From positions 26,290,563 to 26,354,562 of the forward strand of contig CP141145.1 of NCBI GenBank assembly GCA_035235625.1: a DNA stretch of 64,000 nt, read 5' to 3'. Positions within the stretch are counted from its first letter, which is position 1, and each line of letters opens with the position of its first letter. The notes beneath the pieces were generated by a model. That model searched no databases. It was not told the origin of the DNA and was given only the letters and a program-made list of their open reading frames with translations. This DNA comes from Saururus chinensis (taxonomy: Eukaryota; Streptophyta; Magnoliopsida; Piperales; Saururaceae). Below are positions 1 through 64,000 of the stretch, piece by piece. The position numbers were made by a program, and so were the translations under genes.

Positions 1-549
1 TCTAATGATATTATCCACCCTAGCATGCATTGCCTTTTTGGAGGCTTTCCCTTCGTTATGGGTTACAACCCATCATTAGGGACTAATATGTGTAATGTGC
101 ATTTAATTTCCTTCTTCTTGAGGTTTTTTGGATCATAAATATGTACATTTCAATTCACGGAGTTCCGTTAGTATGCCTTCGAATTCAAAACTCTGTATAA
201 AAAACAATTTTAAATTCCCTCACTCATAAAGTGAAATTTACATTTCAAAATATATTATTCTAAGGTTTGACCTTTTAAAACTTTAGCCTTGTCTCTACAA
301 GTCATGGATGAGTTAATTGACAAGGACTATAAAGAGAGAGTTAGTTGCTCGTTCTAATAAGACAATTACCCTTGCTTCATCTCATCACAATAACTCAATC
401 GACATGCTCATACATATATTTAAAAATCATATTTTCAGCAAGATGACAATACATCCAAGGTGCCGACGAACTTCTTTGGTAATGATAATAGTTATTGAGT
501 AATAAACTTAGGAAAATAGCAACAAAGATAAATTTAAATTTTATTTAAC
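1..549. other. AT-rich non-coding stretch
   Basis: No coding potential or repeat boundary is visible here. The sequence is AT-rich with short oligo-A and oligo-T runs. It may be the outer part of the LTR-like fragment that follows, but no terminus was found to prove it. Confidence 0.4.
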
Positions 550-1335
550 TTTTTATAAATAAAGAGTTTCTATCGGTGGGCATCAACATGTTGATGTCTA
601 CGCCAATGAAATTATGGGTCACGGTCAGTAAGGTTCAACACGTTGATCATTTCACGTATGAAGCACCAAAAAGCACTATCGGTAGACTGTTGACATATCG
701 GCATTCTAGGCAAGTCTTATTGATGGGTTTGAAACAACATAGAGATGAGATTTCAAGTGGTTTTTGAGAAAGTTATGCACCAAAATTCGGTTATTTCTCC
801 TTCATATAAATAGGGCACATCAAATTCTGGAAGAAGAAGGAAGATGACTAAGTTTGTGGAGACCTTTGTGTTTCATGATGGGAAAGAGGTCAGATTGCTA
901 ACCTTGTTACCATAATTTGGTTTTGAAGTGAATATATGAGATGATTTATGATTATTATTTGGCATGAAAGCATGTAGAAGATGAATACTGAGATTTTCAT
1001 CATAAATATGTTGAGTGAGCATGATTACTCATGTTTAATGAATCATCACCTATTAGTGTGGGAAGGTGTTGTGAGGGAAAGCTTGCATTAAAGCATGATT
1101 TGGAGTGACTTTGGGGAACATGAAATCATTTTTGTTGTTTCTTCCCGATCATTGGTAGTTGGCATGACCACCAACACATCGGTGATGGCATCAATGAAAG
1201 GAGAGAGATAAAGTACTGACACTAACACACATCGGTGTGTAATCGATCAGTCATTAGCAGTGAGGTCAACATGCTGGTATTACATCAATGATGTGGGCTG
1301 CTTTGGTGGTTTGTGATCTATGTGTGTGGCATATA
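550..1335 (+). mobile_element. LTR-like fragment with promoter box
   Basis: This stretch repeats short motifs built on TCGGTG, CAACATG and CATCGGTG, a style seen in long plant LTRs. A TATA box (TATAAATA, 805-812) is followed by purine-rich leader-like DNA. Similar TCGATGGGC/CATGTCGATG motifs resume at 5113-5313 beyond the Copia element, so the Copia may have inserted into it. No coding sequence and no terminus with a target duplication was found. The family cannot be named. Confidence 0.35.
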
Positions 1336-1448
1336 CAAACTGAAAAAAAATAAAGTGCCTCTAACTCAGAATTAAGTTGCAAGATTTATCTTCTCCTTTT
1401 AAAAAAAATAAATAGTAGTTTTGTTTCATTCAACGTGCCTAAATCCAA

Positions 1449-4400
1449 TGTGTTCTAACAAAAATTTGTAATTAAATCGGCAAGCAACACAAAAAATGTT
1501 TACGTGGAAACCCAACAAGGGAAAAACTACAAGACACTTTGTCCAGATCAACTATAAGCTATGTAAACTTGAGATTACAAAATTATTGTTTACAAAGAAC
1601 AAACACTCCTTTTTCTTCAAATGGTTGGTTCTTCACACTACTCTTGATTCTGAATCAACCAGTCATTAGTTGTTTTCCGGCAATAGTTCAACCTTCTTCT
1701 CTTTGTGCTCTTCGATCAATATAGATGTTTCATCTCCTACTTTGGAGTGAATCTTCTTTCTCCTTGATCTTCTTAGCAGCAATCTTCATTAAACACCATG
1801 CCTCACATAAGTTTGTGTGTACTCATCTCACCTCTAATTACTCTTTTGATTAAGATAGATAAAATCTCGCTCTAGAAGACTAATTCTCTCAAAATTCAAT
1901 TACACCAACTCCACAAAAGTTCTCTAATTTTTCTAAGCCTTCTTTCTTTCTCTTCTCACATTCCTAGCCCATTACAGACTCACACATCTTAAAAGAAATA
2001 TGAATCCGACTAGGAATTTAAATTAAACCAAAAGATTCTAAATTAGGCAACTCTGCACTCCATCGATTGATCATTCCATAGGCCAATTGATCGATCCATG
2101 TTCCTATTGCATTACGACTCTTTCATCAATTGATCTTTCGATCCTGCGATCAATCGATAAACTCTTGGCTTCATTTTTAACTGTAAATTGTTTGGTGCCA
2201 ATTGATTGTTTGTTGAAGCGGTCGATTGATCAACAATGTTATAATAATTTTTTTATAGTTCAAAACAATCGATCATTCTACAGTAGCAGATTTTTTAATT
2301 TTCAATAGAAATTCCTCTAACTCTCACCATTCTTTCACCTAAGGTCTATTTTATCTTAAAGTTTGTGAATATGATGTGTGTGCATATCTTTATCTATCAA
2401 AACACATATTTGAGTCTTCCTTTCGTTCCATCTATAGAATCTAATCTTCATACTTAAATTGACTTAAAATTACACATTCATAAAATTATTTTGATCAAAG
2501 AAAAAAACCAATACATGTCATAAGGACACTTATGTTCTTACAATCTCCCCATTTGGCTATTTCATGACAAAATACTACAATTCATCATATGAAAATAAAA
2601 AAATAAAACTCTATAGTGCATAATCAAATTTAGACATATTATCCAACAATGATAATAACTCCCTCTTAGTTTCTAACTCTCTAATCCTATTGTGTTGTGG
2701 TCTTTAGCCTGCAATTCACTTGTAAATCACAAGCATGAACATACCTGCATAATATTATTTCCAAAAATGAGTAAATACATAATTCAAATGTTCAAACAAG
2801 CAAAAAGATTAATCAAATTGACCAAATCAAGATTTTTGTTTTTTTTACCAACTAAGCAATAGTCTTCTTTTTTGAGCTCTCTGATAAACTATTTACCCAT
2901 CAAGATAAGATGTTTTCCCTAACCCAAATTTATCCCCTTTTTTGTTAAATCAAGATAGAGAAGACAAAAAATAAGAGAAATAAAATTGTAAAACAATTTG
3001 AAACCATAAATAGAATCAAAGTGTGTTGATTGTCATATCGAAGTATCAAGTAAACATGTTATCCAAATTTCATTATAACACATTATGAGTATTCTACATA
3101 AGTATAACATAATCGAATTAGCCACTTGACTAAAAAATTAGTATTTTAAGTTCTAAGTCTCATAATAAGAAAAAATGCAAAAGTGTTGTACTTTAAGTTA
3201 AAGATTATACCATAGTCATTTAAAACAATCATTTATATACCAATGAATAATATAGTAAAAAGTAACTTTTCTCTTCCACATCTTTGGCAAATGAGTCCAT
3301 CAAGAAAGTTCGCCCATGCTTGCATTCCAGTTGATTATTGAATTACATTGAATAAGAAAAAGATACAAACATCAATACACAATTCTATTTCTTTTGTTGT
3401 CATTCTTCACGCCCTTTGCCTTTTTCAAAATTTGCCTTTTTCTTTCTTTTCAAAATTTTGGGCTTTCATTGGTTTTTTCTTAGTTCTTGTAACCTTCCAC
3501 TGCATATTTTTTCTTTCTATACCTTTTTCAATATCAAGGGATGGTAGTTTTCACACTAACATTTGTAGGCAGTCCTCTCTATCATCTTTATGAGAACTAC
3601 TGATGACAATATTTACATAAAATGTTCAAAGAAAACATAAACATATCAAACCTCATTCAGCATATAAAGGAATCCAAACTGCTTAACTACCTTATACTGC
3701 CTCATGACATCAAAATGAAGAAGTAAATCAACCATGTTATACATTTAACCTAATAGATGATCTCAAATTCACATAGTTAGTACTTAGTCTTTTAGTAAAT
3801 CAAAAGTGTATGAGGAATTATTATGAATCTTAAAACTCTACTCAATTGATGTTAAATTAGTCCTCTTGACTTAATATTGTACTCATCATACATTATATGT
3901 GTGACCCACTATGTGCAATACTTCACAATTCAAGTGTATATCACATTATATTCTATCTATATGTTTGAAAACAAAAAACTTATTTTTTGTTTTTTGAAAC
4001 TTTTTCCCAAACAAATCAAGCTAACACTAAACAAAACTAACACAAACCAAACAACCAAAAACATCTAAAAAGCAATTGAAAATATAATTTTTGTTGTATT
4101 TGGTATCTCAAAGATTTTCAAGTGAAAATAAGGGATACAAATATTTTATGAACCTATTCTAGGTAAACAAGTCCAATGACTTGTCTAAGATTAATAAATA
4201 TATTAAAATCCAAAGGTTTTGTAAAAATAGCAGTCAATTGAAACTTTGTTGAAGTATACTCTAAGCTAATATTTTGATCATCTACCAAATTTCAAATAAA
4301 ATGATCTCTTATATCAATGTATTTAGTATGAGAATGTTGGACATGATTTTGTGAAATTTAATTAAACTTAGATTATCACAATATTTAGTCATTTTGCCTG

Positions 4401-5112
4401 ACAAAGTCCATAATCAAATAACATCCTTTTCATCCACATTAGTTGCATAGAATCACTATTAGCAACAATATATTCAGCCTCTACATTTGATGAAGAAACA
4501 TAATTTTACTTTTTAATACAACAAGAAGCTAAATAATTTCCTACATAAAATAACCACCTGAAGTACTCTTCCTATCATCTACATTCCCTACCCAGAAGTA
4601 GCGATAAATGGGAACCATTTTTTGCACAAAATTCTTTAAACTTATGTTTAGTAAATTCAGCTTCTCTGTCACTTCTAATGGTCTTGATGTTCATACCACT
4701 TTTATTTTGGATGGTAAGTGGAATGGTTTTCATCAATGAATTTTCAGCTGCCAGTCAATTGTTCATTGAAGCGATTGATTAATCAACAATGTTATGGAGA
4801 GTTTCCTATAGTTCAAAACAAATCGATCATGTTACAATAGCGATCAATGGCTCTAAGCATATTCTAATTTTTTAATAGAAATACCTCCAAATCTCACTAT
4901 TCTTTCACCTAAGGACACATTTATCCTAAAGTGTGTGAATGTGATGTGTGCACATATTTTTACCTGTTGAAACTCAGATTTGAGTCTTCCTTTTGCTCCA
5001 TCTTTATAATCCAATCTTTAGACTTAAATTGACTCAAAATTACACATTCATGACATTGTTTTGATTACAAAAATAAGACAATAGTTGCCATAAGGTTGCT
5101 TATGCTCTTATA
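1449..5112 (-). mobile_element. Reduced Ty1/copia retrotransposon fossil
   Basis: A Copia-type element read on the minus strand. Its downstream LTR occupies about 1449-2542. The polypurine tract (GGGGAGAT on the minus strand) abuts it at 2543-2550. Copia RNase H coding relics (about 4190-4540) and a short integrase-like stretch (about 4605-4700) are recognisable by residue pattern. The upstream LTR survives only as about 4740-5112 and matches 2205-2542 of the other LTR. About 1.6 kb of non-coding spacer separates RNase H from the polypurine tract. The element is clearly broken in many places and much shorter than a whole Copia, so it is old. Confidence 0.75.
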
Positions 5113-5313
5113 TGCATGCTATAGCCAACCCACTATCGGTGAGGGTTTGGCATGTCAATGAGTTGTCGATGGGCATTGATGACTTGGACAACACGTCGAT
5201 AAGTCTACTAACAATAAGTTCGTGTAGAGTGTTTTCAAGCATGAGTTATGAGATTATGAATTCTGTAATTAAGTATTATAATGACATGATTTTCAGTGCT
5301 TATGAATGCATGT
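5113..5313 (+). mobile_element. LTR-like fragment, continuation of 550-1335
   Basis: The motif style (TATCGGTGAGG, GTCGATGGGC, ACACGTCGATAAG) is that of 1150-1320, suggesting one host LTR split by the Copia element. It ends at 5313 where a different LTR begins with TGTCATGCCC. This is inference from motif sharing only. Confidence 0.35.
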
Positions 5314-8300
5314 TGTCATGCCCAAGGTTTTTCCTTACATTTAATTAAAAACTTTGCTAATATTTTATTTTGAAATACAGACGTAAAACAAAAGAACCAA
5401 CAAAATTCAAAACATGTGAAAATAATTTTCGTAAATTAATTCATCATACGACAAAACTAACATTCTCAAGCATGATCCAAAACGAAAACATAAAAATAAA
5501 ACTTGCCATGGCCATAGGCTTTAAAAACCAATACCTCCCATGCATCTTTGAGTACAAGTTATTTCACAGTATGCAAAATAAATCATATATACATACCCAA
5601 GTCCAGTACATAATATATTTCTCTCACCTTAATCAATACATGAGATCGTGGCACTAAAATCCGCAAAGCTTCATTACGATTTCGCTACTCTCCAAGTTAA
5701 GGACAAATAGCCTACCACGGGGAGTAGTCCAGACCAAGAAGCTATCGAACAACCTGCAAAAGACTCCGAATGAAGGGCTAAAAAAAATTGGGTGATTATT
5801 TTTATACTCAATAGGAAAATACCCAATAGGGGAAATAAATAAATGAATTTGGTAAGTTCATACATAGATGCATTCATGTAACCACACATGAAGTAAGAAG
5901 TACATGCAGCATAACTAAAATATCTCAAACACATACAATCATATTGGCTGAACTTACATTTACTCTTATAGCATACTCTTACACTTACAGTCTGAACCAA
6001 AGTCTCACCCACTTACTCATACAATCATACACTTACACTTACCACATTCAAATACTCGTACAACCTTATTCGTACGAACTTACTTGTATGACCTTACTCG
6101 TACCATCTTACTCTTATAGCATACTCTCATTCTTACCGTCTTCCTTAGCAACTTACATTTACACTTACTCTGGATCTTACACTTACACTTAAAATCGAAT
6201 ACATATAACTTACTCTTACTATCGTATACATACTACTAACAATTGAAGTTCATTACAATCAATAAGCTCCAGCGTCAAAAAGGAAGGGAATGTCACTGGG
6301 GCATCACCTTAACCTTCGAGGAGCAACTAGATGCCATAGACTTTTCCAAAGGCAAGGCACACCTATGCTCATGGGGCACAAGATCAAACAGTAAGAACAT
6401 ATCCATGATACTACTTACCTGAGTACGCAAATGCCCACTCTTTGGGGCCATACTTTGCCAACTAAGGGTGGAAAACATACGGTACCACTTTTGGGCAGGA
6501 ATCTTACAATGCCACTCTTGGGCAAAACATACAGTACTGTATGTAGGCAGAAATACATATAGAGCTCATGAAGGGAAGAAACTTACAACGCTCTCAATAG
6601 AGCATCAAATATCTGGGCTAAAATATAGCACCAAGATCAAATCCCGCAGGATAACACCATGGCTAGACCAGGAAGGACGCTCAATGTTATCAAATTAGGG
6701 TTACTAACCATTCAAGTTCATATTAGGTAACTTATGCATATATAATTATGTTCGGAATGACTTCCATCTTATATTCTTTAGCCAACCAAGCTAGATCTGT
6801 ACCCGTTCTAAAGATCTAATCCACAAAGGTAGCATCCTTTACTTATCTCATCTCCCACCCTAACATGTACAGTCTTACGAATCTTTGCATGACCTTACTT
6901 AAACTCGAATTCCATACTAATACTCTTACCATCATACACTTACGGCCTTACATCTTACACTATCCACCTTAAAACCGAATCATCTTACTCAAACTTTTCA
7001 AATGACACCCTTTAGACTTAAGTCCCATCATCAAACCCTTACTAATTCCTTATTATTTTTTGTTGCAATTCACATTATGTATATTATGTGGTACAATTAT
7101 GTTGTTATCTTTTACTAACTCACAAGCCCCCAAAAGCGCTCTGAATCTTAAATCTTCAAAATTCCCGCATAACCTAATTCTCTTACTCGTAGCTCCATCG
7201 TATCCTTAGTCTTGACTAACATATGCATAATTCACATAGAAAACATATGCTCATTTAATCAGTATTTATCGTACAAAACATTAAGTTATAAACTCCTAGC
7301 ATGCAACTACATAATCAAAGCATGTTATTATGAAATTATGAGTTCAAGGTCCCCTACCTTATAATCCACGTGAGTTTGATGGTGAACAAATGACGGTGGT
7401 GGCGTCGATAGTGGAATAGGCAGCCAAAAACATTGCACTGAGAGAGTCATTGTTGTCCTGAGAATTTTTAGAGATGCTGGAATTAATCTCGATATGGTTA
7501 GATTAATTTCACTCAAAGCTTAAGACTGGGCGCACTAGGGTGACCAGACACAAGGTCATGCCACTAGGGATGGCAAAAGCAATCACAGAATAGGAGGTGA
7601 CTAATTGGAGGTCAGCCAATAGTTTAAAACACTTGTTGGCCACAACGTTAAAATAGACTGTGGACTATCTCTAGCGGCAACAATTCCGCATTGTAGAAGC
7701 CTCACAACATAGCAGAGGGCTTGGTTGCGTACTCTCAGACATAGGAGAGACAGAGGAGGGCTTTAGCGGCCACATTGTTTAGTGGTGGAGTCGTTCCATA
7801 AACACACATTGAGGTACTAAGGCTCGATGTAGGTGGCCGACAAAGGCGATGTCATTTCTAAATGCTACCTACAACCAAATCATTGTCCAGATGGTCGTGC
7901 ATCAAGCGCGACTTATGGTGGAGGATATGGGCACAACATCGGTCATGCCTTCGATGGGCTGAGTCTAATGGTTGACAATATTACTTCTCTTTGGAAGAAT
8001 TAGAATTCGAGAACTTTTTCCCATAGGTTGTGGGTCATGCATAACAAAATGGGGGTGCAGAGGTAGAATTGGGCCAGAATTGTTGGCCCTTGATGTCACT
8101 GTGCTGGGGCAAAGCCCACGTCGGTCAAACATATGGCCCAATTCTACGCGATGTCAGGCGGGACAGGTTGGCCCTAGGCTAGGGTGGGTTACTCGATAGC
8201 GATCAGAGGCGTACCCCGAAGCTAGGGGGCGTCTGTTTTGGGCAAAAGGTGTGTAGGGGAGGCCGGGAACGGCGACCCCTTATCAGCATTGGGACAAGCC

Positions 8301-9230
8301 GGCATCGCGGCTATCCGCTGGCCGATGTTGGCGGCGGCAAAATCATCGGCCAAAAGAAATAATTGAACTCGATTTAGCCGAGGTGACAATATTCTGAGTT
8401 AGGGTGACATACACGTATTGTTGAGCCATGAATGGCAAGACGGGGTAGAGGGACGGACTTGGGATACAGTGGTGTCCCACCAATTGCAAACCACAGCGAG
8501 CTAGATTGACACCGATTGGTGTTCGTATGCAGTCTAGCGGTGGAAAATCGACACCACTAGACTGAAACTGTGTTTTAGACTGATCAGAGCAATGGGGTGG
8601 AAGAGAAGTGAATAAACAAAGAGTGTTTGTCATTGGCCCGAGGTGGAGCCAGCGACGGTGAGCCGGAGCTCCTTCGGCCACTAAGCCACAAAAAACAAAA
8701 AGGGAAGAAAAAGCAATTTGTCTAGATCGGAAAGGGGCAGAAGGAGGGGTGAAGGTCCGGGAGAGGCAGCGGTCCAAGCTAGGGCAACAGCCTTGCCATC
8801 GTCGGGCCGAGAGAAGGCCAATAGCCGGTCGGTAGTGGCAGAAGACCAGCGGCACAGTCGTGGTTCATAACACACAAGAACGGGAAAAAGAAAAAAGGGA
8901 GGATTTTTTATCCCGTTTGGAATAAGGTAGAGGTGGTTGAGGGAGGCAGCAGTCTTGCTGTCGCCAAACTGGGGGAAGGCCAAAGGCCGGCCAACTGTGA
9001 CCAGCCACTAGCTGCACGGCCGGTGAAGCAGGAGCATGGAGGTTAGGACGGTGCTGCACGGATGATGTCCAAGTCGAGGCAGAGCTAGGGCAGCAAGACC
9101 AGAATCCGGCTCCCCCATCGGATTCTGGCTCCTCCCTCCAACCCCCTACACCCGGTCCCCCCCTCCAGTCGACAGATCGAAGGAAGGGTCCCCGCTAGAT
9201 TTCGATCCCCCGTCAGCGCCCTCATGCCTT
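5314..9230 (-). mobile_element. Decayed inverted copy of the long LTR seen at 57133-61732
   Basis: Its first bases, TGTCATGCCC at 5314, are the reverse complement of an LTR 3' end of the GGGCGTTACA type, and the next 80 bases follow the reverse of 61650-61732. The stretch 6255-6480 is clearly the reverse complement of 60420-60620, and the CTTACACTTAC-rich part (5940-6230) matches the GTAAGAGTGTGAG arrays at 60600-60950. The GC-rich part (7300-9200) corresponds in position and composition to 57500-58800 but is too diverged to align by eye. It looks like an old, possibly solo, LTR. The far boundary near 9230 is approximate, and no matching target duplication was found. Confidence 0.55.
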
Positions 9231-9239
9231 TGGCGGGTT

Positions 9240-9739
9240 TTTTTAACTAATTTATTAAGTCATTAGCGATGCTTCTAAAAGTGTCGCTAATGAACTTTTT
9301 ATATTTTTATATTTTTATTTCATATTAGCGACGCTTTCAAAAGCGTTGCTAATAGAAAAATAATTTTTTTATTTCATTTTTTGGCAATTTATTTTTATTA
9401 TTTTATTTTAAAAAAAATATTATTAACAACGCATATATAAGCGTCACTAATACATAACTATTAGCGATGCTTAATAATAAGCGTAACTAATAATAATGTA
9501 TTAGCGACGTATAAGTATATGTTGCTAATAGTAACATATTTAGTGACATTTATTTATACGTCGTTAATGTTATACTATTAGCGACGCTTACCGTAAACAT
9601 CGTTAATAAACAGTAGTGACTGTAGTTTTATCGACGTATTTAGCAACACTTTTTATGCATCATTAATATTCATTAGAGACGCTTATAATATTATTAGCGA
9701 TGTTTATATGTGTCACTAATACCAAAATTTATTGTAGTG
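9240..9739 (-). mobile_element. CACTA (En/Spm-type) transposon terminal fragment
   Basis: The right edge reads, on the minus strand, CACTACAATAAATTTTGG ending at 9739, the CACTA terminal inverted repeat. The 500 bp inward are about ten degenerate inverted pairs of TTAGCGACGC / GCGTCGCTAA, the usual subterminal array where transposase binds. No transposase coding region is visible. The inner edge near 9240 meets unrelated GC-rich DNA, so only one terminus is present. Family assignment rests on the terminus plus the subterminal array. Confidence 0.7.
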
Positions 9740-9796
9740 CATGCCCATTTCCCATTCCTCAAATGGGTCATTTAAATCTATTGGCAACATGATACG

Positions 9797-9992
9797 TCCA
9801 AAGTTTTGATGAGCAGAAAAAATCAATAATGGAGGACATGTTTGCAGTAATAATTGAAGTATGAGGTGCAATATTGATGGTTGCAATTTACCCCTCCAAA
9901 GTTTTGATGAGCAGAAAAAATCAATAATGGAGGACATGTTTGCAGTAATAATTGAAGTATGAGGTGCAATATTGATGGTTGCAATTTACCCC
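9797..9992. repeat. Perfect 98-bp tandem duplication
   Basis: Two copies (9797-9894 and 9895-9992) appear identical by eye. They lie between the CACTA terminus and the first protease gene, about 0.9 kb upstream of its start codon. The lack of differences implies a recent duplication. No coding meaning is evident. Confidence 0.9.
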
Positions 9993-10847
9993 TTCCGTTC
10001 TGGGAGTTCAAGACATCCACTCCACGTCAATTAGATGTTTGTTGCCAATGCTACATGGAGCATCAACAGGTCCCAACTAGACAACTACCCCATCATATGC
10101 CTATTCTTTGAAGATTACTATCTCTATCAATCACAGTACATATGCATATGCCTTGTGTTTAGGGCCTTTCAACTTCAAAACGATAAAATTTATGCTAACC
10201 AGAGCTAACCAATTGAATTGCAGTGGAAGCTACTAAGAAAATGTGAGATGGCCCATGAGATGATTCAATCGGTTGTCCCGCCTCTTTAATTGGTTTTATA
10301 TTGGTTGTCCTTATCCACATCAATCCAAATAATTGGAACATAGCAACAAAGTATCTTGTTAAGCTTTCATTTACACAAGGAAGAATCATGTGGGAAAACA
10401 ATAACAGCATAAGCATCAACTTTTCCACAGTTTTCTGCCAAATGCAGCTTTTTATGTGTAACGGTTACTGGGATTTAGTCCCTCTTACCCACCACCCCTC
10501 GTCATCAACTCTATACAAGCTAAGCCCGAGTAGCGTGTTTGTCATGAGCAGATGTACGTGTGAATTATGTAGAAAAGCAGCCATCTGAAGCAACTTGATA
10601 ACCGTCTCTTGTTTCCTCCTTTACTTCATCTTACAATAACAGATCGGTACTAACATTGAGATGGGAAGATTAATACCTGCAGACCCACTTCACAATTTCA
10701 TCGGCTGCTTCATTTTATCTTCATCCTAGGAGATGTTGCCAGCAAGAAAAGCCTCAATTTTCCCATTAACTAAGTACAGTTATTTCACTTTGTCTTGGCC
10801 TTCAAGTTTGTTCATCAGGCCACAATTTGGCTCCACTCCATCCTCTT
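9993..10847. other. Intergenic, upstream region of the first protease gene
   Basis: No open coding region is supported here. It holds the distal and proximal promoter of the protease that starts at 10923. No repeat edge was recognised. Confidence 0.5.
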
Positions 10848-10853
10848 TATAAA
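10848..10853 (+). promoter_or_regulatory. TATA box of the first cysteine protease gene
   Basis: TATAAA lies about 70 bp before the start codon at 10923, leaving room for a short 5' leader. Any reading frame opening upstream of this box (for example from 10827) cannot be translated from this promoter, which supports the 10923 start. Confidence 0.65.
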
Positions 10854-10922
10854 CCCATGTTCATGTGTACTTCCAACCACAAATCATTCTTGTTCATCTT
10901 CCTGTGTCTTTCTCGGGAAGAA

Positions 10923-12434
<1,512 letters not shown>

Positions 12435-12627
12435 GGAATATGGTTCAGCTTCTATTCACTTAGCACGGAAAAGAGACACTTGTGATGCTATTAATAGTTT
12501 ATAGATTGCCAAGTTGATTTGGAAACACATGAATAGGTTAGTTCTTCCTAGAGATTTCAAAGGTGTTTCGATGTAATGTGGGTTTGATTTGGCTGTAATA
12601 GAGTATCTTCTACTATAGTACGATTGA

Positions 12628-12633
12628 AATAAA
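12628..12633 (+). terminator. Polyadenylation signal of the first protease gene
   Basis: AATAAA lies about 194 bp after the stop codon, in a T-rich 3' region, a normal distance for a plant 3' UTR. Confidence 0.5.
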
Positions 12634-12766
12634 AGTATGCAGCTTAGTCTATTTACATTTGCGTGCTATGAATCAGAGACATTTAATGTTGTATGTATTT
12701 AGTAAGGGCCAATTAGGTCGGCGCTGAAATTATACCAATGTCCTGTCATATTGGCCACAAATTATA

Positions 12767-12850
12767 TACTCCTTCCATCTTAAAATAAGTATCTAATTTA
12801 GTTTTTAAAAATAAATTAATTACAGTTTATTTTAAAAATTAAATAAGATA
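12767..12850. mobile_element. Stowaway-like MITE end
   Basis: TACTCCTTCCATCTTAAAA at the left resembles the widespread TACTCCCTCCGTCC terminus of Stowaway-like MITEs, followed by AT-rich filler. No clean matching right terminus was found, so this is called a partial element. Confidence 0.45.
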
Positions 12851-14151
12851 ATATGTTCGAATTATAGTTTTTAGAAGTATGAATGAATATTACATTATTG
12901 GTAATTCAGATGGATTCAATTTAATGTGTGGATACCTTAAAAATTAAGCTATACAGTTAATGGTCTTCCAATTAGTAAGTCTATGGTCAGCTTTCTGAGC
13001 ACACTAATGAATACCTTTTCACCCAATCTCCTTTTCACCCAATCTCCAATCAAACACTAGCTGGCATGAAATAGGTAGGACTGCCATTGAGCCGACTCAA
13101 AAGTTTAGCGTGGCTTCACTTTCAAAATGTGGCCGGAGTGCATGTATCTGATCCGAGACTGATTTAGCTTCGATTAGCCTAATTTTGTAATTTATCGTAC
13201 TAAAAAAGACTCAACCATAGGAAGATAACATCTAGAGGAGAAACAGAGAAAGTTGTACGTAGGTAGTGATTCGTTGGACACAGCTTCCAGTTGGAATTGT
13301 GGAAAGCATGGTAGTAAAAATTCTCTAGTGTTCATTGTTTGGTGCAACAAACAAAGATAAAATAAAGTAAAAACCAAGAAAAAAAGGTACGAAAAATTGG
13401 CCCCCAAATTTTTTGTCCTTTAAATTATGAATTTTGTGAAAAAAAATTTACACTAAGGACTCATGCCTTCAACCTTGTTGGCATCAACTTTCTTGTTGTT
13501 ACCACCACTACCACTTCTATTGTCTCTATTATTACTATATCTATTGTCATTGTCTCGCCACCACCTTTGCCGCTGATGCCTCCACCATCACAACCACCTC
13601 CGTTGCCACTACCACATCTGCTATATATTACCATTCGCAGTTGCCACCCTCACCGATTTCAAATTTTTAAGTACAAACTACTTATGTAGTTGTCAACAAC
13701 TTAATTATTCTAATTGTTATAAAAAGCAAATTATGTCCTTAAAACAAAATTTAAAATTCATTAGAAAATATTTACCATTAAAAAGTCAAATCAGTGCTAG
13801 CACTTTATATAGAATAGATTTTTTGGATAAGTGAGGCAAAAGCTTATTTTACTTGAGTTGGAGTATTAATCATCCTCCATTTTCTGCCCACAGGCCAACC
13901 TTAGTTGACTTTGATATCAAATGGGAAATCTATAAACACTTGACCCTAAGTCTTTCTTGTTTCAAAGCATCATGTCCTAAGTGTTTGATATTATTGATGG
14001 CTTTTCTCTTACAGAGTATTTTGTGAGATATTTTCTTAAATATTATTGTGAAATGGGGATAGTCTTTGTAATTACTTTAATCTGTTTCGCAATATTCATC
14101 TTGTTTTTTTATACACAAACAGCTAAAGGACGACCCACAACTCTCTATTAA
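12851..14151. other. Intergenic, no gene seen
   Basis: AT-rich DNA with a CCA/CCG-biased low-complexity patch near 13500-13630. Short open frames here lack any family resemblance. Confidence 0.4.
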
Positions 14152-14454
14152 CTAGCACAATAGATTGAGCAAGCCTCCCTCCAATCCCCAGAATGCTGAC
14201 ACGGGCAAGACCATGAGCAGGGCCATTTGCTTCCTGACTACACGGGAGAAACTGCACTCCACAAACGCAGGAAGCAATGCGGTAGCTTGCTCCACCAATG
14301 GCCTCAGCAGTGTAGAGCGACCCTCTTCATCCTGAAGCGCCTGTTTAACCTCAAGAACATCCCCCTCAAGAATAATCCTCGAGAAGCCCAACTCCACTGC
14401 ACAATCAAGAGCTTTACTAGCTGACAATGCATCAGCTTCACAAGCTTCCTCTAA
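14152..14454 (-). pseudogene. RNase H-like (RVT_3) domain fragment of a non-LTR retroelement or related gene
   Basis: The minus-strand frame gives a segment with AxxALxxAxELGFSRxILEGD, then an alternating pattern ending LLPAFxxCSFSRVVRK. This is the hallmark of the plant RNase H-like domain found at the C terminus of many LINE reverse transcriptases and in domesticated single-domain genes. The Asp of LEGD is the expected metal ligand. The usual tail (xxxNxxAHxLA) is changed, there is no start codon close by, and the reading runs out at 14152. This looks like an isolated dead fragment. Confidence 0.6.
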
Positions 14455-14684
14455 TTAATGTTCCTGAAAGTGGGTCAAGATGTTCATCTTTACTACTTTC
14501 TGCATGCATGGTGAAAACATTCGTGGAATAGCATAAACTAGCATATTACTACAAAGATTTCTGTTAAACTGGGTGGCTAAATTAGAAATTTTGTAAAAAA
14601 TTTAGAAATTTTGTTATTTTCTGCCAAATTAGCTCAAGAAAAATTATATTTTAAATTTTGACAATTTTCATAAACATGAAATTA

Positions 14685-14855
14685 TGTTTTAGGAATGTTA
14701 TTCTCAGATTTTTTACATTTTAGGCAGTTAATTTTTAGTTTGTTACATTAAGGAAAGTTATTTTTTAGTTTTTAACATTTTAGCCAGGTTGGTTTTTAGT
14801 TGTTTTATAATTTAGGTAAATTATAAATATATTTTTATATTTTAGGCAAGTTATT
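14685..14855. repeat. Degenerate AT-rich tandem repeat, about 40-bp unit
   Basis: Roughly four units share ACATTTTAGGCAAGTTA followed by TTTTTAGT. Units differ in length and by point changes, so the array is old. No link to a gene is visible. Confidence 0.55.
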
Positions 14856-15429
14856 TTTTTTAATCTCCTCTCTTTCCTATGCTTCTTCTTCTTCAATATT
14901 TTTTCTTCCTCTTTCTATACTTCAAAACTTTCCCAAAACTTTCCAAAACAAAACAAAATAAACTCGAAATGACTCTTCATAAAAATAACCAAAAACAAAA
15001 TGTTATTACTATGATGATTAAGGCATCCACCTAAAGTTATGTAGCTTAAACAGGGTCAAATTCCAAGTTTTGGTAAAATGGGGCACCATCTAGAGGTTCA
15101 CCTTAATGTAGCTAGTTGCTATAGGTATGAAGTTTTGCCTAGCGTTCGCATACGTGATAGTCTAGCTAAGCCGCGCAGCTAGCAGTCATTCTTTTCCTTT
15201 CCCACTCATAGGTGCAAAGGAAACACAAACAAAACAGCAACACAAGTCCGACCTGGTGCAAGGGTCTTCACTCAAGTTATATTTATGTCTGCTGAAATAC
15301 AAGATGGAGAGAGGGCAAGGGCTGATCCACCATGCTGAGAATTCTCCTCTCTGCTCCCTGGTTTGTTGTGTAGGAAAATTTGTCTCTCCTCAGCCATGGC
15401 TGTCCTGCTCTCCCCGTTCAGCCTGAAGC
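14856..15429. other. Intergenic, no gene seen
   Basis: Pyrimidine-rich patches (14870-14930) and unique-looking DNA. The weak open frame at 15272-15484 has no recognisable domain and is not called. Confidence 0.35.
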
Positions 15430-15830
15430 TGGTCGTCCATATGCTACTAGGAGTACAAAACCCACCTAATATAAGAGTCCTCACCCTGACTAACTCTCAA
15501 ACCATAAGCATTCTGCCCCCAGTATAGAATAGGAAACCTACAAGAGTCCATCTTCAACTAGAAGTACAGTACCATGCTACCTCCAAGAGTTTGTTAATCC
15601 AATGAAACCAGCCACTCCGACTCTTATCCGCCCTAGGAGTGTGACCAACCTGCCTGTGTGAGTCCTTTCCGTCCTATGAACCTGCTGCCCGGACTCCTAC
15701 TCAAACTAAGAGTGTAACAAACCAGCATAGGTGAATCTCGTCTGCATTAGGAGTACTTCCCTAAGTCTAAGTAGCGTCTAGCTTCGCTGAAAGAGTCCCG
15801 CCTACGTAAGGACTCCTACTCAGCATGTTC
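15430..15830. repeat. Degenerate AGGAGT-type repeat block
   Basis: The motif (A/T)AGGAGT or AAGAGT followed by a short spacer and CC(T/A)CC recurs roughly every 30-45 bases. The block resembles the worn minisatellites inside the long LTRs elsewhere in this window, so it may be part of an unrecognised LTR fossil. The call rests on motif recurrence only. Confidence 0.35.
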
Positions 15831-16298
15831 CGTAAGGCGAGTAGCTCATCCGAAACATCTCCTACGTTGTCCCAGCATCCGTCTATGCCTAAGGGGCTGC
15901 TACCAAATAAGGGGTAGCCGCTCCCTTTTTCCATCCAACAAATTAAAGGGCTCACACTAGCCTTCGTCAAGGTGGCCTCCTTTCACGGTATTTATTTCTA
16001 GTTACTCAACAAGTGTTGTCTCTTGTTTTGGTGCTTGCAGAATCCAAACATTATACAGGCGGAATCAAAGCCAGCCCTTGTAGATGCTTTCTCAGCCTCT
16101 CATCTTAGATGATCTATTGTTATTTGGTAGGGCTAAGTTACAAGAAGTTAAGAATCTCAAAAGCCTTGACAACTTCTACCTAATTACATGCCATCATGTG
16201 AATATTAATAAGGCCTCTATGTTATTTAGCCCAAATGTTGCTTCAGGAAAATCTTGTGTATAGTGTTTAAGGTTTGAAAGTGCGTAGTAGTGATTAAT

Positions 16299-17086
16299 GT
16301 TATACCCATGGAAGGCCGTATCGATACGCATGAGAGTATCGATGATTATGGATACGGGTACGCGCCGATGATACGCTTGGTACGCGCTGAAACGGGTATA
16401 AACCCTTTTATAAACATAAAAAAATATTATAACTAATAATATATTATTATAATACTTCTTTTAGAGCATAATAAAACCATATAATATCATATCAACCGAT
16501 ATGGGTATTCTAAAATTAATTCATTTAGAACCATATATTATTATGCTCTCCGTCCCATATTAATATTGGTCATTCTTTCCCACATTAAATACTTTAAAAT
16601 TAATTAATTTTTAAAATAAATAATATGCTTAATGTGAGTCTAAATTACATGTTTAAATAAATGTATATTTGTGGAGCACTATATGTAAAAAAAAGAATTA
16701 TGTAAATTATATGGACTTACCCGTATTGATCTCATATAATTTTAAAAATATTATTTTTAATATAATTAAAACTTAAACTTTTAAATAATTGGGGTTTGAA
16801 TTGTATTTGTATTTTTAAAAAAAAATTCAAAAAAAAATTTTTTTTCAAAAAAAAATTAATTTTTTTAATTAAAAAATTAATTTTTTTAATTAAAAAATTA
16901 ATTTTTTTAATTAAAATTTTTTTTTTAAATTTTAAAAATAATTTTAAAATATATTATCGATACGTATGTGCCGTATCGATACGATATGGCCGATACGGCC
17001 AATACATATCAAAAAAATATATAAGGGGCATATCGCCCCCTATACCATATCGGTATCGACCGATACGGCATTCCATGGTTATACCT
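16299..17086. mobile_element. Non-autonomous TIR element with CGATACGG-rich ends
   Basis: The left end TATACCCATGGAAGGCCGTA and the right end, read inverted (TATAACCATGGAATGCCGTA), match in about 18 of 20 positions. Both ends are followed by clustered CGATACG/GTATCGAT motifs. The AT-rich interior holds no transposase. The size, about 0.79 kb, suits a MITE or a small non-autonomous DNA transposon. The superfamily cannot be fixed without a clean target duplication. Confidence 0.65.
16830..16925. repeat. Self-complementary AATTAATTTTTTTAATTAAA tandem array
   Basis: Inside the TIR element, an approximately 22-base AT-only unit is repeated about three times. Each unit is nearly palindromic, so the block could extrude hairpins or slip during replication. 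Confidence 0.6.
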
Positions 17087-18631
17087 CATCTTAACCTTAT
17101 GTTTGTTGTTAAGCTTACTGTAACAAAAAATCAGGATAAATTGCTTTAGATTTCTTTTGGGAAAATATGTGGAAAAGCAAAGTTTACACGCTAAAAGTAA
17201 AAGAAGCTGGGGGACTGAACATTAAAAAACAAATGAGTTCAATGATGTACTGTTATGTAAAAAGGCATGAAAATTTATAATAATTGATCAAACCAAATGG
17301 GCCAAAATTATGAAACAAAAATACTTTGGAAAACAGTCCTTCCTTGAAGCAGGGTGCAGTCCATCTACTGACCAGGGTGGAAGATGCTAGGCCAGAGAAG
17401 GAAAGGCTAGACTTAGGTTGGCACATAGGAAATAAATCAAAATTACTAGATTTAGAAGACAAATGGTACCCTGCTTGCATTTCTCATCGTGGTTGTATAT
17501 GGAACAAAAGGGGTATAAAGTATAAAGTATTAATATAGGACAAAAGGAGTATAAAGTATAAAAGTGGAGGTATAGGATTTTTATTGACTACAATGACAAA
17601 GCTATGTTGTGTAGTATATGGAACAACAGGAATTGGGTAAATTTAGCAAGGGTAAAGTTAACATTCTAAGTGACTCATCGTGGTTGATGTCATTGCAAGA
17701 GTTACCCTTGCAATTTGCACTGTTAGAAAAAAAAAGGAGTTATCCTTGCATTTATATCAAAAAGAAAAAGGCAAAAAAAAAGTGGTGTCCATACATGGGC
17801 AAGAACCAAAGCTTCGTCATCTGGGCCTTCAATGCCATGGAATTCAATTTCTATGTGAAACAAGTAATCCTTGCATAGAGTAAGAACCCATCTTCGTCAA
17901 TTGGGTCTTCGACTCTATTTCCACGAGGCGTATTTATCTAAAAACGCGTAAAGATTTCATTTTAAAAAAAAAACATAAAGATGGTGAAGCTAACTACACC
18001 CATTTGCAGCCGCATGTGGAATTGGTTTTGTACTTCCTTTGTTAACAACTGCCTTAGCCGACGTTTCGTTGTAACTAGTTCAGTGTTCACACTTCAGATA
18101 ACTTGGACTGATTCAATTCACATTGTCCAGTTTGAAGAGCCCAACATATCTCTACTGCCTGATCTTTTTCAGGTAACTGAGGCATTACATCGTTGTCAAT
18201 AATTTCTGCCCATTCATACGAAGCACTGAAAAAAGTGTGCATATAGCAGCCTATCACAGCTATCAGGTTCAGGAGAACGAACTGGAACTAAGTACTTCTC
18301 TAATTTTTTGCTGTATGCAAGACCAGTATTTTCTAGTAGTGAATAATTTCATGATTACAAAACGAAGTTCTTGTGAAATCAAATGCATGCACCACACCTG
18401 GGGACGGGATTAACCGAGCATGAAGAGAATAGTTTCAGATCACCTTACCAGCTGATTTCGTTATATATTCTTACTATATGAAGTAGATCTTGCTGTTGTA
18501 ATGTTGTTGCCCACGAGGCACCCCCAAAACGATCTCCTCCAAACTTCCACATTCAATTCAGTTTGTTGCTGCTCGTCCAAGCTGTTACCAAGTCTTAAAT
18601 TGAGCAACTCCCTTCCCAGTTCCCACCCCTT
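17087..18631. other. Intergenic, upstream of the second protease gene
   Basis: No gene is supported. A short imperfect repeat of GGAGTATAAAGTATAAA occurs near 17510-17570. The final part is the promoter of the gene at 18710. Confidence 0.4.
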
Positions 18632-18636
18632 TATAA
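18632..18636 (+). promoter_or_regulatory. TATA box of the second cysteine protease gene
   Basis: TATAA is about 75 bp before the ATG at 18710, the same spacing as in the sister gene, and sits in a C-rich context. Confidence 0.6.
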
Positions 18637-18709
18637 GCCCCCATCCCTCCTCCCCCATCATCCCTATCTATCTCATCGATCAACTCTTCTAGATAAGAAG
18701 TCAGTCACA

Positions 18710-20209
<1,500 letters not shown>

Positions 20210-20719
20210 AATGACTTCCGCCGGATGCTTTTGGAGCCGGATCTTAATGGAGTGATGCATAATGCATCGCATGTACCCTTAGTGTGCAACATAAACTTGT
20301 CATACAGATTAGAGGGGAAATAAGAAGAATTGCCCTTGTTACCTGATTTATGAAATCAAAGAAAGAAGATTGAAAATTGGGCGTTAGCGTATTGACCATT
20401 TACAACGTATCAATTTTTATTTCTATTAAACCTCATATGTAATGCTATGAAAAAAATTAAACGCCCCTTACAAATTACTTACCTTGTGGGTTCACTGATG
20501 ACATGATGGGTCTGCAACCAGGACTCCTAACATTTCTCGTAAAGTTAACATTTCTCTTAAAGTTATCATTCCTTTTTTTAAAACAGTAAGTGGCCGAAGC
20601 TAAACTCTAATAATAAAAAAGATGGATACAAAATTTAAATCACATCAATAATTATGAGAATATAAAAGAGTACAAATTTCATTTAAAATAAAGAAAAAAA
20701 ATTAATTGCCTTTAACAAA
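20210..20719. other. 3' flank of the second protease gene
   Basis: The 3' UTR and downstream AT-rich DNA. No perfect AATAAA is seen close to the stop; AATAAG near 20319 is a possible variant signal. Confidence 0.4.
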
Positions 20720-20805
20720 TGAGGATTGTGATGTAGGGCTAAATTGATATGATAAATGTCGTTCGACCTATCAAAATTAAGGAAAAATAATAAAAAAAAT
20801 TCCTA
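20720..20805 (-). mobile_element. Inverted fragment of the 21-kb LTR-like sequence
   Basis: The stretch around GATGTAGGGCTAAATTGATA is related to the reverse complement of the LTR end at 26520-26580 (and 21510-21566). It shows that a second, inverted piece of the same family lies immediately next to the direct copy. Confidence 0.45.
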
Positions 20806-20889
20806 AATAATCAAAACAATACATAATATAACTTCTAGGAAAGCAAACTACTTAAAAGTTATTAATTTAAAGTTAATGATGTAAATTAG

Positions 20890-21566
20890 CTTAGTTTGAA
20901 ATATAATGAGCAATAGAATCAAAAGAGAAAAATATACCAAGTTCCCCTAAGCAATCGATTGGGATCCAAAGGTGATTAATCGCCTCTGGTGGAACTCCTT
21001 TGTAAAAATCAAACTGGGCAAAGGGCGATCGATTGGACATATAAGCAATCGGTCTACCGAAATAATCAATCAACACTATTTGCAGCATATTGTGAAACAA
21101 AGTCGACAATTAGTAATCGATTGCCCTATTTATCAATCTATATGTGATACAGTTTTTAACTTCATTTTAGATTAGAATTTGATTCTAAATAAGTTTCTTT
21201 TCAGTATTTTATTTTCCTAAAAATCTTAATTTCGTATTGTTTTGATTATTTAGGGATTTTTTTGTTAGTTTTCTTTGATTTTGATTAATTAGTCATAAGG
21301 TAATTATATATTAGATCTTTTATTTATAATTATATCAGTAGGAATTTTATAAATACTTAACTCTTTCATAAAAGTCATAGTTGATAAGTTTTGTGTTATT
21401 TGTTGAGATATTGAAGAAGTAAAAGAAAAAAAAATATTATTCTTTCACTTATATTTTCTCTATATTTTTTTTTGAATTTATTATTAAAATTTACAAGAGA
21501 GAAAGATTATATGCACCTATAGCCGGATTTGTCAAACAAAGTTTATCCCAACAATTCAACCTTGCA
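20890..21566 (+). mobile_element. LTR-like repeat, left member of a pair
   Basis: This aligns by eye with 26040-26577, with shared blocks such as GATTATTTAGGGATTTTTTT, TAGTCATAAGGTAATTA, CTCTTTCAT and the terminal CAATTCAACCTTGCA. It contains clustered AATCGATTG-type sites like other LTRs here. No coding sequence and no clear primer-binding site follows it. It is diverged from its partner, so the pair is old or consists of two independent insertions. Confidence 0.55.
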
Positions 21567-22915
21567 TCGGATTGGCGGCAACATAATAGTGAATTTTAGC
21601 TTCACGACACTTTAATATTTAAAATTTTGGTTTAGTTTCACCTCTAAATATTTAGGGTTGCATTACCTCCAAAATGCATAGACAATGTTATTATTGAGCA
21701 GTTTAATGAAAAAGTCAAATATGAATATGAGTTGCTACTTTTCAAAGAAAAGAATATGTTTAACCGATTGGTAATAATGAGACGGAGATAGGTCAATTCT
21801 TAGCAATTTGAACACTAAAAACATTAGTCAATTAGAGTAAGAACATTGAAAGAATAGGTAGTTTCTGCTCTCAACGGCAACTTCACATGGGACACAACGG
21901 TTTGTTCCCCATCATAAGTTAAAGAGTCTTCCATGATGCATTTGTCAAGAGACAAAAGAATGTCTAGTAATAAGGTATATGTTTGAACCACACCACCTTA
22001 GCCGAAGGCAAAGAGGGTCCCTTATTCCTGACAACATTTAAACATTATAAACCGATATCATTATCCAAGTCCTTTCACTCCTAACTTGTCAAATCTAACA
22101 TACTTTGCAGCATATACAAGAAGGTCGACTATTGCTGAAATATGCACTTGATTTATGTCAAACTTGAATCAAACTCATATCCAAGAACCACAGGAATTTT
22201 GACACATTGCCTCCCAGGATTTGGAGATGAATGGCCTTAAATCATAGTGGAGGAGACGAATCTTTATTCTATCAAATTTGTAAGGCTTTTGATTTGTGTC
22301 TAAATGTTTTTATCTCTAATCTTTTAGAAACTTTTTTTTAACCACTTAGAGACGGGTTATAGAGGGATAAGTAGCAATTGAAAGGGTAAGGATAACCGCA
22401 TAGCAATTACTGTGAACGTGCATCCATGAGGATACACTTACGTCCAACATTAACAATTAATTAGAAGATGATCTAGCTTGCCCAAATAAAAACTAGGTAG
22501 ATGTTAATTTTTCCGATCTCGATATAGGTAGCTGCCCCATTCAAGGGTTAAGATTATGCGTGTGGAGTAGGATGTTTGGATCGTGGAGTAGGAAAAGTAT
22601 TTTCCTTGTTAGTTTGTTATTTCTACAAGCCTCTCTCCTATCTTCACATTATCTACGTTTTCTCTATTGGTGATGACTAGAAATAGAAATTTAGGGACAG
22701 GCAAACGCCCCACACAATAATATTCTCTCCTTCCTAGTCCTATTTGTTTTTTAAGAGGAACCAAATGAAATTGTTAATGTGGGACAAAAGGACTAATAAT
22801 TGTTACTTTAGAAACTCTAGAACATTTAGCTTAATTCGATACATCACAAGTACACAACATTCAGGGTGTCATCTGTCCAGGGAAGAGAGATGAATATCTG
22901 TGCGTACACTATATA
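21567..22915. other. Non-coding interior between LTR-like repeats
   Basis: No gag or pol pattern was recognised. The DNA is AT-rich and shows no clear repeat. A short TTCTCTCCTTCCTAGTCC segment near 22724 resembles a MITE end. Confidence 0.35.
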
Positions 22916-23022
22916 TACTGCTTCTCTCCTATATTTATAGCTCTATTTAGTTTTTATAATGAACTTATTTTAGTTCATTTTAAAAAACTAAATAGAGCTA
23001 TTAATATAGAACATAGGGAGTA
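22916..23022. mobile_element. Short MITE with nearly complete hairpin
   Basis: The left arm, from TACTGCTTCTCTCCTATATT onward, pairs with the right arm ending ATAGAACATAGGGAGTA. The two arms share about 40 bases, including GCTCTATTTAGTTTTT. Total length is about 107 bp flanked by TA. The form fits the Stowaway-like family common in plants. Confidence 0.75.
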
Positions 23023-24045
23023 TTATGCACAACCAAACACTGAAGTTAAGCTTAATTACCATATTTGATGTGTGATATAATTCATATTAACCTTTTGGAA
23101 ATTAATATGGTAATATTTGGGTGCTCTAAGCGGCTAGCCCCTTTCTAATCAGACCATAAGGATTCAGACAGTACCCCTAGGTAAGGAAAGAAGAAATTTC
23201 TAGAAAACGATAAATCATCGTGCTAAGTATAATCTTGTATAGAAGAATACATATATTAATCAATCAAATTACAGCATTTGACAATTTATTTCCCAAAATA
23301 ACGAATCTTTACTGCCTGTTGCTAGTCCCAGTGGGAGGAGGAAGGCCCATTATGTCTACAAAGAATATCAACCCAAATCAAAAGCCACGGAATCAGCCAA
23401 CCCTAATCCCCTAGAGATAGGTCAAGCAAGTAAGGATTAAGCATGAGAGAACCGAATAGGCTAGAAGAAGCATGGGGTGGGAAGGCCGTACATGCACATC
23501 ACATTGTGCCACCGGCCGAAAACTGATTGAGCATGTGTCCAACAAAAATTTGATTAAACAATATGTGCAACATAATCCAGTGGCCAACCGTGCGACCTTG
23601 AACAACTCAAGGCAGGCGGAGGAGAAAGAGGAAAAGCACACACATCCGGTGGTCGGCCACCCTGCCCAATAAAACCAACATTATCTTATTGCCACCACAC
23701 ACTACACTCCACAGCCAACATGCACTCTCCCACAACGGACTGTATTAGAATAAGGCGGAGGACGAGAGCATCGAGTACAATGGAAAGGAAGGAGACGAAG
23801 GCTGTCGTCCTTGACTGCTGCCAGAACCAATGCATCCTTGCATGGGGAAGAGGGGGAGTGGCCAGCGCCATAGCCAACCCAGAAGAAGGTTGAGCAACGC
23901 CAGTTATGGGCCAAAACGGTGGCTGTCGGGCCTCGGCCTTCCTTTGTCGGCCTCTTTAAACGACCTGTTACTGTCAGCGTCTTAATTCTGTAATAAATTA
24001 GGGTCTCTCTATTCATAGCTGTAGTACTGTTAAAGAGAACCCAAA
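23023..24045. other. Intergenic, no gene seen
   Basis: Slightly GC-richer DNA between 23460 and 23960, probably an old repeat. Frames on both strands are short and give no family pattern. Confidence 0.35.
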
Positions 24046-24105
24046 ATCTGTCGCTAAAGATTTACTAGCTGTCGCTAAGTTATGTTTAGCGACAGTTTTA
24101 AGTGA
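24046..24105. repeat. CTGTCGCTAA inverted motif cluster (CACTA-type relic)
   Basis: Two CTGTCGCTAA copies are followed by the inverted TTTAGCGACAG. This is the same subterminal motif style as the CACTA fragment at 9240-9739. No CACTA terminus was found beside it. Confidence 0.45.
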
Positions 24106-26039
24106 AGTTCAGCAGGGGTATAAGAATAGACAGAACCAATAAATTATTACTATCCCATTTTGCTTGGATCAATATTGTTCATTAGAGTACTGTGAGTTCC
24201 TTTCTTGGTACATGAAATCGGACTACGAAGGTTGACCCACACTGAACAGTGAGAGAATCGTTGGCATGCCAGCCGTGGCGACGATGGCAAAAGCGTACTG
24301 ACCAAGTGGTATTAAATGCAGTTATGGTTGAATCAAGACAAGCCGGATCCGGACTCCGGGCGGGGGAGTTTTGCAGTCCCTGATCATTGCCAAATTTGCC
24401 ACCTACCGCCGCCGCCGCTGCTGCGGCCAGAAAAGGTAAGTGCGGAGTGTAATTTCACTTGGAACGAGGGAGAGGATCTTCGGCGTGAAGCTCATTTAGA
24501 TCATCGTCTTCCCCAAGTCCCACCATAGAATCTCCTGAGGATACTGAGTCTTTTAGTGCACCTCTTACCACTTAAACACAACTGTCAGTAGACTCAGTAC
24601 TGCAACCTGGCCTATAGGCATGTAGGACATTGCACTAATGCGAAAGAAAATGGCGAGGCATCGGCTCAAAGAAGTCATGGATTTCCAGTTTTAGGTTTCC
24701 ATTAATTTTGCCCTTAATGAGGGGGGTTGATTAGTGTGTTTGGGGCTGGCAACAAGTGCATTGTGTGTGCCCAAGGAGGCCCATCTCAGCCCTCTGGTGG
24801 GATCGAAAATATTTTATTTCTGAGATAAACTTAACAAAACATTCTAATTTAGAGCTTTGGCCCTATCCACCTGGTTAAGTAAGTTCTTTACGGCTGAGTC
24901 AAACTAGTTTCCACATCTCCAATGTTCTCTGTAATGTGGTGATTCCCATTGTTGTAGAAAAAATTAATAATTTATTTTTTGCTAGCCCTTATTTAGGAGA
25001 AAGTATCGAACTGCTCTACCATGTGGCTGTGTATACGTCTATTTATATTTAAACACGTAAACTAAACTTACTTAATTTTAAATACGGATAAATTAATTAA
25101 ATGTATCACCCATAAAAAAGACATATCTACCATATAGTATGTACACGGTTCTACTTAATAAAATTTTCTTCTTTAGGCTTCTTACCCTTTTATTAGGAAC
25201 CATAAATATCTACCATTTAAATACATACAGAATAAATGAGGTGGGTATGAGGTTTAAAAAGGAGCGGCAAAAAATGTATGCAAAATTAAAATGTCAATTT
25301 AGTTTGAGCTTTGCTAAACTGACAGCCAACACTATTTATAATTCTTCTAAAAAGTATTTTTTAAAGTAAATAATGCTAGCTACTTCAGCTTGTGCATCAG
25401 ATCACTTGTTGTTCGTGCACCACAATAAAGTTATAGTCATGGTAGAATGTATCGGTCAATACATATGTGTATTGGCTTACATGTACCGGCTAGCATTGGT
25501 CAACATCAATAGGAGCGTGGATTGTATTGAATCTACATTAAGTAATTGATTAGAATCCACAACTTTACCAAGATCTTAACTTTCTATTTTGAAGCCACTA
25601 ATAGAACCCCTCTAATATTACTACAGTATGAATTTTATATTTAGTAACATAAAAATTCATATAACTAAATATAAAATTCATATAGACACGTAACAACTAA
25701 GGCAAAATATAAATCGCCTCTTTCCCATATTGATTGTCACAAATTGCATTCTTGTGTTAGAGGAAGCAACAATATACTCTAAATAAGCCTTTGATGCAAT
25801 ATTGATGATCTCTCAAAGGTGAAGTGTCAATAGTTTTCTATTTAGTGATCTCATCTTTCATGAAATCAATCCCTTTCTAGTATTGTATAAGAATATGTGA
25901 AGCTTAATATGTCTAAAAATACATGAGAACGTTCTTTTGTTGATATTATCTAAGTGACAAAATACGGGTACGATAATAGTATGACTAGGTGATGTAGACT
26001 ACTTGGCCTTGATATATATTGAGCATTGGGATTGCATAA
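24106..26039. other. Intergenic, no gene seen
   Basis: A GC-rich patch with CCG repeats at 24400-24425 precedes a GTAAGT-like site, so it could be a gene-fragment relic. The remainder is AT-rich. An ATACATATGTGTATTGG-type repeat lies near 25460. Nothing coding can be supported. Confidence 0.35.
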
Positions 26040-26577
26040 AGAAAAATCATAATTTTCTCTCTAGTAATCGATTGGCATTTGAAACGGTTTAGTATAAAAT
26101 GAAGCTAAGAGCTAGTGATCAATCGATATGTCTAGCGATCAATCTTTTTACAGTGTTATAGTTCCAAAATTCTATTTGGATAAGGATTTGAATTCAACTT
26201 GATTTCTTTTAAATCTTTTACTTTCTTAAGAATCTTTATTCCGTATTACTTTGATTATTTAAGGATTTTTTTATTAATTTTTCTTAATTTTAATTAGCTA
26301 GTCATAAGGTAATTAAAGATTGGATTTGTTTATTTATAATTATGTCATTAGGGGTTGTATAAAAGCATGACTCTTTCATGGAGGCAATAGTTCTATATTT
26401 TTTCTCATATTTTGAATAATAATAAGAAGAAGAAGAACATAATTTTGTCTCCTTTATTTTTTTCTATTTTTTGTAAATTTATCATTAAAATTTACAAAAG
26501 AAAAGGGTTGTGTGCACCTATAACTAAATTTGTTAAATGACATTCATCCCATCAATTCAACCTTGCATCACTAGGTA
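26040..26577 (+). mobile_element. LTR-like repeat, right member of a pair
   Basis: Partner of 20890-21566, ending in the same CAATTCAACCTTGCA. It contains GATCAATCGATATG sites, a TATA-like TATAAAAGC near 26355 and a GAAGAAGAAGAAC run. With no coding interior, the 5-kb unit between the two may be a broken non-autonomous element. Confidence 0.55.
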
Positions 26578-27392
26578 TGAAGTATAAAAAAAATGACAAA
26601 AATTACAAAGTTCAAAAAAATTATGAAAAGTAATGCATTATAATAAAATAAAAAATTAGTAAATGTAAAAACTAATTTTCTTTTAGAGTATAGGCATCCA
26701 TAAAATTATGTAGCCCAAAATATACAAAAAAATGCATATTAAACAAGAAAAACATGTATTAAATATAGGGATGCCCTACTCGGGTCAGGTATATGGTAAA
26801 ACTTGATGCGACCTTAATTGGGTTGGGATTTGATTTCTAAATTCATCCTGATTAGTTGTTTGGGTTGGTTCGGGTCTCAGGTGATCCAACATGACTTGAG
26901 CTAATTATAGTTATACATATAAAATTTTGAAAGTTTTCTTTGTACATTGATAAAATATGACTCAACTTTAATAAGTTGGGTTTAGGTTTCCAAATTCAAC
27001 CTAAATAGCTATTTGGGTTGATTGCGTGCTTTAAACTTTGATTCAAAAGAAAGAAACCATGTGGGGTTACCATTTCTTAAATGATGTTAGATTCAGGTTT
27101 TCCCCAACCAATGGCATCTCTATTAAATGAGGGAAATGCTTATTATTATAAAAAAGATTATTACTATAAATAATATGGTAAAAATGTTGCATACACATAT
27201 AAATCAGCTATAAAACCCATACTTTGTCATTTAGGCTATCATTACTCGTATTTGACACTAGAGGTGGAACCAATCCGTGTAGATTATGGATTTATTTATC
27301 TATTGAGTGATACCATATTATTACTCATAGATACATATTGATACTAATCATCATTATGTATTGGTTTGTAGTCCTACAATAGTGTATTTTCG
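26578..27392. other. Intergenic, no gene seen
   Basis: AT-rich. The part 26770-27030 repeats TTGGGTT/CGGGTC motifs (GGGTTGGTTCGGGTCTC), a style typical of small plant interspersed repeats. No boundaries are visible. Confidence 0.35.
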
Positions 27393-27810
27393 ATGGAGTC
27401 TTCAACTTTATTTGTATTTATAATTAATATGTATCAACAATGGGAATATTCATGCAGCTCTTCTTTTAAAATTTTGTTCATTATATATGTTATTTTCATT
27501 TGGTTAGAGAGAAATAGTATCTTTATTAATAAAGGAGCAAATAAATGCAAATTGACTAGATCTAGAATTTCTCATACGTACCTTGCTTTAGTTGCTTTTG
27601 GACTCAAAAACAATTTATTATTCGTCATTGATCATTCTTTGCTGATTTTTAGTTGGATTGGTGGGATATCTTCTTGGGAATTTTTTATTCCATGTTTTTG
27701 AATTGGTCTTCTTCTATTCTCTTTAGAGGGGATTGCTTGTACTGATTTTTTTTATGTGCCCTCTTCTTTTTTTTTGCTTGATAAAATTTCCAATTAGAAA
27801 AAAAAAAAAA
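27393..27810 (+). mobile_element. LINE 3'-end fragment with poly(A)
   Basis: An open stretch contains IWLERNSIFINK, matching the (W)LERNxRIFxNK signature at the C terminus of plant LINE reverse transcriptases. It then runs into a T/C-rich 3' UTR-like tail and a 12-base A run at 27799-27810. The 5' part is missing, as expected of a 5'-truncated insertion. No target duplication could be confirmed. Confidence 0.5.
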
Positions 27811-29094
27811 CAATGTCATAACTATATTGTTGAGCTCAATGTTTCAACTATGTGAAATCAACTATATACATTAAGATGATGAAAATAATAGTAACAAGGG
27901 TTAAAAGGATCCTCATAATTGTTTTTGGCAAAGATATATGGGAAATGGGGGAATGATGAAGGATAGGAATAAAATAAATTCCTCTAATTTAGACTGGAAG
28001 AATCGGCTACCATGGCTCTAGTGAAGCTGCCGGAGAAATCTAGAGCAAGGCCTCTTCTCAAAGTGAGGGAGATTGCTCTTTAGGTTTCAAGTTTCTTGGG
28101 CTCAATTTATATTTGCTTGAAAATTTTCAACTATGAACTACACTATTGAGTTGTAATGTAGTCATATGGTTTTTTATATTGTAAGTATGGTTTTATATTT
28201 TATTAAATTTATGTGCAAAATATATTCTTAAGAAAAAAGTTTGGATAAGCTTAGGCTCATGTACGGCTGGATGAGCTCATGCATCTTAAGCTATCAGATC
28301 GGCAGAAAACAATTTTGCCTCCTAAGTAATACCTGTCGTCAGGTTAAAATCTGATGGGCGATGATGTCTAGCGTGAGCCCTCTAGATCCTAAGCTCATCC
28401 AAATGGAGCTCTAATGTTAAAACTTATGTCCTTATAACCCATGCCTAGTTCGTGTTCAGAGGCTGGAGATATCAGACCATGGGGAGCCCATTTGATCTTA
28501 CAGTTGTTGATGCTAAACGTATACTGGCCACAAGTTACAGGGCACTGGATTTGTCATATTTTTTATTCATTACGTATGGAATTGTTATCATTTATTAACA
28601 CATTGATGTTGTAGTTCTACATTTACAGTTTTTTACTTGTTTTTTCTATATCGGTAATTTGGGGGCTGGGGACTGAAATACCCCTTTTCATGCTTTGTTG
28701 TCCCCTTCAAAAAAGTGCTATAACGAATATTTCGTTAGTTTTGATAACTCTTATGGGTAATATTGGTAATTGATACAACTATCAATGTTAATATGACCGT
28801 TCATGTTATAATGTAGGGACTACGCAAAGGGCTTATTTGTAAAGGAAGCATTTTCCATGATTGACATGTGCCAAGTACAGAAAATACATATTTATTTTCA
28901 AGATCACAGCACACATGCTAACACATATTTTAATATAAATATTAATATTAATATATATCCCGTTATTCTCAAAATTAAATACTTTACATGTATTTCTTAG
29001 GCACGACGGCTCGTGGCGAGCGGAACATAAAAAAACGTTTCGCATTGTAAAAGGTAGATAGCATCATCGTCGTGACCATTTATTGTAATTTTGT
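27811..29094. other. Intergenic, no gene seen
   Basis: A short frame from 28013 (MALVKLPEKSRARPLLKVRE, then a stop) is too short to call. The rest is AT-rich DNA without recognised repeats. Confidence 0.35.
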
Positions 29095-29270
29095 ACCCGG
29101 GCATGTGAAGTCATGTTTTATAAATTGTTGGCCGGGTCCGATTTTCCCGGGTCAACCAGGTAAAAAATCTAAGTCAATCCGGAAGCATAAATAATTGACC
29201 CTACCTGAAAAATCGACCGGGAACTGGGACCTGGTTCGACCGCCCCGTCTAAGCTGGGTTTTATAACACT
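29095..29270. mobile_element. Candidate small TIR element with CCCGGGT motifs
   Basis: Short related ends (TGTTTTATAAA and, inverted, TGTTATAAAACC) enclose clustered CCGGGTC / GACCCGG-like motifs, a pattern known from short plant hAT-like repeats. The ends match weakly. Confidence 0.3.
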
Positions 29271-29456
29271 TCTGCCTGCCCATTTTCTTTATTTAATCAG
29301 GAGATCCATGATGATCAGATCAATTACAATTAAGATGGTGCAACAGGCTACTGAGATCCAATTACAATGAAGATGGTGCAACGAGTTCTGAAATCTGTTT
29401 GTATAAAAAAAAAGTAGTAAATCGTGTGGTGTAGATATCATGAGTAGGATTACGTA

Positions 29457-29547
29457 TACTCTCTCCGCATGTCTTAGTATAGGCACTAATCTTAGTTTAT
29501 TTAAAATATTAAATAAAGTTATTAATATAGAACGGATGGAATATTAT
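29457..29547. mobile_element. Stowaway-like MITE
   Basis: TACTCTCTCCGCATGTC at the left and, inverted, ATTCCATCCGTTCTATATT at the right, about 90 bp in all. Same family style as 22916-23022. Confidence 0.55.
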
Positions 29548-30344
29548 TAAAAGTGATGTAGGGATATTAGTTTTTCACTCACATAAAGGGGCATGCAAAT
29601 TTTTTTTAAAGGACGGCACGTAGAGATTATGTCAGGGAATGTATAAATTTTCATCTTTTTTTTTAAAAAAAAAGGGCAGCATAAATAGAATTATGGCATT
29701 GAAGGCAGGGCACAGAAAATTCTATACATACAGTATACTGTATAAATTGAGAAGGGCAAAGTATCAAATGGGATTTTGATTTAGCAAATCATGCAATTCA
29801 AAGAAAAAACACCAATTTACCTTAAATTGTTTTATTTTTATTCAATCTATAAGTATAGAGTAGGGAACACAAATTATTAGTTTGTAGCTAGTTCTTTTTA
29901 ACCATTTATTTTGACAGTATATCTTATTCGCTCAAAGTTTAAGGAGTTCTCCTATGGGTATGACTGGATCTCCTCTACCTGAAAGTTTCCTTTGTTTGGA
30001 TTTTGATTAGGCCCCATCATCCTCATGTGGATTGATCTCATTTTGTATGGCATAAACATAGGGTAAATCGCAATCTTACTTTCGAGAATTTATACAAGTT
30101 TCCACCTTGCTAGTAGGTGCTTCCTTTGTTATATGAGAGCTGAGACGCAGGGTTCATCTCTAATTGAATGTTTATTCTCTAAAAGGGCTTGAAAGATCCT
30201 GCTATCTAAATATGCACGTATAGAATTATTCTTGAATTTGAAGGCCAAATGAGGTGGCAGGTTTCACAATTTTGCTACAACTTCTGAAATCTCTTTTCAA
30301 TGTTAATATTATTTAGCATTTTTGGCATGAAAAGAATAGGCATA

Positions 30345-30562
30345 TACTCTTTCTGTTTTATATTAACCACTACATTTAGAAAAAATTTATAGTAACAACT
30401 ATATTTAAAAAAATAGTAATTTTAATTAAATAGTAAAATTTATTTTTAAAAAAAGGTATAATAAGCTTATGATGCTTTCTTTTAAATACCTAAACTACTT
30501 AAATTAAATAAAATAAATTTTTTTACCAAATAAAATTATTAATATGAAACGAAGATAATATA
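30345..30562. mobile_element. Stowaway-like MITE
   Basis: The left end TACTCTTTCTGTTTTATATT and the inverted right end (TATCTTCGTTTCATATTAAT) form imperfect terminal repeats around AT-rich filler, about 218 bp. Confidence 0.5.
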
Positions 30563-32295
30563 CTATGATAAAGTAAAAAGAAGCTCATGCCCTTGCACTG
30601 CTCATCATCTCAAAGACAGAATTATTGAGAACTGCTCCTTCAATGAATTTTGGATGGACTGCTTCTAGGATTATTTTTTTAATAAAGCCTCATTGCTTGG
30701 GCTTCAATGCAGTCTTTTCTATTAATAAAAAACAAAAGTAACCATTGCACTTTCGCCTAACTCGAACTTTTGTTATTGGTCTCATTAAAAGTAAGAGAAA
30801 AAACCTTTTACAATGCTGATCATGGATAAGACAAAGAAACACATAAAGGTGGGAGAAGTGACAGGCTCTCCACTAAGCTCATGCCCAAGCAGCAACCATG
30901 CGTGGGCAGTCAAACAAAGACCGGCCGGCGCCGAGGTTGCGCCGCCGCCCACCGCCGGCAAACCAGCCGCAGCCCTCCGCCGTCCTTTTCATGCTTTGCT
31001 CCCCGACATGAACACCAACCAACCAACCCTAGTTCCAAGGCTGGTAAAACGCCCTTTCTCTCTCTCTTACTTTTGCATGCAGTTAATGACGTGGACGATG
31101 GATTGGTCAAACCCCGTGCTACATCATCGAAGAAGTGTACTGTGGGGGGAGCTGCTTACCTGTCAACCACATGCATTAAAAGTAGAAGGAATAAAAACTT
31201 ATATATATATATATATATATGGCTCTGCATGACGGGACACCCTTCAACCCGGACAATAAGGTGATGCCTTCTCTCTCTCTCCTGCTTTGTGCCTTGGCCT
31301 CGGCTGGTGAGGCCCCTGAACTGAATGATTGCTGTGTAGTAACAAAAAGGCCTATGTCCCATAAAAAGCCTGCCCCTGCCCTCCATGGTGCATTCCCCAT
31401 TTGCCTCCCCACTTCTTATCGTCGTCCATTCTTTTCAATTGAACCATATTATTTAAGGAACAGAGCTCGTTGACCAACTGGCCCCCCACCCACATCTGCT
31501 GGATGCTATGCCACTGGTCGTTACTATGTCCGAAGACCATGTTCGACATAAGCGAGGGAGGATGATGGATGGATCAAAATGGAACAAGTGCTGGGAAGAG
31601 ATCATAAAAATCACTGCCAGTCCCACATGCAAAGATCCCAGCGCATCACGTATGTACTAGTACTTTGCGCGTTCTTACAGTGGCGAGTACTTGCGCAGTT
31701 GTTCTACCATGGACGAAACACAGTGCATGAAGTCTGAGGACGTCACGTACGTTGCGCATCTACGCGTTTTATGGAGCTTGTATGGCTTACAGTACTCATC
31801 GCCATGGATTGACCCGTTTCATCACGAGTTTAGCTCATGTTGTCATGCATGGCTCAGTGAAGATTACATTGAGATTAGAGATTCATGGAGTCATGGGTGG
31901 AAGGCGCAGGCGCTAAATGGGGTTTTGTGACTAAATTTGTAAGCAGATTACAGCTTGGGACTGACTACTAATGTAAATGTGCATCAAAGTGCAGTAGAGG
32001 GGCAAAAAACGCACGTAGTTCAAGAAACGCAAGTGAGGTACAGTTGGTAGTGGACGCCCCTCGCAGCCATCTGCATCAACCGCCACATTACCAGACAGAG
32101 AGAGACCAGAGAGAGAGAGCCAGGAACCCTAGGTGGTACCCAGAAGAGGCTGCTGTTTTTCCGATGAGTAAAAACATCGTCGAGTCCTCGGTATATGCGA
32201 TGCATGTTGAAGTTCTCATATTCTTTTTTTTGTTTTCGTTTTTTTTCTCAATCGGAGAAGATTCATCAAATGAAAGAAATCATGAGCTAGAGATC
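30563..32295. other. Intergenic, 3' side of the TERMINAL EAR1-like gene
   Basis: Contains a GC-rich patch (30920-30990) and a TA microsatellite at 31200-31220. Several overlapping short frames exist, but none has family resemblance or codon signal that I trust. Confidence 0.35.
31200..31220. repeat. TA dinucleotide microsatellite
   Basis: About ten TA units without interruption. Confidence 0.9.
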
Positions 32296-32314
32296 AGAGA
32301 GAGAGAGAGAGAGA
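32296..32314. repeat. GA microsatellite directly after the stop codon
   Basis: On the coding (minus) strand this is a CT run that begins immediately after the TAG stop (32315-32317) of the TERMINAL EAR1-like gene, thus the first bases of its 3' UTR. Confidence 0.85.
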
Positions 32315-32862
32315 CTAGAAGGAGAAAGCCTCTGCCGACGCCGCTGCTGCAGACAGACCCGCTACCTCGGTGCTTGGCAAGCAGCCATTGGTGGCGGCCG
32401 CACCAGCCGCCGACTCCACCGTCAGCTCCGAGAAGCGGGACATGATGTCTTCGCCTTCTCCGCCCGGCCCACCAGGGGCATGGCCAGCAACTTCCTGGTC
32501 TCCTTCCTCGTCTTCGTCGTAATCCTCCTCCAAGTAGCAGTAGGACGTAGAAGAGGACTCCCCTCCTCCCTCGTCCCCCTCGCGGATCAGCATCTTCTTC
32601 CGCCCGGCCACCTCTCCCACCTGGTGGCCGCCCACTGCCACCGGCTCCGTCAGCTGCTTGCCGTCGCGCGGCGGAGAGAACACCACGGGCAGGTACTCGT
32701 CGGTGTCGCACGCGAACTTGGAGTTCTTGAAGTGCTCCCTCAGACCCTCCAAACCCTAAAAACAGTTGGAATTATTCTACAGGATCAGCATTTCAGAACT
32801 AAACATCTTCAACCGAAGAGGCTAATGAGCTAAAGAGCCACGGAAGGTCAAAGGCTAGAACG

Positions 32863-32896
<34 letters not shown>

Positions 32897-35289
32897 CTGG
32901 AGGCGAGCATAACTGACTTCGCAGATCTTTCTGGAGTTGAAAACCTCCCAGGGCTGTTTATGGAAAGCTTTGTACAGCCTCCATGCCGCCTGGGGCGAAG
33001 TCAGATTTACGAAGCCATACCCCACATTGCACTTGTTACTATACTCGACCACACAACACAACAAATTTCGATAAGATGATGAAGAAGAAGATTAAAATCA
33101 GAAACCTATCATGATCACCGAACAGACCAGGGTAGAGTAATTCCGAGAACTTGACAGGCATGTACTCACTTGAAGTCAATTGGGAGGTATACGAAGTCGT
33201 ATGCAGACATGGGTTGGTCTTCCCCTTCGGCAATCTGCTCGTTGCAGTGAATGCAATGGTTGTCCAGCATGTTCAACATCAGCTTCTGACTGGCACGCAG
33301 AAAATGAAGATAAACAATTAATCAGACTGGTTCTAATGGATAAATGATTCGGCCCCATGAGAGAGAGATAAAGCGATAACTAAACAAGTCACCTGTATTT
33401 GTTGGGTATGTTCTTGATCATCACCGTGGTTCTGCAGTCCCCGTCATCAAATTCCTCGGCAAAGAGGAAGTTGAGGTCCGACTTCCTCTTGGCGCTCTTG
33501 GATGACTTTGGATTCTGCTGCTGCTTGGCCTGACCGGACGCCAGGTCCACCCCATTCTTCTTCGGCCGCCTCTCAGCCTCAATCCCGGCATTGCTGAGGG
33601 CTCGGCGAGTATAACCATGAGGGGCATGAGGCTTGTTGAATTTAAGGCCGGGGTGGAAGGAGGAAGACGAAGAGGAAGGAGAGGAAGCGGTGCATGCGGT
33701 GGTGGAGAGACGCTTCGACTGGCCTCCCGCCCGGCTGAACTGGATCAGCAAGCGCTGGCCGTAAAGGCACTTCCCGTTCATCTTGGCTAGAGCCACAGCT
33801 GCGTCTCGCACATCGAAGAACTCTATAAAGCGGTGCGGCCGCTTGGACGGGGCCTCCCGCACCTCCTTCACTGCTCCTGAGACAAGTTAGGTTTGCAGAA
33901 GAACTTTTGAGCAAATAATGTCAGGCAATTGGACACCATTCACGAGCAGTTCAAATGCATGCAGCTGCAAATGCCTATCAGAAGAACGAGTTCGTGGTTT
34001 TTTTTCGTTTCTTCCTACTTTAATTTCATTTCTGGGAGGTTCTTGAAAGATTCTTGTTCCTGCAAACCAACCAAAACCTGGTGGAAAAGCACATGTTTTC
34101 ACCGATCTACAGCTGCTTAGCAATGGATTCATGAGCAGCTATTGAAGTTTTAGCTATCCACAAAGGTGATATGAACATAAATAACACTTCTTAGTGAGAA
34201 GACCTGTAAATTAATATACACGTTTTGATGCGCGTAAGCTGTCATGAATCAATATTGTTGTTCAAGTTTGAAAGGAATTGTGTACATAATTCGTGGTATC
34301 GGCAACTGGGTACCTTGAACACATTAGAATTGAGAAGAGAGAAGGCTGAAATTAATGACTCAAATTAACTACATGACTCAAGAGATTCCTCAGTGAAACT
34401 TGTCCAAATTCCGATTAAAACAATGGTAATCAATGGCTCGGCCATAGTTAGAATCCGGCAAATTTTTGCCGTCAAAAGGGAAATTTTTATGATTGCTTTC
34501 TTCTTTTTAATATATCTGCAAGCCTAAGTGTCTATATGGACAAAATTTTAAAGCGAAAAGAAAAAAAGAATAAACAAAAAGAAGAGATACTTGTGTGATT
34601 AAGCTTTCCATCTTCTTACCAAAGACCTGGAAGATTTCTGTCAGGTGGTCTGAAGGGACCTCGGGGTCGATATGGAAGACGACGATGGTCCCCTGGTTGT
34701 GGGCGTCCGGGCCCCCGGGCGGCTGCGTGGAGAACTGCGCCCACACTGCCCGGCCATCGACCAGGCCCCGTCCCTGCGCCGGTGGCAGCGGGACCGACGG
34801 TGGCAAAGCACTCTCCTCCTGCCCACCCCAATTCCGCATGAGCAGAGAGTAGTGCTGGCCCAGCCGGCTCTGCTGCTTCATGTGCTGGCTCTGCACCTCC
34901 AGCACCGCCTGTTGAGCGTCCCTCAGGTCGTAGAAGTGCACGAGCACAGCTAGCTCTGCCTCCGTCGCCCCTCTCTTCCTCTCCATCACCTGCACCGCCC
35001 TGACCGCCCCGAACTCCTCCATGTCCCTCCTCACCACCCCTTCCGTCACGTGCCCCGGCACCGAGCTCAGCAGCAACGCCCGCGTCGCCCCCGCGCAAAC
35101 TGGCGGCGCCGACACCTGCGCGTACGGCAGAGGCGGCGTCCCCAGCACTTGCATTCCGGGGGAGGGGTAAGACAAGTAAATTGGGGGCTGCACGAGGGAA
35201 AACTGGTCCTGGTGGCTCTGAGGGGCGGCGCCACTGCTGGGCCAGAACTCCTCCGCCCCGGGATCCAGCCTCACCCCACCTCCGCTCAT
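32315..35289 (-). CDS. TEL: TERMINAL EAR1-like Mei2-type RNA-binding protein
   Basis: Five exons on the minus strand: 35289-34620, 33876-33393, 33289-33170, 33038-32897 and 32755-32315, giving 618 residues in one frame. The N terminus has LDPGAEEF, a family mark. RRM1 is at about 70-137 (RALLLSSVP start) and RRM2 at about 200-273 (TIVVFHID ... [15 protein letters not shown]). The C-terminal Mei2 RRM3 is at about 372-487 ([44 protein letters not shown]). An acidic stretch ([11 protein letters not shown]) follows. Length agrees with known TEL proteins (roughly 530-680). Relatives maize TE1 and rice PLASTOCHRON2/LEAFY HEAD2 restrict leaf initiation rate and leaf maturation at the shoot apex; the RNA targets are poorly known. 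All splice sites are GT-AG, though the fourth donor is unusual (GTCCTC). Exon 1 is GC-rich, unlike the AT-rich surroundings. Confidence 0.95.
32865..32892. repeat. GA microsatellite in intron 4 of the TERMINAL EAR1-like gene
   Basis: Fourteen GA units. On the transcript strand it is a CU run starting four bases after the intron 4 donor, so it overlaps the region bound by U1 and splicing factors. Confidence 0.9.
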
Positions 35290-36582
35290 CCCTCCGCCGG
35301 CAAAAAAATATTAACAACAATATAATAATAATAACAAAACAAAAACCCACTACCCACAAGCACTCTTAAACCCCAGAAACCACCACAGAACCTCTCTTTC
35401 TCGCCTGCCCCGTTCCAGCCCGGAGCCCCGGACCTTCTCGTTCTAATCGCCGCAGCGGGGAGGCTAACCGTCGCCTCGACCCGTGAGCGGAAAAGGAAGC
35501 AGGGAGGCCACCGAGCCGGCCTAAACAGGAGCTTCAACTCAATCGAACCCTCCGAATCCCCAAACACGACGACGACCACCACCAGAGCCACCGCCGGGTC
35601 AGCCTCCAAGTCTGCTCGTCCTTCTCCGACCTCCTCCCAGTGCAGCGACGCCAGCCCTCGCACGCTTCGAGAAAACGAGAAGAGGGGTCAAAATTCGGTT
35701 TCCGAAAATAGCCCCGGCGGGGGGCGGAATTTGCCGCCCCATCCACGAATGATTTTCCGAAAATGCCCTTATCGGGCGGGCGTAGAGACTCGCGGCGACC
35801 GCCGGAGGGGGGTCATGATCAGCAGAATCGGGGGCGAATCGGGTGCAATTTATGGCGGGGGGCGTCTGAGAAAGACCTCCCGAAAGAAAGAAGGTTTCCT
35901 TTCAAGGGGCAAACGGGGTTGGAGATTTGCTGGAAAATCTTAGGAAGTGAAAGCGTTTGCTTGAATGCGATGCTTTTTGCTGTGCTTGGGGAGGTAGCTC
36001 TAGCATGCATTTCAGTACGATGGTAACACGATTCAGGCAACTTAGCCAAGCTGTAGGGTTTTGGCAGCTGAGAACTAGTGCCTGCCTGTCCCCTCCTCTC
36101 TCTACCAGGTGTTTTTTTTTTGGATGAAGTCTCTCCCTCCATGCTTACTCTGAGCGGGATAGGAATACATATGAAACGTTTGTACTTTTGAATTGTATTG
36201 TTAGTTATATTAGCCTATTTTAGTGTAAGTGATACATTATTAATTTTTAAAAATAAATATTATACATATATATTTCTTACGCTCGACTCATTATTAGAAC
36301 ATAACATAAAAAATATTTCCTTATGTGGATATTTACTATTTTTTATATATATCTAAACATCTAAAAGGTGAATATTTATCAACTATATATTGGTACGGTG
36401 GGCTAGCCAAAATTAAGGGTGATAAATTTATGATCTAAACAAAAATAAGATGTAAAGTAATAGTCTTATATATTTGAATCATGTTTTGCTTACGGAAATG
36501 CCTTAATAATAGGTAGTTATAGATCAAAATACATGCACAAAACATACACAAAGTCAGATATGTTTATTTTACTTTTGTTATA
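35290..36582. other. 5' region of the TERMINAL EAR1-like gene
   Basis: A GC-rich leader/promoter zone up to about 35900, then AT-rich DNA. Frames within it (for example 35286-35663 minus) have no family resemblance and are taken as 5' UTR or promoter DNA. No TATA box could be chosen with confidence. Confidence 0.4.
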
Positions 36583-36770
36583 TACTCTATTTGTCTTATA
36601 ATAATTATTATATTTAAAAAATTAATAATTTTTATTAATAGAGGAACCTACATATAAGAGAAGTGAAAATAAGATTACATTACTTTTTTAGGTACCCAAT
36701 TATTTAAATTAAATTAAACTATTAATAAAAATAAATTTATCGGATTTATTAATTTAGGATAGAAGGAGTA
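36583..36770. mobile_element. Stowaway-like MITE
   Basis: The left end TACTCTATTTGTCTTATAAT and the inverted right end (TACTCCTTCTATCCTAAATT) are imperfect terminal inverted repeats. TA flanks are present. About 188 bp, AT-rich, no coding. Confidence 0.65.
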
Positions 36771-39700
36771 CTTATTTTTGGAATCATGTTTCATCATAAT
36801 CCGTATTATTCCCGAGAGTCGTATGATAGTTGTGTTGGGTTTGATAACCTATAATAGCAAAGTTGTTTTGCTGTCGCATTTGAAAATTGACTATTTTTTC
36901 GAGACAATGATGCTTGTACTTAAAGAAGGATTAGTTTTGGACTTATCGCAGAGAGAATTAGATTTATGCCACTAAAGACCACATTGGGAACAAAAGAACA
37001 CAAAAACGAAGACATTTTCACTTGCATTCTACAAGAAGACACAGATTGCCGGTTACATACATGTCCATGGTCATTTGTTTTAGCAATTAATATTACTGGT
37101 CGATCTTTTGAAACTTATGTTGTTTAATTCGATAAGTGTTTTTTCCTCTTAAAAAAAAGCTCAATGTGATTTTTGTTAAAGTTGATGAGATATTAGAGGA
37201 CTCAATGAAGGCTTTGCAACAATGGATGGAAGTCTCCTAATTTACCCACAGAGCCTAAATTAGATTCAGTACAATATGAAAATCACAAAAAAATATCCCA
37301 CAGAGCCTAAATTAGATTCAGACGCTGAAGATGTTCTTGTCATTAACAAAACCAATTTCTGACATATGATGCCCAAGACCTCAAAAGCTGGGGGACTTTG
37401 TTTTTTCTGAGAACCAGAACACATTCAGCCAGCGACTGGCCGTTTGAGCTGCCATTCATGGCAAGGCAATTTGTATTGCAAAGTCATGGACCCAAAATAT
37501 TTGTATACTGGTAGAGTTGCAGACTTGCAGGGTGCACGGCTAGCGAACTTTCTGAAATCCAATCCATACGCTTAATTGAACCAATTCCGCTCATTGATCA
37601 AGTTACACGTTAACTAGCATTTCAGTTGGGCTAGCTAGGGGAAGGGGTCACGATGCCTCAACTATGCCTGGGGACTGTCAAGAAGATGTCTGCGTGATTT
37701 TTTAGTACCAGAGGCATCTTTTGATGTGCATTTATTTTGATGTCAATGGATAACCGAATCATTGATCTTTACCTGTGGATGCACAGTACCTTGACTCCTG
37801 CAAGTATGTATAGCATTTCGATACATATAAATCTATGGTACAGGAACATATATGTATTTTGTGCTGATAACAAAAGGTATTACAACACCAAAGAAGATCA
37901 AAATTAGTATAGCCAGAACAACCTTATTAGTCTTTGCCACAGCTTGCATATTTGGGAAGCATTTTTGATGCTCTTACGTATTAACAAAGTGTCCTAACAC
38001 AAGAATTTATGGGAGCCGTTTATTTCAAAAATCAATGACATACATACTAACGCATTAATATATGCTATTGATTTCAAATATCAATGACTCACATGTGTTC
38101 CTTATCTTTAAACGCTTTGTCAATATGGAGTGTAGAAAATACTTCCACATATCTAATATCTTATACTCATTGTTAAATTATAACTACTACAAAACATAAA
38201 AAATACTATAAAAGCAATGTTGCCTACTCATAGCATAATCAAACTCCCAGTTTAATCCCGTATCAAACTCACTATCCCAGCAGCATTACTCTAATTTTTG
38301 TATTGAAAAATTCAGCATTTTATTTATGTTGGGAAAATTTTGTGACAGAATTCAAACGCACTAGGGAGTTGTCTCGCAGAGTAAAGCGTAAAAAAGATGC
38401 CGAAAAGCAAGAAAGCGCAGGTGGTAGTAGAAGAGGTACCCAAGAATGTGGGTCACCCGGGGGATATTGCCTCTGAAGAGCAACACTTCAATTGAGCTTT
38501 GTCAGTAGCCTCACCAACAACTGTACAAAGATCTTTTGTAGGGCTTAGGGCTTCAACTGTAGTCTGTACACAACTGCTTCACCCCACCCACAAACAGCAA
38601 CTAACCAGAGCCCCTACTGCATGCATGCGAGTCACCCAAAAATGCTCACAAACCCCCCTCTGGCCCTCTCCATCTTTGACGTTTCCACTGTCTCTTCCTC
38701 TCTCTTTCTTGGCTCAGACGGTCAGAAGTCAAACCCTGCTATACTGACTCCAAAGCTGTTTTTCTATTTTCTTCATGTTTCTTGAGACTGGCTTTCTTGC
38801 TGGGTACCAAAATAGAAGCCATAAAAAGTAGGCCCAGGTCCAGGCCCAGGCCCATAGGAATGATGATTAACCGGAGGGCAGAGACGAAATTTTCTAGAAG
38901 AGAGAGAGTATTTTGGAGAAATTATGGGGAGGGGATAAGTAAGAGGGAAACGGAGCGAAGCCCACGGCAGGTTCGGGAAGATGAGCAGAGACGACAAAAA
39001 GGGTACGGCACCGCTTCGGGAGGTTCCGAGACCCATATGCCTTAGGTAGTTGACATTTATTTACAAGATTACCCCTCTTCAACTAATTGTTCTTGAAATC
39101 ATATTAATTAGCACCAAGGGTGACTATAAATTTTGTTAATCTATCTTTTACTACAAGTTTGAATTAGTTTGAGTATATTTTAATAACATGGGCCTTACCT
39201 TTTATATTATGTTAATGGTAAAATATATGTGACACTCTATTATTTTCAACATAATACCATATTAAGACACCTAATAACTCTTTCTTGAAATAATAATTGA
39301 GGAGATGATCTAATGTCCTAAATCATAGCCTAAAAATAAGATTTGTAAAAAAGGGACATAGTTGGTTTACAAATTATTTCTCTTTATGTATGTACTTTAA
39401 AATTTTTTAAAAGCATACCTAGGGTTAGAAATAATTTTTTTATGTGGGTTTATATTTTTTGTATCTTTTTAAATAATTATATGCATGTAAAAAAAATATA
39501 TGGTAATGTTGTCTTTTTTTTTTAGTGACTATAGTCAGTTGTTTAAGATATAGTCGTAATACTTATTAAAACATAGCTAATATTATTTAATATTAAAAGC
39601 ATCTTATTGTGTGAGATACTTTGTATGTACTTTAAATTTAGATATATTTTACTTACTTTTACTTTGAGAATAGTCGAAGCTTCGGCTTATGATTCACTTA

Positions 39701-40439
39701 TTAAAGTTAAAGATCAAGCTGAAAGATTTAGCCTCCTCAAGCTCTGAAACAAACTTGAATAGATCAAGTGCAAGCCGAACAAGCCTCACATTTGACTCGG
39801 CTCAATTCGTAAACACCTCAAACTAGAGTGTATTTGGGTTAGTATAATACTTATTATTATATGTATGTATGTGATCTAGGAAGCATGTATTATGTAATTA
39901 TAACGTGCAAGGCATACTTTTGTTCAATACATACTTTATCTCTAATTTGTTTTATTTTATTTTATCTAATTTATATTTACACATATAATGCATGTGTATT
40001 CTTGTTATCCCCATAAAAAAAATTGTTCTTGGAAATAAAGTATTACTGGGTTATAATTATTTAATAATAAGATGTAATGAATCAAATATGCAATCTAATG
40101 ATGTTTTCATTTTTGGGTTTAACGGGGATGTCTAATATGCTTAGAACTCGACTAAAAGGAGTACAACAACCACCATGTCCAACATGTGTGATGTATATTT
40201 TAGCCCCAGTTGAAAAAATAGTGAACAACGAGAACCACACTTAAGAAAATGGTTTTATTTAACACCAAAGGACATGAATATGAGGCAATTTTTTTTTTTT
40301 TTGCAAATGAAGCTATTAATATGATGTGAGAGAGTAATAATCCTTATCAATATATATAAGAGACTCTTGTGGGTATGACCATCGCTAAAATTGTTTGAGC
40401 CAATAATATACATTGCAATAAGGATTATTGCGAGGAACA
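36771..40439. other. Long intergenic stretch, no gene supported
   Basis: AT-rich DNA. A short GGCCCAGGTCCAGG-type tandem lies near 38830-38855. A GCTTCGGCT / AAGCTCTG / GACTCGGCTC motif group at 39670-39830 recalls common plant interspersed repeats. The open frame near 38773-39045 on both strands reads as low-information sequence. A 14-base T run is at 40288-40301. Confidence 0.4.
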
Positions 40440-41059
40440 AAGTCGAGCAAGAAAAACAATCAAGAGAGAGCACACCGGATTTTACATGGTTCAGAAATGG
40501 GTACCTACATCCACAAGATCACACAGTTTCTACTATTTAGCAAAAAGAATAATACAAGATGATTACTATTTTTCCAAGTCTCATCAATGGCCAACAATTA
40601 CACCCAACAAAAGAAGAGAGCCTTCTATACTCACAAGGAACATCAAGGCTTGTATCAATTTATTTGGGGAATGAAATCCCGAAGAAGCCAATTAGAAAGA
40701 GTCCAAGTTGGTTCCGGAATTTGTTATCTAGATCGATCAATTGTTGTGAATTGGCAATCGATTGATCTTTGCCTCGGCTAGTTCTGAACCTGGGAGTGAT
40801 CTTGTACCATTGATCAATCACCAAACACCTTGACCTGATTTTCAACATATCCAAAACAAGTGACAGTCGATATGTTTGGTAGCAATCAATCACCTAACAA
40901 CTTGGCCTGATTTTGAATGTATTCATTTTGGGTGCTGATCAATCACTCTAAAATCGATTGATCACCCCAATGCCTGCATGCTGTTCAAATAGGGTGGCGA
41001 TCGATCACTCTGGTGCACCAACTAATCATCCTCACACAAATTGTCTTTTATAATTCACA
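40440..41059 (-). mobile_element. 3' LTR of the large Copia element
   Basis: On the minus strand a GAGAGATT-type polypurine end near 41061-41070 is followed by TGTGAATTATAAAAGAC. The far part contains the TTACATGGTTCAGAAATGGG segment typical of Copia R-U5 regions. Several ATCGATTGATC-type sites lie at 40730-41010. The outer boundary is approximate. Confidence 0.55.
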
Positions 41060-41239
41060 ATCTCTCACTTGAAAGACCAATTAGACTTCACTTTCCCCCA
41101 AATAATCTCCCACTTTGAAGTGAAATGAGAAATGTTGCTTCTTACAAAATAATATAACTATGTGATCATCAATGTTCCTCTAGTGTAAAAGACCAATGGA
41201 CGTTGAATAAAGACTCAATTTCTCCATCGTTACCACCTT

Positions 41240-42650
41240 GGTAAACATATCTGTCGGATTGTTGTTATGTGAATTTTTTCAAGGAACAACTTCTTCTCCT
41301 CCACCAACTCTACGATAAAGAGGTATTTGATATTAATATGCTTCATCCTAGCATAGAATGCACTATTTCAGGTCAATGCAATTACACTATTATTATCACA
41401 ATATAAAGTACATTTCTCTTGTGTCATCCCAAGTTCATTCATGAAGACTTTCAAACATAATAGTTATTTGTTGGCTTCTATTATCACAACATATTATGCT
41501 TCTGAGAATGAAGTCGTCATAAGCTTTTGTAATTGTGACTGCCAAGCCACTGCAACACTACCAAGGGTAAAAATAAACCTCGTAGTGCCCCACCTTACTG
41601 TTTATATTGCCTCCATGGTAAGAATCCCCAAAGCCAACTAGCCTAATGTTAGAATGTCTACCAAAGCATAAAGTCATACCTGAAGAACCTCTTAGGTATA
41701 TGAAGATCCGCTTCACTGCTTTCTAGTGAGTCCAGCTTGGATCAGCCATAAACCTCGCCATTGGCTAATTGCATAAGAGATGTCTGGCTTAGTACAAGTA
41801 TCAACATACATTAGGAACCCAATTGTTGAGGCATACGAAATGTTGTGCATGTGAGCTTTCTCCTTATGAATCTTAGGAGATTGCTCCTAAGAGTGACTAA
41901 AATTAGATTCTAGGGGTGTACCCACTGGCTTAGTATTCAACATATTGAATTTCCTCAAAACCTTTTCAACATAGTTTGTCGAAGACAACCTTAGTACTTT
42001 CTTCTTCTAGTTTCTAGAAATCCTCAAGTCAAGAACATGCTTTGACAGACCTAGATCCTTCATGAAAAATTTATGAGACAATTATTTCTTCAAATTATTA
42101 ATATCATTCAAATTAGTGTTTGTAATCAACATATCGTAAACATAAATAACAATATAATTATGATGATGCTAACTTCTTGGAGCTTGATTTAGACCATATA
42201 AGTTCTTCGATAACTTATATACTAAGTTCTCTTTGCCCTTTACAACATAACTTGGGGCTTGTGCATGTAGATTTCTTCCTCTAAGTCACCACGTAGAAAA
42301 GATGTTTTCACATCTAGCTACTCTAAATGAAGATCTTCTACTGCTACAAGAGATAACACTATTCTAATGGTAGCAATCCTGGCAACTGAAGCAAATATTT
42401 ATGTGTAATCAACTTTGTACCTTTGTTTAAAGCCCTTGACTACTAGTCTAGCCTTAAACTTCTTGCTGCCACCTGATTCCTGTTTCAACCTATAGACCCA
42501 ATTCTTATGTAACGCCTTATTATCCTCATGTGATACAACTAATTCTCATGTCTGATTAGACATCATGTGAAAAGTGAGGAATAACCTACCCATATAACGT
42601 CTAGTTTCAAAGGGCTCATTGATACGAGTCTATCGAACACATAATTCTGA
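41240..42650 (-). mobile_element. Copia reverse transcriptase and RNase H relic
   Basis: Minus-strand translation shows Copia signatures such as KARLVVKGF, LDVKTSFL, IGSLMYVDTCTKPDISYAIS and the LYCDNNSVIAL of RNase H, in the correct order towards the LTR. The region is recognisable but broken. Confidence 0.75.
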
Positions 42651-42688
42651 CTTTAGGATAAGAAGTTATCGCATTTTGATGTTGGAAT

Positions 42689-44279
42689 TATATTTGAGTG
42701 AAATAATAATAAAATAATGAAGAAAAGACCGAATAGATGACGTCAATGGCGCGAGCCGAGCCAAGCCAAGCCATGCTGTTGAAGGAAAACACGGTGCGAG
42801 AGCCGCACCACACCGGGGAAGTGGGGACGTGCGATCACAAGCGTCCACGTGATGCGGGGCTCGAGCTATCATGTGGTCACACATCGCGTGTGCATCACGC
42901 GTGCACCATCCATGCAGGTGATCCAATGGGTGTATGTTCTGAGTCTATTTTTGTCCGTTCAAAGGGTGTTCTTAGCTAATTCGAGGGTATTCTACATAAT
43001 GGAAGCTTTAAAAGTGGGAAATGACCCAGGGTAAGAAGGGACTTTGCCCGTCACCCTCAAGCACCAAGGAGAGAGAAGTGGCCCAGAGCAAAAGGGGGCT
43101 TTGTCCTTTGTTGTTAGGCCATAATGAGGGAAGTGTCTCTGGGTAGGGGAATTTTTGTCCGCAGCCTTCAGGCACAAAAAATATAATGTGTCTCGGATTA
43201 AGTGGAGTTTATGTCCATCGCTTATGGGTGCGTAGATTGAAAAATGTCTCTGGGTAGGGGAAATTTTGTCTGCAACCTACGAGCATGAAGAATGTAAAGT
43301 ATCCCAGGTTAGGGGGAAGGTCTGTCTGTTGCCTATGGGCGCATAGAGAGAGAAATGTCTCCAGTTGAGGGAAATCCTATCAGCCGCCTACAACACAATA
43401 TGTGTTAAGTGTCCCGGGTTAAGGGGAGGTTATATTTGTTACCTTCAGGTTATAAAGAGATAAATGCCTTGGGTTAAAGGGAGATGATGTTCGCCACCTT
43501 CAGATGCAATGAGAAAGATGTTCGAAGTAAGAGGAGGTTTTGCTACCGTCTTTCGATCGGAAAGGGAGGATGAAAGAGGAAATGAGCAACTCCAAATGTC
43601 GTGACTTCCAGAACTATAGGGGAGTAAGCATTTCTTACCTTTCGATTTTATTTAATTTATATGCTTGAGTATTTTAATTAGTAATATTATTACATTAATT
43701 AAGATAGATGATTATATGAATGCATGTGTTACTTAAGATATATGCTATACTCTGATCCGATGTGTTTTGATAAGCTTTGATATAATTTGATAAGCTCTAA
43801 AATACTCTGTTTAATTTGATTTGAGGTATGCTTCACTAATTTATTGGCTTTCATTTAACTTTGATGATTGATTAGATTCTCATGTGATTTTGGATGCTTT
43901 ATTCGGATACAAGAATATATGTATTTTATTGTATATAATTTTGTGATGCTTGATGCATGTAATAGCTCATTAGGCAAAACTATTTTCGGATCCAATCGTA
44001 TTGAAATAATATCGTACATGTTATCCAATATGTATGGAGTTAAACAATGGCATAACAACATTGGCCCAATCTAAATTAATTATAAAACTAGGTTTGTTCT
44101 GACCTACGCTCAACGGAGCGCTAAAGCTCCATAGTGCAAAGATGAATGTTATGACTTCACACACAGAGTCTACCACTCCTAGTTGGTTGATATGTTTTAA
44201 TTTTTTTGAAAATAATTAATGAACTCATATTTTATTTTTTCAACCCCCGGTCTAGGTCGGTTCTCGAGTCGGGGTGTTA
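42689..44279 (+). mobile_element. LTR-type insertion inside the Copia, with a minisatellite
   Basis: Copia-coding similarity stops at both edges. TGGAA stands at 42684-42688 and again just after GGGGTGTTAC near 44280, a possible target duplication. The right end (GGGGTGTTAC) is of the same style as the other long LTRs here. The segment around 43975-44060 (GGCAAAACTATTTTCGGATC) is related to 61975-62040 of the 45197-62503 LTR, so this is a cousin family, probably a shortened solo LTR. No coding sequence. Confidence 0.5.
43010..43535. repeat. Degenerate minisatellite, about 60-bp unit, inside the LTR insertion
   Basis: About eight or nine units carry AAATGTCTCTGGGTAGGGGA, a (T)TTTGTCC/CTG stretch and CCT(A/T)(C/T)GGGC. 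Units vary in length and sequence, so the array is mature. Confidence 0.6.
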
Positions 44280-45196
44280 CTGGAAGCCCGCCATTAAAGA
44301 CATAGGATGATGACCTATTGATCATATACGCTACAACATCAATAGCATAGGAACATGGATGCAGACCACAATGGAGTCTCATGTTGTGCGCCCTCTCCAA
44401 AAGAATCAAGTTCATTCTCTCAACAACACCATTCTTCCAAGGCTGTCCAGGTGTGGTTAGCAACCTGCGAATTCTAAGCTTGTCATAAAATGATTGGAAT
44501 CCTTTGTCATAGTATTCACTGCCATTGTCTGATTTGAGGCACTTCAATTTTTGTCTTGCCTCATTCTCAATAAGCAATTTGCATTTGACAAATACAAAAA
44601 ATACATTAGATTTCTATCTATATAAATAAACCCACAACTTACGAGAAGCATCATCAATAAAATGTAGCAAAATAACATGCACCTCCAAGGAAGGGGACAT
44701 GTGTTGCCCCCCAAACATCCATGTAAACAAGAGCAAGATGCTCAGTCTGCCTATCAATGGTTGATTTAGAGAAAGTAATATTTTTCTATTTTCCCATGAT
44801 AGAGTCCTCACTAAAATTCAGATAAACTCTTTTCTTGACATATGACCTGGCCGTCTATGCCACACTTTGCATCAACATATCCTAGCGCAACTGGGATAGA
44901 ACTTTTAACACAACTAGTAAGTATGTAAAGATTACCGACTTTCTTCACCTTAGCAATCACCATTGAGCCTTGAGCTGTTTTCCAGTAAGCATTTAGAAAT
45001 TAAGTGGTGATTCCACACGTGGCCAATTGGCCAACAAAGATAATGTTCTTTGTTAAACGGGTCACATGTCTAACATCCTTTAGTAAAAACATTATGTCAT
45101 TTCCTACTTCAATCTAATATCACACTTACCAATAATTTCACAAGTCATGTCATGGTCTAAATAATTTTTTTTTCAAATCACCTGACACATAGTTAT
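44280..45196 (-). mobile_element. Copia integrase relic
   Basis: Minus-strand readings show the integrase core: CLKSDNGSEYYDKGFQSF, then TTPGQPWKNGVVERMN, and LHFIDDASRKLWVY upstream. The GTTAT at 45192-45196 is the target duplication of the large LTR insertion that begins at 45197. Confidence 0.75.
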
Positions 45197-47810
45197 TGTA
45201 ACGTCCGGGAATTTTCTAAATTGCCGAAGTCGTACACATGGAAATTAGGGTGCTAGACCCCTTGAACTTTTCATTGGAATAAATTAATCAATGCTTGGAT
45301 TTGGTGGCTGATATTGTAAGGACCCTCATCTTTAAACCGGTTTTTGATTTTCTTTAATTATTGGTTATCGTGAGATCTACGTGTTTTCTGATCTTATTCG
45401 GTGATTTCGTAAATAAATAGAGTTTATGATGGTTTTAACCAAAATTAACTTCAATATTAGTGGTTTTAAGTAATTTTAGACCAAATGTGAATTTTTGAGA
45501 TTTTTTGGAATTTTTACTATTTTTCCAAAAATTAGAGTTTTGGCGGGACCCATGTGGGCCCCACAGTCGAAAATTTTAATTTTGGGTTAAATGAACCTAG
45601 ACATATACTTAAGGTCACACAAAAAATTTTAAAATTTTATTAGGCTTAATCAGTGCTTAAATTTGTAAAATAACTACTTTTAGCCTACTTTTTCTATTTA
45701 CACCCCAAAACTTACCCATGCGTACCCCAACCCTTACTATAAAAGGGCAAACCTGAGCCATTTTTATTTTTGGGAATAGGCTAAGGAAGGAGGGCTGGAC
45801 TAATCCCCACTTAGGCCCGAATTAGAAGCCGATTAAGGTAAGCTTACTCTAATTAAGCATTAATCCATGGCTTTTTTCTTAATTTTTTCCAAATCTACCA
45901 TTTTCCCCTTGATTCAATTCGTTTTTGACCATCAAAAGCTACTGATTTGTGTTTTACTACAAACCCTAACATTCAAAATTCAATTTTTACTACCAACAAG
46001 CCCTAGATATAAGATTTAATTAGGGATTTCTTGGGTAAATCGATTTTTATTAGAGTTTAATTCAAACTCATTGTGTTTTCAAGGATTTCAAGAAGGGTGA
46101 CTCTTCAATCTGAGCTTAATCAAGTGCTGAGGTAATGGGTCTTCGAAATCTCTGTTTATCCATGGTAAAACTCTACATTTTTGGCTTATTTCGAATGGAG
46201 TTTGCTTGATTTAGTGTGTTAATGGTAAGATTAGAAAATGGAATTATTTAATCCCGATTTCTTAGGGTTTTGCATTCTTATGGTGTGGTTTGATGTTCTG
46301 GAAGTCAAGAAGGACTTTTGATGATGATTAGGGTGTTAGATGTGGATTTGAAGTGTTATCTATGGTGTTTCGGTTTGGATTTGCGAAAGGAAGAAGATGA
46401 CTGTTATGCCGTGTTGGCGATTTATCGGCCCTGCAGGGCGTTCGATTGGCAACACTGTCGGAATGACACTTTTCCAGTTCAGCCGATCGAACGATCTGCT
46501 GGGCGTTCGAACGACCGAACTATAAATTTCAAATTTTCACGTTTAACCGATCGAACGGCCAGAAGGGCGATCGATCGGCTACATAGTAAATTGCATGTTG
46601 TGTATATGATGTCTATTTTGATGATTCCACTTTAGCTTGCCAATTTTATATGAAGGTGGAGTGTTTTAAGCTATGTTAGGCTACTGGAAATGCATGCTAT
46701 TAAGTTTATGGAGTTGAGATATATACTTAGAGATGGTGGAATGACTTATGTTTTGTGGCATGATGTTGGAATCGTCATCTTGAAATTATGAATGGTTGGT
46801 TTCTCATGGTTAAGCATATTTTCAGTAGAACTATAATCTATTATTGGACTAATTTGTTATGATGGATTATGGTTAGTTGTGTGTGGATGTTGGTGAATGC
46901 CATGACTCAATGATGAAATGAGTGATGTTATATGTGTTTAGCCTTTGTGGTTGAGTTTTGAATTGAGATATGACTTCAACGATTCTTCTCCTATGATTTC
47001 CGCTGGAATTCATGTTTAGATGGAAATTCACATGTGTAGTGTAGTAAGTTTAATTCCAAGCATGTTGGCATGCATTATGTGAAATGCTTCTACTAGATAC
47101 ATACACACACATGTGGGGTTAAATGGCGATGTTGAAGCTTGATATTGTGATTATGAATGATGCATTAGGGGCTGTTGAGAGCACTTATCATGGATTAGGA
47201 TTCATGTATGCTTTGCCCACGTATGTACCATACTGCATGCATCATGAAAATGGATTTCCAATCGAGGCTTCATTGTGATTAATCGAATTTGACCAATTGG
47301 ATGCAATGTGATGGAATTGTGTGCCGGATTGATCGGTCGTGGATTAATCGTAAATTGATTGGTCCGAAAGGACATATTTTGATTTGAGTTCCTGTGTGGA
47401 ACGAGTGCACTCCCCGGGTTGAGTCTTGTTAAATGGAATGACATGTGGGGACGAGTTGTGTACTTGTCTTGCGGATTGTGAGAATGTTATTATGTGTGTC
47501 ATCTGGATCCTGAGAATCCAGTGTGGTATGCCGTGTGCACCCCGCTACCACGTGTTCTAGGGTTCTCTGTGTGAGAACTCGGGCTCTTCTCTCCGCAAGA
47601 GATGTCCCTGGGCGAACACCCCTGCTCTAGATTCTCTGTGTGAGAATGGGACATCCTTGGCCAGGATCGTCCAGGGCGAGCAGTATTAGGGATTGACAAC
47701 CCCGATCTTTCTTGAATTCTTGTGTAGAATTTTGGACCATGACATGCCTTCGTGGCCTTGTCTATGCTCCCGTCTGTGTGACGTTAATGTGTGATTACTC
47801 CTTGATGGAG

Positions 47811-48036
47811 GTTGATGTTGATGTTATGCATGTGGGAATATGTATGTTAGAGATACATCCATGCAGGTTGATGTTGATGTTATGCATGTTGGAATATGTA
47901 TGTTAGAGATATATCCATGCAGGTTGATGTTGATGTTATGCATGTGGAATATGTATGTTAGAGATACATCCATGCAGGTTGATGTTGATGTTATGCATGT
48001 GGGAATATGTATGTTAGAGATACATCCATGCAGGTT
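47811..48036. repeat. 55-bp minisatellite, 4 units (family B copy 1)
   Basis: Four units built on GTTGATGTTGATGTTATGCA, TATGTATGTTAGAGATACAT and CCATGCAG. The sister LTR has nine units at the homologous place. Confidence 0.9.
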
Positions 48037-48308
48037 GAATTATGCACTATGATGTTGTGTTAGGTGACATGCATATGCGATTAGAAAATGATGCACCATA
48101 TAAACCTTTGATCTGAATGATCTTATTACTATGCTATCGTGTTTTTCGACGTTGATAGTGATATTAAAACTATTGCTGAGTATTAAAACTCACCCCTCTT
48201 TTGTGTTTTGATTTGGGGCTGCGTGGTGCAACACGCAGACGGACAGGATCGCCTCTTCGAGGAAAGGTCGGAGGTGGCTTGAACATGATCATGGAGATCG
48301 TTGTGTGA

Positions 48309-49295
48309 TATCTCATCTATTAACATTAAAACTATTGTATGAACATCTCATCTAAATCACAGAAATTAGAATCGATGCAAATATCAAAACCATATTAATC
48401 TATCATCTACAAGACAATAAATCAACATAGACTTGAATAAACATGAAAAGCTCTTCCATTAAAAAGGAAATCCATATCATACAATTGTCATCATTCACAA
48501 CTGAGATCTAAATTAAAAAGAAAAGAAACTAAAACTTATCTATAGCTTCATCAACTCCTAAGTAAAAGAAAAGTCTAGCCTTCCATGGTAGAAGAAAGCA
48601 CTTGAATCTCCATTAGAAGCTTTGAGTTCTCTTCCATCTTCTTCTACCTTTTTCTCTTCATGAAATCTACTGGAATCCCCAAATTTTAAGCCAAATATGT
48701 CTTTTTATAGGCATAAGATCCGTAGGAAGAAGTCCAATATGAAAAGGATTAAAATTTAGGTCAAACTAGTAAACTGCACGTTATGCCGATCGATCGCCCT
48801 GCATGCCAGATTGATCGCTTGAACTGTATTTTTGTCTGAATTCACGTTATCCTGATCGATCGCCCTGCATGCCTGATCGATCGGCTACAGTGTTTCTATT
48901 TTCCTGGACAGTTCATATTCTATTCATTAAGCTTTCCTTCGTGTCCATATTAATTTCCAACTTGTTTATAACTCCGAAAAGTTATCCAAATCACTTTAAA
49001 GCATGTGAAAACTATTTTTAATCATTTCAAACATCATCCAAGTACTTCGATAAGCGCACTTTACCTACAAAATATAAAATACCATATTTTAGACATGTAG
49101 AATATAATTAAAATTTCAACTTGATTTAAATACATGTCTAAACAACTAATAACTACAAAATTATTAATAATTAAACTAAAATACTAATATCTAATTTAAT
49201 CTAAATAAACCATAACTAACTCTAAATTAACCTAATCTATACTAGCAAATAAGGTAAAAAGGCGTATAAAATAGATATAGATTTCATACTTATCA
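48309..49295 (-). mobile_element. Truncated inverted copy of family C LTR inside family B copy 1
   Basis: Read on the minus strand from 49295 it starts TGATAAGTATGAAAT and follows 55745-56735 closely, then stops. The insertion junction in the host LTR is not a simple clean insertion. The copy is partial. Confidence 0.8.
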
Positions 49296-49319
49296 GTCGG
49301 GCATCACCGGGGCGTGACA

Positions 49320-51002
49320 GATATATATATGGATGGAAAGTAGACAGAAAGAACTTCGAAACGCCACCAAGAACATGTGAATCGATGTTCGGATGAGGGA
49401 GATACGACCGTCTGAAGTTGAACATATCGTACAGGACCCGTTTACCCGAATTGAACGTGCGAATTGTCCGTTTAAGACACTATGCGGGCCCGATCAATTA
49501 CTGTTCCAAAATTGGGTTTTTGATGTCTAATTTCTCATGGGATTAGGAGCCCTAATCCCATGCTTATAAAAGGCCTTCTTAGGGCACAATTTGGGGGGGA
49601 TTGGGCAGCTTTTTGGACGGTGAAGGAAAGTGAATTTTCCGGTGAGACTCCAGTGAGGCGTTGGCGGCAGTGGATCGATAACAATTCGACCTTAGAGGTA
49701 AGATTTCGAATTGAGACTGATGAAAATGTCTTTAATTAATTTTAATAAAAAATTATAGTAATTTCTGCAAATACTGTTCATTAAATATTTAATCGCTGGA
49801 ATCATTGTAGAAAGGGGGCCGCTGGCCCTTGCCATGGTGGCCGTGGCTCTGGCCATGGCAGCCCTGACTCCGGCGGCCTTGGCAGCGGCAGTGAAACTGC
49901 CGCTATAGGCCATCGGGTCGTCGTGCAAAAAATAAAAAATAAAAAATGAGAACAAACCCGCCACCGGACAAAGGTGGGCAGCCGCTGGCCGGAAGAGGGA
50001 TCAGGTTCCTGGAATCGCTGAGCTAAGGCGGTCCCAGTTGAGCCCAGCCTATTGTCGGCCATGGTGCCCTGCCACCGTAGTAGCCCCGGCCGCACGAGCA
50101 GTAAGAGAAAGAAAGGGAAGAAATGGCCCCTTTTTGTGTCAGCCGGCCACCAGACAGAGGCGGGGCTGGGCTGGTCGGAGTCGCCGCCTGGCGGTGATTC
50201 ATTTCCACCCAGACCTCGCTGTAGAGCGGCAGCCTGGGGCGGTGCTGGTGCTGGTGGAGGCCAGTCGGCCTCTGGCTGGCTGTGAGGAAGACCACCCAGC
50301 AGGTCGTCGGGCTCTGTTTCGGGCCGGGCCAGATGGGATGAACCAACCCGTTCGGCTCGAGTTTAAAAAAAACAAATATACATTCCCTGAACCAGGTCCG
50401 GTTCAGGGGGTTAATTGTGTCAAACAAATCCTAGAAAATTACTATTGGCCCTGGAGAGGTTTGGGATTATTATGACTGAGTTTTAGATTGGGGAACAATC
50501 CTAGAGATTGTAAAATGAGCTTTTTACCCTTGGTAGTTAAATCATCGTGTGAGAACCATTTACCCGACTTCGGGGCCCTGGTCCAGGGGCCTAGGAGTTG
50601 ATTAAAAAATCAGAAAAATTCTCAGTGAGAGTCCAATTGGTTATCAAATTATAGACCAAATCTCTTAGTGAAGAAAAATCCCAGTGAGTGGTTAATTGAC
50701 CATTTTGCCTTTAGGGTTTATAGTAAACTGTTAGCCAAAACTTGGGTCGGTTCAAGGGGTTCGTCACATGCCAGGAAAATTACACAGAGTCCATGAACTC
50801 AAGTAGTACCCTTGACACTAATTTTGGACCCATTGGATGTCATTAAGGCCTTAAACCAAATGATAGAAATACCCTTTGAGTGGACCCACCCACATTCGTG
50901 TGAATGGAAGCGTGAGTCAGTCTGAGAGTGGAGCCTTGTGAGAGGTCAATGACTTAAATCAATAGAGGGGAAGTAAAATGACTAGAATGACCCAAGGGAG
51001 GG
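49320..51002 (+). mobile_element. Middle segment of family A LTR
   Basis: Family A DNA between the two family B insertions. It contains the TATA box (49565-49572), a leader-like GGGGGGGATTGGGCAGC, and a GC-rich patch (49810-50340). Frames in the GC-rich patch carry no family signature. Confidence 0.6.
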
Positions 51003-54000
51003 TGTAAGGACCCTCATCTTTAAACCGGTTTTGATTTTTATTTAATTATGGGTTATCGTGAGATTTACGTGTTTTCTGATCTTATTCGGTGATTTTGTAA
51101 ATAAATAGAGTTTGTGATGGTTTTAACCAAAATTAACTTCAATATTAGTGGTTTTAAGTGATTTTAAACCAAATGTGAATTTTTGAGATTTTTCGGAATT
51201 TTCACTATTTTCCCAAAAATTAGGGTTTTGGCGGGACCCCTGTGGGCCCCACGGTCGAAAATTTTATTTTTGTGTCAAATGACCCTAGACATATACTTAA
51301 GGTCACACAAAAATTTTCAGAATTTTATTAGGCTTAATTCGTGCTTAAATTTGCAAAATAACCACTTTTAGCCTACTTTTCATATGTACACCCCAAAACT
51401 TACCTATGCCTACCCCAACCCTTACTATAAAAGGGCAAACCAGAGCCATTTCCATTTTTGGGAATAGGCTAAGGAAGGAGGTCTGGCCTAATCCCCACTT
51501 AGGCCCGAATTAGAAGCCGATTAAGGTAAACTTGCTCTAATTAAGCACTAATCCATGGCTTTTCTCTTAATTTCTTCCAAATCTACCATTTTCCCCTTGA
51601 TTCAATTCGTTTTTGACCATCAAAAGCTACTGATTTGTGTTTTACTACAAACCCTAACTTTCAAAATTCGATTTTTACTACCAACAAGCTCCTAGATCTA
51701 AGATTTAATTAAGGATTTCTTAAGTAAATCGATTTCTATTGGTGTTTGATTCAAACTCATTGTGTTTTCAAGGATTTCAAGAAGGGTGACTCTTCAATCT
51801 GAGCTTAATCAAGTGCTGAGGTAATGGGTCTTCGAAATCTCTGTTTATCCATGGTAAAACTCTTCATTTTTGGCTTATTTCGAAATGGTTTGCTTGATTT
51901 AGTGTGTTAATGGTAAGATTAGAAAATGGAATTATTTAATCCCGATTTCTTAGGGTTTTGCATTATTATGGTTTGGTTTGATATTCTGGAAGTCAAGGAG
52001 GACTTTTGATGATGATTAGGGTGCTAGATGTGGATTTGAAGTGTTATCTATGGTGTTTCGGTTTGATTTTGCGAAAGGAAGAAGATGACTGTTCTGCCGT
52101 GTTGGCGATCGATCGGCCTTGCAGGGCGATCGATCGGCTGAACTGAAATTTTCAAAATTTTGCGTGTAACCGATCGAACGGCCTGAAGGGCGATCGATCG
52201 GCTATACAGGAAATTTGCATGTTGTGTGTATGATGCCTATTTTGATGATTCCACTTTGGCTTGCCAATTTTATATGAATGTGGAGTGTTTTGAGCTATGT
52301 TAGGCTACTGGAAATGCATGCTATTGAGTTTATGGAGTTTAGATATATGCTTAGTGATGGTGGAATGACTTATGTTTTGTGGCATGATGTTGGAATCGGT
52401 ATTTTGAAATTATGAATAGTTGTTTCCCTTTGGTTAAGCATATTTCAAGAGGGACTACAATCATTGTTGGACAGATTTGTCATGATAAATTGTGATTAAT
52501 GGTGTGTGAATGTTGGTGAATGCCATGACTCAATGATGAAATGAGTGATGTTAGAGGTGTTTAGCCTTTGTGGTTGAGTTTTGAATTTAACTATGATTTC
52601 AACGATTCTTCTACTATGATTTCCGCTGGAATTCATGTTTAGGTAGAAATTCACATGTGTGGTGTGGTAGTGAGTTGATTTTCAAGCATGTTAATATGCA
52701 TCATGTGAAAGGCTTCTACTAGTTACACACACACACATGTGGGGGTTAAATGATGATGTTGAAGCTTAATATCGTGATTATGAATGATGCATTAGGGGCT
52801 GGTGAGAGCACTTATCATGATTAGGGTTCATGTATGCTTTGCCCACGCATGTACCATGTTGCACGCATCATGAAAATGGATTTCCAATTGAGGCTTCATC
52901 GTGATTAATCGAATTTGACCGATTGGATGCAATGTGATGGAATTGCGTGCCGGGTTTATCGATCGTGGATTAATCGCAAGTTGATTGGTCCGAAAGGACA
53001 TATTTTGATTTGGAAGTTCCTGTGTGGAACGATTTGAAGTTCTGTGTGGAACGATTTGGAGTTCTGTGTGGAACGAGTGCACTCCCCGGGTTGAGTCTTG
53101 TTTAATGGAATGATGTGGGGACGAGTTGTGTACTTGTCTTGCGGATACGTGAGAATATTTTTATGTGTGTCATCCGGACCACGAGAATCCAGTGTGGTAT
53201 GCCGTGTGCACCCCGCTACCACGTGTTCTAGGGTTCTCTGTGTGAGAACTCGGGCTCTTCCCTCCGCAGAGATGTCCCTGGCGAACACCCCTGCTCTAGA
53301 TTCTCTGTGTGAGAATGGGACATCCTTGGCCAGGATCGTCTGTGGCGAGCGGTATTAGGGATTGACAACCCCGATCTTTCTTGAATTCTTGTGTAGAATT
53401 TTGTACCATGACACGCCTTCGTGGCCTTGTCTATGCTCCCGTACGTGTGACGTCAATGTGTGATTACTCCTTGATGGAGGTTGATTGTGATAACATTATG
53501 CATGTGGGAATATGTATGTTAGAGATACATCCATGCATGTTGATGTTGATGTTATGCATGTGGAATATGTATGTTAGAGATACATCCATGCATGTTGATG
53601 TTGATGTTATGCATGTGGAATATGTATGTTAGAGATACATCCATGCATGTTGATTTTGATGTTATGCATGTGGAATATGTATGTTAGAGATATATCCATG
53701 CATGTTGATGTTGATGTTATGCATGTGGAATATGTATGTTAGAGATACATCCATGCATGTTGATGTTGATGTTATGCATGTGGAATATGTATGTTAGAGA
53801 TACATCCATGCATGTTGATTTTGATGTTATGCATGTGGAATATGTATGTTAGAGATACATCCATGCATGTTGATGTTGATGTTATGCATGTGGAATATGT
53901 ATGTTAGAGATACATCCATGCGGGATTGGTTATGATGTGAATGCATGTGGGAATATGTATGCTAGAGATACATCCATGCAGGTTGAATTATGCATTTTTA

Positions 54001-54618
54001 TGCAGTGTTAAGTGATATGAATGTGTGATCAGAAAGTGATGCACCATGTAAATCTTTGATCTGAAACGATCTCATTTCTAAGCTATCGTATTTTCTACGT
54101 TGACAGTGATATTAAAAACATTGCTGAGTGTTAAAACTCACCCCTCTTTTGTGTTTTGATTTGGGGCTGCGTGGTGCGACACGCAGACGGACATGATTGC
54201 CTTTTTGAGGAAAGGTCAGAGGTAGCTTGGGTGTGATGATGGAGATCGTTGCGTGACTTTCCTTCATTTTGTTTCATGTTTTATGTTAGAACCTATGTGT
54301 AGGGTTCTTTGTTGTGGATTTATGTCACATGTTACAGTTATGTTTGCTTATGACTTATTTTGAGCCGGTGTGGGCTTTACTTAACTAAGTTTGTGGGTTG
54401 AGATTGTTGTTTACTTTGTGTTAAGCAACACCTTTTCTTCCCCTTTTATTTACTCTTGCTCAAAGGATTGTGCGCACTCCGTGTTGCTGTTAATCGCCCG
54501 TGGTTAGGGATTAAGTCTTCCGCTAGAATCGTTTCTCAATTTCACTTCGTCGCCCCCGCGCGCTTGACCGGCCCTTGGACCGGGTTCGGCTCGGGTCGGG
54601 CATCACCGGGGCGTGACA
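51003..54618 (+). mobile_element. Solo LTR, family B copy 2
   Basis: 3616 bp, starting TGTAAGGACCCTCATC and ending GGGGCGTGACA, flanked by GAGGG (50998-51002 and 54619-54623). The TATA box is TATAAAAG at 51426-51433, about 0.42 kb in, leaving a very long R-U5 part. No coding sequence. Its different target duplication shows it inserted independently of copy 1. Confidence 0.9.
53507..53990. repeat. 55-bp minisatellite, 9 units (family B copy 2)
   Basis: Nine units of ATGCATGTGGAATATGTATG-type sequence ending CCATGCATGTTGATG. Internal units are nearly identical, the edge units more diverged, the pattern of expansion from the middle. Confidence 0.9.
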
Positions 54619-55744
54619 GAGGGTATCATACCTTAGGTAGTAAAATTACCCTAATGCCCTTAGGGGCAATATATTCTGTTTCTGTCGAAACAGATGACCT
54701 AGTGAATCAAGAGTTAAGGTACCCTATAAACAACTTCAAAAGGAAGGGGTGTGACCGGTAGGTTACACAAAGACCTTGACAGGTCACAGTGTCATGGGAA
54801 ACCAATGGAAAACCCTAATTCTCAGGGTTTAGGGCAGTTTATTGTACGTGTCCGTAGCACAGTGCAAAAATCCACTAGGGCTTTATGTATGTCACTCGTG
54901 GAATATGTTAATTTACATATCGAGCTTGAATTCTCTGAGCCCTAGTCTTGCAAATGAATGCAATGGGCCTCCGTTTATTATTTATACGTTTGCATGATTG
55001 CATAATTATTTATGCTGATGCATGCTTTTGATATTGATGCATTGATTTATATTAGTAACTTAAGATTAATGAAGATTAATCAAGAGACATGGGTTGCTGT
55101 TGGTTTGAGGGGAGAACACCTAATAAAGATAATGAGTAAAATACCCTCTTTAGGGTTGGGACCAGTTCATGGAGTGAACTAAGCCCTAACATAGATTTTG
55201 ACCTTGGTTAATGAACCGAGGGTGATTTTGGGATGTTCTCTGAGTCATAGCTCAGTGGATGAGCTATTTAGTGGGCCGATTCACAAGGTGAAGAGGACCC
55301 ACATAGTTGAGTGCTTACTTGACTGGATGAAAATAATCTGGTCTAAGTTTCAGATGTTTGAGGGAGTCAATGGTCATAAGGACCTGAGGCTTCTATAGAT
55401 ATATTAGTAATGTCTTATAAGACATTTTCTCCCAGCGTTGGGAAGGTGGAGATTGCAATATGCATCTTCATCGCCACGATAGTTTGGGTATTGACTAGAG
55501 GGTCTTTACCATGGGTCTCCCGCAGGTCTTCCCAGGACTATTTAGTACGTATAAAAAGCGGAGTTACATGAGCATCATGGAAGGCTTTTGTTTCTTGCCA
55601 ATCTATGTCCATGAGCACAGTTGGGATCCTCTTCTCCAAATTCGTGGCAGGCTATTGAGAGCCCTGGGGATTTGGGTCAAGCTGCTGTTAAGCAGTCCAC
55701 TCCAAGGTTGGAGTACTTTGTTTGAGGATTTCTCGAGGGGCGAG
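54619..55744 (+). mobile_element. Segment of family A LTR
   Basis: Family A DNA between family B copy 2 and the family C insertion. It holds short frames without recognisable domains. Confidence 0.55.
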
Positions 55745-58700
55745 TGATAAGTATGAAATTTATATCTATTTTATATGCCCTTTTACCTTATTTGCTAGTA
55801 TAGATTAGGTTAATTTAGAGTTAATTATGGTTTATTTAGATTAAGATAGATATTAGTATTATAGTTTAATTATTAATGATTTTGTAGTTATTAGTTGTTT
55901 AGACATGTATTTAAATCAAGATGAAATTTTAGTTACTTTCTACATGTCTAAAGTATGATATTTTATATTTTGTAGGAAAAGTGCGGTTATCGAGGTACTT
56001 GGACGATGTTTAAAATAGTTCAAAATAGTCTTGACATGCTTTAAAATGATTTGAACAACTTTTCAGAGTTATAAACATGTTGGAAATGAATATGGATATG
56101 AAGAAAAGCTTAATGAACAGAATATGAACTGTCCAGAAAAATTATCCAGATTGCAGAAATATTATAGCCGTTCGAACGGGTTCACTTACCGTTTGATCGG
56201 GATAACATGAATTCAGACAAAAATACAGTTCAAGCGTTCAAACGGGCAAGCAGGGCGTTCGAACGGCATAACATGTTCCTTGTTTGACCCAAATTCCAAT
56301 CCTTTTCATATTGGACTTCTTTCTATGGATCTTATGCCTATAAAAAGACATATTTGGCTTAAAATTGGAGGATTCCAGTAGATTTTCTAAGGAGAAAAAG
56401 GAAGAAGAAGATGGAAGAGAACTCAAAGCTTTTAATGGAGATTCAAGTGCTTTCTTCTACAATGGAAGGCTAGACTTTTCTTTTACTTAGGAGTTGATGA
56501 AGCTATAGATAAGTTTCAATTTCTTTTCTTTTTAATTTAGATCTCAGTTGTGAATGATGACAATTGTATGATAAAGATTTCCTTTTTAATGAAAGAGCTT
56601 TTAATGTTTATTCAAGTCTATGTTGATTTATTGTCTTGTAGATGATAGATTGATGTAGTTTTGATATTTGCATCAATTCTAATTTCTGTGATTTAGATGA
56701 GATGGTCATACAATAGTTTTAATGTTCAGATAATTATTGACTTTGATGAGTTATACTAAGATTAGACGGGTCATGCCTATAGCTAGTTTAGTGTAGATGA
56801 TCCGTGCTATTGTCGAAGATAGTTCATGCCATAGAATTTAATTAATGATTCTTTCTAAAGTAATTCTAGCTTATAGCTGAGAATACTTGTTCATATTTAT
56901 ACTAGATTTAGATTAAAAGTTAAGAAATTGTTATGGTTCTATAGTGGATTCGATTTCCTAAGTAAACTCCATCAAATTAATCTCTTGCTTTTTAACTAGT
57001 TGATTCCTTTCTTTTGTTCAATTTAAGTTTAAGTTCTTTCTAGTTTTTAATCAGCAAATTCCTCTTTAGATTTTGTAATAATTCATCCGTCCCTGAGGTT
57101 CGACAACCCTTAAATACTTATCCTAGTACAATTGTAAGGTCCCTGATTTTTCTACGATTTTTTGGGATTTTTCTGTCATTTTTCTGGTCATTTTCGGCAG
57201 AAAAATGTGACGTTTTAGCGTATGTGTATTTGTGTATTCCCTTCATATTTATACCCGTAGAGTTGGGTGTGGGGCTTAGTCGAGGGCCACAGGCCTCGCT
57301 GCGCGCTTACGGCACGAAGTTTGGAGCTATGGCGCGTAACCAGTGAGTTAACGCGTATTGGGGATATAGATGTAAAAATTAAAAAGATTTAAGTATATAT
57401 ATGAAATCCATTTCATCGGTTTCACAGAACCGACATTCCAGAAGTTTTTTTTGACGTCCAGTGAGTTTTTGAGAAAACCCAAGGGCATATCCGGTCACTC
57501 CATTCTCCCTCCTCCGACATCGGATTCCATTGATTCTTGTCAGGTTCCGCTTTGCCTCATCGCCACGAGTCCGTAGGTACCGGCTATGCCCACCGCCACG
57601 GCCTCTTCGCTCCTCCACGAGGTACTGAACCTTTTTTCGGGTTTTCACTCCTTCAATCCCGTTTTTGCACTGTGGGTGTACGATTTTGACATCGTTTGCA
57701 GCCGCTCTCAACTAGACTTATGTTTAGTTGGCCGCTAGGAACCCATAGATACTGGCTGGAGCCGCTGCCATTTTTTTTTTGGTCCATGGTGAGCTACCGA
57801 TCTTTTGGTCAGGTTTTTGTTACTATTTACATCTCATTGTCCGTGGGATGTTTTGGACACTGGTGTGTTTCCGGTCGTCGTCCGGCCACCAGATGGACTC
57901 TGTCCAGCCTACCTCGACTTAATGTCGGTAGGGGGTTGCCGTTTCCGACCCCGCCTTGCCCCTATTGCCTTGCTCCGCCCGATTAGACGCTTTGGGTGCG
58001 TCTTGGGCTGTGGTCATCGGCGAGCCGTATGCTATTTGGCCATTATGGACTCTGCCCCGGCTCGGCGACAGTGAGGGTCAGCCCCACTTGGCCTAATTAT
58101 ATTATCGCTCAGAATGGGCTGCTTGTCATTTGCCCTATACCATGCAAGATGCACAGGCGCCCGCACCATGGGTATTGGTTGTGGGTGGTGATCGGCGATG
58201 TCGCTGCTTTGATTGGCCACCGTTAGGGTCTTAGCCCTGTTGGCTTTTGTAGGCCTTGAGTCACCTCATTTCAGCCCTTTCCCCCGCCCTTTGGGCCGCG
58301 TGCGCATGTAGCCACGCGTGTACTTCTGGGTGTAGGCGCCGCATTCGTGCAGCCTAACCATCAGTTGGCTTTGCCACCGAGTGGAGTTGACCACTAGAGC
58401 CGTCCTCCACCTCTCCTTTGATTCTCGAGCGTTGCCCCACTCTCTCCGCCTGTATGTGGGCATTTGTTGACCGGAATCGTTGCCGTTGGGTGTTGTCCAC
58501 GGCCGATTTCGACGTCTTTGTGGCCGGCTGAGCACATTTTAGCAACCGGCCGATCTTCAGTGTGTACACCATCGACCTATGGTTGCACCGCCACTTATGT
58601 TGGCATGATATTTCTCCCGACTGTCCTAGTGTGCCGCCGTGGATCGCGGGTTTTACCGCATTGAGTTCTGACACTCTGTTTGGCCGTGATAGTTCCGGCG

Positions 58701-58996
58701 CTTCCTAAAATCCTCGGGACAGCAGCTCTCTCAGCTAGGCAACGGTTTTGACTGCCAACTCCGCCGCCGACACCGTCATGTGCTCGCCATCGAACGTCAT
58801 GATTACGAGGTAGGGGAGCTTTGAACTCGTAAATTCATGAAGCATGCTTTGAATGAGTAGCAGCATGCTAGGATTGTATGATTCCATGCTTCGATGTTAA
58901 GTAACGATCCGATTGCATGAGGTGCGTGTAAGCATGATTGTATGGCATGATTGATATGCATGAGATGTATGCACGTTTTATGGATGTGGATTATGT

Positions 58997-59215
58997 ATGC
59001 GCTAGCGATGGCTAGCAAATATGTCAGTATGCTATGTATGGGTTATGCATGTGCTAGTGATGGCTAGCGTGCATGTTTGAAGTATGTATGAATGTGTGTG
59101 TGCACGTGCTAGAGATGACTAGCGTGTACGTTTGATGTATGCATATGCTAGTGACAGCTAGCGTGCATGTTTGACGTGTGTATGCATGTGCTAGTGAGGG
59201 CTAGCGTGCATGTTT
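58997..59215. repeat. GCTAG minisatellite in family D
   Basis: About five units of TATGCATGTGCTAGTGATGG followed by CTAGCGTGCATGTTTG, each holding the inverted pair CTAG...CTAGC. Confidence 0.75.
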
Positions 59216-59959
59216 GTAAGTTATGTATGTATGACCGTATGTGTATGTTATACATATGTGTGAGACATACGTGTGTATGATGGCAAATTGCTTATGATTT
59301 GGATGTGTGTAAGTGTATGTGGGCAGAGGTATGGGCGATGGACAGTAAGAGGTGACAGAGACTTTGTCTGAATTTGGATACAGTTGTGTAAGCGTATGAC
59401 AAAGGATAAGAGTATGATGGGCAGGGATTAGAATGGATCAGTTTGGGTTGGATGGTATGTTGAGCGTTTGTTAGACAGTAAGAGTGTTCATAATTGTACA
59501 AGCATAACGTACAAATTATGAAGTGAAAAGTAAGTATAACAAGTGAGATATAAGTAAGAGGGCGACCACTGGGTTGGCTCTGAGGAGCATTATTTGAGGA
59601 TGTCAGTGTAAGCTGATTTGGCCATAAGATGGATGGCGAAGTGCGTAAGATTGTAAGGGTTGGTTGTACGATGAGTTTGGTCCATGATGTGGACGGGTAA
59701 GTGAAGTCTGCTGCCCTGACGAACTTGGGTTTCGGATCAGGCTCAGCTTTAGTTTGACCAGTCGAGGACTGTGAGTTTGTGTGGCATAATTGTACCGCAT
59801 AATGTACTTAATTCAAACTTGAATTATAAGCACAGCTAATGATAGCATTGTGAGTTTGAGACTTGAGGGTTCGACGGATTAAGTTCCGTGTTTGAGCTGG
59901 CCGCTAATGAGTCGGCCGAGCATTTCTCATGTCTTGCCATGGTGTTTATCCTGTAGGAT

Positions 59960-60215
59960 GTTGTCTGTGTGCTGTATAGGGCACCAGACGTCTGATGCTT
60001 TGCTGAGAGCGATGTCGTTTCTGATTTTGTCTGCGTGCTGTATAAGCCCAGACGTTTGATGCTTTGTTGAGAGCGATGTACATTTCTGACTTTGTCTGCG
60101 TGCTGTATGAAGCCAGACGTCTGATGCTCTGCTGAGAGCGACGTATGTTTCTGATTTGGTCTGTGTGCTGTGTAAGCCCAGACGTTTGATGCTCTGTTGA
60201 GAGCGTTGTATGATT
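59960..60215. repeat. Four-unit repeat of about 65 bp in family D
   Basis: Each unit has GTCTG(C/T)GTGCTGTATAAG, a CAGACGT(C/T)TGATGCT core and TGAGAGCG. The core CAGACGTCTG is a perfect palindrome in two of the units. Confidence 0.8.
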
Positions 60216-60400
60216 CTGCCCAAGAGTGGCACTGTATGTTTCCGCCCAAGAGTGGCACTGTATGTTTTCTGCCCAAGAGTGGCAATGGCACTATAAGACC
60301 CATTATGGTGGGCAATTCTCTGGCACTATAAGACCCATTATGGTGGGCGATTTTATGGCACTATAAGACCCATTATGGTGGGCAACTGTATGACCCCTTA
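60216..60400. repeat. Two short adjoining arrays in family D
   Basis: Three units of GCCCAAGAGTGGCACTGTAT, then three units of GGCACTATAAGACCCATTAT ending GGTGGGC. Both share the GGCACT element, suggesting one grew out of the other. Confidence 0.8.
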
Positions 60401-60609
60401 TGTGTGGGTGTTTATGTTTGCGCGCTCAGGTAAGTAGTATCATGGATCTACTCTTACCTGTTTGATCCAGTGCCCCATGAGCATTGGTGTGCCTTACCTT
60501 CGGAAAAGTCCATAGCGTCTAGTCACTCCCTGGAGGTTAAGGTGTTGCCCCAGTGGCATTCTTTTCCTTTTCGACGCTGGAGCCTATTAGTTGTAATGAG
60601 CTTCAGTGG

Positions 60610-61085
60610 TCGTTGATATGTGTACGATTGTGTATGAGTACGACTGTATGAGTGTGAGTACGACTGTAAGAGTGTGTATGAGTACGACCGTAAGCGTATG
60701 AGTATGAGCAGGACTGTAAGAATGTGTATGAGCAGGACTGTAAGCGTATGAGTATGAGCACGACTATAAGAGTTTGAGCACGATTGTGAGAATGTGTTTC
60801 TGAGTAAGATAGTAAGTATGATTTTGTGTAGACTGTACGAGTACGATCGTACGAGTCTGATTGTACGAGTAAGGTCGTACAAGTTTGTGTAAGCTGTATG
60901 AGTAAGCGTACAGTGGTACGAGTAAGTTTGTATGACCCTGTATAAGGGTATTTGTGTAAGTTGTATGACCCTGGATAAGGGTGCTTGTGTAAGTTGATTG
61001 GATAGTATGATTTTGGCACGATGGTGCTTGTGGTATAATTTTGGCACGATGGTGCCTTCGGTATGTCTGTGGCATGATGGTGCCT
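60610..61085. repeat. GTATGAGTACGACTGTAAG arrays in family D
   Basis: Many short units (about 18-24 bp) of GTATGAGTACGACTGTAAG, then TGTATGACCCTGGATAAGGG repeats, then GGCACGATGGTGCC repeats up to 61085. The reverse of this block is recognisable at 5940-6230. Confidence 0.75.
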
Positions 61086-61776
61086 TTGTTATGATCGTAT
61101 GCGTATGTGCATGTTATGATTATGTTATGTTGACTGCTTCATGTTTGAGTTGCATGACGTATGTGATTATGAACTTATGGAGTTCACCGTTTGGGTTTTC
61201 CCCTACTGGGTATTTTCCTACTGAGTATGAAAATACTCATTACCCTACTTTTTAGCCCCGTTGTACGGGAGGTTTTGCAGGTTGTGCGGAGAGCTCCCGG
61301 AGATGGATGCTCATTTCAGCGGTGGATTGATTCCCGTTGACTCAGGTATCTGCTTGACTCATTGCGAGTTTGTTTGTGCCACGATCTCCTGTATTGAGTG
61401 AGAAGAGACTTTAAGATGTTTATTCTGGACTTTCATTTGGATGAGTCTATGGACTGTTATGGGACTTGTACTCAGGGATGCCTGGGAGTGATTTGTATTT
61501 AAAAGTCTATGATCATAGCAAATTTATTCGTACGGTTATTTTCGAGTAGCGCCTGAGGATATTTGCTTTGGCCGTAAGATGATTGACCGTATGTGGATGT
61601 TTACAGTTTTAAATTATAAACTGTTTTATCAAGTTTTGGTTTCGTCATTTTTCCTCCGATTTGCAGACGTTATATTGCAAAAATTTTCCGTGAATTTTAA
61701 GGAAAATGGGTGAAAAATCTCGGGCGTTACAACAATTACCTTGTACACTTACAAAGGGTTTAATTATAAATGATCA

Positions 61777-62503
61777 ACGAGTTATCTCCGAGTTGCATAT
61801 TTGATAGTTTTAATTATCAAACAAGGGATGTAAGATAATTTAATAACAATGTTTGATATTGTTTGTTAATTAGACAAGTGGAACGGTTAAAGGACTTACT
61901 AAAATGTAGGTTGAAAATATATAAGCATTGCATGTGTGATGCTATGCTTCTTAGGATAGAGTAGTTTCTAGGCAGAACTACGTTTGGATCTGATCTTGTT
62001 AGAAACATTGGAGATGTTGTCTAATGAGTATGTAGGCAACTAACATCGGGTGATGTTGGCTCGATCCAGAAAATATTAATAAAACCTTTTGTCCTTTGGA
62101 AGCTCTTCTCCTGTGGGCAGAGATGCTCCATTGTGGTTGTGGTTGTTGTTTAGTTCGTTTTGTTGCAGATTCTCCAGGTGACGAAAAGTGAGACCAAGGC
62201 AGGCATGCATAAGAGGTTTCTGCGGTTCTTTAACTCCAGTACGTAAGTGTACCTTAAGCGTGAGAGTCAACTTATTATTTATTTTCAGACGGACGATGGA
62301 CTTGTACTTAGATGGATGAGCTAGTCTTTATGAATTTTTAGATGTTAATAATATCGTATGATTTGATATTCGTATTTGTGAACCCCAGTTATCATGACCT
62401 GGATATTTAATCGAATAGTTTGTTTTGTATTTAAAGAAAAAAAAATTCTCGCTACTTACTATTCATGCTATTTAAAAATGCTTTTAAAATCTGGGCCGTG
62501 ACA
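61777..62503 (+). mobile_element. 3' segment of family A LTR
   Basis: After the family C insertion, family A continues to its end GGGCCGTGACA. The part around 61975-62045 is related to 43975-44060 in the 42689-44279 insertion. Confidence 0.6.
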
Positions 62504-63366
62504 GTTATCAAACAAAACACTTCTAGAAGTTGCATGAAAAGATGCACTACTATCAATTATATAAGAATTACATTTACTTTCACAATATAATATCATGTAT
62601 TCATCACCATCAGCAATGTTAACAACATTGATATTTTTACTATAGTTACCTCTATCATGTGCTGCATTCTTGCAATCACATTTAACATGACTAGTTTAGC
62701 CATAGTTCTAATACTTTCCAACATTATTCCTTCCCTTAGACTTGGAACATCCCTACCAGAACTTTCCTTTACCTCCAAACTATTTTTGTCCTTGATGGCC
62801 TCTCCAATCAATAGCAAAAGCTGACCGAGATGAGGGATTGGTGCCTTTGCGTTGGGTTTCCTCAGCCAATAACAAGCCACAAACATTATTCAACTTAAAT
62901 TTATCGACAGAATGGAAACTAATCACAACAACCTTAAAGGATTCCCAATTAGAGGGTAAAGATTTTAACAATGCAATTGACTAAATGTTCTCATCAAATT
63001 TAACTTTAACAACCTCTAACTTATTAATCAAGTCATGAAAGGAGTTCAAATGCATCGAAACACCATCATCATCAACCATCGTTAAATAAAAAAGTGAGTC
63101 ACAAGATGCACTTTGTTTGACTGAACTGCTCCTAAGGCCTTCTGATCAATCAACCAAGCGGCATCATCCATATCCTTTAGCTTCACACCTACAATCGAAA
63201 GATGGAACTCCTTCTGATAAAAATAGTAATCTATTCGCATGTGCCAAAACACGTAGTTCTTGCCTATGAGCTTTTTGATCCGAAACTTCTCATCTTCCGC
63301 CATCATCACATTCATCCAAACATAGAGTACATCCTTGATTTTAAGGAAAGCTCGAAAGATAAGCAT
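62504..63366 (-). mobile_element. Copia gag and protease-start relic
   Basis: Minus-strand readings show the gag pattern: LIGKNYVFWHMRIDYYFYQK, LIDQKALGAV, then LKSLPSNWESFK and LLAEETQRK. An SSASFHATS-type stretch near 62530 marks the start of protease. GTTAT at 62504-62508 is the target duplication of the family A LTR. Confidence 0.75.
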
Positions 63367-64000
63367 GTTCCCTTGGTGGATACTTTCTTCCGAGATTGAG
63401 CAATTGCATGCTGGTTGTAATCAAGGCCACATTGTGCACCAAGGCAAACCATAGATTGGTGAGTGGGAAAAGTTGAAAAAACATACGTAGTAATCCTTTC
63501 TATCATATAGCTTTGCATGCATTATGTATAAGTGTTTTCTTGATTTAGTATAATGATTGAAAATAATGGATGAGTATATGAAAGAATTTTTTTAATTGAT
63601 ACACCATAATGATTTAGTAGAATTGGAGTAATAACTTGTGTCTCGTTATATTGGAGGTATACGTTAAAATATAAAAAAGACTATGAATTATTTTCCTACT
63701 TTCTCTTTGTTAAGGCACATTCTAGGGTGCTTTACTTGAAGAAGCAATTAGGCATTATTTGCCACCGATTTGGAACTACCGAAGGCACTTCTTTTGCCAC
63801 ACTGATCACCACTAACTTCGGAATCCACTGCCCGCTCCTAAAGTTATGTCACATGTCACTCAGAACACAACTAAAGCCTTTACTAGTGTTGGACTAAAGT
63901 ACTTTAAGTATGAAAAAATGGGTTATGAAGCGGCAGATTGTTGTCAAAACAACTGGATGCATAAAGGGTTTTTTCCTTAACATGATGAGAATAATGATTC
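63367..64000. other. Right end of window, unassigned
   Basis: Upstream of the Copia gag. No primer-binding site (TGGTATCAGAGC type) and no copy of the 40.4-41.06 kb LTR is visible here, so the upstream LTR is either outside the window or lost. No gene seen. Confidence 0.4.

Follow-up and report, generated by a model that had tools for sequence, protein, structure and literature searches.

Within the window, a 64,000-nucleotide stretch of the Saururus chinensis genome (contig CP141145.1, positions 26,290,563 to 26,354,562 of the forward strand) by whose own numbering all features are given here, we find what is, with high confidence, a nested cluster of solo LTRs derived from LTR retrotransposons that inserted successively. 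The locus is composed of five TG...CA units with 5-bp target-site duplications (TSDs), sited within a broken minus-strand Copia element. The TSDs, together with uninterrupted relatives of the host sequences, bear out the order of events proposed in an earlier sequence-only reading of this DNA: Copia, then family A, then two family B units (B1 and B2) and one family C unit within A, then family D within C. Since A is the direct host of B1, B2 and C alike, nesting cannot rank these three by arrival and leaves them unordered among themselves. That reading had described a four-deep nest of solo LTRs; nested solo LTRs are indeed present, but their depth is three, counting solo LTRs and LTR remnants (A > C > D, or alternatively A > B1 > C'), inside an outer Copia element that is a decayed relic, not a solo LTR.

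Family A forms a single LTR-like unit on the plus strand (45197-62503; ends TGTAACGTCCGG...TGGGCCGTGACA) flanked by GTTAT at 45192-45196 and 62504-62508. Of this span, 3639 bp are its own, split over four stretches (45197-45314, 49325-51002, 54624-55744 and 61782-62503), the remainder being inserts. These are the plus-strand solo LTRs B1 (45315-49319; GATAT at 45310-45314 and 49320-49324), B2 (51003-54618; GAGGG at 50998-51002 and 54619-54623) and C (55745-61776; ends TGATAAGTATGA...TATAAATGATCA; GCGAG at 55740-55744 and ACGAG at 61777-61781). About 1.43 kb of the last is C's own sequence (55745-57132 and 61737-61776), and the rest is the family D solo LTR of 4599 bp (57133-61731, plus strand; ACAAT at 57128-57132 and 61732-61736). 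B1 in turn holds C', a truncated C LTR on the minus strand (48322-49295) that retains C positions 1-982. All of these termini and duplications, and the inverted C piece in B1, lie where the sequence-only reading had placed them. The TG...CA ends and 5-bp flanks are perfect for A, B1, B2 and D, with four of five flanking bases matching for C; the chance that random 5-mers would match this well at all five TSDs is about 1.4e-14, equal base frequencies being assumed.

The empty sites, read from other copies of A, C and Copia within the same genome, show the host continuous in insert-free copies with one TSD shared. The flanks thus rejoin once an insert is taken out, and it was their failure to do so that the sequence-only reading had named as refuting it. 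A copies are uninterrupted across the B2 and C sites in 20/20 sampled and across the B1 site, within 6 bases, in 14/20, the remaining copies lacking the short left match (five) or carrying 57 extra bases (one). The target word at the B2 site is GAGGG in 18/20 A copies; at the B1 site it is GATAT in 9/20, another word in three, and the end is unaligned in eight. At the C site GCGAG stands in 16/20 uninterrupted A copies, GTGAG in three, GTTAT in one (L027, a shifted alignment) and ACGAG in none, so the mismatch between the two C duplications is most simply a later change in the right copy. The D site is uninterrupted in 11/12 C copies, with exactly 5 bases in common, and the A site in 3/3 Copia relatives, where the left and right parts are contiguous with 4 bases in common. 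Repeat clusters are prone to misassembly and the locus is known from the assembly alone, so the nest might be thought an assembly artefact of repeats. We regard this as exceedingly improbable: each of the five insertions has its own TSD, which a misjoin would not produce, and other copies show unbroken flanks.

The left part of the host relic (44283-45196, minus strand) ends with the GTTAT copy at 45192-45196 and includes an integrase fragment (44200-44613), while the right part (62504-63322, minus strand), corresponding to the gag region, begins with the copy at 62504-62508. From about 44283 to 45196 the left part aligns with three Copia relatives at about 76%. Its integrase core matches rve (E 2.5e-4), and two fragments of the right part match the copia-type gag domain Retrotran_gag_2 (E 5.5e-4 and 4.1e-4), all of them under the curated cut-offs; these weak domain scores hint at a Ty1/Copia identity for the host. 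Repeats were also sought in the 41.0-44.6 kb part of the window, where nothing clear appeared.

Family B is supported as an LTR by a full-length relative (C4:15462346-15474088) in which two B LTRs, bounded by the TSD GCTAA, flank a 4.6 kb internal region. This region is coding, with Retrotrans_gag, RVP_2, RVT_1, RT_RNaseH and Integrase_H2C2 above their cut-offs (gypsy-type gag and pol), rve at 28.8 bits under its cut-off of 32.6, and a weak C-terminal Chromo match (E 0.026, 14.9 bits versus the Pfam cut-off of 25.1). The same internal sequence follows three of 20 sampled B copies. B is Ty3/gypsy, most likely a chromovirus of the Tekay/Del kind. B1 and B2 lie on the same strand, 1.7 kb apart, and their longest matches are 88-92% alike, as would suit the LTR pair of a single full-length B element whose interior is 49320-51002. 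We tried this arrangement and rejected it, its probability being close to nil, since the two TSDs are each perfect yet different and the intervening sequence is that of A, contiguous with A flanks in other A copies, whereas the B internal region elsewhere is 4.6 kb and coding. Furthermore, B2 has no private substitutions in 1144 sites versus 17 in B1 (p = 1.4e-5).

Family C is likewise supported as an LTR, here by relatives in which two LTRs lie on the same strand at a distance of about 11 kb. Between one such pair, a 5-kb part carries RVT_1, Integrase_H2C2 and rve (reverse transcriptase, then integrase), the primer-site-like sequence TGGCGCCGTTGCCGGGGA follows directly after the C LTR, and open frames extend past the integrase, two of which gave no Pfam match when scanned. 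With these features C is a Ty3/gypsy element, probably Athila-like, with Tat as the alternative. In the inverted copy, C', the 5' terminus is intact and flush with B at 49295/49296, where GTCGG would stand as the right-hand TSD copy; what is lost comprises the left TSD, the last ~450 bp of C and 338 bp from B. At the deletion junction a 13-bp stretch (48309-48321) belongs to neither family, the B match stopping at 48308 and the C match beginning at 48322. Sharing a family with the C at 55745 and lying 6.4-7.5 kb from it in opposite orientation, C' could in principle have been copied or rearranged from it by gene conversion, inversion or foldback. Their mutual identity is, however, just 89.6% over 986 columns, each has a nearer relative among the 13 sampled copies (6.3% difference for C', 6.0% for C), and C' stops exactly at the C 5' terminus against B, as in an integrase insertion. 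Such an origin is very unlikely and was discarded on similarity; judged by its ends and relatives, C' is a second, independent C insertion whose far end has been lost.

For family D, the last 17 bases are followed after 1-4 bases by TTGGTATC at 42 places (reversed control, 0), whereas a pattern of D end plus primer site with 3-12 base spacing gave no matches. The 17-base end beside a primer-site match, rather than a paired D element, thus supports D as a putative LTR.

Both ends were located in 17/20 sampled A copies, and all 17 have flanks matching at 4/5 bases or more, 14 of them perfectly. In a control, 15/15 copies with both ends as expected match at at least 4/5 bases when each is paired with its own flanks, compared with 2/210 swapped pairs. 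No mutual similarity was found among the 300-bp A flanks compared. No partner LTR or internal region accompanies A among the copies sampled; a search for the A end plus a primer site, with 3-12 base spacing, returned two matches, neither of which was A, and this spacing excluded the 1-base gap later seen in D. We infer that A is a solo LTR. The matching flanks of every two-ended copy and the dissimilarity of the 300-bp flanks would also suit a non-autonomous element that is mobile as one unit bounded by LTR-like ends, its single copies being primary insertions and not recombination solos. We consider this very improbable, as its ends, 5-bp TSDs and size resemble those of the B and D LTRs (supported by the full-length relative and the primer-site-bearing ends, respectively), B, C and D likewise show high single-LTR fractions, and a paired A may rank below the 39-40 best-scored of 3978 and 8967 candidates. 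That A may be a retroelement spreading as a 3.6 kb single LTR-like unit without a partner LTR is a shade less probable still.

The sequence-only reading held that each element is dated by its own target duplication, making the nest a relative clock; neither claim is supported. A TSD speaks to order alone, and the LTR pair on which dating normally relies no longer exists in a solo LTR. We sampled 21 A, 8 B, 13 C and 11 D copies (top matches of unequal sample sizes, so the figures are rough) and took as measures terminal branches from FastTree, distances to the nearest relative, the same with transversions alone, and private substitutions. The last of these measures is equal for A, C and D, and C' has more private substitutions (28/974) than its host B1 (17/1144; p = 0.034). 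With a nearest-relative distance of 4.2% and a terminal branch of 0.032, A is seemingly younger than the B1, C and D within it. The pattern of A versus its inserts and of C' versus B1 runs opposite to what a simple clock would give. Restricting nearest distances to transversions (A 0.0090, B1 0.0219, B2 0.0035, C 0.0194, C' 0.0236, D 0.0213) is no remedy, and divergence as an independent clock was abandoned, the insertion order not being recovered. B2 alone is clearly young.

The boundaries, TSDs, empty sites, full-length B relative, paired C relatives and primer-site-bearing D-type ends were observed directly. As to history, a Copia element arrived first and decayed, an A-family element landed in it, two B-family elements and one C-family element followed at separate points of A, and a D-family element then entered C. 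A second C went into B1 in reverse, its far end most likely removed later by a deletion. We infer that the internal genes of each element were most likely lost by homologous LTR-LTR recombination, leaving one LTR between intact 5-bp TSDs.

Overall, the nested solo LTRs here are ordinary genome architecture, with single LTRs predominating among the sampled copies of all four families; their order is reliably readable and their dates are not. The locus opens no long-standing question. It provides a worked example in which four families fall into a firm partial order of insertion and one contrast is clear, B2 being far younger than B1, with A as the host of both. It also illustrates why nesting should not become dates, the sequence clock being flat or reversed across A, C, D and B1/C'.

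Compared with known systems, the units resemble solo LTRs with intact TSDs in being single TG...CA units without an internal region and with matching 5-bp flanks, the sole difference being that A, B and D are 3.6-4.6 kb long. The B relative shares with Tekay/Del chromoviruses its gag, protease, reverse transcriptase, RNase H and integrase, a primer site that we take to be Met-type and a weak chromodomain match; it differs in that this match is under the Pfam cut-off and the LTR is 3.6 kb, the placement being by domains. C resembles the Athila/Tat superclade (Ty3/gypsy, OTA) in its pair spacing, domain order, frames beyond the integrase and TGGCGCCGTTGCCGGGGA, presumably a motif typical of that superclade, and differs in the two frames without a Pfam match. 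The survey of plant nested LTR retrotransposons relies on LTR pairs to date full-length elements, whereas here single LTRs stand with no pair left (PMC7251063). Among its 4126 nested/original pairs, the divergence of the nested LTR exceeds that of its host in 25%, and our locus agrees in having younger elements inside older ones, an order read from nesting and, by another measure, an insert (C') more diverged than its host B1 (PMC7251063).

The LTR copies that interrupt the Copia relic form an ordinary repeat nest, in which the order of insertion is firm and the dating is not. In the window (G000:C6:26290563-26354562; the searched genome comprises 11 contigs totalling 516 Mb and, to judge by its repeats and genes, appears to be that of a plant), the termini and 5-bp target site duplications (TSDs) proposed in the sequence-only reading proved exact on rechecking for all five copies: A (45197-62503) is flanked on both sides by GTTAT, B1 (45315-49319) by GATAT, B2 (51003-54618) by GAGGG, C (55745-61776) by GCGAG and ACGAG and D (57133-61731) by ACAAT. 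The chance of four perfect TSD matches plus one of at least 4/5 is ~1.4e-14 if equal base frequencies are assumed; an empirical control is the better test, and for the 15 A copies whose two ends both lie where expected, a copy's own flanks agree at 4/5 or more bases in 15/15 cases, against 2/210 for swapped flanks. No sequence similarity links any two of A, B, C and D at E <= 1e-3, and they are therefore separate families. The longest chains are Copia > A > C > D and Copia > A > B1 > C', where C' is a truncated minus-strand piece of C. The nesting thought to be four solo LTRs deep is real, and its depth comes to three units, each a solo LTR or an LTR remnant, within a Copia relic. It bears out the proposed order (Copia before A; A before B1, B2 and C; C before D) and also fixes B1 before C'. 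The relative order of B1, B2 and C is not given by nesting, which orders insertions and not the times of conversion to solo LTRs.

The earlier reading had staked this order on flanks that rejoin without the insert, and in relatives from the same genome they do. Among the best 20 of the 39 other A matches listed, the B2 and C sites are each uninterrupted in 20/20 copies, the latter with exactly five bases in common in 19/20, and the B1 site is uninterrupted to within 6 bases in 14/20; of the other six copies, five do not match the short piece on the left and one carries 57 extra bases. The D site is uninterrupted in 11/12 C copies, with exactly five bases in common (the exception, L080, gave no match to the piece on the right), and the A site in 3/3 Copia relatives, with four bases in common. 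The word at the B2 site is GAGGG in 18/20 A copies; at the B1 site it is GATAT in 9/20, a different word in 3 and without alignment in 8. Because the C site reads GCGAG in 16 of the 20 (GTGAG in 3 and, in the shifted alignment of L027, GTTAT in 1), the ACGAG right of C is most simply explained by a point change that came later.

An inverted C piece had also been noticed inside B1 and is present at 48322-49295 on the minus strand, running from C position 982 to 1. The B match stops at 48308, the next 13 bases lie outside both alignments, C starts at 48322, and B restarts at 49296 with 338 bp of B lost. Since an intact C terminus is flush with B, C' represents a second insertion of C; a deletion would then have removed its far end along with the left duplication and the adjoining stretch of B. 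C' as a recent copy of C is ruled out, because the two are 89.6% alike and each is nearer to another sampled copy (difference 6.0% for C and 6.3% for C') than to the other.

The order at this locus is no general order of the families, since elsewhere A lies within B (L028), A within A (L014, L020, L024), D within A (L015) and D within another D copy (L032, G000:C8:27547785-27556254, where the inserted D is a solo LTR with the TSD GACAG). At L061/L062 (row D61; G000:C9, ~6846100-6851420) the right flank of D looks, by eye, like the first bases of a B LTR (GTAAGGACCCTCATC), so that D reads as inserted at the extreme tip of B.

Family B is likely Tekay/Del, judging by the sequence of a full-length copy (C4:15462346-15474088) in which two B LTRs flank 4.6 kb with the TSD GCTAA. 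This element matches gag, protease, reverse transcriptase, RNase H and integrase (rve below its cut-off) and has a primer site, which we take to be Met-type, 7 bases past the first LTR; the assignment stays short of proven because the chromodomain match is weak (E 0.026). Two copies of C occur on one strand, ~11 kb apart, on contig C1 and again on contig C5; reverse transcriptase and integrase lie in a 5-kb part between the contig C1 pair, and the sequence after the LTR there contains TGGCGCCGTTGCCGGGGA, a motif that typifies Athila and its relatives. For D, the final 17 bases are followed after 1-4 bases by TTGGTATC at 42 places (reversed control, 0). For A, neither a paired copy nor an internal neighbour was found among the copies examined; the two matches of an A-end pattern (L111, L112) both proved not to be A.

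Copies of all four families were sampled by rank with pairs omitted, which biases the ratios. Both ends were located in 17/20 A copies (the 5' end was not found in L010, L016 and L017), and the flanks match in 17/17, 14 perfectly and 3 at 4/5. The B sample (20 copies taken from the 39 other top places, leaving out the C4 pair, 3 copies nested in other B, 1 that contains an internal repeat, and the 13 ranked lowest) comprises 14 single copies with perfect TSDs, 1 further perfect TSD by eye once the start is shifted two bases, 1 at 4/5, 1 in which a duplication of 4 bases (GCAA) can be read by eye, and 3 that run into B internal sequence. PMC6317226, the source of the clade features applied to these families, reports a TSD length of 5 bp for 93.4% of the elements analysed and of 4 bp for 6.2%. 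TSDs are perfect in 11/12 sampled C copies, the other being L080 (12 of 39 others, the top 14 minus the contig C1 pair), and D is single in 10/10 (10 of 39 others), with 9 perfect TSDs and 1 at 4/5. Five solo LTRs at one locus is the expected yield of such families.

Several other features of the window were recorded. A minisatellite in the B LTR (unit ~55 bp) has ~4 units in B1 (47805-48030) and nine in B2 (53474-53986), and split matches suggest that it varies in other B copies as well. Decayed D-like fragments, 71-86% alike to D, lie at 5746-7468 (minus strand). The resemblance between the Copia relic and its relatives breaks off sharply at ~44283 and minus-strand Copia-like peptides restart at 41.56-41.89 kb (by eye; no Pfam match), so there is probably a further insertion or rearrangement in 42650-44283, with the right edge ...TCGGGGTGTTAC. 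Two related papain-like cysteine protease genes (I29 propeptide, Peptidase_C1; 10770-12401 and 18599-20179) are a local duplication, and a gene with an RNA recognition motif at 33392-35310 (minus strand) is perhaps Mei2-like.

The nest had further been offered as a relative clock, and this dating claim is not supported, as sequence divergence does not follow nesting. Private substitutions (sites at which at least 90% of the sampled copies agree on one base and the copy in the window has another) number 23/1116 in A, 17/1144 in B1, 0/1144 in B2, 20/982 in C, 28/974 in C' and 10/486 in D. A, C and D are alike (p = 1.0 for each pair; A vs B1, p = 0.34), and C' lies above its host B1 (p = 0.034), contrary to nesting. 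B2 lies clearly below B1 (p = 1.4e-5), a low count that gene conversion could alternatively have caused. Distances to the nearest sampled relative are 4.2% for A, 6.1% for B1, 1.1% for B2, 6.0% for C, 6.3% for C' and 4.7% for D (422 sites), and terminal branches are 0.032, 0.059, 0.008, 0.050, 0.065 and 0.054, respectively; by both measures A, the outermost LTR, appears younger than the enclosed B1, C, C' and D. The apparent reversal leaves the nesting unrefuted, since distances of this sort set a ceiling on the age of an insertion and depend on sampling and on the divergence of source copies; everything inside A being younger than A, the bound for A (~2.1% per lineage) holds for all of it. 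Reversals of this kind are already known: PMC7251063 reports that in 1042/4126 pairs (25%) the LTRs of the nested element have diverged further than those of its host. It also cites previous studies that found a correlation between LTR length and the solo-to-complete ratio, which the long LTRs of this locus fit.
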